Source: Paracyclopina nana
Taxonomy: Eukaryota; Arthropoda; Copepoda; Cyclopoida; Cyclopettidae
NCBI GenBank assembly: GCA_019096065.1
Contig: JAGUCH010000005.1
Span: 2,976,001-3,040,000 of the forward strand
DNA length: 64,000 nucleotides
Direction of reading: 5' to 3'
Each line of letters opens with the position of its first letter. Position 1 is the stretch's first letter. The translations under genes were made by a program, and so were the position numbers. Positions 1 to 64,000 of this stretch are shown here, piece by piece. The notes under the pieces are model-generated. The model did not search any database and was not told where the DNA came from. It saw only the letters and a program-made list of their open reading frames with translations.

Positions 1-42
1 ATTGATGACATAAAAACAATGCCAAAAAATGTGAATTCGACC

Positions 43-3000
43 GCAAACTTTTTGTTTCAGTGGGCAACTGAAAATCGCATCGCCACTAGCATTTTGCTAC
101 TACAGCCAGCTTTCAAACTGAATTTGCCACACTGCACCAGAAGTAACTTTTTTCAAAGTGGTTTGTGGAAAAGTTTCCTTTTACCACTAGCTTCCATGGA
201 AAACTAGAGTTTCAGTTTTGTCGCAAACTTTTTGTTTCAGTAGGCAACTGAAAATCGCATCGCCACTAGCATTTCGCTACTACAGCCAGCTTTCAAACTG
301 AATTTGCCACACTGCACCAGAAGTAACTTTTTTCAAAGTGGTTTGTGGAAAAGTTTCCTTTTACCACTAGCTTCCATGGAAAACTAGAGTTTCAGTTTTG
401 TCGCAAACTTTTTGTTTCAGTGGGCAACTGAAAATCGCATCGCCACTAGCATTTCGCTACTACAGCCAGCTTTCAAACTGAATTTGCCACACTGCACCAG
501 AAGTAACTTTTTCAAAGTGGTTTGTGGAAAAGTTTCCTTTTACCACTAGCTTCCATGGAAAACTAGAGTTTCAGTTTTGTTGCAAACTTTTTGTTTCAGT
601 GGGCAACTGAAAATCGCATCGCCACTAGCATTTCGCTACTACAGCCAGCTTTCAAACTGAATTTGCCACACTGCACCAGAAGTAACTTTTTTCAAAGTGT
701 TTGTAGAAAAGTTTCCTTGTAGCACTGGCTTCCATGGAAAACTAGAGTTTCAGTTTTGTCGCAAACTTTTTGTTTCAGTGGGCAACTGAAAATCGCATCG
801 CCACTAGCATTTCGCTACTACAGCCAGCTTTCAAACTGAATTTACCACACTGCACCAGAAGTAACTTTTTTCAAAGTGGTTTGTGGAAAAGTTGCCTTTT
901 ACCACTAGCTTCCATGGAAAACTAGAGTTTCAGTTTTGTTGCAAACTTTTTGTTTCAGTAGGCAACTGAAAATCGCATCGCCACTAGCATTTCGCTACTA
1001 CAGCCAGCTTTCAAACTGAATTTGCCACACTGCACCAGAAGTAACTTTTTTCAAAGTGGTTTGTGGAAAAGTTTCCTTTTACCACTAGCTTCCATGGAAA
1101 ACTAGAGTTTCAGTTTTGTTGCAAACTTTTTGTTTCAGTAGGCAACTGAAAATCGCATCGCCACTAGCATTTCGCTACTACAGCCAGCTTTCAAACTGAA
1201 TTTGCCACACTGCACCAGAAGTAACTTTTTCAAAGTGGTTTGTGGAAAAGTTTCCTTTTACCACTAGCTTCCATGGAAAACTAGAGTTTCAGTTTTGTCG
1301 CAAACTTTTTGTTTCAGTGGGCAACTGAAAATCGCATCGCCACTAGCATTTCGCTACTACAGCCAGCTTTCAAACTGAATTTGCCACACTGCACCAGAAG
1401 TAACTTTTTCAAAGTGGTTTGTGGAAAAGTTTCCTTTTACCACTAGCTTCCATGGAAAACTAGAGTTTCAGTTTTGTTGCAAACTTTTTGTTTCAGTGGG
1501 CAACTGAAAATCGCATCGCCACTAGCATTTCGCTACTACAGCCAGCTTTCAAACTGAATTTGCCACACTGCACCAGAAGTAACTTTTTTCAAAGTGTTTG
1601 TAGAAAAGTTTCCTTGTAGCACTGGCTTCCATGGAAAACTAGAGTTTCAGTTTTGTCGCAAACTTTTTGTTTCAGTGGGCAACTGAAAATCGCATCGCCA
1701 CTAGCATTTCGCTACTACAGCCAGCTTTCAAACTGAATTTACCACACTGCACCAGAAGTAACTTTTTTCAAAGTGGTTTGTGGAAAAGTTGCCTTTTACC
1801 ACTAGCTTCCATGGAAAACTAGAGTTTCAGTTTTGTTGCAAACTTTTTGTTTCAGTAGGCAACTGAAAATCGCATCGCCACTAGCATTTCGCTACTACAG
1901 CCAGCTTTCAAACTGAATTTGCCACACTGCACCAGAAGTAACTTTTTTCAAAGTGGTTTGTGGAAAAGTTTCCTTTTACCACTAGCTTCCATGGAAAACT
2001 AGAGTTTCAGTTTTGTTGCAAACTTTTTGTTTCAGTAGGCAACTGAAAATCGCATCGCCACTAGCATTTCGCTACTACAGCCAGCTTTCAAACTGAATTT
2101 GCCACACTGCACCAGAAGTAACTTTTTTCAAAGTGGTTTGTGGAAAAGTTTCCTTTTACCACTAGCTTCCATGGAAAACTAGAGTTTCAGTTTTGTTGCA
2201 AACTTTTTGTTTCAGTGGGCAACTGAAAATCGCATCGCCACTAGCATTTCGCTACTACAGCCAGCTTTCAAACTGAATTTGCCACACTGCACCAGAAGTA
2301 ACTTTTTTCAAAGTGTTTGTAGAAAAGTTTCCTTGTAGCACTGGCTTCCATGGAAAACTAGAGTTTCAGTTTTGTCGCAAACTTTTTGTTTCAGTGGGCA
2401 ACTGAAAATCGCATCGCCACTAGCATTTCGCTACTACAGCCAGCTTTCAAACTGAATTTACCACACTGCACCAGAAGTAACTTTTTTCAAAGTGGTTTGT
2501 GGAAAAGTTTCCTTTTACCACTAGCTTCCATGGAAAACTAGAGTTTCAGTTTTGTCGCAAACTTTTTGTTTCAGTGGGCAACTGAAAATCGCATCGCCAC
2601 TAGCATTTCGCTACTACAGCCAGCTTTCAAACTGAATTTGCCACACTGCACCAGAAGTAACTTTTTTCAAAGTGTTTGTAGAAAAGTTTCCTTGTAGCAC
2701 TGGCTTCCATGGAAAACTAGAGTTTCAGTTTTGTCGCAAACTTTTTGTTTCAGTGGGCAACTGAAAATCGCATCGCCACTAGCATTTCGCTACTACAGCC
2801 AGCTTTCAAACTGAATTTACCACACTGCACCAGAAGTAACTTTTTTCAAAGTGGTTTGTGGAAAAGTTTCCTTTTACCACTAGCTTCCATGGAAAACTAG
2901 AGTTTCAGTTTTGTCGCAAACTTTTTGTTTCAGTGGGCAACTGAAAATCGCATCGCCACTAGCATTTCGCTACTACAGCCAGCTTTCAAACTGAATTTGC

Positions 3001-5154
3001 CACACTGCACCAGAAGTAACTTTTTTCAAAGTGTTTGTAGAAAAGTTTCCTTGTAGCACTGGCTTCCATGGAAAACTAGAGTTTCAGTTTTGTCGCAAAC
3101 TTTTTGTTTCAGTGGGCAACTGAAAATCGCATCGTCACTAGCATTTCGCTACTACAGCCAGCTTTCAAACTGAATTTGCCACACTGCACCAGAAGTAACT
3201 TTTTCAAAGTGGTTTGTGGAAAAGTTTCCTTTTACCACTAGCTTCCATGGAAAACTAGAGTTTCAGTTTTGTCGCAAACTTTTTGTTTCAGTGGGCAACT
3301 GAAAATCGCATCGCCACTAGCATTTCGCTACTACAGCCAGCTTTCAAACTGAATTTGCCACACTGCACCAGAAGTAACTTTTTTCAAAGTGTTTGTAGAA
3401 AAGTTTCCTTGTAGCACTGGCTTCCATGGAAAACTAGAGTTTCAGTTTTGTCGCAAACTTTTTGTTTCAGTGGGCAACTGAAAATCGCATCGCCACTAGC
3501 ATTTCGCTACTACAGCCAGCTTTCAAACTGAATTTGCCACACTGCACCAGAAGTAACTTTTTCCAAAGTGGTTTGTGGAAAAGTTGCCTTTTACCACTAG
3601 CTTCCATGGAAAACTAGAGTTTCAGTTTTGTCGCAAACTTTTTGTTTCAGTGGGCAACTGAAAATCGCATCGCCACTAGCATTTCTCTACTACAGCCAGC
3701 TTTCAAACTGAATTTGCCACACTGCACCAGAAGTAACTTTTTTCAAAGTGTTTGTAGAAAAGTTTCCTTGTAGCACTGGCTTCCATGGAAAACTAGAGTT
3801 TCAGTTTTGTCGCAAACTTTTTGTTTCAGTGGGCAACTGAAAATCGCATCGCCACTAGCATTTCGCTACTACAGCCAGCTTTCAAACTGAATTTGCCACA
3901 CTGCACCAGAAGTAACTTTTTTCAAAGTGGTTTGTGGAAAAGTTGCCTTTTACCACTAGCTTCCATGGAAAACTAGAGTTTCAGTTTTGTCGCAAACTTT
4001 TTGTTTCAGTGGGCAACTGAAAATCGCATCGCCACTAGCATTTCGCTACTACAGCCAGCTTTCAAACTGAATTTGCCACACTGCACCAGAAGTAACTTTT
4101 TTCAAAGTGTTTGTAGAAAAGTTTCCTTGTAGCACTGGCTTCCATGGAAAACTAGAGTTTCAGTTTTGTCGCAAACTTTTTGTTTCAGTGGGCAACTGAA
4201 AATCGCATCGCCACTAGCATTTCGCTACTACAGCCAGCTTTCAAACTGAATTTGCCACACTGCACCAGAAGTAACTTTTTCCAAAGTGGTTTGTGGAAAA
4301 GTTGCCTTTTACCACTAGCTTCCATGGAAAACTAGAGTTTCAGTTTTGTCGCAAACTTTTTGTTTCAGTGGGCAACTGAAAATCGCATCGCCACTAGCAT
4401 TTCTCTACTACAGCCAGCTTTCAAACTGAATTTGCCACACTGCACCAGAAGTAACTTTTTTCAAAGTGTTTGTAGAAAAGTTTCCTTGTAGCACTGGCTT
4501 CCATGGAAAACTAGAGTTTCAGTTTTGTCGCAAACTTTTTGTTTCAGTGGGCAACTGAAAATCGCATCGCCACTAGCATTTCGCTACTACAGCCAGCTTT
4601 CAAACTGAATTTGCCACACTGCACCAGAAGTAACTTTTTTCAAAGTGGTTTGTGGAAAAGTTGCCTTTTACCACTAGCTTCCATGGAAAACTAGAGTTTC
4701 AGTTTTGTCGCAAACTTTTTGTTTCAGTGGGCAACTGAAAATCGCATCGCCACTAGCATTTCGCTACTACAGCCAGCTTTCAAACTGAATTTGCCACACT
4801 GCACCAGAAGTAACTTTTTTCAAAGTGTTTGTAGAAAAGTTTCCTTGTAGCACTGGCTTCCATGGAAAACTAGAGTTTCAGTTTTGTCGCAAACTTTTTG
4901 TTTCAGTGGGCAACTGAAAATCGCATCGCCACTAGCATTTCGCTACTACAGCCAGCTTTCAAACTGAATTTACCACACTGCACCAGAAGTAACTTTTTTC
5001 AAAGTGGTTTGTGGAAAAGTTTCCTTTTACCACTAGCTTCCATGGAAAACTAGAGTTTCAGTTTTGTTGCAAACTTTTTGTTTCAGTAGGCAACTGAAAA
5101 TCGCATCGCCACTAGCATTTCGCTACTACAGCCAGCTTTCAAACTGAATTTGCC
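43..5154 (+). repeat. 180-bp satellite array, forward block 1
   Basis: About 28-29 head-to-tail monomers of roughly 178-180 bp. Landmark TTTCAGTGGGCAACTG recurs at 55, 235, 415 and so on. Two main monomer types are visible: type A (GTGGTTTGTGG, then TTTTACCACTAGC) and type B (GTGTTTGTAG, then TTGTAGCACTGGC). From about 2.2 to 5.1 kb they alternate strictly as A-B dimers. The array is non-coding; the only ORF inside it (19-207) is a chance opening. The high copy identity and higher-order structure resemble centromeric or pericentromeric satellite, but the location is inferred. Confidence 0.97.
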
Positions 5155-5634
5155 ACTTATTTTAGGAATTTGTATAGTCCATTTGGTGCTGAAAGTTCAT
5201 TTCAAATTGGACACATTGTCAACTCGAGTCAACAGTGCAGTGGCAACCCATGAGCAAAATAACCCAGGGCAAAATTCCTAAGGCCAAAATTTTACAGGTA
5301 CTTGGGGCAAAAGTGCCTGAGGCAACATACCTAGTGGTAAAAATCCAAGGTGCAAAAATCCAAGGTGAAAAAATCCAAAGGGCAAAAAACCAAGGGGCAA
5401 AAAAACAAGGGGCAAAAACCCAAGGGGCAAAAATCCAAGGGGCAAATATATCCAGGGGCTAACATCTAAGGGGCAAGTGTCTTCAGGGGCAAAAATCCAA
5501 GGGGCAAACTTGTATAGGGGCAAAAATCCAAAGGGCAAATGTCTTGGGGGTGACTGTCTCTAAGGACAAAGATCTTAGGGGCAGACGTCTACAGGGGCAA
5601 ACGGCCTGGGGCAAACATATCAGGGGTAAACGGC
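5155..5634 (+). repeat. Minisatellite module, copy 1 (inserted in satellite)
   Basis: About 110 bp of unique lead sequence, starting TTATTTTAGGAATTTG, is followed by degenerate 15-16 bp repeats of the type GGGGCAAAAATCCAA to about 5634. The satellite resumes at CTAGCATTTCGCT. That stretch also lies just left of the module, so about 45 bp of satellite sits on both sides. The same module recurs at 7909-8396. ORFs here (5235-5462 plus, 5278-5538 minus) exist because 15 bp is a multiple of three; I do not regard them as genes. Confidence 0.9.
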
Positions 5635-6876
5635 TAGCATTTCGCTACTACAGCCAGCTTTCAAACTGAATTTACCACACTGCACCAGAAGTAACTTTTT
5701 TCAAAGTGGTTTGTGGAAAAGTTTCCTTTTACCACTAGCTTCCATGGAAAACTAGAGTTTCAGTTTTGTTGCAAACTTTTTGTTTCAGTAGGCAACTGAA
5801 AATCGCATCGCCACTAGCATTTCGCTACTACAGCCAGCTTTCAAACTGAATTTGCCACACTGCACCAGAAGTAACTTTTTTCAAAGTGGTTTGTGGAAAA
5901 GTTTCCTTTTACCACTAGCTTCCATGGAAAACTAGAGTTTCAGTTTTGTCGCAAACTTTTTGTTTCAGTGGGCAACTGAAAATCGCATCGCCACTAGCAT
6001 TTCGCTACTACAGCCAGCTTTCAAACTGAATTTGCCACACTGCACCAGAAGTAACTTTTTCCAAAGTGGTTTGTGGAAAAGTTGCCTTTTACCACTAGCT
6101 TCCATGGAAAACTAGAGTTTCAGTTTTGTTGCAAACTTTTTGTTTCAGTAGGCAACTGAAAATCGCATCGCCACTAGCATTTCGCTACTACAGCCAGCTT
6201 TCAAACTGAATTTGCCACACTGCACCAGAAGTAACTTTTTTCAAAGTGGTTTGTGGAAAAGTTTCCTTTTACCACTAGCTTCCATGGAAAACTAGAGTTT
6301 CAGTTTTGTCGCAAACTTTTTGTTTCAGTGGGCAACTGAAAATCGCATCGCCACTAGCATTTCGCTACTACAGCCAGCTTTCAAACTGAATTTGCCACAC
6401 TGCACCAGAAGTAACTTTTTCCAAAGTGGTTTGTGGAAAAGTTGCCTTTTACCACTAGCTTCCATGGAAAACTAGAGTTTCAGTTTTGTCGCAAACTTTT
6501 TGTTTCAGTGGGCAACTGAAAATCGCATCGCCACTAGCATTTCTCTACTACAGCCAGCTTTCAAACTGAATTTGCCACACTGCACCAGAAGTAACTTTTT
6601 TCAAAGTGTTTGTAGAAAAGTTTCCTTGTAGCACTGGCTTCCATGGAAAACTAGAGTTTCAGTTTTGTCGCAAACTTTTTGTTTCAGTGGGCAACTGAAA
6701 ATCGCATCGCCACTAGCATTTCGCTACTACAGCCAGCTTTCAAACTGAATTTGCCACACTGCACCAGAAGTAACTTTTTTCAAAGTGGTTTGTGGAAAAG
6801 TTGCCTTTTACCACTAGCTTCCATGGAAAACTAGAGTTTCAGTTTTGTCGCAAACTTTTTGTTTCAGTGGACAACT
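5635..6876 (+). repeat. 180-bp satellite array, forward block 2
   Basis: About seven further monomers in the same orientation as block 1, including type A variants with GTTGCC and one type B copy at about 6600. The block ends abruptly inside a monomer at CAGTGGACAACTGAA, where AT-rich unique sequence begins. Confidence 0.96.
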
Positions 6877-7226
6877 GAACTATATTTATTTATGTCATAT
6901 TTTATTTTGTCAGCATTTTGGGGTACACTTTTCATTTTTTTGAAAATATTGAGTTAATAGTCAATGTGTTTTGATTTCATCAAATGAACATGAAAAAATG
7001 AGATGAAATTGAAATTTAATTATAAATATGATATGTGATGAGCACTTTTTATTTCTGTCATCATTTCTATCATCATACCATAATTGTTGGACCATTTTTT
7101 AGGGTAGTTTTACTGTGAGTGCATCATAGTTTGATTAATTAATTAAGCTTTCTCTTTCTTAAGACTAAGACATATCTTAAGTGAAAGAAAGTTAGAAAAG
7201 CTAGAAAGATAGTTTACCTATGGTGG
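6877..7226. other. AT-rich spacer between satellite blocks
   Basis: Single-copy-looking AT-rich DNA with no convincing ORF. An imperfect inverted repeat around 7148-7192 (CTTTCTCTTTCTTAAGA against TCTTAAGTGAAAGAAAG) is the only structure I see. Confidence 0.6.
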
Positions 7227-7315
7227 ATTCGACCCCATGAAAGTTACTTCTGGTGCAGTGTGGCAAATTCAGTTTGAAAGCTAGCTGTAGTAGCGAAATG
7301 CTAGTGGTTATGTGA
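7227..7315 (-). repeat. Satellite fragment, inverted
   Basis: A partial monomer in reverse orientation (GTTACTTCTGGTGCAGTG, then GAAATGCTAGTGG). It is joined directly to the minisatellite that follows. This is the first point where the satellite is reversed. Confidence 0.85.
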
Positions 7316-7324
7316 TTTTCGGCT

Positions 7325-7700
7325 GCGTGCACTTTGCCCCTAGCTGTTTGCCCCTTGACATTTACCCCTAGCATGTTTGCCCCTAAGATTTTTGCCCCTA
7401 AAGACTTTTGCCCCCAAGACATTTTCCCTTAGACACATTTGCCCCTAGAAATGTTTGCCCCTAGAAATGTTTGCCCCTGGGATTTTTGCCCCTGAAGACG
7501 CTTGCCCCTTAGATGTTTGCCCCTGGATATATTTTCCCCTTGTACTTTTGCCCCTTGTACTTTTGCCCCTAGGACTTTTGCCCCTAGGACTTTTGCCCCT
7601 AGGACTTTTGCCCCTAGGAATTTTGCCCCTTGGACTTTTGCCCCTAGGACTTTTGCCCCTAGGACTTTTGCCTCTTGAACTTTTGCCTCACAGATGGTTT
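7325..7700 (-). repeat. 15-bp minisatellite, reverse orientation
   Basis: Tandem copies of TTTTGCCCCTAGGAC, most regular at 7540-7675. This is the reverse complement of the GGGGCAAAA repeat in the other two modules. Because the unit is exactly five codons, both strands stay open and translate as pentapeptide repeats (GAKVL on minus, LLPLG on plus). I treat these as non-coding. Confidence 0.92.
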
Positions 7701-7908
7701 CCCACATTATTTTCACCTCATTATTTCATGATAATTTGCATTTTACAATAATTTTACATAACAAAACCTTCTTTAATCGGAATCCTAAACTAACCTAACC
7801 TTATCCTATCCAAAACAATCATTTTTTTCTGCTTTTACAAATAATAGTTTTATTAATTTTTTAATAAGCTGATTGGATTGAGGCAATGTATAATCTTATC
7901 CCTAAAAT
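7701..7908. other. Spacer
   Basis: AT-rich unique sequence with no gene. It contains a short CCTAA-like stretch at about 7783-7800 (CTAACCTAACC), too short to call telomeric. Confidence 0.5.
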
Positions 7909-8408
7909 GACTTATTTTAGGAATTTGTATAGTCCATTTGGTGCTGAAAGTTCATTTCAAATTGGACACATTGTCAACTCGAGTCAACAGTGCAGTGGCA
8001 ACCCATGAGCAAAATAACCCAGGGCAAAATTCCTAAGGCCAAAATTTTACAGGTACTTGGGGCAAAAGTGCCTGAGGCAACATCCCTAGGGGTAAAAATC
8101 CAAGGGGCAAAAATCCAAGGGGCAAAAATCTAAGGGGCCAAAAAACCAGGGGGAAAAAATCAAGGGGCAAAAACCAAGGGGCAAAATCCAAGGGGCAAAT
8201 ATATCCAGGGGCTAACATCTAAGGGGCAAGTGTCTTCAGGGGCAAAAATCCAAGGCAAACTTGTATAGGGGCAAAAATCCAAAGGGCAAATGTCTTGGGG
8301 GTGACTGTCTCTAAGGACAAAGATCTTAGGGGCAGACGTCTACAGGGGCAAACGGCCTGGGGCAAACATATCAGGGGTAAACGGCTAGGGGCAAAAGTCT
8401 TGAGACCG
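7909..8408 (+). repeat. Minisatellite module, copy 2
   Basis: Near-identical copy of 5155-5634: the same lead (TTATTTTAGGAATTTG through GGCAACCCATGAGC), then the GGGGCAAAAATCCAA-type repeats, then GGGGTAAACGGCTAG. It is joined at about 8405 to satellite running in the opposite direction. Confidence 0.9.
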
Positions 8409-9998
8409 TGATTTTCAGTTGCCCACTGAAACAAAAAGTTTGCGACAAAACTGAAACTCTAGTTTTCCATGGAAGCCAGTGCTACAAGGAAACTTTTCTA
8501 CAAACACTTTGAAAAAAGTTACTTCTGGTGCAGTGTGGCAAATTCAGTTTGAAAGCTGGCTGTAGTAGAGAAATGCTAGTGGCGATGCTATTTTCAGTTG
8601 CCCACTGAAACAAAAAGTTTGCGACAAAACTGAAACTCTAGTTTTCCATGGAAGCCAGTGTTGCAAGGAAACTTTTCCACAAACCACTTTGAAAAAAGTT
8701 ACTTCTGGTGCAGTGTGGCAAATTCAGTTTGAAAGCTGGCGGTAATAGCGAAATGCTAGTGGCAATGCGATTTTCAGTTGCCCACTGAAACAAAAAGTTT
8801 GCGACAAAACTGAAACTCTAGTTTTCCATGAAAGCCAGTGCTACAAGGAAACTTTTCCACAAACCAATTTGAAAAAAGTTACTTCTGGTGCAGTGTGGCA
8901 AATTCAGTTTGAAAGCTGGCTGTAGTAGCAAAATGCTAGTGGCGATGCGATTTTCAGTTGCCCACTGAAACAAAAAGTTTGCGACAAAACTGAAACTCTA
9001 GTTTTCTATGGAAGCCAGTGCTACCAGGAAACTTTTCCACAAACCACTTTGGAAAAAGTTACTTCTGGTGCAGTGTGGCAAATTCAGTTTGAAAGCTGGC
9101 TGTAGTAGCGAAATGCTATTGGCGATGTGATTTTCAGTTGCCTACTGAAACAAAAAGTTTGCAACAAAACTGAAACTCTAGTTTTCCATGGAAGCTAGTG
9201 GTAAAAGGAAACTTTTCCACAAACCACTTTGGAAAAAGTTACTTCTTGTGCAGTGTGGCAAATTCAGTTTGAAAGCTGGCTGTAGTAGCGAAATGCTAGT
9301 GGCGATGCGATTTTCAGTTGCCTACTGAAACAAAAAGTTTGCAACAAAACTGAAACTCTAGTTTTCCATGGAAGCTAGTGGTAAAAGGAAACTTTTCCAC
9401 AAACCACTTTGAAAAAGTTACTTCTGGTGCAGTGTGGCAAATTCAGTTTGAAAGCTGGCTGTAGTAGCGAAATGCTAGTGGCGATGTGATTTTCAGTTGC
9501 CTACTGAAACAAAAAGTTTGCGACAAAACTGAAACTCTAGTTTTCCATGGAAGCTAGTGGTAAAAGGCAACTTTTCCACAAACCACTTTGGAAAAAGTTA
9601 CTTCTGGTGCAGTGTGGCAAATTCAGTTTGAAAGCTGGCTGTAGTAGCGAAATGCTAGTGGCGATGTGATTTTCAGTTGCCCACTGAAACAAAAAGTTTG
9701 CGACAAAACTGAAACTCTAGTTTTCCATGGAAGCTAGTGGTAAAAGGCAACTTTTCCACAAACCACTTTGGAAAAAGTTACTTCTGGTGCAGTGTGGCAA
9801 ATTCAGTTTGAAAGCTGGCTGTAGTAGCGAAATGCTAGTGGCGATGTGATTTTCAGTTGCCCACTGAAACAAAAAGTTTGCGACAAAACTGAAACTCTAG
9901 TTTTCCATGGAAGCTAGTGGTAAAAGGAAACTTTTCCACAAACCACTTTGAAAAAAGTTACTTCTGGTGCAGTGTGGCAAATTCAGTTTAAAAGCTGG
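8409..9998 (-). repeat. 180-bp satellite array, inverted block
   Basis: About nine monomers in reverse orientation relative to blocks 1 and 2 (landmark CAGTTGCCCACTGAAA, then AAACTGAAACTCTAG). Type A and B variants are both present. Monomers here are more divergent from one another than in block 1. Confidence 0.96.
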
Positions 9999-10135
9999 CA
10001 TGAAACATTTCAAGTCACACACTGACTATAAAGTTTGTGACAAAACTTTAAGTCTTTTTTTCCATTGAATCTAGTGCTTCTAGGAATTTTTCAAGCATTT
10101 GAAATCAATTACCTTTTCTGTTGAGGCGGCTTTAG
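9999..10135 (-). repeat. Diverged satellite monomer at array edge
   Basis: The sequence can be aligned along its length with a reversed monomer (AAAGTTTGTGACAAAACTT matches AAAGTTTGCGACAAAACTG; GAATCTAGTGCTTC matches GAAGCCAGTGCTAC) but with many substitutions. It looks like an old monomer left at the array border. Confidence 0.75.
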
Positions 10136-10195
10136 TTTATTTATGTATGTGTTTTTCTGGTGCATTCTGGTTGAGCCTATTATTAGCACCTTGAA

Positions 10196-10305
10196 GATTG
10201 ATGCAGGTTGGTGCAGGTTGGTGAACGTCAGTGTAGTTTGGTGCAGTCCATTGCAGTACATTGCAGTCTAATGCAGTCCAGATCAGTTTGGTGCAGTATT
10301 TAGTC
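10196..10305. repeat. 10-bp-period repeat
   Basis: About ten degenerate decamers of the type GGTGCAGTCC run in strict 10-bp register (for example GGTGCAGGTT, GGTGCAGTCC, ATTGCAGTAC, AATGCAGTCC). The overlapping minus-strand ORF at 10137-10373 is a by-product. The remaining unique DNA to 11219 shows nothing I can identify. Confidence 0.8.
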
Positions 10306-11219
10306 GCGGCCTTGATTCCATTGTACTCAGTTGCGCTTTTGCGGAACATTCCAATAATTCTTTTAACACGCAACTACATCAGATGCAACTCACAACTCAC
10401 ACAAAATTATCTTAACTTTTCCTGAATGAACGCTGAACACCAATTCAAGTAAGAAGACAAATGCCCATTTTAATTCCAAGTGACAGCCAGTGACAGCCAG
10501 TAGTGCTATGCTAGCATACTTTAGGTTTCAAGTGTCTAGAAAATAAGGCGCGGTTGCCTTCAAAATGCAAATTGCCCCTTTCATCGCTGAAAAGTGGTTA
10601 ATTACAAATGAGTTGTATTTGATGAAAGAAACCCAATTTACGACTCATTATTATTTTGGTTGTTTGCTCAAACATGCCGTGTGACCAACAACACAAGAAA
10701 CACATGTAAATGCGTGCCTAATGATGAATAGCTTTTTTTAATAAATGATGCAGCTTTAAAATAATTGAGTGTAAACATGAAAAAAGAGACAGGTAGGCTT
10801 TTTTGCCTTGATTTGAGTTTATTTAAAAAAAGGCTATTCAGCCAAAGTTTCTAACAAGATTGTTGCTTAGCCCTTCGTTACGAGACACGGAATTTTTGAT
10901 GAGACCCAATATAATCTCGAAAAAGTTGAAGAATTACCAACAAACCCACCGATATCAATAAGATAAAACAGTAAAATAGCCATTGGCACGCGATATTTAC
11001 CTTGTTCTAATTTTAGAACAGTATGGGCTACCAACTTCCCAAAGCAGAAACTTTTAACAATCCTGCAAGTTTTTGTGTGCATGTGTGCATTTTCACAGTA
11101 GTAAGCAATCCGGACGAAAATGCTAAGTTAACTTTTTCTGTGTTGTGAGCAATTTTGACTCTTCAAGTTAATTGAGGTAGACGACCATAGCTAGAATAGT
11201 GACAAAATTATGAAACTTA

Positions 11220-11223
11220 TGAT
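11220..11223. other. Target-site duplication, left (TGAT)
   Basis: TGAT immediately precedes the left LTR and is repeated immediately after the right LTR at 34688-34691. An extra A could extend it to ATGAT because the LTR itself ends in A. A 4-5 bp duplication is normal for LTR integrases. Confidence 0.85.
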
Positions 11224-12002
11224 TGATGGACAACGAGTTCCATCATAGCCTTTGGTGCAAGGATAGGAAAAGAAAGGAAGAAGAAGATGACTATTCAGCG
11301 CAACAGTATCAACTTGGACCACACAACCTTGCCTTCATTTCATCATGCTTCACAGGTGGCTGGTTGCCTTGCCAAATTCTGCTTCACATGCTACATACTG
11401 CTATATAGTAGCTGTGAATACTATGAAGCTACCTGGACCAGCTGGGCCAGCCTTGAGATGATGAGAGTGCACTGCCAACGAGTGAAGGAGAAAAGGAAAG
11501 AGAAGGGAGTTCTTCAGGGGACCTCAGAGAAACAACATGTCAACCTCACTGCAGGAGGTTGACTGGGGTGAACTCTGCTAGCAGCTGAAGCCTGAAGATC
11601 CTCACCAAGTTTGAAGAGTACAGTACTGAAGAGGCAGCCACAGAGAAGAAGCTTTATTGTTATATACTGTTTTGAGCTCTGGTTGAAGTAGCTGTTGTGA
11701 TGTGTTGTGCCAGCTAATGAATAGAAAATTCCACCCGACCTTAATGAAGTATATTAGTGCTCAGACTCATAGCGAGGTCCTGATCCCTGGAATGATCAGG
11801 GTGAAAGGGCGACACTTAACCACTGGTCAACTGCTCATAAGCGTGCCGAGAGGTTCCTTGCCAGAAGCTGTGTACGTGAGGCTGCGGCCTCTGCATAGCG
11901 GCTTGTGAGACCTGGCAGCTCCGGTGCTGCGGACTGGTACTAGACTTGAACCGATGCTTTGAAACCTTCCTAGGTTCTAGAGGGCGTACCGGTCGCACAC
12001 CA
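11224..12002 (+). repeat. 5' LTR
   Basis: 779 bp, TG...CA ends, apparently identical to 33909-34687 along its whole length. It contains a possible TATA-like TATATAG at about 11402. Small ORFs inside it (such as 11287-11562) recur identically in the other LTR and are not considered genes. Confidence 0.95.
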
Positions 12003-12005
12003 TTT

Positions 12006-12023
12006 TGGAGGCCCCGGAGGGAT
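12006..12023 (+). promoter_or_regulatory. Candidate tRNA primer-binding site
   Basis: TGGAGGCCCCGGAGGGAT begins 3 bp after the LTR end. It starts with TGG, the complement of the universal CCA tail, and continues as a GC-rich acceptor and T-arm-like complement. The TGGAGG start implies a tRNA with discriminator U, as in tRNA-Gln, but I could not confirm which tRNA. Confidence 0.55.
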
Positions 12024-13440
12024 ACTTGATCACTTTCTCTCTAGTGGTTTGAAGACCAAAGAAAAGTCCTGGAAAATGCTGGATGGATGCGTCCTGAAGG
12101 TACCCATTTGTGGCTGCGAATTGCCGAGGGCGAGGCTGCGATGGTTGGGCGGCACCTTAGTTGCGACTGGGGTGTGTCAATACTGTAAAAGTCCTGAGGC
12201 TGACGAGCCAAGAAGGCCATCCCGATGGGAGTGTCTACGTGTGGGCTAGCGGTAAATGCAATGAAAAAGACGCACGTACATTCCGCATCGTTGCCACATT
12301 TAGAGGTTGTGCCTAAAGAGTGTGACTAATAATGGACAGCCCTAGTTTGTGAAGACAATTCCATGGACCCTAGCCATACAAGTTTCCTACTTTGTGTGGC
12401 CTGGTACTACCATTTCCTAAGGGAGAAGGCCCGTGGGGACGTCCTTGCTTGGTTCAAGCTGGAAGATGGGAGCCAAGCAGCCGGAAATGGTGGCCGGGTG
12501 GTGGCATGCGTGTCATTGCCCCTGTGGGCTTTAATGGATTCAATGGAGCTCAAGATGGAAGCCATTTTGGAAAGTTGAACCCGTTATGAGCTAAAGCAGA
12601 TGGAAGATAAAAAAAAAAACCTGGAGCGCGTAGGGCGTGCATGGAGCTTGGGGTGGAAGCCACCTTGGAAAGTGCATGGTGCTCTGGACCAGGGCTCTTC
12701 TGGGGCGCAAAGAATGCGTGCCTGGGCGAGTGCTGTATGTCTGTGTGTGTGTGTGTAACTCTTTCTTTTTCCTTTCACTTTGTTGAGCTTGCTCAGCTTA
12801 GTGGCGTTCATAATTGGTAAAAGTGAATGCAACCCTTGTTTTTCAGCTTGTGGGCACTTAGGATTCTGTTGGACATATGGTGCCTAGGTTTGGTAATTTC
12901 TCTTCTGAGCAAGTGCTCATCTCTATTCCTGTGTGTGTGTGTGTGTATATTTGTGTGCGTGTGTGTCTTTGGTGAAGACTGCTTTAGGTAAAAGTGGTCT
13001 TAATCATTGAAATAAAAACTTGTCATAGCAATTGCAACCTTACCTCCGAGTCACTTGACCGGCGTAGGTAGGAAGCTAACTGTGCTTTGAACAGTCTTAC
13101 GATTAGAAGCTTTTAGCTTTTAATTGAGTACGATTAGAGGCCTAGTGCTTTTAAGTCGTGCGAAGTAGCCTTGTACGAAAAGTTAGCATTTGTGTTGACT
13201 TAGTACAAAAGTAAGTTAAGCAGTGTGACCCTTAAAGACTTCAAGCTTTTAATTCACACGCATTAAGAGAGTACGATAGTTGACACTTGTGTTGACGTTG
13301 TACTGAAAAGGACAAGTTGAGTCTCAGAGATTAATCTCTTAGACGAAACGGAAGGACAAGTTGAGTCTTAGAGAGTTGCTCTTTGACGAAACGAAAGTAT
13401 GGCTCATGATTTGAAAGCTGCACTTTTAGTGCACTTGAAT
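12024..13440 (+). other. Retroelement 5' leader
   Basis: About 1.4 kb without a convincing gene. It contains two TG/GT microsatellites (about 12738-12757 and 12929-12966). At 13309-13395 there is a degenerate tandem of about 45 bp (GGACAAGTTGAGTC, then AGACGAAACGG, twice). Related phrases recur between 13090 and 13310 (GTGTTGAC..GTAC; AGCTTTTAATT..), so the leader has partly grown by duplication. The ORFs at 12049-12832 overlap each other on both strands and show no recognisable domain. Confidence 0.6.
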
Positions 13441-13445
13441 GTCTA

Positions 13446-13527
13446 TGGCTTAGTCTTTCGCGGGTTTTGCGTGGTCGCGCTGTTTGGGTGGCTCATGGCT
13501 ATGCGGGGCTTGCGAAAGACTAAGCCA
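13446..13527 (+). promoter_or_regulatory. Leader hairpin with perfect 16-bp stem
   Basis: TGGCTTAGTCTTTCGC (13446-13461) is perfectly complementary to GCGAAAGACTAAGCCA (13512-13527). The 50-nt loop is GC-rich and has further pairing potential. It lies between the primer-binding site and the first gag-like ORF, where retroelement packaging and dimerisation signals usually sit. The function is inferred. Confidence 0.6.
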
Positions 13528-14067
13528 ATGAGAATGAATTAGCTGAGCTGCTTAAACCTTGCACTCCGTCAGGAGAGAGCCAGGAAGCAGTAAGGGACTT
13601 TTTGTCATGGGTAAAATACCCAATGACCTCTGAAGTCTTGAATGTTAACAAAAAACGTGTGATCAAGGCGTGGAATGGTAAGCATCATTGTCATCAGCAC
13701 TGATGAGCCTCGTCCTCTTGATTTGCACCTCTTGAAAATCATTGACCAGATGCCTCATGATAACCTGCTTGGGCAGATCTTGGTGGTAATCAGGTATATC
13801 AACGCCATTGACCCCCCTAACAGGAACTCGGCAACGTGTGCTTTGCTCCTGCAGTGTTTTGGGATGGAATATATGAATAAAGCTTTCAGTGAGAAAAAAT
13901 TGATCATCTTTAGCAAAGCTGCTGATGCAGATGCTGGGGTGGATACTAGTTCTACTGAAGAGTTGGGGCCGTTGATAACAGCCCTAATCACGATGATCAA
14001 TAAAGAGAAGCTCATTAACCCAGCCATGGGATTAGATGCTGTTGCTACTCTATTTGAACATTTTTAA
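13524..14067 (+). pseudogene. Gag-like region, part 1 (unidentified)
   Basis: Two overlapping frames are open. One runs from 13524 to about 13703 without an early ATG. The second, 13675-14067, encodes 130 residues that are helix-rich by composition, with a run of hydrophobic and basic segments and no cysteine motif. The position just after the leader suggests an N-terminal Gag or capsid fragment. A GTAAGC at 13677, right where the frames switch, could be a splice donor instead of a frameshift site. I do not recognise the protein. Confidence 0.4.
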
Positions 14068-15152
14068 CATATTTAACATTTAAATATGAGGCGGAACATT
14101 GCTGGCTTGCACTGACGCTCCACGAGCCACATGTACAGCTTGACAAGCATGATATAATTGGCTTTTGCTAAACTTAAGATGTTGATCCTAAAAGGGGGCC
14201 AATGACCCCGAGTCTAGGCAATAACTGTCATGAGATAAGCAATAGTAACTGCGTGGCAAAAAATGTTGCTGAACGTTATTAGCGCTGCGTGGTTTTGCTA
14301 GAGGGCGATGCTAATAGTGAGCGCTGTCCATAAAAATAATGGTATAGCGTATAATAATTGTATACTGTATCATGCAGTGTGGACGGCTCAAATGGCTAGA
14401 ATCATTGCTATTGTGGTGCAGACACGATGCGTAGACTAAAGCACCTGAAGTGCACCACCAGGGGAACTTGATTTAAATGGCGAGTACCTGATAATGAATG
14501 AACAGTGTGACTGTGCACGTTGGCTGATTTATATTTTTGTTTCCTGTCCTGAACCCGGGGTTCTGTCCCCAGGTTCAGACAAGGGTGCTGTGACATCTGG
14601 AATCAGAGAGTAAGCGAGTATCCTGAGGCTAACGCCTCGTACAGGATTTCTTTTCTGCCACTAAAGTTTTGCTTATAATACCTGGTTCCAGATTCCGCTA
14701 TGCGCATAATTTTTGTTGGGTGACTTGTTGCCCAGATATGAACTTCTGAACTAGTGTGCCCAGAATGAGTACACCGTGATAAAATTCATGCCAATTGATG
14801 GGATGAAAAAGATGAGGTCTGGTACTTGCAAAAGTCCGTAGCTGTTTTATACTAGAAATGGGCTGGAAATACTGGGACTAATGGAAAAGCGACTTCTATG
14901 AAGTAACGTAGAACAAAAGGTTATGTGTTTGCGGTAAACGTTGCAAACATTGCGGCAATTAGAGCTATAGTCTGCGCCAGATGGTGCTCCGTGACTCAAT
15001 GATTACAATCTACCTGGAAATTACTACCTGTCTAAAAAATAAAGGCTGGAGTAATGGCTTGGCAGTTATTTGGTTATGGCTGTAATGTATAGCCAAAACG
15101 TGCTGACTTTTCATGTGGCTTGTAAAAGACTCCTTGGGCCATATATACGAAA
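14068..15152. other. Non-coding interval with structured module M1
   Basis: No supported gene. The interval 14270-14740 carries the same succession of motifs as 25360-25880: GCTAGAGGGCG, then CATAAAAATAATGGTAT, then a U-rich stretch, then a hairpin, then a long-range pair GGAATC/GATTCC enclosing small hairpins. The minus-strand ORF 14408-14596 overlaps this structure and is ignored. Confidence 0.5.
14549..14578 (+). other. Hairpin copy 1 (TTCTGT loop)
   Basis: CTGAACCCGGGG (14549-14560), loop TTCTGT, CCCCAGGTTCAG (14567-14578): 11 of 12 positions pair. First of four hairpins sharing the loop but not the outer stem sequence. Confidence 0.75.
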
Positions 15153-16200
15153 ATGCAAGAGAAGTTCGACTTTCAGGGAACCTCAAACACTGCTGACAGT
15201 GTTCTTGATTACCTGAGGCTTATCAATGCTGTGGCCCGGAGATTTGACTGGAGCCATGAAGCAGGGGTAGAAGGATTATGCGAAGGTGCCACTCCCAGTA
15301 CTGCTGAGTACTTTAGGGGAGTAGCCAGTGAAGGTGTAGAGCTCCTTTGGAATGATATCTATGCCTACACGAAGAATGTGAAGGATGAAGATGAGTTCAA
15401 TCGCATCCATAGCATTATTAGGTACCCGACCAGACCTTTGACTGCTCTGTCAGGGAGATTTACACACTCAGGCTGCGCATCCACAGGGATTTGTTGGACA
15501 GCGATGGCAAATTCCATGAAATCTCTGAGACTATCACTGATGCTCATGCCCTATTGAAAAGGCATTGGCCTCAGCAATATCAGTTGTATATTAATATATA
15601 CCATTACCACTTGATGAAACAGGGCACTCCTATGAGGAGTATGGCAGCCCTGCAAGACATGATCTGGTTTATCAGTGGTCAAGTTGGGAAGCATGTCCCA
15701 AGAACTGATCGTGACAGGAATAGCTAAGGATGCTAGGCTCCCTATGGCTCCAACTGTTAAGCAAAAAGCTCGACTTGCTATGGTCGCTGCTGAGTAGGAC
15801 GTTCTAGAAAGTGCTAGTATGCTTTCTGTAATGTCACATGTTAGTTCACAAAGTGCTAAATTAATAAGTGCTCTTCATGGTGAGCTGTCCAGAAAAATTG
15901 CGAAATTGATTTCAAAATGCTGAAGTTGCCGCCATAAAGGCTGAGACTGAAGCAGAGCGTTCCAAAAGAATTGCTGCTACTTTCAACATTGATATTAGCA
16001 AGCTACCGGCTGGAAACCCATTTGAGACAGGTGGATGCCTGTTCTGCAATGGTTCCCACTATGCCAAAAGTTGCAAGAATTATCCAGGAGTTTCACTGGA
16101 TGAATTAAAGAAGGAAGGCACTGTGTGTGGTTCCTGTAAAGGATTGCACAAGGTCATAAATGGATTCCCGTGTTGGATAACGCGCCAAGCACGAAGATAA
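15153..16200 (+). pseudogene. gag: gag (nucleocapsid with two zinc knuckles), broken
   Basis: Three frames carry consecutive pieces of one Gag-like protein: 15153-15557, then 15491-15920 (with in-frame stops near 15725 and 15796), then 15916-16200. The last piece holds two zinc knuckles: CLFCNGSHYAKSC (C-x2-C-x3-H-x4-C) and a second C-x2-C-x3-H-x7-C. The first spacing is typical of Bel/Pao-type Gag. Upstream residues are rich in alternating A, K and E, suggesting a coiled segment. At least two frameshifts and two stops make it non-functional as one ORF unless recoded. Confidence 0.75.
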
Positions 16201-16256
16201 TGTCTGCTTCTGAACAAAAATCAAAACCAGACCTTATGGACAATGATTGATACGTA

Positions 16257-16667
16257 TTGCCGTCATTTATGCGGGGAGAATGTAATAAAGAAGTAGGGAG
16301 AGTGTATTTCGATCATCTGAAAGCACTCTCAGTAAAGAAAAAACAATGTGCAAAGAGCCAGAATGAAAGCTCGAGTGCCATTGTTTTGGCCATATCTGGT
16401 GTTCATGACCTAGATAAAGCTAAACAGGAAAAAACCCCAGCCAGGATGTGGAAGGGGTTATTATTATGGATAAGTGCAATGCTAGCTCTTTTGTTATGGC
16501 TGAAAGATAATGAGCTAGTCCCGCATTTGGTTATAGCATACATTATAATAATGGTATGCTTGTGCGTGTGCTGGTTCCACCCAGGCACCACAAATCATAA
16601 AAAACCTGCTCACGTAGCAAGTTTAGATATGCTAGGTGATAAACCTTTAAAAATATGTACCTCCTGA
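16257..16667 (+). CDS. Two-membrane-segment protein between gag and protease
   Basis: A 136-residue ORF. Residues 65-82 and 89-107 are strongly hydrophobic and separated by a short charged turn (LKDNEL), giving a helical hairpin topology. The N-terminal half is polar with basic residues. It sits between the Gag zinc knuckles and the protease, in a different frame from the protease. Ordinary LTR elements do not have a membrane protein here. It could be a real accessory gene or a chance ORF over a damaged gag-pol junction. Confidence 0.4.
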   Translation: MPSFMRGECNKEVGRVYFDHLKALSVKKKQCAKSQNESSSAIVLAISGVHDLDKAKQEKTPARMWKGLLLWISAMLALLLWLKDNELVPHLVIAYIIIMVCLCVCWFHPGTTNHKKPAHVASLDMLGDKPLKICTS

Positions 16668-16725
16668 GGAGACCATAAAAGATAATGATGACACGCTGAG
16701 TGTATTTTCGTTAAAATTACACAAT

Positions 16726-17769
16726 GTGTGTGACAGGTACTATATACCTGTTCAAGTTACTGGCGAAATAAGGCTTCATGCTTTATTCGATAGTGGTGCG
16801 ATGGTTCAAATTATATCTCGCACCCTAGTTAAGTTAATTGAGGAGAAATTAGGTTATGCTTTACCTAGAGTAAAAACTAATTACCTCATCAAAAACTTCA
16901 ATGGGGAAGAATTTCCCAGTACTGAAGGAATTACGTTACAAGTTGCTTTTAATGACCGAGTGCTAATTCGCCAAGCAGTGTTTCTAGTGTCTGACTGTGA
17001 AACATTGCTGATGATTGGCAACTCGTTATTAGTGGATAATAACTTGCGCTTAACTAGTAAGGATGGAAAACACTTTATTGATTTCCCAGGGCGAATAAAA
17101 TATAAAAAGATTCCCCTAGTCCTTACAAAGGAGGCGTTTTATCCAGTAGCTATAAATGAAAGCATTACTGTGCTGCCTGGCATGGAAGTGACAGTAAATG
17201 CTAGTCTTCCTCATGAAATACCTCTTGTGGCTGAGCTTAGCCACGAGGATTTGGACACTGAGGCTGATGATGATGACGTTGGAGTGAAACCAAAATGTAG
17301 AAATGTTTACTCCAGCTTCCATGATAAGTGCTTGGAGTTTAGTCCTGATGAGGATTATGTTAGTACTACTGCTGAGGGATGTGTCACTTCTGTGACCAGA
17401 AAAGGCACATGCCCAGTGCAGATAGGCAATAAATCAGATGAGCCCATATACATTGAGGCTCATTATGTCATAAGGAAGGCTAACATTGTTAAAAAGCAAC
17501 GTTACAGGCCTACCCAAGATGCGTATAAATTAAACCTTAGTTTAAAATCGTTGCGGCATATAATGGATACGTGTTATTGTGACATTGACACGCACATTTT
17601 GGTGCAGTTTGTTGATATAAACGGATTGTCGTTTACTGATATGCATACCTTTAATGAACAAGTTCACATACAAGGTAATATCGAACACAAACTAATCAGA
17701 CAATGGAATTATGTTTTTATTGTTTCCAATCAGTCTGATGGTTATGAAGAAATAACTGACAAACTATGA
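16726..17769 (+). CDS. pro: Retropepsin-like aspartic protease and linker
   Basis: A 347-residue ORF. LFDSGAMVQIIS at residues 20-31 is the retropepsin active-site loop (D22, S23, G24), the place where D-[ST]-G is expected. The frame is open upstream of the first ATG, so the ATG is not necessarily a true start; in retroelements the protease is cut from a polyprotein. Residues after about 130 have no recognised domain. It ends at TGA 17767-17769, but the same frame continues open to about 17946, so this stop looks like an interruption within a longer polyprotein. Confidence 0.75.
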   Translation: MCDRYYIPVQVTGEIRLHALFDSGAMVQIISRTLVKLIEEKLGYALPRVKTNYLIKNFNGEEFPSTEGITLQVAFNDRVLIRQAVFLVSDCETLLMIGNSLLVDNNLRLTSKDGKHFIDFPGRIKYKKIPLVLTKEAFYPVAINESITVLPGMEVTVNASLPHEIPLVAELSHEDLDTEADDDDVGVKPKCRNVYSSFHDKCLEFSPDEDYVSTTAEGCVTSVTRKGTCPVQIGNKSDEPIYIEAHYVIRKANIVKKQRYRPTQDAYKLNLSLKSLRHIMDTCYCDIDTHILVQFVDINGLSFTDMHTFNEQVHIQGNIEHKLIRQWNYVFIVSNQSDGYEEITDKL

Positions 17770-18620
17770 ACAGAGTTTGTGAGTAAATGGAATTGGAATA
17801 GTTTACCATGGGTAGTTGTTGCTTCCAGTGACAAACTACTGTCTGGTGAACAAAAGCGCATTGTACTGAAGCCCAACTACATGGTTGAAAAGTTGTATGT
17901 AGCTTGGATTAAGTACAAAATGTGCATGATAAATGTAGGACCATAGCTCTCACTCCAATGGGAAGTTCCATTGCGGGAATGGAGCGAGTGGTCCTAACAA
18001 TGATGGTACATAATTATGATTGCTTCCCAGTTTCTTATCAAAGAAATGGGAATGACAAATATTATGAATACACAATATTGGGTTCTCCCTCTATTATGCA
18101 TAAGATAGCTAAAGATATTGAACTAATGGTCCGTGTGCCGTTTTCTAAGTCAATGGATGTAGGTTACATGACCACGTTAGTTTAAAATATATATATGGCC
18201 ATTTACGTTATAAATATGTGGCTGATAATGTGTGGATTAGAACCCTAATGGATGGTGATGTGTAGGTGGGTGAGCCTGTTTTGCTTGGCGGTTTCTTCTG
18301 CCTTGTTGCTGTTGTCTGCCTTACCTACTTACCCCCATGAGTCCGCACTTGATGATATTAAGCAAAAACTTGGTGGTTTCCTGCCATTCAAATTTAGTCC
18401 AGCTAATTGCTCTTGTGCACTTTGCTTGGCCAATAGGGCTGGGCTAAAAGTAACACATAAGAGTTTTACTACCATTTATGAAGGCCCTATTGCTGACCTT
18501 TGCGTGAAGCAAATAGTTATCAAAAACCCTTCTGAATTGGACCTAGTATCTGCTAGCTTGGAGATATTTCAGGATGAAGTAAAAAACCAGGGTCTGTACT
18601 AAGAGGTATACAATCTCTTG
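17770..18620 (+). pseudogene. Pol linker region, broken
   Basis: The continuation of the protease frame (to about 17946) is followed by ORFs in other frames: 17922-18185 and 18252-18602. The latter starts with a hydrophobic stretch resembling a signal or membrane segment and contains a CSCALC motif. I do not recognise these pieces. Given their position they are probably fragments of the polyprotein between protease and reverse transcriptase. Confidence 0.35.
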
Positions 18621-18699
18621 TTACAGTCCCCTAGCGAGTTTGACCCATATCGAGTTCTAAATGGAGTGGCTGGATACACTGGATTCCATTAGAATTAGA

Positions 18700-19075
18700 T
18701 ACCGTATTAAAGTTTGACCTGGACCACATATCAGTGGAAGTCAGGGAAGACTACAGGAATATACTCATTGAGTATAAGGACATCTTTTCCGATGATCCAA
18801 GGTCTTTCAGGCTCTGGAATGTTGAGCCTGTAAACCTGTAAACGTTCACTGGCAAGGATGCCTTTACACATAGATTAGCAGCTCGTATATATTCCCTGCC
18901 AGTGGCATGGAAGATACGTGCTGTGCCAAGAACTGAGATTGAAGTTGTTGATATATTATTAAACAAATATCACCTAACTGAAGGAGACACAGTTTTCTTC
19001 GCACCGTATTCCATCGAGTCTCAAATAACTAAAGACATATATACAGTGTGTATCCACTGCCAGAAGAAATGTCTT
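18700..19075 (+). pseudogene. pol: Reverse transcriptase, N-terminal edge only
   Basis: Translation around 18770-18960 gives ILIEYKDIFSDDP, an in-frame stop, then THRLAARIYSLP and a VVDILL segment. This follows the order of the conserved start of Ty3-type reverse transcriptases (a DVFSD-like segment, the H.I/P-rich segment, then the mL..g segment). I scanned the following 2 kb for a YxDD or FxDD catalytic motif and found none. The catalytic palm is therefore missing or unrecognisable. Confidence 0.5.
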
Positions 19076-19815
19076 CTAAAGTGATAACCACGCAGGAGTT
19101 ATTGACACATGTATTTGACACATTAGTAAACTCAGGTACAATGTCAAAGTCTCTACTACAAAAACGATTACAATGTTTGAATGACAAGTGGGTCGAGCTG
19201 ATTGGCTCATCGCCACCTTTCATTCATTACGATACTTCAACCATTCTTCATGCTCGCCATAAGGATGTTGATGAAATTGACAGGTTAACGGTGGTTTCGC
19301 ACTCATTTGAAGGAGAAGCCAACCCAGAGTCTCCTGTCTTTGAAATAGAAAACAATGTTGTTGTTGACGCAATTACTGTAAAGCGTAAGATATCGGTACA
19401 TTTGCCTGGTATCACACGCAACCTGCTCATACGCTTGCTGCAAAATTATGAGGAAACTCAGAAAAGTCTAAATATGCTCGTGCTTACTCCAGAAAATGAG
19501 GTGCCCACTGGCATTGCAACTAGATACCGAGTAATAGATTGTGCACTTCTTGTAATTAGGAAGAATGTGAAACTTCCCTTTACAGTAGCCACCAACACAA
19601 AAGTATACATGAGTATGCAGAGTTGTGTTTACTTAATGGCGTGCATTCACCTCTTACATAACCATTTAGGTAGTAAGAAGGTGATCACTCTGTTCACCCA
19701 ATCTATGTTTTCAACTTATTCTGCGAGGATAAGTAGGATTATAGTGGGTGCATGTATGTACTGTGCATTATATAGACAAGCCAACACATGTTTTGTTGGA
19801 AAAGGTAGCTTCTGA
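19048..19815 (+). CDS. pol: Pol segment ending in integrase zinc-binding domain
   Basis: A 255-residue ORF. The C-terminal part has the integrase HHCC arrangement: H201/H204/H206 in HLLHNHLGS and C236/C239 in CMYC, about 30 residues apart. The N-terminal 190 residues lie where the reverse transcriptase connection and RNase H should be, but show no D-E-D RNase H pattern. TGA at 19813-19815 separates it from the integrase core, which follows in the same frame after 27 bases of open sequence. Confidence 0.65.
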   Translation: MYPLPEEMSSKVITTQELLTHVFDTLVNSGTMSKSLLQKRLQCLNDKWVELIGSSPPFIHYDTSTILHARHKDVDEIDRLTVVSHSFEGEANPESPVFEIENNVVVDAITVKRKISVHLPGITRNLLIRLLQNYEETQKSLNMLVLTPENEVPTGIATRYRVIDCALLVIRKNVKLPFTVATNTKVYMSMQSCVYLMACIHLLHNHLGSKKVITLFTQSMFSTYSARISRIIVGACMYCALYRQANTCFVGKGSF

Positions 19816-19842
19816 ATTCCGGATCAACCTTTTGACCTTGTC

Positions 19843-21063
19843 ATGATTGATCTTGCTTACTTTGATGAAACTTTGGTCAAAGGCAAGGATGCTAAGGTAT
19901 GCTTAGTCATTACCAATGTTTACTCGAAAATGATAATAGCAAAACCATTGTTGAACTCTACTTATAGAGAGGTGGCTAATGCAATGGAAGAGGTTACATC
20001 TTTGTTTGGTGTACCAAAAACCTTACTAGCAGACAATGGAGCGCAACTTACTAGTAATCATGCCCTTCAGCATTTGATTGATAAGTATAAAATACTGGAA
20101 CTGTGCCAATACAGGACACTGTCTCCGAATAAGCATTTGAATGCATATGCTGAAAACAGCGTACGTGTATTGAGAAATGACTTAATACTAAACTCAAAGT
20201 CATATACAAGACCGATGAGTGAGGTATTTAAGTTATCTGTCTATGCAATAAATAACCGTCCACTGACGTATTTATCGTATACTAATGCAAATGGGGTTAA
20301 GATAATACCTACCTCATTCTCTTTACTTTTTGACAAAATGCCAGGTTACCACCTTGGCCATGATGTCTTTGAGATTTTGAGTGAAAGTGAGGACATCATA
20401 CATAAAGCTGAGTGGCAAGATGTCATGAGGAAGTATGATGAGGAAGAACAGCGACAATTGGAACTAATGAAAGCTACTGAAAGGCCTTCTTTTAAGCCTG
20501 AAAGTGACTCGCTAGTTCTTGTCATAAAGCACCCAATAAATGAGCATGGTTACAAGTTCATCCCAGATTTATTTGAGGTGGTTGATGTGGGTTCCCACTC
20601 TACTGTCACAGTTAAACCTTATCTACATGATGAGTTGACTCGTGAAGTAAGCATGGACCATATCAAGTTATATCGTTTTCATGAGCTATATAAGTTCTTA
20701 CCTGAAAAGATAACTTATTTACTCATGCGGCCTTATACTCCTGATGAGACGCTACAACGGCTTGCTAGAAAAGAGATGCTTGAATTCCTAGAGGAAGGCA
20801 AGCCTGAGATAAATGAGTATGCTTTGCGGAACCGAGTTTTGAGAAGCATAGCTGCACGAGATGTAGCGAAAAGCGAATGGGCCTCAAATGCTACTGAGGA
20901 CCCCATTACAGCTACTTCTTCGTTAGGAACTTCTACAGTAAGAAATCACCAAACCTTGTCGCGTTCGGGATCTATCTTACGCAAGAAAGCTACGGATCTG
21001 TTCAAGCCTTCAGATGTGCGTCGCATCCAGGATAAGAACCGTAGAATTGTAAGGCAGCAATAG
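19843..21063 (+). CDS. int: Integrase catalytic core and C-terminal region
   Basis: A 406-residue ORF in the same frame as the zinc domain upstream. The catalytic triad is visible: D3 (MIDLAY), D64 (LADNGA) and E104 (YAENSV). The last two are separated by 39 residues instead of the usual 35. YAINNRPL near residue 135 matches the conserved post-core segment. Residues 200-280 fit an SH3-like C-terminal domain, and the last 100 are charged and basic. The frame is open upstream of the ATG. Integrase inserts the DNA copy into the host chromosome. Confidence 0.8.
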   Translation: MIDLAYFDETLVKGKDAKVCLVITNVYSKMIIAKPLLNSTYREVANAMEEVTSLFGVPKTLLADNGAQLTSNHALQHLIDKYKILELCQYRTLSPNKHLNAYAENSVRVLRNDLILNSKSYTRPMSEVFKLSVYAINNRPLTYLSYTNANGVKIIPTSFSLLFDKMPGYHLGHDVFEILSESEDIIHKAEWQDVMRKYDEEEQRQLELMKATERPSFKPESDSLVLVIKHPINEHGYKFIPDLFEVVDVGSHSTVTVKPYLHDELTREVSMDHIKLYRFHELYKFLPEKITYLLMRPYTPDETLQRLARKEMLEFLEEGKPEINEYALRNRVLRSIAARDVAKSEWASNATEDPITATSSLGTSTVRNHQTLSRSGSILRKKATDLFKPSDVRRIQDKNRRIVRQQ

Positions 21064-21070
21064 AACATAT

Positions 21071-22042
21071 ATGTGTCTCAAGCCGCCTAATGACAGTAAA
21101 ACAGACACTGTTTCTGAAGGAAAGAGCTCGCGTCTCTCTCCAGATGAACAGAAAGCTGATAAACTCATTGACCAGTTTATTGATTCCGGCAACCGGACTT
21201 ATGAGACTACGCCTTATGAAGAGCTTAGGTCACTCCAATCGGAGGACGTACCCACTTTTAAAGAGTTGGCATTTATCGAAGTACCTAAAACCCCTCAGCA
21301 GCGAGGTCAAAACCAAATTAGAACACCCAATAGTGTTATTGGGACCGAACATTTGACGGAGTATGTTAGTCCAGTTCCGCGTACATTTAGAGGCCGAAGG
21401 TAACCGCGCCCAAGCCCTAAGAACTCGGAACAGGAAGAAGCTGACATATCAAAGGTTTTAAGCGAGGCTTCTTCGCTAATGAGCCAAGATAAATTTGACA
21501 CTGATCTTGAATCACTAGCTACTGCACTAGAAAATGTTGGTGAATTCATTGATGAAGAGTATGTCGACAGTCAGCCTCTGTATCAGCCTACCATTAAAGA
21601 TGTGTTAGATACCTTTGGATCTGAAGAGGATTTCGACGGCACTCTATCCAAGATAAGCTGATCGCAGAAAGTTTTCGCCTGACACTAGAAATAGCTGTCT
21701 AGACGCCTTTAGGCGAGTTTCTCAGCTAATTAAGAAAAGACTATCTATGTCCCCAAAAAAGGATAACCTAGTCGAACTGATGAGCAAAACATTGAAAACA
21801 GGAGTTTTATATTGCCCTCTGCACCTACTAGAGAGCAAATATGTGAAACTAAAACTGTAACAAATGATAGCAAGTCTTCTGGTCGCGATAGTCCAGATGA
21901 TGAATTGTTGTCGCCATTAAAAGAGGCTGTGCCGAGCTCTCCTGAAGGCTCTCCGCCTGAAGGGGCTGCTGCGCTACCGCCTGTTAGGATTCTCCAACAT
22001 CCTTGCGAAGGACTTCGAGACAAACCTAAAATAAAATTATAA
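21071..22042 (+). pseudogene. Downstream Pol tail, acidic and broken
   Basis: Pieces of one low-complexity acidic protein: 21071-21403, then the same frame after a TAA (21401-21403) to 21661, then a different open frame at about 21660-21858, then 21812-22042 back in the first frame. The composition is rich in S, P, D and E with short repeats such as SSPEGSPPEG. It has no known domain. The alternation of frames around 21660 and 21850 looks like two small indels. Confidence 0.45.
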
Positions 22043-22959
22043 GTCTAGTAACTTTGAATATGCTAGCAATTATTTTCAAATGGCTATGGCTCGAATTGAT
22101 GGCCATATACACATATGTAAATCAAATGAGGGCCACAACTCGTCTCGAATTCTATATAAGAATGAATTTACGAGTTTTATTTTGCACCCATATAATAGCC
22201 GCAACTTTTCCGCAATGTTTGCGCTAATGGTGAATGTTAAATATTAACAGACACCACCAAAAGAATGGCCTTGGCTGTACCATTGCACCTAATAAGGTGT
22301 AATAAGCTCGATAAAGGTCTAAAGTAATTATAATTACAGGTCTCCTTAACTAGGGGCATCTCTATACGAGCTTGACTGGTTTACATGCTCTTGATTTCTA
22401 CGAAAATAAACATCACGTACGCATTCTCGTTACGCGATGTAGCATAGCTAGTGTTCTAGACACTAGCTAAATGCCTATGTAAATGAGACTCTGCTTGATA
22501 ATGAAATCTTGCAATAAGGGCCTGTCAATGTTATGATTGATGCCTTATGAAGTAATTGTTTTTAACACCTCCGTCTTGGAGCAAGTTAAATCCAAAGGAT
22601 AAAGTTATTTCCCTAGGGCCATGCGCTTTGTTGGCCATTAGGTGCATACATTACTCTATTATTTCATAAAACATACGTTGGTGATAGTTAAAAAGTTAAA
22701 ACTTGACACAGCCTATCTCGTGAGCCTCCATAAAGGCCACTGAGATTTTGTTAAGGCTGATGTCACCTCCACAATATACTTATATTATGTTGTGAACGAT
22801 TGGTCCATGAGTTGTGTTCATTGCACACAATAACCCTACGTTTGTTCATGCACAAATGTAGGTGGGCAATAATTAATAACATACTCTATTACATAGTGGC
22901 CTCTGTCAGCCACAAATAAACTTTTTAGAGTACTGTTTGAACCCATAATTACCTGCTAA

Positions 22960-23290
22960 CTGATACAGTTTTTGGAGGCTGTTCGCCGCCCAAAATCTGT
23001 AAAAGTTGGGTAGGGGGGGGGAATACTGGACAGAAGAACGCTCGCGCACGCCGTAGAGCGGGTGTGAGCCGCAAATGCGATTTTAATGCGACTTTTGCAA
23101 TTTGCCATTTTTCACTTGAACCACTTTTGGCTTACAAGTTGACAAAAATTAATAAAAGGCGAGTTTTTTGCCCCGAAGCTAATTTATGATGCCTAGGAGC
23201 AAGAAATACTGGTACTTTGTTATACCTACGATATTGTTAGACAAAAAGTAACCCAGAACAGGATGTGGCGCCACCTTGCAATTAAGGTGT
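22960..23290 (+). repeat. Module D1 (CCCAA/TTGGG hairpin plus G-run)
   Basis: CCCAA (22989-22993) pairs with TTGGG (23006-23010) and is followed by a run of nine G at 23013-23021. Then come GCTCGCGCACGCC, TAGAGCG and, about 220 bp on, a GGTGGCGCCACC-type palindrome. The same order recurs in D2 with many substitutions. Confidence 0.6.
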
Positions 23291-23967
23291 GCACAACCAT
23301 CCGGAAACGTTTCTGCGATACTAGCAACAGGTGGCAAACGGAGCTATGCTTGGTAGGAATCTTCCTGCTTAAAAACAAGCAGCCTCGATGTATTGTTACC
23401 AAATGAGAATGATAAAAAAGGCTGTAAAAAAACCCGAGTTTTTATTCGACTACGAATAGAAGCTGGATTTTACAACTGCCGAACTGGTGGAATATGATCC
23501 ACACAGAAAAGAAATGCTGAGCTCGAAGCATATTTTACCAGATATGTTGCAGCATGACGAACTGAATGCGAATGGAGATCACGTGCATGTCATGGAAAGG
23601 AGGAATGTATATATATATACTTCAATCCAGACCTAGCTGAGATTCTTCCGGATTATGTGTTCCATCTTTGTTGCAAATAAGGCACATGGCTCTCCCCGAC
23701 CAAGTGGAGATGCTTTAAGTGCGACAAAAAATATTGCAATACTTCGATGGTGAAGCCACTGAGTTGGCGTGCCCCCTCCGCTCTGCTGAAATAGAAAAAG
23801 TATATGAAATTTGCAGAGCTCAAGGCTCATTAACAAACAGTCTAGTTAGCAAATACTAGCTCATGATACATGTGCAAAAGTTAGAAGCAATTTCCACTAA
23901 TAAAAGTAGAAAGAGCTGAATAAAGTTAGTAATGCTGGAAACATTGAGGCAAGTAATGCCGTGGTCT

Positions 23968-23982
23968 CCACCAGGTGGCGCC
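23968..23982 (+). promoter_or_regulatory. CTCF-like motif
   Basis: CCACCAGGTGGCGCC fits the animal CTCF core (CCASYAGRKGGCRSY) at every position. Similar matches inside the element are CTAGAGGGCGCC at 25402-25413 and CCCCCAGGGGGCGCC at 26113-26127. Confidence 0.5.
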
Positions 23983-24414
23983 TCGTGTTCCACCAATTAC
24001 AACACTGGAACTGGTGTCAGCATTACAATAAAAAGCAGCAAATAACATATATGTATGTCATGCTTAAATACCATTGCCTTGGGGACACTACTTGTCTGCA
24101 AAAGATGGTCAGTGCAAGCTTTTGAGGGAAGCACTGGTGTGACTTGCTACATACCAGTGTGTGCAACTGCAATTGCAAATGGAGGTGATCAAGGTACCCA
24201 GGATGCCTTGCAATTTATGTGCAAAGCATCTCCGGGCATAAATAAACAAAACTTGATTCCATTATGGAATTCAGAGTTGAACGCCCCTTTGACGAGAATC
24301 TTAGTGAGGCTACATAAGGTATTCGGGCCCTAATTGGGCGGAATAAAAATAAATAAAAAGAAGGTGACGAGCGGGTCTCCTTTCTTCAATAATACTAATC
24401 AAAAGGATACTTAC

Positions 24415-24720
24415 CAGGATACTGACAAGTTTTAGGAAGCTTCAGCTACCCAAAACCTGACAATCTTGGGCTGGGGGGGAAACCCAGAGAGAGCACGCGC
24501 AAGCCATAGAGCGAGCGCGAGCTAGTACTAAAAAGTAGTTGAAAAAAGTTCACCTGTAAATAGTAATGAGAACTATGCCCTAAAGCAAAATAAATGGCAT
24601 GGAAACAAAGAGCACTAAATCTTTTGTAGACAACCTAGCTGTGGCTGGGGGTGAATACAAAAAAGGAAGGTGGCTCCACCTTGCTACTATAATGGTGAGG
24701 TGCGGACAAAAACGTTTTAT
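24415..24720 (+). repeat. Module D2 (CCCAA/TTGGG hairpin plus G-run)
   Basis: CCCAA (24449-24453) pairs with TTGGG (24466-24470), then seven G at 24473-24479, then GCACGCGCAAGCC, TAGAGCG and a final AAGGTGGCTCCACCTT palindrome. It is collinear with D1 but clearly diverged, so the duplication is old. Confidence 0.6.
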
Positions 24721-25359
24721 TTTTAACCTGTGTTGAAACATAAAAAACGTTTTTTAAAATAGCAATGATTGCCAGATGCCGCTAGCGGTCTATGTGGCCA
24801 ATAGAAAGCTTTGGTGAACAATTTTGTCATGAATAAAGGTGCAGCAATGACCTGAGCTTTGATAATGTCAGCAAAGGAAAATAGCATTGCTACGCTGGCT
24901 ATAACTTTGCTGACGCATGTTGAATATGATACTTGTGTAAAAGCAAATGTGTCCAACAAACAGAGAAATGATGGATTCATGAATCAATACAATTATATGA
25001 TCCATACCTTATTCCATCAGACAATCGAGCCATTTGCACACAAATTATTAGGTGGTGCAAAATCTTTGTACGGCACTTTCTAGAGCCAAAGATAAGATGA
25101 AATGAGTTTATAATATGACTTCTACCATGCTTAAAATATACGTTCAGTCCATAGCTAACGTGTAACAAGTATGAGGATGAGAGGCATATAATTATGTGGA
25201 TACAGACTACGTGGAATGGCAGTATAATCGCCTAGCCCACCTGTATAAGCTTGGCTTCGCAATTCTCGGCGTACCTAAAAGAGAGTGCTAGTAAAATAAT
25301 GGCTACGCTCGCCATGAACGAACGCTAGTAATAACTGTCAAGATTGAGTTATGAAAATT

Positions 25360-25880
25360 GCTAAGCGAAAAACGTTGCGCTAAGCTAGCGCTACAGGAGT
25401 GCTAGAGGGCGCCACGGATGGTGGTCATGGCCCATAAAAAAAATGGTAATGCCATGTTACAATAGTACCATGGCATGAAAAGTTGTGGATAGCCCACTGA
25501 GGTAGAAATACTGAGAATGGGCGTCCGAAACCTTGTTACCTCCCAAATGTGCTTTGGGACTAGTATGCATTGGTCTCCATATCAAATGATAAGCTAAATG
25601 AGAAAAAGATGGTACAGTGGTGCGTGCTGGGCTACATATCTTTTTGTTCATTTTTGTTCTAAGTCTGAGTTTAGGGTTTTGTCCCTAAACTCGGGCGAAA
25701 GTGCGTGAGCATCCGGAATCGGAAGAAAAAGCGAAGGCCCATGGGCTAGTCCCTTGGTTATGTGCTTGAACTTTCTTCTTTTCATCGCTTATGACACCTG
25801 ATTTCGGATTCCTCTATGCTCCTAGATATTTCTGCCGGGCTTATGCCCTTTGATACAAATAAAAGCCATGATGAAAAATA
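25360..25880 (+). repeat. Structured module M2 (partner of M1)
   Basis: Same order of elements as 14270-14740: GCTAGAGGGCG, CCATAAAAAAAATGGTAAT, a U-rich stretch, hairpin copy 2, then a long-range pair (CCGGAATC with GATTTCGG) enclosing a GCCCATGGGC hairpin. Sequence identity is patchy while the order and pairing are kept. Confidence 0.55.
25665..25694 (+). other. Hairpin copy 2 (TTTTGT loop)
   Basis: CTGAGTTTAGGG, loop TTTTGT, CCCTAAACTCGG: all 12 positions pair, one as G-U. The outer stem differs from copy 1 at most positions, yet pairing is complete. Confidence 0.8.
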
Positions 25881-26370
25881 ATCTAATCATAGCTACAATA
25901 ACAAATGGAGATATGACGTCATATCTTTGGTGTACTTCTTTGCGAATGCTGAGAATCGCTTATAAGGTATGGCGATATTATGGCCAATCTAGCTTATGTT
26001 CGAGACAGATAATAAGCTGATGATGGCAATAATGAGAGCTCAAATTAACGTCAAAATGAGTTGAGAATGGCTCAACGCTGCGAAAACGTTGATGCGATAA
26101 TAGCAGTGGGTCCCCCCAGGGGGCGCCCCGAAGCTCCAACTCTTGAGCGCCCAGGGAAATTGCTACCTACTTTTAAAAGTAAAAGAGCAATGACCGGGGA
26201 AAAAGCACTGAATTATGCTAAAGAAGACGTGGTCATGTTTGACCAAAACTTTTTAGATCTTGCATACTGGAACTCACTGAGTACAGAATGTGTGCTCAAT
26301 GTAGACATATTAATGTGACTCGGCGTGCTAATAGCGGCAGCCCTTGTCCAAATATAATTTTATTGCTGGT

Positions 26371-26400
26371 CTGATCTTGGGGTTCTGCCCCTGGGATCAG
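26371..26400 (+). other. Hairpin copy 3 (TTCTG loop)
   Basis: CTGATC pairs with GATCAG and GGGG with CCCC around loop TTCTG; a small asymmetric internal loop (TT against TGG) lies between. Confidence 0.7.
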
Positions 26401-27079
26401 GCAGTGCAGTAGCAGTCAGTGGTTACTCATATAGCAGTACACTGGAATCTCCAGACAGCCTCAGTTAAAGCGCTTAGTATTAACTTATGGCCACAATACC
26501 ACTGCTGCTACAAAGTCACGCAATCTTTATAGGGCAATGCGCCCATTAAGACGAGATGCTGATGACATGATTGGAGCCCTAATATATTTGTGTATTAGAG
26601 TCTGCCGAATGAATGAACAATTGCCGTAAACCATAAATTGCTTTATGGAAATTTGCGTGCACTATTTCAGAACTTACAGACAAGGCTGTGAACTTAGCCG
26701 AAAGTACTTTCCCAGCGAAAGAAGTAAGCTTGCATTGGAATCGATTGTGTTGCAAGAACTGAGCATTTAAGTGGGCTAAAGATAGCTCGCCATCTAAGAA
26801 AAAATGTAATAGCTCGGGAAAATTCCACCAGGTAGTGCCGATTTACCCATTAGGTTATTAAGGCATACAAATGGTATCTTGTATTCAATAATATGAACGC
26901 ATATACCTGGCTTAAGTAAGAAGCTGGAAAAAGGCCTGACTTTATAATAAAGTACTCGCTTTTCCGAAAAAGAAAGGAACAGTAGTCGCAAATCTGCTGA
27001 GTAGGCAAAATAACTGCTGAAGCACGAAATATGACCCCAAAACAAGCGAGAATTTGCTACTACTCCATTTTATATCTCA

Positions 27080-27112
27080 CCTGGACTTGGGGTTCTGCCC
27101 CCAATGGCCAGG
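27080..27112 (+). other. Hairpin copy 4 (TTCTGC loop)
   Basis: CCTGG pairs with CCAGG and TTGGGG with CCCCAA around loop TTCTGC, with internal loop AC against TGG. A T-rich stretch precedes it as in the other copies. Confidence 0.7.
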
Positions 27113-27787
27113 CTGAGGTGCTACGTAACATGGGGCCCAAATGAGTAGTTGTCTCTCCACCTTAAGAAAAAGGTGTGCTCTATTCAGAGATGGCATTTTT
27201 GGGTTGCCTAATTTACACTACGCACGTAATTTTGTGGGACCCGAATAGGGTCCTATCAAAGCGAAATATGAGCAGCAGCATTGTACAAACTCTCGTTTGA
27301 AGATGCTGCGATGCTCGCGAAAAGGTTATTGCCCTTTCTTACTAGATAATGAGATGTGGTCATAACCTAGAATTCATGGTTATTGCTCTCCATCCATGAA
27401 ACTACATGTGGTTAACCTGTAACTGTTCGTGTGAGGTGGAGCTAAAAAACGCAGCATCTCGCTGAGGTGCTTGAAAAAGTGCGAGCTAACGATGCTGGAT
27501 GAGTCAGCTAAGTGCTGAGTAGCTCAGCTCAAGATCGCGAAATGAATAGCGAGAAAGAGTAGACTAAGAATATGTGGCGCTGGCTTTATTTCCCGTAAGG
27601 GAGGTGGGGCCGGGTGCGACATGGGGATGGCCGGAGGTGCGCCTCGCCACGCCCCCTTTGGAAATTGGACAGTTCTGCAAAAGAAGCAAAGTATGTGTTA
27701 AGTGCTTCGTGCTATGTAGAATTAAACTTACTAAACCACGCCCTCGAGGGGGTCCTCTGTCTCGGGGATCCCGCAGAGGTTGAGGAC

Positions 27788-28279
27788 CTACCGGGTAGCC
27801 TGGGGGAGCTGATCGGGCTCAGCCCAGAACCGGCTAACGAGCCGATACAGCCCCTGGGGCTTGGTCCGGACCACCCAGACCAAGCCCGGGAGCACCAACC
27901 CGTAATAGGTGCCCGCCGCTGCCACGTTTATGGCGATGCCCTAGAGAATCTCTTCGGCCTGGAAAGGTATGAATTGAGTCTTGTGAAGGGGTCTTTGCCA
28001 CTAGAAAAGTACTTACAACGCCATCCCCTTGGCAGGTTTGGCCTTGGAGACCCGCTTGCTGGTGCGCGGGGTACTGGGGCAGCAGGACCGCGGACTCGGC
28101 CGCGGCCTGCCCCCCGTCAACGGCAGTGAGGGCCGGAGCCGCTGTTGTGGCTGCTGCTGCCGCTGATGTTGAAGCTTTTGCCTGAAAATACACAGGAAAA
28201 GCCTGTTAAGAACTGGAATGCACAAGAATTCACAGATTTTTGGTGCACTTACGAAAAGGTCGTCCATAAATGGCGCCAT
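27788..28279 (-). CDS. Spliced antisense gene 1: small C-terminally anchored membrane protein
   Basis: Three exons on the minus strand: 28279-28253, 28181-28017 and 27940-27788. Both donors read GTAAGT. The first acceptor is a pyrimidine-rich TTTTCAG. The second acceptor is TCTCTAG, whose TAG would be an in-frame stop if not removed. All junctions are phase 0 and the product is 114 residues. It starts MAPFMDDLF, continues with an Ala-rich, disordered segment, and ends with a hydrophobic span (AINVAAAGTYYGLVLPGLVW) and a short basic tail. This topology fits a small membrane-anchored protein. No family was recognised. A competing sense-strand ORF (27614-28129) overlaps; I prefer the spliced gene because of its splice signals and the membrane segment. 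Confidence 0.55.
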
Positions 28280-28490
28280 TTTTGTTTTGAGTCGCTACTG
28301 AGCAGCGCTTCCGGACTATGTGATACTCGTTTGTACAGAACTTGTTTGAAAGAGCCGAAATCACATGAGTCTTGTGCTTGAAATGGAAAGTAACGCTGGT
28401 CTTGTGGCTGGTATACTTGGTCGATGCTGCTACCACACTTGGCGGTATCGGACTTTTGTTATGAAAATAAGACTATTAGGGCATTAGTGC

Positions 28491-28505
28491 TTTTATTAGT
28501 TTATT
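28491..28505 (-). terminator. Polyadenylation signals, minus strand
   Basis: Two AATAAA hexamers on the minus strand (28497-28492 and 28505-28500), about 160 bp downstream of the stop of antisense gene 2. A plus-strand AATAAA is at 28527-28532. Confidence 0.5.
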
Positions 28506-28661
28506 GGATCTGTCGAGGCTTATGTAAATAAAATCAATAACATAGTGCTAAAACAGACCGCTAAAGGTGAAGAATTTCCACCCTGAAAGTTGAACTTGAC
28601 GAGTGGGATGACTATGTATAAGACTATTGGGCCCTGCGAGGTCTAATGAAATAGTCTTTGC

Positions 28662-29688
28662 TCATTGATTGGAGGGCTCTGCGATAGTGCTTGGCACTGC
28701 GTTGGCGGCCTCAGTTGGAAGCTCTTGGATTGCTGCTCCAGCAGTCCTAGGGGCGTTCACGTAAAATTGGCTCCGATTCCGGCGCCTCTTGTTTCGTTTA
28801 CGCTGCGAGCTGGGGGCTAGCTCCCCAGGTTCCTGCAATTATGGAAATAGTAAGAATGTGAAGTAAATCAAGTTCTCCTGGACTAAAAGTTAACTGTTGA
28901 TTTCTAACTTCACTAGGATAAAAAGGGCTTACTTGTATCATTGGCCGCAGCACATCGTACACGGGCTCGTGCACAGGTGATACATAGGCTTGACGGGGAA
29001 GGGAAGCCACCTGAAAAGTGGGCACCCCACCCCGCACAACAATCATGCCCTCGAAGTCCGATGGCAAGGGTGGAAGTGATGGCAACGGCCTCCGGGTCAA
29101 TGTCTCATAGATACCTGAGACCGAGGGGCTAGTGAGGGGCAGGGCCAGTGGCTCCAGTTCCTCTGGTTCATCGGTCTTGATCTTTTCCACGCATGCCCGG
29201 CAGAGGCAACAGCTCCTGCACTTCTTGTACAACCGGTGCATGAGGCATGTTATAAGGACGATCAGAATCTGCAAGGAAACAAGCTCAAATTACCGATTGG
29301 TGATTGTGAATAAGTCTTGGGACAGATTACAATGAGCTTCGAAAAAATAGCCTACCAAAATGATAGTGAGGACTGCGGTCAGACCGACCCAGTCTTGTGC
29401 ACTATAAAGAGTGAAGTCAAAGAAGCCACGGGATGAGGCTGGAGTCTCTGGCCCCGAATCCTCTGTTGGCTCCATGGGACGCTGTACTGGTGGCAATGAA
29501 GTCACTGGTGATAGCGTAGTTGAAGTCATGGTAACCTCAGTAGAGGCCACCGTCGAATACGTCGAGGTTCGAGTCCAAGACTCGGGCAGCATCCACCGAG
29601 AAGTGGTGACTGGAGGCCGCTTAGTGGTGCTCATTGTTGCAAGAATAGTAGTTGCTGGTGTTGTAACCGGTAATTGCAAGAATCCCAT
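28662..29688 (-). CDS. Spliced antisense gene 2: mucin-like single-pass membrane protein
   Basis: Three minus-strand exons: 29688-29356, 29268-28933 and 28832-28662 (111, 112 and 56 codons plus stop; 279 residues). Donors are GTAGGC and GTAAGC; acceptors TCCTTGCAG and ATAATTGCAG; every junction is phase 0. The N-terminal 90 residues are Thr, Ser and Pro rich, as in O-glycosylated stalks. A single membrane span is created across the first splice junction (…LTAVLTIIL joined to ILIVLITCLMH…) and is followed by a Cys-rich basic juxtamembrane stretch (KKCRSCCLCRAC). The tail is Pro-rich with tyrosines, and the last exon is strongly basic (RKRNKRRRNR). An in-frame stop just upstream supports the ATG. 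No family was recognised. Confidence 0.65.
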
Positions 29689-29998
29689 ATTTTGTTAGTG
29701 TCGACTGGAAAAAGTTGGCCTATTAAAAAGTCGTGGGATTGATGGACTGCTAAAGACTGAAGTGAAAGCTGAGCCAGGCTTTGCCTTTTATTGGAGAGCT
29801 TGGCCTGTGTCACTTGGCAGAGTCTTGAGCGGTGGAATTTGTCGACTCAGCATCTTGGAGACAAGAGCGACAAATACAGCATGGAGAAATGATTCACCTC
29901 GGCAACAAGAAAATTGCGCACTATAATGATATGAACGTGCGGGAGAAATTATGGTAATAATAATGCTGTGAGGCGCTGTTGGTTACCTGGTTGAGAGC

Positions 29999-30035
29999 TA
30001 TAAAAGACGCGTCAAAGATGGGCTGCCTTACAGTC
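29999..30035 (+). promoter_or_regulatory. TATA box and initiator for the 536-residue ORF
   Basis: TATAAAAG at 29999-30006 is followed about 30 bp later by an initiator-like TTACAGTC (30028-30035). The ATG at 30040 would leave a 5' leader of only about 8-10 nt. Antisense gene 2 starts 350 bp away on the other strand, so this is a divergent pair. Confidence 0.6.
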
Positions 30036-30039
30036 CACG

Positions 30040-31650
30040 ATGAACGCTGATTCCAACACCACCCTGCCGTCCCTTGTTAAACTTGGAGAAGCTCTGGCCG
30101 AAAATGAACCTGGCAAGCTCCCCAGGAAGGGAAAAGGCAAGCATAGAAAAGGTGACTTATGCAATGCGCTTAAGCTTGGACCTGACTCTATGGTCATGAT
30201 TCCGCAAATGGATGACCATGATCATGACGCATTGATGATGGATGAGGTGCCTGTTGACAGGGCCTCTCCCACTATGGATCAGGATGCGTACCAAGCCAAT
30301 GCCCAGTACTGGGAAGAAGAAAGTGCTGGGCTGGATCGAATGGCCCCCTTTGTAGAAACCCAAGCTGGGGAAGAAACAAACAAGGTAGATGCCCCACTTC
30401 TGGATAGAACTGGGGAAGGAGCCGCTGATCGGGTTATTCCTGACCAGGTAGACCATGAGGTTGAAATTGCCACCTCAGATCTCGCCCCTAGTAATGGGGG
30501 TGAAGTGGCAAAAATGGATCAGGACGATGGAGAACCAGCCACTCCTCGCAATGGCGAGGCAGTCCGAGCTGGAGGATACGTGGGGAGGCCTCGCATTGTT
30601 GAGCTCCCCTTGAAGGAAGAAGCTGCGAGGTTGCAATACCCAGTGGCTTACCAGGATTTGATCCGCCCGCCCTTTCCGGATACGGTCAAAACTTATGCGC
30701 GCCGTGCAAGTGCAATAAGGGCCGTGACCCAGCGGGGTTATAATGAGGCCATGTTGAAGGTAGCTGCCGACAATCCCCAAACGGCTAATCGTGAGAGGGC
30801 ATTTGACGTCACTATCCGCTGCAATGGAGAGGTTCTGGAGCAACCAGACTTTCGGCGGCCTCTAAAGGTGTGCAACTTTGAGTCATTCGAGTTGATACTT
30901 AAACCCGTATCTGAGGGGGGACCACTGCCAGACTTTATAGTGGTTTTCTTGATGCTGGGAGCCCTTCCAGTATTCAACTTGCCCAAAGTTAAAGATTATG
31001 ATGACAAGTACCACCGAAGGGCCAACATTAGGACTTGGGCTGCGATCCAGAGTCCCTCTGCGCTTAGCTATGCGGTGTACAATGTCCACGGAATGAACGG
31101 TGCTAGGATCCCGGTTGTGGTGTCCAAGCACGTGGCGAAGTATGGGGTAGTCCAGTTAAAACCCACGCTGGATGCTTCTTTTGCTGATACGAGGCTCTTT
31201 TTGGACGTGAGCTTGCCCCATTTCCAATTGCATGTGGGTACTCCATCCTGCTTGATGCACGGGGTCGCCCAAGCTCCTCGGAAGATTGACCTAAAAGTTG
31301 ACATGACTGCCATGTTGCCAATGGACATGGGCAGGTTTGTTGAGCGAGTGGAGCGCGCCAACCCGCAAGCTATGCGGTATATTACTGGTGCCCGCTCTTT
31401 GAGGTTGGCCGTCTCCCAAGACGGACCGCAGAAAAACAGGCGTGGGCCTCGCACTTATTTGGAGGCTGCCACTAACCAGTCTGCGGGGGCTATGTCTATT
31501 AAGCAAGGAGCCCCTAAGGCTAAACGTACCAGGGGTGACAAGGAAAAAGCCCGATTGGGACAGCTAATCGTGGCCAAAATGGAATCGCTATCGTCCAATG
31601 ACCTAAGAACCTTTGGAGCTGCGATAAATGAGTTTGTTGATCAATTTTAA
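30040..31650 (+). CDS. 536-residue protein of unknown family (accessory cassette)
   Basis: A single long ORF, the longest in the window, with no interruptions. Residues 1-40 include a basic run (RKGKGKHRKG). Residues 50-180 are acidic and probably disordered. Residues 200-440 look folded, with alternating hydrophobic segments. Residues 455-500 are basic (KNRRGPR, KAKRTRGDKEKAR), and the end is a predicted helix. An acidic tail, folded core and basic C-terminus suit a nucleic-acid-packaging protein, but I do not recognise a family. It has its own TATA box and a polyadenylation signal 148 bp downstream of the stop. Intactness beside a decayed gag-pol suggests recent selection or recent capture. 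Confidence 0.75.
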   Translation: MNADSNTTLPSLVKLGEALAENEPGKLPRKGKGKHRKGDLCNALKLGPDSMVMIPQMDDHDHDALMMDEVPVDRASPTMDQDAYQANAQYWEEESAGLDRMAPFVETQAGEETNKVDAPLLDRTGEGAADRVIPDQVDHEVEIATSDLAPSNGGEVAKMDQDDGEPATPRNGEAVRAGGYVGRPRIVELPLKEEAARLQYPVAYQDLIRPPFPDTVKTYARRASAIRAVTQRGYNEAMLKVAADNPQTANRERAFDVTIRCNGEVLEQPDFRRPLKVCNFESFELILKPVSEGGPLPDFIVVFLMLGALPVFNLPKVKDYDDKYHRRANIRTWAAIQSPSALSYAVYNVHGMNGARIPVVVSKHVAKYGVVQLKPTLDASFADTRLFLDVSLPHFQLHVGTPSCLMHGVAQAPRKIDLKVDMTAMLPMDMGRFVERVERANPQAMRYITGARSLRLAVSQDGPQKNRRGPRTYLEAATNQSAGAMSIKQGAPKAKRTRGDKEKARLGQLIVAKMESLSSNDLRTFGAAINEFVDQF

Positions 31651-31797
31651 CTATGTTTACCTTGATCTTGATTTTGGACTTGATTGTGGAAACTTTTCCA
31701 CCTTTTAAGCTGAATGGACCTTGAGTTCTAAGTAGGTTAGACTCGAGTATATTGTATGTATTGTAAGTTGTGGTCTTGTGCGCACCTGACTATACCA

Positions 31798-31803
31798 AAT
31801 AAA
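31798..31803 (+). terminator. Polyadenylation signal AATAAA
   Basis: AATAAA lies 148 bp after the stop of the 536-residue ORF and only 56 bp before the TATA box of the next gene. This spacing is as compact as in a viral genome. Confidence 0.6.
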
Positions 31804-31858
31804 TGTTTGCCAGGCAGGTAGGCCTTGCCCACCGTGCCTGGAGAACAGAGATAGATAG

Positions 31859-31895
31859 TATAAAATGGGCATGTTGGGCCTGGGGCCTAGTCAGT
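31859..31895 (+). promoter_or_regulatory. TATA box and TCAGT initiator for the glycoprotein gene
   Basis: TATAAAA at 31859-31865 and TCAGT at 31891-31895. The TCAGT initiator is the common arthropod form. It lies at the expected distance, giving a leader of about 29 nt to the ATG at 31922. Confidence 0.65.
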
Positions 31896-31921
31896 AGTGC
31901 AGCTACAGTCAACTAGGAACC

Positions 31922-33800
31922 ATGCTTATAATATTCATCTTAACTGTGTGCTTGCCGATTGGCAATGGCCGAGTTGAGCCGAAACTTGTGTTAGAAGGGC
32001 CTATATGCCATAAAGGGCATGCTTTGGTCCCTCTACGAACGATTTACCACCCGAAGCCAGACAGAAAAGCCGTAGTGATGGATACGAGCAATTTTTGCCT
32101 GCTTCTTGAAAACACCCTGGACTCTGTTATTAAGCTAGAAAATGGGGTGGAACAATTGAAAGAAAACGTGGCCACTGTAGATGTGCCTTCGGATATAGAG
32201 ACATACCATGACAACCAATATGTAGGTGTGAGTGCTCTACCGACTAATTTGGATGAAAAATGTCAGTCGTTAGGATTTGACTTTAAGGCTTTTGTTCCGG
32301 AAAGCCAAGCTGACATGAACCTAGCTCTAGAACTGTTAACTAAGGCTGCGGACACTAATGCTGCTGCGAAGTTCACTGTTTGTATGAAGTTTAGATTTAT
32401 TGGCAACTCCCCAGTTTCACTTTCGGGTAGTGTGCCTTTTGATAGAATACTTTGGAAAGAGACTGCTAAGGCGTCAATTAAACCAGGCTTTCCTTGTATT
32501 ACTGGAACATTTGCTAACAAAAAGCTTGTAGAAGCTAAGTCTCATGTGTTTGACGGAACTGACCCTGTGGGCACTATCTGTGTGCGCAATAAGTTTGCTG
32601 TTACCCACAAGGTTCAGATTAATAGTACCTTATCTGGAGCTAAAGGTGTTGTATTCTTAAGCTGCCTTGAAGAATCTTGTTGAATCAGGCAGAACACCAA
32701 AGTTCACCGATGGAATGAAGGAAAAGGTCAAAAGATTGACCATTCCGGACAATATAAGTTTGGCAGTACGTTTACTGCAAAAGTTTAGTGATGCTTGTGT
32801 AAGCTTTGGGTTCCTGCCTAAAGATTATAAAGAAGTACTAGACACACTGGGGAAAATAGTCTTATTTGCTAAAAACATTAGGCAAATGGACAAACGCTTC
32901 AGTTTGCACAGAGTAAATGAAGTGAGTGATTTGGAAAGTCAAGCCATGACCAACAGTGTGTATGACCCCTTGGCCAACACTGAGGTTGTGGGCGATAGTG
33001 TGTCATAAGGAATGCTGGGGTTCCATAGCCTGGATCCTGAACCTGAATTGACTTATAGATTAGTGTCAAGAAGTATTGGTGGACAAGTGTTTGCTAACAG
33101 ATTCTTGACAAAGTACAAGGATTTGGGGTATGCCATCAGAGACTTACCCATTTATGGTGACTGTTATGTGCGTGATGCCAATGTAACAGTCTGTGGAAAC
33201 AAGCATTTAGAGGTACAGCCTGAGTCTCGACATTGTGCTAAAATGTTGCTGGGCTCAGCCTTGGGTGACCCATTTGCTGAGTGTGAAATGGTTCCTCTTT
33301 CCTCTAATGTGTTGGAGGAAGTGGCCTGTCCGGAATACCGTGGATTCTTGAATGTCATTCAGGATGTGTCCATTAACAGGACCTGCCTAAATGATTATAA
33401 GAATTCCATTACATTAGTGTCAGGGTCCTATTTGGTACGGAGTCTCTATCTTGTTACCTTGGGCAGTTCCAGTACTGGTTATGAAGACTCTCCGTGGGAA
33501 AGTGACATACTCAAGTTCTTCACAAAGTTTCCTGAGGAAGAGCCTCTGGGTTTGTTTGACACTTGGAAGATCATCCTAATCATAAGCACACTTTCTGGGC
33601 TCATTTTGATCCTCATAGTGTGTATTTTGATCTGGAAACGTCGAGCCTTACTACGCCGATGCTGTAGTGAGCCCGACTATGTCATGCCGGATGCTCATCG
33701 TCGACGAAACGGTGTGGGCCGTAGTGGCACAAGGGAAGAGCCTGCCTCGGTGGGCTTGTTGATTGGAATGAAAGCACTTGGCGCTGCTACGTTAGTATAA
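31922..33800 (+). pseudogene. env: Envelope-like glycoprotein, broken at two points
   Basis: Three consecutive pieces. 31922-32683 starts with a hydrophobic signal peptide ending near residue 17. 32667-33008 is in the next frame. 33012-33800 continues that frame after a single TAA at 33006-33008. The last piece has many cysteines, N-glycosylation sequons, a transmembrane span at residues 186-208 of that piece and a basic, Cys-containing cytoplasmic tail. The overall plan is that of a class I or class III-like viral envelope of about 620 residues. I see no certain family; capture from a negative-strand RNA virus or a baculovirus F-like source are both precedented for LTR elements. The frameshift near 32670 and the stop prevent one continuous product as the sequence stands. 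Confidence 0.65.
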
Positions 33801-33868
33801 GGCCACAGTTTCACTTTTTTCTCTAACCGTATTAGTGCTTACTCACCTTTTTTCATATTTTAGTTCTT

Positions 33869-33908
33869 AAAATGATGACAAAAGCTGAAAAAGTTAGGGC
33901 CGGGGTAA
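33869..33908 (+). promoter_or_regulatory. Weak polypurine tract
   Basis: Purine-rich DNA (for example GACAAAAGCTGAAAAAG, then GGGCCGGGGTAA) directly precedes the 3' LTR, in the place where plus-strand priming starts. It is interrupted by pyrimidines, so the exact tract is uncertain. Confidence 0.35.
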
Positions 33909-34687
33909 TGATGGACAACGAGTTCCATCATAGCCTTTGGTGCAAGGATAGGAAAAGAAAGGAAGAAGAAGATGACTATTCAGCGCAACAGTATCAACTT
34001 GGACCACACAACCTTGCCTTCATTTCATCATGCTTCACAGGTGGCTGGTTGCCTTGCCAAATTCTGCTTCACATGCTACATACTGCTATATAGTAGCTGT
34101 GAATACTATGAAGCTACCTGGACCAGCTGGGCCAGCCTTGAGATGATGAGAGTGCACTGCCAACGAGTGAAGGAGAAAAGGAAAGAGAAGGGAGTTCTTC
34201 AGGGGACCTCAGAGAAACAACATGTCAACCTCACTGCAGGAGGTTGACTGGGGTGAACTCTGCTAGCAGCTGAAGCCTGAAGATCCTCACCAAGTTTGAA
34301 GAGTACAGTACTGAAGAGGCAGCCACAGAGAAGAAGCTTTATTGTTATATACTGTTTTGAGCTCTGGTTGAAGTAGCTGTTGTGATGTGTTGTGCCAGCT
34401 AATGAATAGAAAATTCCACCCGACCTTAATGAAGTATATTAGTGCTCAGACTCATAGCGAGGTCCTGATCCCTGGAATGATCAGGGTGAAAGGGCGACAC
34501 TTAACCACTGGTCAACTGCTCATAAGCGTGCCGAGAGGTTCCTTGCCAGAAGCTGTGTACGTGAGGCTGCGGCCTCTGCATAGCGGCTTGTGAGACCTGG
34601 CAGCTCCGGTGCTGCGGACTGGTACTAGACTTGAACCGATGCTTTGAAACCTTCCTAGGTTCTAGAGGGCGTACCGGTCGCACACCA
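33909..34687 (+). repeat. 3' LTR
   Basis: 779 bp, apparently identical to 11224-12002. The reading frames inside it match those of the 5' LTR residue for residue. Identity implies either recent insertion or recent gene conversion between the LTRs. Confidence 0.95.
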
Positions 34688-34691
34688 TGAT
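34688..34691. other. Target-site duplication, right (TGAT)
   Basis: TGAT follows the CA end of the 3' LTR and matches 11220-11223. Confidence 0.85.
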
Positions 34692-36721
34692 TGCTAGCAT
34701 ATGTATGTGAGTGTGGTCCCAAAAGTTAGAGCCATTGGCAGAAATTGTTTGTTGTTGCTAATTCCAACTTTGCACTCATTAAGCACATTGGAACAATTGA
34801 GCGAAAGCATTATAAAGTTTACTGTACAACACCAAAAATGTATGTGTAACAAAAAAGAGCATGAGAAATCGAGTTGCAGAACGCGTGATCATTAATCAAT
34901 TACCACTTATCTCTTTCTTAGTACACACAACTTCTATGTAGAAGCATCCTATTCTATATACTATACAGAATACTATACAGGTATATGGCATGAAATATGA
35001 AGAGCAATTTTCTTTTTTATGATCTTTGGTCAGCAATGAGTCCATTGTGGTTTGTAGCTAGTGGCACCGTTCATTATATTGGCACCAAAGGAGCACTATA
35101 CGTTTCGGCAGTGTGGAAAGTTGTTGCTTTGCAATATTGCATCTTGCCCAATTTTCCACTATGGTGGTCTTTATATACGAGCGCAGTTGAATGTCACGTC
35201 CTTTATTTGAGATTTCTCATGCGACCTTTTTCGGGGCATTCTGACCGAAATTCATACCGTCAAGTTTTTCTTTTTATAATTTTTCTTCTCTACGTGGATT
35301 GAAAGGAAATGGCTGCAGTCAAGTTTTGCGAGATAGATTGTGAGGAAGGTTGGTATTACTACTACCAATTTCTATCATCCGGTGTCCATTCCTCTTGGGG
35401 TGACTCTTCGGAAATCGAAATCCATCACTTCTGACCACAATCGAATTCCTCCATCAATTTCCCTTGATTTACGTGTCGTGCCATGATGCTGAAATAAAAG
35501 TTGACTAGCCAACGTGAAAAGTTTCCTGCACTGCTTTTTCGTACAGTACGCTAATCTTATTTGTAATTCGAGGCAAAATCTTGTTAACAAAAAGTCAGTT
35601 TTCAAGTCTGCAGAAATTGGCCTCGCAGAAGAATCCATTCATTGCGCTGTAAAAATCACCAATATGTCGTGCTGACAAATTGCATGGCATTTCGAAAGGA
35701 GTTCCTTGAAAAATTACTGATGACTGGTTACGACAAATTGCTAGTTATTTTTTGACAGGTCGAAAATTGATTTTCGAACATGTGCTTGTGCTGTTGGCTG
35801 AACTTCAGTTTGGCAAAAAAATGTTTGCTCGGGAAAAAGTTCGGAATTACAGGGGGGTATGAGGAAATTTGGGGAAGCCTTCAATTTGAGGCACGATAAC
35901 AACAATATAGATGACTCTTTGCACGTATCTGCAGCAGCAAAGAAAAACAGGGCTAACTGCTTCAATTAAAGGCCAAATCAACCGTTTTGCCGTTAGACAT
36001 TATCCAATGAGTGTTTATTTAGCAGCTCAAGCTTCTATGGCTGCAGGCACAGCTTAAAAACTACGCAGCAACTCAAGTATATCCAAATTCCTGCTAATGA
36101 GGAAAAACACACTATACATTCTAAAATATTGCTCCCGGTTCATTATCATGGCCAATTCTCCGGAATCGTTTTTAAAGGCTCTCTCAGTCCTGTTTTTAAC
36201 CGAAGATCTAAGAATAGATGAGCTTTGGGCCAACTCTGTTCGAGACTAATCTTTGAGCCAATAGAGTGAAAAGAAAGAAAAAACCTCTCCAAGTTTAAGA
36301 ACCCACCACTACACAACCTCAGCTTCCTCGCTTGAACAAGGAAGTCCCATTCATGGGGGCCAGCTATAGAAAAGTGGAGGAGAAACATTTACCAAGCCTA
36401 ATAAATCTCGCTAAACAACTGCCTACTACTTGCAAGGTTGGAACTGGTCAGTGTAAAAAGCATCTTATGGCAAAACATTAGCAAGGCCCAACTCGTGTTG
36501 AAGTGGCACAAAAATGCAGCCTGTTCTGCTGCACCATCCATCCTTGGGAAAGAAGGCCACTGAAAGAAAAGAGAGAGAGCATCCATTCCAGAAATAGAAA
36601 AAAATCATCCATGATCATCCTCAAGGAGCCTCGCTGTCCCCCATCTAATTAGCGGCCCCGTAAATTCTGTGACATTTATTGTTTTCTTAGTTAATTCTAA
36701 ATACATACGATGAGGAATTTT
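34692..36721. other. Host intergenic DNA
   Basis: About 2 kb between the retroelement and the 3' end of ATF7IP. Short ORFs on both strands (34701-34895, 34997-35302, 35375-35638 and others) show no domain, and I find no repeats or RNA genes. Confidence 0.5.
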
Positions 36722-39700
36722 TTACGTCAAAGCAATGGATTGAGGCTCACTGAAGAAGCCAACACGACCGTGGACGTCTTTGGCTCGCACTGCAAAATGA
36801 TATTTGTTCCCCTTGGAGAACTGAGTTAATGTGCACGCCATTGGGAGAGGCAAAGCCTTCACATCTCCCACCTTTTTCCATAACGCCGACGAAGCTGTCT
36901 GCGCGATCGTTTCCTGATATGCGTATATCTGGTAGGTTCCAACGACGGCATGGAGACTTGGCGAGACTGTCATATTCCATGACAAGACTATGCCTATTAA
37001 AAACGAACAGGTAATTTTAATCATACTTTGACCCTCAAAAGGTCTTACCTGTGTTGAGTCTCGATATTTTCAGGATTGGCTTCGGGGGCATGGCCTTCAT
37101 GTTCATACCTTGAGGCTGTGACCTCGGAGGATCCGGTAAGGGAGCTGGATGTTTTGCGACTCTCATGATTTGAGCGCTCGTGTTTTTTAAATGAGATGTG
37201 GGCACCAATCTCAATCCATTTGTCTTCGGAGGTGCGATAGCTGCTGTACCTTTGTCGTCCTCTTCGTCAGACAGATCAACAATGTCAATAACCTTCTTCG
37301 AGTTGCCTCCCGTTGGAGGCGACTGGACAGCTGATGTTGGCGTTGATGTAATTGATTGCGTCATTTGCGTCGAATTGTGTATTATCGACACTGAAGGGGG
37401 TAGGCCTTGAAGCTGAATGCAAAATAGCAATAGAATACAAATTATGCTTTCGTTAAATTATGGCTTACCCTTGATGTTGTAGTAGTTGCCACCACTACGT
37501 TGACCGGCTTCTGCAATGCTGGTTTCCCATACGTGACGGTAGGTTTGGGGGCAATAGGCTTGGGAGCTGGAATGGGCTTTGCAACTGGAGCAGATGGGTT
37601 CTGTACTGAGGGCCTAGCTTGAGGGGGAATGGCTGCTCCGGTGGTCTTTGTGGCCATTTGCGTGCTTGGTGCAGTGGCTTTGCGTCCTCGGTCAGTGACA
37701 ACCTGCAGTCCAACGGATCGCGTAATTTTGATGGGTGTAACCCTTTCATCGGGCTTGTTTTGCACATCCACTATAAACCTTCTCATAACTGTGTTGAGAT
37801 CTGAGCACATCTTTTGCAAAAGCTGCGTTTTCTTCTTCCATTTTTCAGTGTCCTCTTCCACTCGCTCAAGCTTCCGCCGCAACTCTCCAGCTTCCGATTG
37901 AGCTGACAAAGCATCTGCGAATTTCTGAAGAACAATCTCTTCCAATTCCTGTAAAAGTGAGGAAAGTTTCATTCCAGCTGCACGCAACCTTTCATTGAAT
38001 GGAGCATTTCTATAAAATAGAATTACATCCACAAAATGCTCCAAGTTGATGCTTGTGCCCTCTTTCCTTTTTTTCTCAGATTCTAAAAAATAGTTTACCA
38101 ACTTCAATCATTGAAATCAATAAATACCTTAATAATATTTCTTTGAACAGGTTAATCCATAAGAAAAAGCTGAAGTTACTTTAAATTGTTTCCCCCCACC
38201 AAAATGAAAGTAGAAATTTTATTGATGATTCAATTAGCTTTGGGCTGCAAAAAATCTTGTAAAATGAGTTTGAAAATTCAAACAAAAGTAAATAGGAGGG
38301 CACCACAATGAAAAAAAGGAGCACTCGTTTGTCGATAAAGCTGCGACAGCTTATAATGCTCGTCCCGGCACGCCTCTGTCTTTCAACGCCAACTTAGTAC
38401 AACAGCTTCTAGCCTCGCCTGACTCAACTTTAGCACTAACGTCATCTCCTATGCTATGCACTAATCCGAGTCTGCCAATTTAATTCTCAAAATAGTCCTT
38501 TTTTGGGGAATCTTTTTGCAAAAAAATTCATCAAATCCATGACTTCATAATATCATCCAACATCAATAAGGCTCATGCAAATATCTGCAATTTTCGACAA
38601 AATTCGACGAGTTCAGACAGGTTTAGACAAGCTATTTACTATACATCAAGAAAATAATATATTAGTAGCATATCTGCCAACATTTAAGGAAGTGATGTGA
38701 GGATGAATATCCACCTTTCTAAGCAAAATGCTCAATTTTTTTAGGCATTTGGATGAAAAAAAGAATGAGAACGACCCCAACTGAAAAAGTTAGGGGCGGC
38801 AAGGGTATGAAATGCTATGGCTGCTGATAAAGGGCAGGAGGTAGACGAAGCTTAGTTTGTTCGACTAACCTCTACGCAGTTGCCCTTTCCCTCTCTTACT
38901 TTTTTCGCTAGTACCGTGCAGCTGAATGCTTCTGAGCTAGGGCTAGCCCTAGATCAACGCTTCTACAGCACGACGAGCCAGTACAGCATGCTTAAGTCGA
39001 CATTCACAAAGAGCGACCCTCCTGTTACCATAACGCGAGCAAAGAGACTCAAAAAATTGTTCTGGACTGGTTAATCAATCGAGTCTGATTTACCTGACGC
39101 GAAAATTTCTGAAGGCATTTCTTCACTTCTTGATTGGCGGTCCTTGCATCCTCCACCTTCTCATCCTTATCAAGCTTTGGCTTTTTGCTGTCTTCATGAG
39201 ACTCGGTTGACAGAGTCCTTTTGACTCCGCCTGAAAAATTAAAAAGGAGCATAAAAACGAAATGGCATTTTTCGATGAAAATGATTGCCAATTACTTACT
39301 TGGCACCTTCCTTGAACCATCCTCTTCATTGATTTTTCTGGCATTAGTGGATATCTCAGACAGCTCCTCCAATGCCTTCTTGTAATCAACAACTTGTTCT
39401 TTAGGCTCTTCTTCAATTGCACCCTCCAAGTCAATAGTTGGTGGTCCATCAACAGTTTCTTCATTTTTATCCTCTGGTGACTTATCTTTTGTAGCTTCAG
39501 TAGCAGAATTAGCTGGCTCTTCCTGGGAAGATGGGGCTGTGCTTTTGTCAAGAGACTCTTCATCGGAATCCTCAGAGGAGCTCGGTCCAAGCGGCTCAAG
39601 GCAAATTTCACTCTTTTTTCCGGGGCTCTCACCAGAGTTGGCCAATGGTTCTGTGACCTTGGCATCAGCTTCTTCCTTTTCTGCCTCCTTGCCAGATAAC

Positions 39701-40257
39701 TCAGCTTGAGGCAAAGTGGGCTCAGGTGAAGAAGTATCTTTGTCCACAGGAGTATCTTCTGCTGCAGATTCCACCTCCATTGGAGTGGCATCTTCTTTTG
39801 CCACACCATTTTCTAATGGCTCTTTTTCTTCTGGATCCTTTTTTTCCTTTGAATCCTCTCTTTCCTTCAAATCCTGTGCTTTTGCAACCTCTTCTTCTTT
39901 TAGTTCCTCTTTCTCTACTGGAGCAGATGGATCTTCTACGTCATCTAGCATCTCATCTGCTGGTTGATGATCTGAGTTACCATTTAACTGAGGAGAAGAA
40001 GCCCGCGAGTCTTTGCTTTCATTTTCTAATGGTTTATCTTCAAAACTGGTAGTTTTTGAAGCCTCTTCTTGATCAGGATCTGGGTTAGCAGAGCCATTTT
40101 CTATGGCTTTGAATGAAATTTCGTTATCGGATTCTTCCATAAGTTCACCATTTTTGCCACTTGAGTCCAAGATGGCGTCAGTAGGCTCCTCTAATGAGGC
40201 CTCCCCTAGCGGTGAAGAAGAGGACATCGCCAGCTCCACCGTTTCTATGTTTTTCAT
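36722..40257 (-). CDS. ATF7IP: ATF7IP / windei-like chromatin cofactor
   Basis: Five exons on the minus strand: 40257-39300, 39230-39094, 38082-37469, 37412-37049 and 36993-36722; about 780 residues. The first exon is very acidic (E, D and S rich). The second has a lysine-rich KKPK segment. The third has a coiled coil ([19 protein letters not shown]). The fourth has a SUMO-interaction-like motif ([13 protein letters not shown]). The last encodes a fibronectin type III domain with the family signature ([44 protein letters not shown]). The family stabilises SETDB1 for H3K9 methylation. Introns of 55-69 bp join cleanly, except that the exon 2 donor (GTAAAT) gives phase 0 while exon 3 needs phase 1. 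A weaker GTCAGG donor 5 bp upstream or an unseen exon in 38083-39093 would fix this. Confidence 0.9.
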
Positions 40258-43200
40258 AGCAACTCACTAAAGACGAATGAAAAGCCAGTTAAACTGAGGT
40301 ACTTAGCTGATGAAATTCAGCAATGAGAACAAAGTGAGATTGAGTAAATTCTCAGCTCTTACTGTAAACGATAATTAGAAATACCGATTCACAACTCTCA
40401 TCAGAAAAAGTCGCGAAACTTATGCCACCAGATGGAGCTGACCTCGACTAAACTAACAACACGGAAAGCTAATTTAAATTCGCTCACTTACAGACTACTG
40501 TTATTTTCGTTCTGATTTTATTTTACAAATTTTAATGACATTGGGCTAGATTTCGATTTTGGATTTAAGATGTAAGCTCATGGGCACTTTCTGGAATAGA
40601 CTCTGCCATTTCTCAACAAAACTAATTGCTAAAAAGGTTGTTTATTCAAAGCCAAAATACAAAATGATTGTGAATAAGCAAAAAAATATCATATACTACG
40701 CTAAAACAGAATCAGAAATGTGCTTCACCTCAGCTATGATAAAATTAAGGACTCGCTTCTCAAGTCCTACTGCTTGTTCATAAATCATAAGCTTTAGTTA
40801 AAGGTTTTTATAGGAGTTTAGATTGCCCAAGTGAGAAATACCACATAAACCTAAGAACAGATTTTCAGTTTCTCGGGGATCTGGAAGGTTTTTTCCAACG
40901 TTAAATCAATTTGCCAAAAAAGGCCAATTAAGTTCAACGTATGCAATCATGTTCTGCTTCTATTGCAGCAAATTAGAGCCTTAATGAAACTTCAAATTTA
41001 GCGTTTTTTAAAAAGACACTTATCTCTTCACCATTTAGAAATAGTCTATTTCCACATCAAATTCGCACCATCTGTAAATATGGGATATTTAAACCTTGTA
41101 AAAAAGTGGAAGTTTAGAATTTTAGAAATAATGTGAGAGCTATTGCAGAAATCATGAAGTTTTTATGGTTAATCTTATAAATCACACCTTGCATGGCAAC
41201 ACAAAGAAATGAAGAATAAGTTGCTGGTAGATGGCGCTGTAAAATGCACACACCGGCCAAATGCTCTGCCGTGAACGAGTTTTCTATTGCTACGTGAAAA
41301 CGTTCAATAAAGCTGAGCACGGGGAAGCGGCCGAAATCTAGCGAGCCGCCGAGAGCGGCCAATACAGCCACCACAATGCCGATAGCAAGCTTCTCTGCAC
41401 ACTCTCACGTATGCACTAACGCAAGCTGTCTGGGGCCTTAACATTTTCAACAGTCTATATGTTCTGGATTATCTTGCATTATGACAAGTTGAGACGAGTT
41501 TAGAGCTTCCTTTTAGGGTTGGTTTAAAATTGCAATCGTTTCCAGGTGAATAGGAGCGCGGCGTGGTGAAATCTAATTTTTGACACAGAATGTCTAATAG
41601 TATGCTCTCTATAACAAATGACTATTTTCGTTAACATTACAAATTGAAATTGACATTTTAAGCATTTTATAACATTTTTTCCATTTTAGAGAGCTAAAAT
41701 GAACGTATTTTTCAACAAAAACTTGCATTTTCAACCTATTCCTGAATGTCTAATAGTATGCTTAGCTAAGTAAAAATGGCAGAAATGTTGCAAATAAAAG
41801 CAAATTTGGATTTTTCGCATATTCTACAAAGCTTCAAGGGATGAAATAGGCTAAAATTGAAGATTGCAATAAGCAAACCGGTTAATCCAAACCGGTTAAA
41901 TCATATTTATTTTCAGCCCTTATAATCTTCGTTCTGCTGACAACACAACTAAAGCCTTAAATTACCTAAAAAACGCTTAAACCCATGGACAAATAGCTTC
42001 AAATGTTAGCCTCAAAGTTTATGTACATGTTCATATACTCCTCGTGCTGTATACTGCAGCATAGCTAGAGCAGCTCAAGGATGAAAAGCGTCTACGCGGA
42101 ATGGAGCAACTTTTGCACGTTGTCAATAGATGAAGGAACGCTTCAGTACAATGTTAGCACTACTCACCTAATGTTTCGCTCCAGAACGCTCCAGTTGACC
42201 GGTGTATTAACCCACTTGCTCCAGAGATCTGTTCTTTTCGGGCTCAGAAACCTCTCTGAGTCGTGAGTGCAGCTGCAGAGCGCGCGAAAACGCCGACGCG
42301 GCGCCCGCGACAGCTGTTTCCGACCGAAGCGCCACCTAGCGGCCACTTTGGTTTTCTCGTTATAACTCAGCCAGTTGACAACAAAAAGGTGTCACGACAA
42401 TGTCACGTCCTTCCTTAGCCTCCGTTACACGTTTTTTATTTGTGTCATTACTCTAATTATAGCTTAATTAGGGCGCTGAGGGCATCTGAAAAATTCATGC
42501 AAGTCATTATTACAATGGGTCGTTTTTAAGTCTATTCAATTTCAGCAAGAATTTTCTTGTTTCAATTTAAGAGTTCTTCAAGAAATAGATAGGAAAGGAG
42601 ACCCTTGTCATGTAAGGTGGCGCCGTCATCTACGAGCGATTTTGTGGAGCAAGAAAGGCTGTCGTTACTAGTCGGCCCGACCAGCCTTAACTCGACTGCC
42701 GCTCTCTCTTGCAGCCTAATCTTTTCCGCTCGTTCCTGTAATGTTGTGCCTTGTGCGTTGTGAGCGCTATCAAATTTGCGCTCGCGCCGGATAAGTTAGC
42801 GCGCTCTTTTCTAACCTTGCTCGCTAGATGCTGGCGCAGTGCAGCAAGTTTACATTACGGCTGGCCGGCATTGCTTCACAATTTGGTGTTAACTGGCTCA
42901 CCCAGCTGAAGGAAAATGAACCAACTTCTCTAAATTATTTCTTCGTTGTTCAACCGTTTTCATTCATAATTTGCTCCTTTTTTGTGTGATGTTTAAAGTT
43001 TTACTTTTTAATAACAAAGTGGGGCTTAAATGTGTTAAGGCATGTGATAATAATCACCTCATAAGAATCGACAGTTAAATTGTTGAATCCAACAGAAAGA
43101 TTAAAAAATTGAGAAAAACTATCAAAATATCAAGGCTTGTAAGTTTTTGCAAGTCTTATTAATCAAAGCTAACTCAAAGTACATGTTAGTTTTTGTAGTG

Positions 43201-43490
43201 AATGGAAAATCTAAATGAATTAGTGAATGCAATTTTGTCAAGATGAGGTATTTGTTGATAAGTGGCTTAAAGTTTTATTTGACTCTACCCTAAAAGTATC
43301 AAAAGAGCCCAATGGCTCACTGAATTTGAATTTACTTTAGATGTGTAAAACGATCTCCTAAAATGTGGGGCTTAGACTACGATCATCTAGTTTTCCATGA
43401 CATACCTGGGCCATGAACTAACAACTTATCACAGATCCAGACCATGATACTCGTTTGTCGTTAGATATCAGAGCTTGATCAACTCACTTA
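40258..43490. other. Intergenic DNA upstream of ATF7IP
   Basis: No supported gene. Points of note: a 19-bp direct repeat (GAATGTCTAATAGTATGCT) at 41588-41606 and 41744-41762; an ACCGGTTAA direct repeat at about 41877-41897; CTCF-like motifs at 41227-41238 and 42328-42339 (minus); and a GC-rich stretch at 42240-42360. Confidence 0.5.
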
Positions 43491-43492
43491 CT

Positions 43493-44205
43493 GATAGATA
43501 AGGACTCGCACCTAATGCTAGGAATATGCATTTCTTGTACCAATGGAGCCAATGTTTGTCATAGCTGGTCATATAAAACCTATCCAAAACAGCCCTTGCA
43601 TCAGATATTGTCAAAATTAAATTTAGCCGGTTCCAACAAGGAAAATCTGCATACTGTCAGGAGACAAGACTTGACTTTTGATCATCATCAGATCACAGCT
43701 AGTTCTCGCGCTCAGCTTAACCTGACTTTTAAAACTAGTTTACCGCACTATACTATGCTGATATTCCTTGTTGGAACCGGGCTATTGTTTCTACCTAATT
43801 ACCCAAGTTACTCCTGGTAACCCATATCAGTCCTTATTACCTATGTGAGCGAAGACCATCCCGGATACAGTTCTGAAAACAAAGGTCAGTTTTAAATGCC
43901 CAGATCAGTAACGTTTAACAGCCCTGACCAGACTGTTTGTAGATATCAGTCAGGACAAAAAAGTCAGACCTAGCTATTCAAAATTCCTTTAGCTCCCAAT
44001 GCTTGCACCAGTTAAGCCAGTTGTGTTATTTGTAGGAAGGCAGATTTTCCTTGTTGGAACCGGCTAAATTTAATTTTAATTTTAATCTATATCTGATGCA
44101 AAGGCTGTTTTGGGTAGGTTTTATCTGACCAGCTATGACAAACATTGGCTCAACTGGTACAAGAATTGCATATTCCTAGCATTAGGTACGAGTCCTTATC
44201 TATCT
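43493..44205. repeat. Fold-back inverted repeat
   Basis: The left arm (about 43493-43650) is the reverse complement of the right arm (about 44040-44205) with scattered mismatches: TAGCCGGTTCCAACAAGG on the left matches CCTTGTTGGAACCGGCTA on the right. A third partial copy of the CCTTGTTGGAACCGG core lies in the spacer at 43767-43781. The outer ends are GATAGATAAGG and CCTTATCTATC. I see no clear target duplication. It resembles a fold-back or MITE-type element. ORFs 43515-43820 and 44110-44538 run through the arms and are probably not genes. Confidence 0.75.
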
Positions 44206-44995
44206 GTCAAAGTCCTTGTTCCTCATGTGCTCTCTAAATGCTTTGATCACAAAGATCTTAAAGATAGTAATCATCCTGGAACTTTGGGATCTATCAAATG
44301 GTGGTCAATACTTAGATCCTCGTCAAAGAACGGAATCAAAGAATTGTTAGTATTAGATCCTGATGGGCTTCACAATCTTGTATCCACTCTGATTGACTTT
44401 AAAATTAGGGTAGTTGCAAAGGCATATCTGTTCAAATCCGAGTCCGCAATAATCCGCTCCGTGAAAATCCCATATGTGAATTTCCTCTCAGAAAAATCCG
44501 CAATGCAAAAAGTTTTCTCAGCTAGTAAATTGTTTTAAACCTTTGGAAAATGCCTGCATTCTGATTTCTAACTTGAGCTTTCACTAAAAATAGCTTAGCA
44601 ATTTACTTTAGTTTAGCTTAGTTTTAAAAAGTTACCATTCTTGGTTACCAGCTACACTTAATTGGCTCAAAGGCAATTAATAAGGTGGTTCTTGTGGATT
44701 ATTGACTTGTGTTACTTTTAAAGGTATTTATTACTATGAAGTGTAACTATCAAAAAACCTTACAGAAAAAACTGGACAACTCTGTATCATCAAACTTTTA
44801 AGATAATTAGTTCATGATGTAAAAATAAAGTGGTTATAAATCTAAAATATCTCAAAGATAATTCAAAATATCAAGATGAATAAGAGAAAAAGTAACTATT
44901 CATAATGATTACTCCCCCTAAAAAATTGACTCTGACCCATTGAAATTTAAATTGATTTTGAGCTCAACTCCCACACGTCTCTTCTAAATTGTCGC

Positions 44996-45078
44996 TCGGA
45001 TTTTTTCGGAAGGGATTTTTACGGAAGGGATTTTTACCAAACGGATTTTTATGTTACGGATTTTTGCGGATGCGGAAT
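44996..45078. repeat. Short GGATTTTT-type tandem
   Basis: Six degenerate copies of a CGGATTTTT or AGGGATTTTTAC unit at irregular 10-17 bp spacing. Confidence 0.6.
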
Positions 45079-48000
45079 TGTACAGTACATTCGTTGCAAA
45101 CTCACTTCCAGTTCATATTTGATTAATTTCAATCATTCAGTGAGAGGGAAAAAAGTAGTCCAATAATATTTTCACCTTCAGGTATTTTCCATTAGCTGCA
45201 ACTTTGCTATGATATCTCCACTTAGTTGCATTGCTTGTACATGGACTAACCCCACAGCAAGTCAACAAGTATTTAACCATTATGGACAAATTCTACTTTT
45301 TAAGTAAGACAGAAAATACATTTAATAAACTTGCATTTTTGGTTCTTCAAATCAATTGAGGCAAAAAATATGTCCAAACATAAATAGAAAATTAATTTTT
45401 TTAAGCCAAATATTGTTTTTGAATATTTGTTTGAACAATCCTGCTGTAGGGTCTCATACTATCATTTCAAAAACGTGTAGCTCAGCTTTAGTTATTTTTT
45501 TCTGCCAATGTGAATAAAATTGAACCCCTCCAAAATCAAAAGATCTTAATTTTGTTAATTGGTAAAAAATCGCTAGCGCTAACTGGAAAGGAGATACAGC
45601 ATAGCAAAAATCAACAGGAAACCACGCTAAGACCTAAGTTTTAATACCTACATTCTGTTAACGTTTTACGACCTAACATCTAATCTAAAGGCGGAGTAAC
45701 TGGACGCAACTTTGTACCTGTGTTTTAAGATCTAATGGCGTTCGTTTTATAGTCCAATGGGGTCTATTTTAATACCTAAGGGATTTTTTGATGACAATTT
45801 GGATCTTTGGCTCTCATTTTAAGGTAAAAAACCTAAAACCCATCATGGGACTCTGTAGAAAATCGACCTAAGAAGGATTTAGGCCTTTTTTGCCTTGCTG
45901 TGGACTTTTTTGCTGGAAATTAACTTCCATGTCATGGAAAAGTAATCAGTCATTGCTTAGGTCCATAATGTGAGATGGTCAGGATCCAGCAAAACAATTA
46001 GGCCTGTCAAAGTTGAGCAGAGCCCATGTCAACAATCGTTTCAAGTGCAGGTGTCCCTCAGGATCATCTTGGTCCAAAAATAAATTGGATATCCAATAAA
46101 GCCTTTTTTCCCACATTTGACAGAGGAAATAAAATCAAATTAGGACAACAAAAATATTGTTAAATCATTTTTTGTTTCATTTCATAATTGTCCGGATCAA
46201 TCACCAAATATGTTTGCATCTTGAGCTTGGTAAAATCAATCATAAGATTCATCAAATTTTTATCAAACATAAAAAAATATCCTACTTTTAATGCTCAGCA
46301 TGTGATTGATTGTTTTTGTAACGAAGTTTTGATGTGAGGCTGTTTCTTAGCAGGATTTTGAAGCTTTTGAGTCCTAAATTTTCCGCAAACGAAACTTCCT
46401 GAATAGCGCAACCTCTCTCACTTCTCTTTCTCTTTCTTTGGGGCTTTCTTCCAAATTCAAATTAATGGGAAAATCTACCTCCAGTCTTATCATTCCATTA
46501 TCAGCTCAAGATATCCTCACATGAATTCCTAAAAAGAGGAATCTCGTAAAGCCTTAAATCCTCGATGGCATTAAGAGACTTTTGACGCCATGGAAATGCT
46601 GCAGTGAAATTCGGATGCACAGAACTTTATAATCTCCAACTTCTCCAGAATTTCGGCTCATTGAGAGCAGCCCTACTTTGACTGACGCATTGTGTTAGAT
46701 AAAATATGTTGTATCAAGCAGTCCCTTGGTATTGAACCAACAACAATAGCAGGCCGATGGCAGCAACTTTAGCAAGAGGATTGTCACCAACCACGTCTAC
46801 AATACTAGGAAGTGGAGTGAGTTATGTCTGTTCCGTGACAGTTTAACGGAATGAAAAATTCACACTACATACGATGCTGCAGTAGCGTCTTTTGATTTAT
46901 TGGCTCTGTTGTATGTCAAGTATTTGTGAAATACTAGGAAGAAAGGTGAATAACAATTGGCTTCATTTTGAAAATAGAAATTTCCCGAGAGCTCTAAAAA
47001 GTGATTTACAACAAACAATCAACGTAATTTAAATTTTACAAAATATTAGCGGACATGAAAATTTTCAACAAAGCACATGACTTAAAGGAGCTTTGAACAA
47101 GACATTATAATTCGAATTTGGAATGATGTTCAGCAATTATGTTAAGATGATTTCTATAATTTGAGCAATTCTTCCAAACTTCTCTTAGGATTTCTGATGT
47201 TGGTGGAACTAGCAGTAAATGTTGGTCTTCGTTATCACAAATTTTGATAGTACATAAACACGAAGTAAGTAGAAGTTTATGTTTTTTCTATGTTAGAAGA
47301 AGTAGAATGGGATGATCAATACGAACGAATTCTTCAGTGGCTCAAGTGCCAATTTGGGCAGGACTACACTTTTTCTCTCCCTTTTCACCGGCCTTTCCAT
47401 TTACAAGAGTTGACGTAGTAGTAGGATGTAAGTATCTGCAACATCAAGATGGTGAGTTAGTATGGATGAAGAGTAGCATGGTCTTTAGTAGTGCATTCGT
47501 AGCAGTTGCTTCAGTGGTTCACCACTACTAATACTAGAAGGCCTACCACTTCTAATGCAGTATTTCCAACCTTCAGATTATTATAAACATCAAGATTATG
47601 AAGATATTAATCTTGGGAAAAGGAGAAAGTTTGGCCTGATTTTCCAGGAAAAATGTATTTTGGCTCACTCCTGCTTGTAGGAAGACCTCGACAAGCTTTT
47701 TATGCCACAAGCTGAGGGCTACGACCAAGGCTTGCACATCTATTAAATTAGCACCAGATGTGGCAGTCTAGGGATTTCTTTCAAAAGAGTCCTCCTCTTT
47801 GGTCTAATAAGATGTTTTTCAGGCAAGCAATGAACTGATAGATACAGCCATACAGATAAAATAGAATAACAAAAAATCGGAAGCCTGGACAGCATTATTT
47901 CTTCGCGTTTGTGCGTAAGCAAGCAATTTTATGGCATTAGCTTTCACCGAAGCGTTTTTCTCCCCAGTTCTATATGCTGAGCTTGAGCTGTGCTATTACT

Positions 48001-51000
48001 TTCGCCTAGATGGTCTTTTGTCAAGGCTGTGAAGCTCCTCAAAAATTGCTGCAGTATGTGCTCGGAAAAAATAGAGTACATTGTACGCTACTACTATGCA
48101 GAACCAATCAGCCAATAAGGGCCCCGGGCCTGAAGAAATGAGGCCTTCCCATGAAATTTGTAAAATGCATAGAAGTTGCAAGCAATAATTTAACGATTTC
48201 CTTGCCCAGGCCTTCAACTTCAGGCAGAAAATGCAACGATGCACATTGAATATTGAAGCATAGGTTATGCTGCTTGTGAGGCCAATAATTAAGGTTTTTT
48301 GTTCAAACAATTGGCTTAGTTGGTGGATTACACCTGCTAATACAATATATTGGAAATATCGTCAAGCAAATATAAGCTTGTGGAAAGCACCTTTGTCTTC
48401 CTATAGATGTCAGGAAGTAATTTATAACTTTTCTACTATATAGAAATATTAGGTGCATCGCGTATTCCTATGAACGACGAGCCTTGATGAGAATCACTAA
48501 TAACGTGTTGGTTTCTTGACACAACCCACTTTCAATATCAAAATGAGAACAATACAATGGTGGCTTTGGCAGTAAAAATAATGGGCAAGTAGAAACAGGG
48601 GAGCAGTATAGTAGTATGCAATACAGAAAAGACGGCTGCCAGAAAAAGCTTAATGGAATAAAAAGAAATTCTCCAAACAAAGGCTTCCAAATTGAATAGA
48701 CTCGAGCACTAATAATACCAGAGGAAAACGAGTTTTACCCTTTTTTAGAGCTAGAAAACAGTGGTTGCCAAGCACTTGAGTAGCTTGAACTAGATACGGC
48801 TCCCAACTTGGTTCCCAAGTGAATTTTTGAATAACGCTATGTGAAGTCACAAAATGCTAAAATGTTTTATCACTTTTTTGTGCATTTGAGCAATACCTTA
48901 TTTTTACAGGGTGCTGCTTAGGCTTTTAAATACCAAATTGAAATTCTTGAATAGTTTATTAAATACATGCTATTTGATACCAAGCATTGAGTGCAGTTTT
49001 GGCTACATCTATATATTGAGACGATGAAGCATTTTCATGCAAGAAAAGCTTATGGGGCATTTGAAAAGCTTACACTTATCATATTTAAAGCAAACATTAT
49101 GTGTGTGTGTGTCACAGCGGTGTCACATGGTGAAGCTTCATCTTTTGTATCATTTTCTGTCAGCAGGAGATTATGGTATCAAATAAAGATATGCTGCATT
49201 TCCTATTGTGAGATCTTTCCAAAGCACAAAAGTAAGACGTTCTCCTCTTAGTGCTCACAGTTGGGATTTAGCCCCGCTGCCTCAAAATGAACAATATTAA
49301 GTATGTACTATTGTGCATCAATACAGAACCAAAGCCCATTATTTTAAGCAAGGCAAGGGTTAATGTAATATTGCTATCTCTATCGTTAATATGCGTCCCT
49401 GGGCTCTAGTCATTGATGCATCAAATGAATCATGCATAGGGAAAATAAGAAGATAAGAAAGCAGAAGCCATTTTATTTGCTTCTTTTTAACTTGTTGAAA
49501 GGCCTTTGCTTGTCTCTCAAACGCTTCCATGAGCTTTGGGTTATATATCATGGTGAAAAGCTTTTCTAGCATCGATTTCCGAGATAAAGAGGCAAAAACA
49601 CTTAGCATACGAACAAAAGTGGGCATTCAGCTTCCTTCAGGACCTAAAAGACAAATGAGGGTTGTGTGTGACCTTTGGCTACTACAAAAACCAGTGAAAA
49701 AGTTATATTCCTAAGCGGATGGTCGATATTGCCAACACCTGCAAAACTTGCTCTCACAATTTGTATCGACTTTTAGAGGAGACCTGAAAAATATCTGCAA
49801 AAAAAGGAGCTTGTGTGTTGGCCTCAATTTTTGATGGTAGAGGCGCAAAAGAATTTAATGAGGCAAAGATAAACGATGCCTTACAAAAAGAGAGATATGA
49901 AGAGAGAGATCAAAACACATAATCGCTTGGAATTGTGATTAATTAAGAAGCTTCGAATTAAGCGCAAACAACTTTCAATTGCCTAATCGAGTCCATCAAT
50001 CTTGGGAGCAATATTTGTAACAAAGGGTTTGCAAGTGGCTCGGTGTTCAGTCAAATATGACCTTGATGTGCGGATAGAGCTTGCTTTTGCACAACACGTG
50101 AGGCCCAATACTTGACTAAAATGATAAATAATACTTGAGCATAAATTGCACGCAACGTGACCAAAATGGCTCATGGTGTGCAAGTAATTATCGAGATCGA
50201 TAATGGAGCTGTCTTCCTAATAGAGACACAGACGAAAGGCCTCTTTATGCTATAGTATATAGCAAAGCCCTTAGGTTTGTCAAAATGTATAGTTCATGAG
50301 AGAATGGCTCTTGGCCTTCGAGACACGGAAGCCTTTACAGCTAAAACTTCCTTTAACAAGAGAGGTCTTTTGTACCAGAACTCCTCGCGTTCATTAATAC
50401 CGTATTCCCTCTGTTTTCCATATAGGGATTTTGGCCTTTCTTCCTCTGTAATTACAAAAGCATCGGAGTGGGGGCCAAAACAAAGGCTGGACCAAAACAA
50501 GATTAAGTCTTTCTTCATCCAAGTAGCTATGTGAACAGCACTTTTTCTTTTTTCTATGTGGTCCAGAAGGTTTTGCAGGAAGTTTTCTCTGTCAGTTTTT
50601 TTCAAAGTGAAAAAATCGACACCTTCAAAGAGCACTTCAATCTTGTGAAGTAACTATAGTACATTCTCATCTTCAATTTTAGACGAAGGGGGAGGATGAA
50701 GAAAAAGTGCACCTTTTTAAGTGATGTTTCATGGAGGCACGTTTTTCAGCCGAGAGAAAGCTGTTAAAACCAAAAAGATCACCGACAGCTAACAGCATTT
50801 TTCCTCGCTAAAATCTATACAGCTAATAAACTGAAAATGCACAGCAGCTCCGAAACGTGTTTCAGCTAAGCCTTGCAAAATGAAGCCATAAAGTGGCATA
50901 TTGTGGCAACTGCGAGTTCTGCTGCCTCACAAAATTACCTTTTTGTGCCACCAACTCGTAAAATGCGCTAACTGAACGGAAGTATGTAATTTTTAGGGCC

Positions 51001-51736
51001 TCAGAGTTACTTGCACAGGCCAGTTATTCAAAGCAAAAACTGCTGCAGTGAACCCACTGGGCCAATTCCCAAATTGAGCTTTAGCCTCGATCTCATGTTT
51101 GAGCCTACTTAAAATTCCTCCAATGGAGTTAGGAACTAAGAACGCTTGGTAAAAGCCCCGAAAAGGCCAGTACTTTAATCCTTACCGTATTTTACTTGAG
51201 CATAACCACGACACAAAAACTTAGCCTCAATTTTCAGTACAGCGGCAGCTGCGCAGAGGAATTCATTCCAGCTCGTTAGACCTTGGCCTGGTTCTCAAAG
51301 AGAATTCAAACGTTGTATTACGATGGTCCTCCAACTTTTTAATATGTCTCAAAGACAAGGGAGAAAGCAGCTCTCCAACGAACAACGTCCTTCCTAATAA
51401 TAAAAGATTGGCAAAGACTTTTTGTCCTCGTGTCTGTATCAAGTAGAGCAAACTTTTTTTCTCTTCCGAGCACAATAACTTGCGCTTCATCAAGCAAACG
51501 AAATACTTGAGCAAAAAATCTGCACGCCAGTCCATTTATCTACGTTTTCGTTTCCTCTACCCATCCACAACTTTTGGCCTTGGCCGAGATCCTCTTACGC
51601 AAAACGGTACGATAGAAAAATGCACAGAACGTCAAAAGCGGCTTAACTAGCCTGCCTTATCACGAAAAAATGCGCATGATACGTACCATAAAAGGAAGCA
51701 GCAATTCTTGATTAAGTCTTTCATGGCAGAAATGTA
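45079..51736. other. Long intergenic DNA
   Basis: About 6.7 kb with no exon, RNA gene or transposon protein that I can support. A weak internal repetition (TTTTAATACCTA and related phrases) occurs at about 45635-45780. Open frames such as 47337-47531, 47996-48310 and 50294-50635 have no domain and no splice support. Confidence 0.45.
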
Positions 51737-54700
51737 TCAAAGACACGTTTCAGTTTCAAAGAGCCGCGAGAAAGCCGAACCAATTTGATCAATCAAGTCT
51801 GTAGTCGTCGTGGCTCGTCCATGCTGAGCAAACGCTTGGGCAGCACAGGCCCGTGCCAATCGGGCCGCAGCCCATCCTGCAATCACGCCTGCTCCTGGAT
51901 CTCCTGGGCATTCTGGGTGCCGCGTAGCCCAAAATAAAAAGACTGACAAGGACCCCGAAAGCAAATCACCTTGGCCTCCACATCTGCAAGATGACAGAAT
52001 CTTCCGATATTATTGACAATAATTCCCAGGAGTGCACGCGCGCGCACTCCAAAAATATGGTCATAATTGATAACATTGACTTCTCCATGGAGGCTCACAA
52101 ACTGGCTTTTTACTCCTATAGGCATGTTTGCGTTAAAATTATCATTTATCGGATCTTCCAATGGTGCTCGACTTGCATGCTTTTTAATAAGCTTTTTCCA
52201 TTTTGCTACGGTGCATTTTGGAAGATATTCTTTTTAGGCAGGTTAGGTCAAACTTTATAAGCCTAATAGATGGAAACGACCATCCTTCCTCTCCAGTTAT
52301 AGTTTCTTAATCATGGTTGGAAAACTTTGCAGACAAAAGGACATCTGACCTAGCTTTGCGACCACTGCTGTATTATATCCTTTAAAAAGAATTGGGGGAA
52401 ATGGCAGACATTGAAGCTTTTTTCATTTGATGTAGCTAGCTAAAAGCCGTGAAGATCTAGATTAGCTGCAGAAAATAGTTTTAGGTAGGCGCAGCCAGGG
52501 CCAATCTAGATAAGTGGAGATGACAAACGGCCAAAGTGATTCAATTTGGCTCGATAGTTTTCTAGTTGATGGTTAAATCACATTAATAACACTTACTAGA
52601 TCGATTCTTCGAACTTCACTGAGCCCTAAGAGGCCATAAATTTCGATCAGGCATTTCTCGTCGCTTTAGTGCTTTCTATTCAAGCTGCGTTTTACTGAAA
52701 CTAACAAGAAGAACTCGGGTTGAGGCCAATTTTCAGCATGACGATCGCTTTTGAAACCAGATCCATCATGATCATTCTTCACAAAATATGCGCTCAAAAT
52801 TGCTTTTTCCCTCAATTCTGACGTATACTTTCAGAGTCTATTTGAAATGCATCAGACTGACAAAGCATAAAGAATTATGCTCTTCTTTTCTCAAAATATT
52901 GTTGCACAGTCACAAAATTATGCCATCTCGTGAAAAAAGCTAATCCAGAGCTAGATGTATGTTCTGTTTACTGCGAAAAGTTCCTTTTCCTACAGAACTG
53001 CATCAGCAAAATGTCCTCACGTTGCGGCTAGGGCAGTTCAAGAGGAAAAAATGAGACAGGGCAAAAAAGGCATGTCACTTGTCAGCAGATAAGGCTGTAG
53101 CCAAAATGGAGGAAAAGAGGCGACTCTGGCGAAAATTAAGAGCATGAACAATTCTGGAAATTTCACAGCTTTCTAATTGCCAGAGGAGCAAGGAGGAGGC
53201 AATAAAGAAAAAATGGCCGTCTGCAAGCAGGGCTAACGAAGCGCCTCTGGCCAAATCGTCTTAGCACAAATCATAATTCTTGTAAGAGCTCTCATAACTG
53301 CGCCACTGCCTTCATTAAATTCTAATGCTTTTATATTTACTAACGTAGCTGTTTCAATTTTTGCACAACATGGAGTGGCTCGCTTTCCACTTATTGTTTT
53401 GTGGTGCATCCCGTGCAACTTAAGGCACGAGCAGAGCATCCATTCAAAGAAGTATTTCATTTCCGAGCCTCGGAAAAACGGACTATTGTACAGCAAAAAG
53501 AAGTTTATCAAAGCAGCAACAGCCAAAAATTGCCTCAAGTTTACTACGTGTGGCTGAAATGAAAAACTGATGAATAATATCGGCCCCAATGTCAAACATT
53601 TGAGGCTTGCTTAAAAACGCGTGGTATCAGCTTGAGCTAACTTTTGCATAGAGACACGCTATATCCCAACTGAAAGCCTTTAATTTTATAAAAAGCCAGT
53701 AAAATTCGTCTGACTAACTTTGCCAAATGTTCGGCGGCTAAATCATGAGAAAACTTAGCTTGGAACCTAATACAACAATTTAATGACAAAAGTATAAAAC
53801 TTAATTGCAAGTTTGTTGCACACAATGTAGTATATCTAAATTAGAAAAGTTCTATAGGATTCAAAGCTGTCTCATATCAAACAGTAAACTTGTTAAGTTC
53901 TAAGTTGTAAACAAATCGTGAAAGCCCAGAGCTATCAGTCAAAACAAATAGTAGGCAATTCAGAATACAAGCTAAATCTGGGACAGAAAAAAGAGTTGTT
54001 TCAATTATCTTCTTCTTTCAAGTAATCAGATAATTCAATTAATCCCTCTTCCGTCGTTGGCCAAGAACTTTTAGAGAAAAAAACCAGAGCCTTCTACTTA
54101 CAAACGATAAGCTTTCATGTTGTAACTTTCTAGCTAGATAGGTTCAACTTTCACGACCATATTTTGACGGATGAATACCTTTGGCCTAACCATTTTTTAA
54201 ATGATGGAAACTTTCCATCAGCTTTCAGGCAAAAACTAAGATGAGGCCACTTTTCGTCAGGGCTAAAGTGTACCTATTCAGGATATAGAATCCATAAAGC
54301 CCAAATCGTTTTTCGAGGTCGTGAATAACGACGTACGCTACGTTAGCATGACATATGTGACTTAGAGAGGGGGAAATCTGGCTTTGCCTTCATTTTGTCG
54401 AGAGAGACTAAGAAAAAGGATCAACGCGAAGCATGCAAGGGACATTTTTTTCTATAAGAATCATTGATTTTATCCTAAGAGTCCTACGAATTTCCCGTAC
54501 AGAGGAAGAGCAGAATAGGGCTTCATGGTGAGATCTTGTGGTAAAGTGCATCGTATAATCCATCAGAATTGGTTGTGAGCTCAAGGGTCCCAATGTTAAG
54601 TCCCAGAAGCGAATTTGCACAAAATGATCAAATATTGATATTCCTCGAGTCTTAGCATGCGTTTGCAAACGAAATCCAATAGGTGCTTTTTCACATATAA

Positions 54701-57620
54701 GCAAGAAAGTGATTTATTAGGAATGAAAGTTTCCTGGACCTTCACATAAGAATACATTAGGAGTCTTTGTGCAAGGCACTGCAAGGCTTTACGGTCAATA
54801 AACGCTACAATTTGAGAGATTTCCCCTTTTACGGCCTCCTCGAACAGAGACCCTTTAATAGCTCTGCAATACTATTGCACTATATTATTATATCGTATAC
54901 TGAACTAGACACGCTGAAAGCCGCAATGGCCCGATTGATTTCGAATTTTAGGGAATTTCTTTTGCTCAACGGTCTGAATCCGACCGATACACTATCGTTC
55001 AGAGCAATCACGTCAGCAGTACAGAAAGTTTTTTTACGTGGAAACTTGGCTATGCAGTTTCTAAAACTTTTCGAATTGAGTCAAAAAAAGCGAAAAAAGA
55101 CTGGCACAAATTTCCACCACACAACTTCACAGTCTAATTGCGAGTGAAAAATGGGGCTTCGCGTATACGGTCGGCTTTAGCTCGGATTATAGGCTATCTA
55201 TTACCAACAAAGTAATTTGGTTTAATGCGCCACATGCATATTTGATGCATGAAAATGAACGCATCGCGGACAGATTAATGCAAAATGGCACAAAAGGCTT
55301 TCCTCAAAATTTCTTCAAGTTTTTTTCCCCTTTAAATATTTTTTTTTCGTGCTACAAGTTGTTACCTTCTAGGACAGCCGTCATCGGTGCACTTTTCGAA
55401 GAATTTTCCATTGGAAATGACGTCGGTACTGCCTTTATGAACAATGGTTACGCCTCCAAGGGCGAGGCTGACCTCGGATACCGATTGTGGGTCCGGATGC
55501 ACAGCGGGGGGAACGTCACCCCTCTTAAGCACAGAGTGGAGCAGTCTGGAAAACTCCATGGCGTTGGGGGTGAGAACAGCCTTTTTGTAACCGCGAATCA
55601 CGTTGGGGTTGTTGGTCAAGTGCCAAAGGCCATCAGCATCAATAACAATGGGGATATTGTTGGCCTTACACTTGTCGATCACAATAGAAATCCGGCCCAA
55701 CATGGACTGATTCCGGCCGAGTCCGGGGCCTGAAAAAAGAACCAAGATTGGCAAATATTATCAACTTTTTCTTGGCACACACGTAGACCTGAAAGAAACC
55801 TCGTGATCCGAACCATAAGAAGCTTGACTATGAAAAACCTACAAATTTTACAAGAATAGTAAATACATATCTTGTTATTACTAAAAAGAGCAATGCAAAC
55901 AGAATGACGACAATGTCTCTCACGTGCACGTTTGTGATTTTCGTCGTGGCCTCAAAAAAGTAAGGAAAAGTGACAGGTATTCGGGGGAACTTAGGTAAAG
56001 CCGCCTCGAAGGCTCTATCAACAATAAAGAAAAAAATTGGCCAAGAAAGACAGTATTGCCCAATTATTTTCCATTATCAGAAAGGAAGAGGCCGGACATT
56101 TGACATTGATTACCTAGGACGACGCAATGGAAGCGTGGGAGCCACTGATCAATCTCTTCCAAAACATATTCAGTGTCGAGGACGGGATGGACAATGAGCT
56201 CGGCGGAGTAAGACTTGATCACCTGACCGGCCTCGCGTTCGCAAAACACGTGGACTAGATCTGCTCCGGTCTTCAAGGCTGAAATGGCGGAGAAGTAGGG
56301 GGCACCAGTGTACAAGTTGCAGCCTCCGAAAATACAAATTCGGCCGCACTGGCCTTTGTGCATGTTGTTGGTTAACTTGGGCACAATGGCACGAACTTTC
56401 TGCTGAATAATTTGGTTGCGGGTCTGTAGAGCCGAGGCTGAAGTCCCGAACGATTTGTGGGAAGGCTTTGGACTGTTCCAGGGGCTGCAGTTGCCACTCC
56501 CTCCACCGCCATCGTGGTTGGCCTTGGAGGACAATTTTGGCGAGTGGTTTGCGCCTGAAGGCAATCAAAATATCATTAGCTTGTGATGATCTGAAGCCGG
56601 AGAAAAATGGTCGCTTGTCAGTGTCAGCTTTGCCTAACGCTCTATCTTTTTTTAGAGCTTTCCACAACTAGTATGACATTACAGTCAAAAAGGTTGCCAC
56701 TTAGGCTTTTAAACCATGAAGCGAAAAGTGGTCCAAGAGCGAAATTTACTTTGTCAGTTGAAGCATTCAAGATCGACTGAAGGTCGTATATTGCATTAGT
56801 GGCTTCAGAGGCTCTGCGTTGGATTAGGCTTTTGGCCGGTAGCCATTCCGTGTCCGGAAGTTTGGTGACCAAAAGTTTTCTGTCCTTCATTTCCACGAAA
56901 TGTGATTTCGCACAAGCCCGTTGATAGCTATACTTAAATATGCCATAAATTGCCTGTTATGTATCTTTAAGCCCCAATTGTGCGTTGCTTACAATTTGGC
57001 TATGTGGTGCCATAAATACAACATATGAAACCCACTAGTGGCAGTTGTAAATGTCAAGCTACAAATACTAGAGAGAAACAAGATATTGGAAGCGGACATT
57101 TTTTGATTTTTTTCGTAGGTAAAAGCTAATTGCGGCTAACAGAAAAATTATGCTATATGCTAACAATTGCAAGAGGAGCCCTTCATTTGGACTAGAATTT
57201 TGCTACCCTTGGAAGTGGCAAAACATTTGCGAGATGACAGAGCACATTCTTTGTGACGCTGCAAATTTTTCCTCCTCGTAGCAAACAAGAAGTCCCATTA
57301 GAGAGCAAAATTAGGATTGGTCTTGCACTAATTGACGTTTGCCAAGTCAACAGCTAACAGTAGAAAATATTAAGGTCAAATGGCCGCGAAGCTATTAGGC
57401 TTCATGCGTTGAGACACGCACACATTTGCATAGGCAACCCCAAAAGGCAACCCTCAACATATTCCCAAGGGGAAAGTCATTGGGGGAAACCAACCAAGAA
57501 AACCTAGATTGCTTCAAAAAGAGTCATGCAGGTCTGTCTATTTTTGAGCTAGCTCGAGGCGCATCAGCTGATGAGAGCTATAAGCCGAATAGTACCTGAA
57601 TTATTGTTGCTCGAGGCCAT
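51737..57620 (-). CDS. NAXD: ATP-dependent NAD(P)HX dehydratase
   Basis: Four exons on the minus strand: 57620-57596, 56554-56114, 55729-55366 and 51983-51737; 1077 nt, 358 residues, with all splice phases consistent and GT-AG borders. The enzyme repairs hydrated NADH and NADPH using ATP (ribokinase-like fold). Visible family segments: GRICIFGGC with the TGAPYFSA loop, HCVVLGPGLGR across the exon 2-3 junction, [27 protein letters not shown], and [19 protein letters not shown], where GxGD is the catalytic motif near the active site. [15 protein letters not shown] is the usual C-terminal signature. Intron 3 is 3.4 kb. The frame is open upstream of the chosen ATG: in-frame ATGs at 57686 and 57779 would add 22 or 53 residues. 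Confidence 0.95.
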
Positions 57621-58707
57621 GGCAGAGGCCGAGGCCCACTTGGTGACCTTTGTCGGTAGCCCCACCACAGCCGGACGGAGTAGCATGCAGTCCGTCAAGG
57701 GCGTCGTCGTCAAGATCTTGCCTCCGTTTGAAAGCCCATTTCGAAATTCAACAACTTTGTTTACATTCGATTTCGCCACTTTGTTAACGCGCCCCCTTTT
57801 GGCGGAAAAAAGAAATAGCCTTCGTTATGCGAACTATAAATGTAAGTCCACTTGATTTTTTGGTTGTGACACTTCCACCATCAAACTCACGACTACCAGA
57901 ACAGCCCAGCAGACGATCGAGTAGTTGTTGTTTTCCGCGGCGGAGGCCGCTCGCGGCCTCGGCCTCCACGACTGCTGCTGTGGAGTTTCCTCGAGCTGCT
58001 GTGTACTACTAGAAAATCGTGAGCGCTCGCGAGAGCTTCAAGACTGCGACGACTGTCTTGTGAATAACGCGACTGGAAAGCCCTCTCTTCTCATACTTTG
58101 ATTTTCAAAAACAGACGGATATCTAAACGTTTTCAGAAGTAACCTGTTCGGAGCAGGCCGAGTCTCAAAAACTGTTTTAATGATGTAGACTTAACACTGT
58201 TAATGACATAAAATGGACTAGAAGCATCATTGAGTGTGACAAACGCTCGTTGTGCGAAACGACATGTTTTTGAGCAGCTATAGTTGCTTTTTCCTCTTTG
58301 TGAGCACAACTCGAAGTTGATGGTAGAGGGAAAGGACGAGTAACGAGTGAGTAACGAGCTTTCGAGCTGTGTTTATACGTGCTTATTATATTTTCAAGAT
58401 CTTCAAAAATAGCATATGACATTGACGCGTGCAAAATATCGATGCACAGAGTTTTGCGAACCTTTTCGCAGTTGCATGTATAAATAATAGTTGTAAACAT
58501 TGCTGCTTCATCGTGAGAATTTCGGTCCGAGGTCACACACTTGCGCAATAACAGTACTTTCCTCCCTGGCATCCCATCATCAATGTGGGGTCAGTGCCTA
58601 TGAAAAAAGCTGCCATTTCTTGATTATAATAATTGGATGGTTTGTCCTCTGTATGTATGAATCTTGATCACATGATGTAGAGTAAGAAGTAGAAAAAAAT
58701 CACTGTA
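57621..58707. other. NAXD upstream region
   Basis: The region contains the possible NAXD N-terminal extension (57621-57779), a GC-rich, CpG-containing stretch at about 57930-58060 that is a plausible promoter, and then AT-rich DNA to the 3' end of the SMAD gene. The minus-strand ORF 58177-58572 has no domain or splice support. Confidence 0.5.
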
Positions 58708-59611
58708 TCATCGATGAGGCGGAACAGTCAATAAAATCTCCAGCCAACATGGACAGCTGTTAACAACTTGTCTTGAGTACTTGCCGCCCCAGCCTTTGAC
58801 AAAGCTGATTCGTATTGAGTGGGGGTCAAAAGGCCCGTCAAGGCTTCGAGGGTCACGAAGCCGTTCGTAAAGCACAGATTTTTCATAGTCGAACACTTGA
58901 ATACTGTAACCGGGCAGCACTTTAATCACTGCATAGGGATTAGTCGAGGAGGAGCTGGCAGTCTCAGTTAATGGAGGAGGCTCCAGAGTAGGAGAATTAA
59001 CGAAAATAGGCGTTTCAGTCCTATTATAGACCCAGACGCCGTTCTCCTCAGTCCACAATAGGAGGCCTACAATGAAAAAGACAAACATATTACGAACAAG
59101 AAGTCGGCAAACATTTGTAGTGCAAGTTCAAAATTCAGAACTCGTACTCTAACAGCAGTTGACAAATGAGAATGGAAAAACTTAGAAAGAAAGAGTTTCG
59201 GGTTGGAAACAGATATGCACCAGCTTACCTTGTCCAATCTTCTCTCTCGTCTTGGTCGTTTTGGGGGAGGGGCGGGCATTTTGATCGTAAAGAGAGGCCA
59301 AACAGAGGCCTTCCCCTTTTGGCAGGGCGGCATACACCTCCACGGTTGAGGCTGACACTGGAAATAATTTGCCAACCCGATCACCCTCTTCCCAGTAGGC
59401 CAACTTGCACCACGTTCTATGTCCTGCAACAGAGAGAAAAATGTTATAATTAATTGGCCACCTCTGACATATAGTGGTCATCACTGAGTTCATTACTGTA
59501 ATTATCTTCCTCGTCCGTGTCACAACTACTACTCGTGGAATAAGATCTACTCCCAGTGGAAGACGAATGTCCCTCACTGCCACTTGGAAGCTTCTTGTAT
59601 TTAATTTTCAT
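58708..59611 (-). CDS. SMAD6/7-like: Inhibitory SMAD (SMAD6/7, Dad type), MH2 domain
   Basis: Three exons on the minus strand: 59611-59497, 59423-59229 and 59066-58708, giving 222 residues with matched phases. The MH2 domain is complete: WCKLAYWEE and RVGKLFPV at its start, REKIGQG across a junction, then [54 protein letters not shown] and CPCWLEILL. The protein ends soon after, without the SSxS phosphorylation tail of receptor SMADs, which places it in the inhibitory class that blocks BMP/TGF-beta receptors. The first exon encodes a Ser-rich linker. An in-frame stop lies upstream of its ATG and I find no MH1 domain within 4 kb. Either MH1 exons are too diverged for me to see or this is a short isoform. 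Confidence 0.9.
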
Positions 59612-62600
59612 GATATGCCTCTATTTTGACTAGGTCATGTGTACTATTGTGATGTGTTCTCTCGGTGGTCTAACTGTGGACTGATTTGTTGTCCAGATAG
59701 ACTTCGTCTATGTCGGCGTCGAGCTCGCGAGCTCTGCTGATTCTGAAAGTGACGCCGAAACGTCGCGACATGAAGGAGCTCCATCAGAGCACTACTACAT
59801 TGAGCAACAACATTTGGTTCATTACCAAGCACTAAACTGACTTGAATCGAGGACCGAAAATAGATTTAGATGCCCAGATAGACGAAAAATATGAGGAACG
59901 TTTGGGTCGTTAGCATGCTTAATTGGCATTTTTTTTCCATCAAAAAGATAAGCTTTTTCTCTCTCTCTCTCTCTCGAATATTTGATGAAAGACAGTTTCT
60001 TCATCCCCCCAAAAAAGCAAGCTGCCTCGTAGCAGCTATGAGCTGCAGATAAGAACATTTTATGGCGTTTTTAATTGACATTTTGCAGATCACGCAGAAC
60101 GGTCTCTGCCTAAACATATTCACTTGGGCTTATGAAACTCTAATTAAGCTAACAATTTACGGCTTGTAACGGCGAAATTGCCGTAGCCTTAAGCATAATC
60201 CTAGAAACAACATCGACACCCAATTATCCTTGTGTAGCCGTGAAAACTCGCACTTGCCCCCCTTTCTGGAAAACGGCAATTTTGGGAGTCAAATTCTGTT
60301 TGTCCATTAGCATCCCCGCAGCTATATGGCTGGGTGTCTGAAAGTCGGCAAGTTTCTGTTTATCTAGTGTGTAAAAGTGTCCGGCGTCAGACTGACAATC
60401 AGGGGTTGAAAACCACCATGTAAGTACACACAGTAGCAGTGGTGGCTCCAGAGTCTTTTCAAGCCACTTCCTGACAAACCACACCACTTTTAAAACTATT
60501 GCCAAAATGGTGCCTGGCGCCAGGAGAAAACAATTTTCGACGTCGTCGTGAAATCTGGCTTTTCCCATTGTTTCCGGCAGCAAACTTGGGATAAGATCCA
60601 GATCCCCAAATGATAATGGCGCTCACAGACATGCTAATTTGACCACTGTGAATTCTCTTGACAGATGCGTAATTCTTTTGCGGAATAATCGTGGCGGCGC
60701 CATCCTTGAATACCTTTCATGTCCGACCTCAATTATCAACTTTAATTTCTTCTTCGCCTTCGTTATGTGCGTTCGCCGCGCGATTTCTTCAAGGCTTCGT
60801 CGTCGTCGACAAAGGAGCAGCAACAAAAAAGTGGCGTCGTCAGAGCTTTCAAAAGTCCACGGAATTTTTGCTTAAGTACACGACGGTTCCTGTCGGCTGT
60901 CGCAGATCCGTTAATTGACGGCGCTCAATTTGCTCACTCGGGTGCCAACTCTGCGCTTTTTGCAGCTGCTTTTAAAATCATATCTGGCTCCGGCTAAAAG
61001 GACCGGTTTTTCATTTAGCCTTAATAATCGCATTTTAATAGCTAATGCACGCGAGGATGAAGCCAAGAAGTCGGCAAGGGAAAAGCCAATCATGGTCGCG
61101 AGCTCAAATACGAGGCTATTTGAAAAGTTACTTTTTTCGGACGTGCATGCAAGAAAATATAGCAGTTGATTTTCACTGGCGCCGAGGATTAGTCTAAGTC
61201 AATATTATTTTGATCTAGCCCTACGAAATTAGTAGGCATGCACGTCGTAATAATAAGCTTTATATTGCTCATCTGGCTTATATTTTCGAAAATGGACTCT
61301 TTTGGCTCGGTTTGCTCTTGAGCATTAGATTGGCGCCAAGTCTGGCAAAACAAAGTCTCAAGAAATATTGACAAGGTGTTCCAGCTTCGAAACTGCGCAC
61401 CCGCGTACAAAGCTAAAAGAAATCGCATGACACACCATGCAGACACACTCGTTTCAGCAGTATCCTAATATTTTTGGCAGTTGCAGCTACAGCGGAGCCA
61501 TAAATTGCCCTGTCCGTAATCAAGTGTTTTTCAATGACACAACGCACCACGTGGGTCATTTTTAAAAGTAGACTACAGCAGCAGGAATGAGATGGGAAAA
61601 GTGTCGACTCCCACGTTTAGTTAGTACATGATTGACCCGTTTTCGAACCACGCACTCTTCAGGAATCGAGATGGCGCCGGCGCATCACGATAATAAACAA
61701 GATGCACAGCAACTGGGCTGGATTTTTTGTGTCAGTCCCCAGGTGGCGCCACAGTTTGAGAATACACGCCTAGTAAGGTGCCAAATTCTTGGGCTGCATC
61801 ACATTCAAATGCACCGAGAACTATTAGCTTTTCTTGCAAGGCACATTCCAAGCAAGGACAACTTTTAAAGACAATTGATGATGTAAGGCTGCATTTATCT
61901 CCGTCATAGTGGCAGAGCTGGTCCGTGTACTTCACATGCTTTCTTTTGCAGCAGCGAATGGGGCCATAATTGCCAATCATAAATCAATAATATCAGAAAC
62001 GCGCTTCCATTTTTCTCCAGCTGTAAAAGCGTCAGCAAAACGAGGGCATAATATACCTTCTGATCGACAAATGACATGCCATTTTTACTATAGGGAAACA
62101 AAAGCTGACGTGATTATGCAAATACTGCTGACACCAGCCTAGTAGACGTCATTCCACAGCTTGCCAAGCATCAATTTAGAAAAAGATACTGAATGGGCAC
62201 GGTGCGTTGCAGCACCAACAAAAGTCAAAAAACAAACAATGCAAAAGGTCTCGGAAAAGTCTGTGGTGCGTGTAATTGAATGCCTGCCAATATAAATTTT
62301 GTGGAAAAAGTTGGCGCCACCGCCAAAGGAGAAATAGCAGTAGCAACTATTGCATGCGTATGAGGACCAATTCTTGTGGAGCTGGCGCCAGTCAAGGAAA
62401 TTTTCATCGCTGATTGATCACAAATGACAAATTGCGTGAAAGAAGAGACTCAGTGTTCCAATCATGCATGGGACGAGGAGCACAGTATGTGTGTGCAGCA
62501 GCAGCAGTGTAACAAAAAAGCTTACGAGATTATTATTATTATCACCGCCCTAGGAAGCGCCATCATGGCGCCAGCTCGCCGAAAAAATGAAGACCTTTTT

Positions 62601-63482
62601 ATAATGACACACATACTTCGAAAATTCCTTTATCTGTTCCCCTAATTGAGTCTTCCCTTCGAGACCCCCTTCCAAAAAGCTCACTGCTTTTATGACTTTT
62701 TATCGGGCAAACACGAGAGTTCAATCACCTTAACTGAGAGAGAGATTCTCAAAATACTTCAGCTTATTACCGTGAAATGCTTAGTAAAAGCTTCTTACGA
62801 TCCCTAATTAACTTTGATAGATGTTCAAGTATAAGTTTCAGGCTTGAATAGCAGCATAAAATGGGATTTGGCAGTGCACGAGAATCATGCAAAGGTTTTG
62901 ATGAATGATGCGAGGAATTTCCCCTAAAAATGGTCCCAATCCCAATTTTTCTGTGCAGATAAAAGATGAGGCTCCTTGGTCACTTTCCCTATTCGTGCTG
63001 AGAATTTAGGAGCATTTTTCTCCCAAAAATGAGACATGGGAATGCTCAAATCCTAATGGCAAGAATGTTGCTTGAGTGCAGACACAACTGCAAAATAATC
63101 CACAATATGTAGCCGTATGCACAAGAAGTCTGCCTGGGAGGTGAATGCATTAGAATCCCGAAAAATTCAAAACTGCTGAATCGCCGCCGGGGAGAAGGTA
63201 TGCGGACATTTGACCAGATTTTTTCAATAAATTCACTCGCTTTACTACGCGATATCGTTAAGCAGGGAATGTGCTCCTTGGCTCGCCATCAAACGCCAAT
63301 GGAGGAGCACAATAGTTCTACCGGCTCTGATATGGACTTTGATAAAAATAGTAATACACAAAGGCAAGAAGCTATCCGACTTTTTATGTCTACGGCCGAG
63401 CACATAACTGGTACGGCGCCATGCACCTAGCTACTTCTACACCTTGCAAAAACCTCCATAATGAGCGTGCATTTTTGCTTAC
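59612..63482. promoter_or_regulatory. Upstream region of the SMAD gene with clustered GGCGCC
   Basis: No exon is supported in this stretch. GGCGCC occurs at 60516, 60696, 61178, 61332, 61673, 61745, 62313, 62384, 62567 and 63415, with three more at 63776, 63787 and 63987. Several sit in longer palindromes (TTGGCGCCAA at 61330, GTGGCGCCAC at 61743, CTGGCGCCAG at 60514 and 62382). A CTCF-like match CCCCAGGTGGCGCC is at 61737-61750. GGCGCC is a known binding site of BMP-type SMADs. Confidence 0.5.
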
Positions 63483-63688
63483 CTGCCAAATCGCAGTTAT
63501 CTTCAGTTCCATTGGTTGCGTATGAAATTATCATGGAAGGGTCTGCAACGCACATAAAAAACAGTCCATGAAATGGTATGTATGAAAAGGTAAAAAGCCA
63601 AAAAAAACGTTACCTGAGTCCGTATGATGCAACAGTCGTCGGGCCAGAGTATTTTCCTCGGATTCAACAATATGAGGTATTATTGGAG
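63483..63688 (-). CDS. Two exons of an unidentified gene (partial)
   Basis: Exon A 63688-63614 is preceded by TTTTTCAG and followed by GTAACG. Exon B 63542-63483 is preceded by GTTGCAG and followed by GTAAGC. Only one frame is open through both, and the phases match across the junction: PIIPHIVESEENTLARRLLH and so on from A, then DPSMIISYATNGTEDNCDLA from B. The gene enters from beyond the right edge and should continue to lower coordinates, but I could not find the next exon. I do not recognise the protein. It may be a 5' part of the SMAD gene or a separate gene. Confidence 0.5.
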
Positions 63689-64000
63689 CTGAAAAACAGT
63701 CAGAATTAATCTCTATTTTTCAACGAGACTCATGAGCACAAATGCTGTTGCTTGTTCAGGACTAGTGAAAAACACGGCGCCATCCCGGCGCCTAAGGCCC
63801 AAGGTCAAAGACTCGATCTCCTCCGCAAGAAAAAAAGCTTTTGCACTACACTACTCTACCTAATTATAAAGAGGACAGTTGCAGTATGAAGCATTAAATG
63901 CGTCCTCTGCTGCTAAAAGATTCTCCTATTGAGAGCTCCAGGTGGCTTTTTGTTAATTTTGTTTTGCGCCTACTGTTCACGTCCCAGGCGCCATCAAGTC

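Follow-up and report, generated by a model that had tools for sequence, protein, structure and literature searches.

An antisense module of intron-bearing genes for predicted membrane proteins in a giant Ty3-like LTR element

Retroelements are expected to lose introns through their spliced RNA, whereas the element considered here, with sense genes that form open frames in many of its copies, has retained introns on its antisense strand. Are the two intron-containing genes on its antisense strand genuine protein-coding genes of the element, and how could their introns have been kept?

The element and its sense genes

The window, by which we mean the whole stretch of DNA that was analyzed (64,000 nt; positions 2976001-3040000 of contig C5), stems from a genome of 92 Mb in 10 contigs, whose TTAGG arrays suggest an arthropod. 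It contains a Ty3-like LTR element of 23.5 kb that spans positions 11224-34687, with the following features in sense orientation:

11220-11223: 5' target-site duplication TGAT
11224-12002, plus strand: 5' LTR, 779 bp, TG..CA, 100% identical to 33909-34687
16651-17769, plus strand: protease-like ORF with Pfam matches below cut-off, belonging to a pol region that is broken in the window copy
19816-21063, plus strand: ORF with the integrase core (rve, E 1.7e-6, just under the Pfam cut-off)
30040-31650, plus strand: ORFx, a sense gene of 536 aa, divergent from antisense gene A
31922-33800, plus strand: env-like gene, frame-broken in the window copy
33909-34687, plus strand: 3' LTR, identical to the 5' LTR
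34688-34691: 3' target-site duplication TGAT

A preliminary description of this DNA had placed two genes antisense within a retroelement, and the identical LTRs, the TGAT duplications and the protease-like, integrase and env-like frames on the plus strand bear this out. Because pol and env are broken in the window copy and its LTRs are nevertheless identical, this copy has probably moved recently with the help of other copies. In those, gag-pol forms a single open frame of up to 2,669 codons, integrase included, and the env-like gene is in many cases one open frame of 628-678 codons, shorter in some. The label "env-like" rests on the place of the gene and on a C-terminal hydrophobic span judged by eye; its protein (637 aa) gave no match against Pfam families and solved chains. 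ORFx has 80 matches in the genome, pieces included, and returned neither a Pfam nor a database match; its single-sequence structure prediction (pLDDT 35) was useless.

In the intact relative L039, the RT matches RVT_1 above the Pfam cut-off and the RNase H families below it, a weak PR match precedes RT/RNase H, and IN follows. The best solved matches of its RT/RNase H are 4ol8, which we take to be the Ty3 RT, and Ty3 7q5b. Paired LTRs with a target-site duplication, an RT/RNase H nearest to Ty3 and the order PR-RT-RH-IN assign the element to the Ty3-like group (Metaviridae), by best matches rather than by a tree. BEL/Pao, our first guess from the integrase, was ruled out once RT/RNase H had matched Ty3, and the element is not Penelope-like or a Terminon, which have no LTR-type integrase or structure, since LTRs and an rve integrase are present. 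Relatives of the element fall into four clades, to which we refer by their approximate integrase identity (88, 67, 49 and 44%). In L034 of the 44% clade, two adjacent sense ORFs follow pol (1293-1925 and 2098-2817; 211 and 240 aa) and look alike by eye.

Near the element, a ~180-bp satellite forms oppositely oriented arrays in the window (42-6879 and 8410-9999), the arms being 93-98% complementary. An inverted repeat pair of ~165 bp with 90% identity lies at 43493-43650 and 44040-44204, and two probable host genes are found on the minus strand, one for an acidic or coiled-coil protein as judged by eye (37035-40263), the other for NAD(P)H-hydrate dehydratase (56064-56564; Pfam Carb_kinase).

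The antisense genes, their copies and the selection on their frames

Gene A (gene 2 of the preliminary description) runs antisense from 29688 to 28662 and has three exons, phase-0 introns and a predicted product of 279 aa; gene B (gene 1 of that description) runs antisense from 28279 to 27788, with a predicted product of 114 aa when the distal of two acceptors is used:

29356-29688, minus strand: gene A exon 1, a Thr/Ser-rich part and the first half of the membrane helix
28933-29268, minus strand: gene A exon 2, the second helix half, a Cys/Lys stretch and the motifs YETL and YDVL
28662-28832, minus strand: gene A exon 3, the basic cluster RKRNKRRRNR, then the stop
28492-28505, minus strand: two AATAAA after gene A, at 28505 and 28497
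28253-28279, minus strand: gene B exon 1, MAPFMDDLF
28017-28181, minus strand: gene B exon 2, Ala/Pro-rich
27941-27958, minus strand: inter-acceptor segment of gene B, 18 nt between the proximal (ccag) and the distal (tctag) acceptor, reading AEEIL and then TAG (27943-27941)
27788-27940, minus strand: gene B exon 3, membrane span and tail, to an early stop at 27790-27788; the family version continues to 27732
27675-27731, minus strand: gene B intron 3, which splits the family stop codon (TA/G unspliced, TA/A spliced)
27585-27590, minus strand: AATAAA after gene B

The four junctions that had been named beforehand proved exact, all of them in phase 0: 29356/29268 (gtaggc..ttgcag) and 28933/28832 (gtaagc..ttgcag) in gene A, 28253/28181 (gtaagt..ttttcag) and 28017/27940 (gtaagt..tctag) in gene B. 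Three exons had been given to each gene, a count that stands for gene A; gene B has intron 3 (27731-27675) in addition. One membrane span is predicted for each product, as had been claimed. That of gene A is strong (Kyte-Doolittle 3.04, 19-window) and bridges intron 1, and the gene A tail carries Cys clusters and YxxL motifs. The statement that this helix is made only after splicing was too strong: intron 1 indeed splits it, but with the intron retained a weaker span-like stretch remains (1.81 vs 3.04). The gene B span is borderline, with values of 1.62 in the window and 1.57 in L026 in the same 19-window, the usual threshold being 1.6.

Promoter-like signals accompany several of the genes:

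29755-29793, minus strand: core-promoter-like pair before gene A, AATAAAAG at 29792 and TCAGT at 29760, 32 nt apart
29999 and 30031, plus strand: promoter-like pair before ORFx, TATAAAA and CAGT, respectively
31859 and 31892, plus strand: promoter-like pair before the env-like gene, TATAAAA and CAGT, respectively

A scan of both strands of the element for TATA/initiator pairs gave five matches at four places, with 1.08 matches expected in block shuffles, and three of these places directly precede gene A, ORFx and the env-like gene, which may have an internal promoter of its own. ORFx and gene A start 351 bp apart on opposite strands. Outside the element (~40 kb), the scan returned three matches. 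The fourth place within it is an antisense pair at 21811/21779 (minus strand) with no gene recognized behind it. Among the subfamily copies scored, 12 of 13 have the gene A pair (L003 is without the TATA) and 8 of 12 a gene B pair, which the window lacks. Five copies of the 67% clade were scored for gene B and yielded no pair, and the gene A pair misfits the spacing in the three scored there. The pattern missed the start, and thereby left the copy unscored, in L005 and L022 (gene A), in L002, L003 and L021 (gene B), and in L028 and L030 of the 67% clade (gene A).

The preliminary description would have been overturned had these frames not been conserved in other copies of the element. A stretch of 701 bp of the cassette matches seven places in the genome, the window and six others at 72-97%, and gene A is intact in all seven, with exons of 333-381, 336 and 171 nt in the alignment and introns of 83-91 and 98-113 nt. 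Eight further copies (exon 2 at ~55% amino-acid identity) share the same plan and are intact in six cases, L020 and L025 having frameshifts in exon 1. Adding the five intact copies (5/5) of the 67% clade and three (3/3) from the 49% clade brings the total to 21 intact among 23 copies read over their full length; for gene A, the refuting condition thus did not arise. The 44% clade is represented by L034-L036, counted only for the split helix: in these three copies both exons around the helix are open, and a gene A start was not found. The partial copy L037 lies outside the 23. The helix of gene A is interrupted by an intron in every one of the four clades, so that equivalents with a helix-splitting intron occupy the same place at ~67, 49 and 44% integrase identity. 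Exon lengths stay multiples of three across the copies, apart from the two frameshifted ones, while intron lengths drift (59-113 nt overall in gene A). Homology of gene A between clades rests on place, strand, exon plan and weak profile matches: tblastn links the 88 and 67% clades weakly, and the profile of gene A matches the 67% clade at E 2.7e-5 (probability 75%, 132 columns including the helix; weak) and the 49% clade at E 6.8e-5 (probability 63%, 54 columns including the helix; weak).

Genome-wide, exon 2 of gene A has close to 90 matches over the four clades. It is uninterrupted and antisense to the LTRs in 15 of 15 LTR-paired subfamily elements; the LTR pairs were matched by eye (spacing 23-37 kb), and their number is a lower bound. 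A single-copy insertion is thereby ruled out. The 67, 49 and 44% clades contribute at least 59, 7 and 8 matches, respectively. Stops occur in a single match, which belongs to the 44% clade, and at least three of the 59 are fragments of copies that have been split.

Gene B was found in 23 of the 27 stretches searched, those without it being L031-L033 and L037; none was found in the 49% clade. The preliminary description had called both genes intact, which holds for gene A. Gene B of the window ends at 27790-27788, 19 codons ahead of the family end, an identical stop is present in L002, and L003 is truncated, with no start codon and little of exon 3 left; the damage thus concerns the window copy and its two nearest relatives, and gene B is open to the family stop in the other 17 of 20 copies.

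The substitution patterns argue for selection on the antisense frames. In gene A, dN/dS was 0.17-0.36 in 11 of 12 pairs (L020 and L025, still counted as broken, were left out); the close pair L001/L002 gave 0.69 on 27 changes. The changes between L001 and L004 fall on the three codon positions as 41/32/94, over 278 codons. When all six frames of exon 2 were compared in four pairs, the antisense gene frame contained no stop and gave dN/dS values of 0.11-0.21. The other five frames held 5-11 stops, summed over both sequences of a pair; four of them yielded 0.70-3.17, and one sense frame 0.23-0.49 but with 5-6 stops. For gene B, dN/dS amounted to 0.12-0.37 for exon 3 (seven pairs) and 0.12-0.46 for exons 1 and 2 (six pairs); the comparison of the window with L026 gave 0.50 and 0.48, respectively. 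The open sense frame over gene B exon 3 gave 1.11-1.93 in five pairs.

These values bear on the exceedingly improbable alternative that the antisense frames stay open as a side effect of constraint acting on a sense gene or on a structured sense RNA. A sense frame of 176 codons does overlie gene B in the window, which would fit such a by-product, but in seven of the nine copies checked no open sense frame covers gene B (the longest have 78-105 of 137 codons), the sense frame over exon 3 evolves at a dN/dS above 1, and the sense frames of gene A exon 2 contain stops. We reject this reading, which the six-frame comparison largely refutes. As judged from the aligned copies, our analysis shows that genes A and B are selected as antisense protein-coding frames, that their splice sites are conserved, and that their introns have been kept through many transpositions. 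The previously proposed escape of antisense introns from removal agrees with this, as the sense genes are single open frames in many copies and every copy read for gene A or gene B has antisense introns.

Intron-bearing genes with promoter signals of their own resemble host genes, and their capture from the host in reverse orientation, without any role for the element, therefore deserves mention. We regard it as very unlikely. Fifteen of the 16 places found in the subfamily search with gene A exon 2 lie within LTR-paired elements and the sixteenth adjoins element fragments, no host paralogue appeared at the sensitivity of the exon 2 search, and equivalents at 44% integrase identity imply a long residence under selection. 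Such retention speaks against the absence of a role; an old capture as such would be compatible with the data.

L004 and L018 are close to each other in gene B (dS 0.11 and 0.16) and far apart in gene A (dS 0.97), a sign of recombination between element lineages within the cassette.

Gene B and its in-frame TAG

Directly before exon 3, all 23 gene B copies carry an in-frame TAG. In the 88 and 67% clades (20 of 20 copies), an intron ending in CAG is followed by GCC GAA GAG ATY CTC TAG and then by exon 3, with one synonymous change in this segment among the 20 copies; the equivalent segment of the 44% clade has 12 nt and reads GGC TYT GAT TAG (3/3). At the other acceptors of genes A and B, the base before the AG varies between C and T. 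Because it is nonetheless T in all 23 copies before gene B exon 3, the TAG itself seems to be kept. It is followed by G in every one of the 23 copies.

According to the preliminary description, splicing removes a stop in gene 1. Use of the distal acceptor would do so, and it is one of two possible ways past the conserved TAG. A choice between alternative 3' splice sites may well operate here, even if we would stop short of calling it probable: the proximal acceptor would yield a short protein that ends in AEEIL and the stop, and the distal one, whose AG is that of the TAG, the long membrane protein. This amounts to the model proposed earlier plus a second product. Two in-frame acceptors recur in distant clades, 18 nt apart (20/20) or 12 nt apart (3/3), and pyrimidines directly precede the distal AG. 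However, the proximal acceptor (exon from 27958), which keeps the TAG, is the better one by eye and comes first, and the segment between the acceptors is preserved like coding sequence, with 17 of 18 positions identical between L018 and L026; the remainder of the intron agrees at 39 of 56 positions, exon 3 at 160 of 200.

A UAG between gag and pol is read through in some retroviruses. It is possible, and we propose it tentatively, that the gene B TAG is likewise read through by the ribosome after splicing at the proximal acceptor, with a downstream hairpin perhaps helping. Besides the invariant TAG, the G next to it and the C/T variation at other acceptors, the extent of the open frame speaks for readthrough: among the 79 genome matches of exon 3, the open frame (taken as stop to stop) is exactly exon-length in 74, comprising 67-69 codons in 68 matches and 77 codons in six of the seven of the 44% clade. 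On the other hand, an acceptor of the TAG type would likewise leave a TAG immediately ahead of a phase-0 exon.

The candidate hairpin is a single structure:

27857-27887, minus strand: 13-bp hairpin, 53 nt downstream of the TAG on the antisense RNA

Among 54 folding windows scanned through the cassette of the window copy, that of the hairpin folds most strongly (z -4.0), and two hairpin pairs are changed on both sides. Across seven sequences, 85.7% of cells are paired; this percentage was reached by 0 of 500 shuffles and the covariation score by 5 of 500. The double-changed pairs, however, were reached by 133 of the 500 shuffles, and the further pair types by 488. These counts refer to 7 of 14 copies, L006, L018, L022 and L024 being omitted as near-duplicates and L034-L036 as lacking the hairpin. 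The distance of 53 nt also weighs against a role in readthrough, as do the failure to find the hairpin in the 44% clade, where the folds differ, the range of its z values over 14 copies (-1.7 to -4.6), the stronger folding of other windows in L026, and a fold of the sense strand at the same place (z -5.7). When 14 copies were folded jointly around the TAG, the result was poor. We take the hairpin evidence as suggestive only. Be it by acceptor choice or by readthrough of the UAG, gene B probably makes two products around the TAG, of which the short one would lack the membrane span and the long one contain it.

A proposed module and its relation to known systems

Collectively, we consider it highly probable that genes A and B constitute an old accessory module of a giant Ty3-like LTR family with an env-like gene, i.e., two antisense Pol II genes with spliceosomal introns that encode small single-span membrane proteins. 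Gene A would be transcribed from its TATA/initiator pair, and both genes would end at their poly(A) signals. Antisense transcripts would be made from the integrated DNA and spliced by the host, translated, and their products inserted into membranes to exert their role. The sense genomic RNA would be reverse transcribed with the antisense introns intact, because it does not contain them as introns. The arrangement should have its cost, since the antisense mRNA is complementary to the genomic RNA. The products probably act as accessory membrane proteins, and our guess, drawn by analogy, is that they serve trafficking, egress, the control of superinfection or the countering of host defence.

Beyond this, we lean towards a wider view, in which a lineage of giant Ty3-like endogenous retroviruses in an arthropod runs its accessory genes in the manner of a DNA virus: with separate internal promoters (a divergent sense/antisense pair and another before the env-like gene), with a spliced two-gene antisense module for membrane proteins whose introns predate the split of clades at 44% integrase identity, and with one gene that uses an in-frame UAG for two products. 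Genes A and B add predicted membrane-protein accessory genes to Ty3-like elements, and four clades with ~90 exon 2 matches in one genome make intron age, loss rate and selection measurable.

The preliminary description knew of no LTR element with such a cassette. In the literature, mostly outside subscription journals, we likewise found no description of multi-intron antisense genes for membrane proteins in an LTR retrotransposon; antisense genes and antisense introns as such are already known from LTR elements, so that it is their combination with multi-intron membrane-protein genes that we did not find described. In the protein collection searched, we found no homologues of gene A or gene B. 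Gene B had no homologue in viral contigs either, a collection in which ORFx was also unmatched and which may consequently hold few such sequences.

The closest parallels are spliced antisense transcripts of proviruses. HBZ of HTLV-1 and APH-2/3/4 of HTLV-2/3/4 are, in the sections of PMC10186651 available to us, spliced antisense genes of LTR-bearing proviruses, as genes A and B are proposed to be; here the predicted splice sites and the exon frames are conserved across 23 copies, of which two have a frameshift in exon 1. In the same sections, the HTLV antisense genes start in the 3' LTR and HBZ and APH-2 are nuclear, whereas a TATA/initiator pair, as read from the sequence only, directly precedes gene A at a distance of ~4 kb from the 3' LTR, and both products are predicted membrane proteins. 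Unlike the HTLV genes, genes A and B have at least two introns each and reside in a Ty3-like element. Two gene A proteins and one gene B protein gave no Pfam match above cut-off, hence neither the bZIP domain of HBZ nor TRP28; this comparison was by Pfam and not directly with HBZ/APH sequences. ASP of HIV-1 resembles genes A and B in being an antisense, membrane-associated retroviral protein, but overlaps env in the account excerpted from that source (PMC10186651), whereas genes A and B, which contain introns, are located in a separate region between pol and ORFx.

The plant elements Retand, Grande and RIRE2 possess a long region from pol to the 3' LTR with conserved antisense ORFs, according to the accessible text of PMC11963269, and the antisense ORF of Grande is transcribed from its own promoter, as the title of a paper in its reference list states. 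They share with our element an antisense gene between pol and the 3' LTR that is kept across a lineage. In that text the plant ORFs mostly carry TRP28 or other DNA-related domains, none of which was found by Pfam in genes A and B, and its main text never uses the term "intron". A mussel LTR retrotransposon offers an animal case with antisense mRNA, as proposed for genes A and B (PMC10974842); that paper concerns an IRES, and its main text uses "intron" 0 times and, in the portion at hand, names no membrane product. The giant elements Ogre and Burro exceed 20 kb and have extra coding capacity, as does the present element, and no antisense intron-bearing genes are described for them in the accessible portion of PMC6431247. 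For insect errantiviruses, the terms "accessory" and "additional ORF" occur 0 times in the available text of PMC12992720. Errantiviruses are characterized by an Env-F type protein from spliced sense RNA; the env-like protein here matches no Pfam family or solved chain.

Engineered retroviral vectors, finally, carry a reversed gene with its own promoter that is able to hold introns, by design and in this respect unlike our element; in such antisense-cassette vectors, dsRNA from convergent transcription lowers the titre (both from the available part of PMC13148933). The element should meet this dsRNA problem as well. Genes A and B would thus provide a natural counterpart of the reversed intron-bearing gene of vector designers, and with it the same dsRNA question of genomic RNA versus antisense mRNA.
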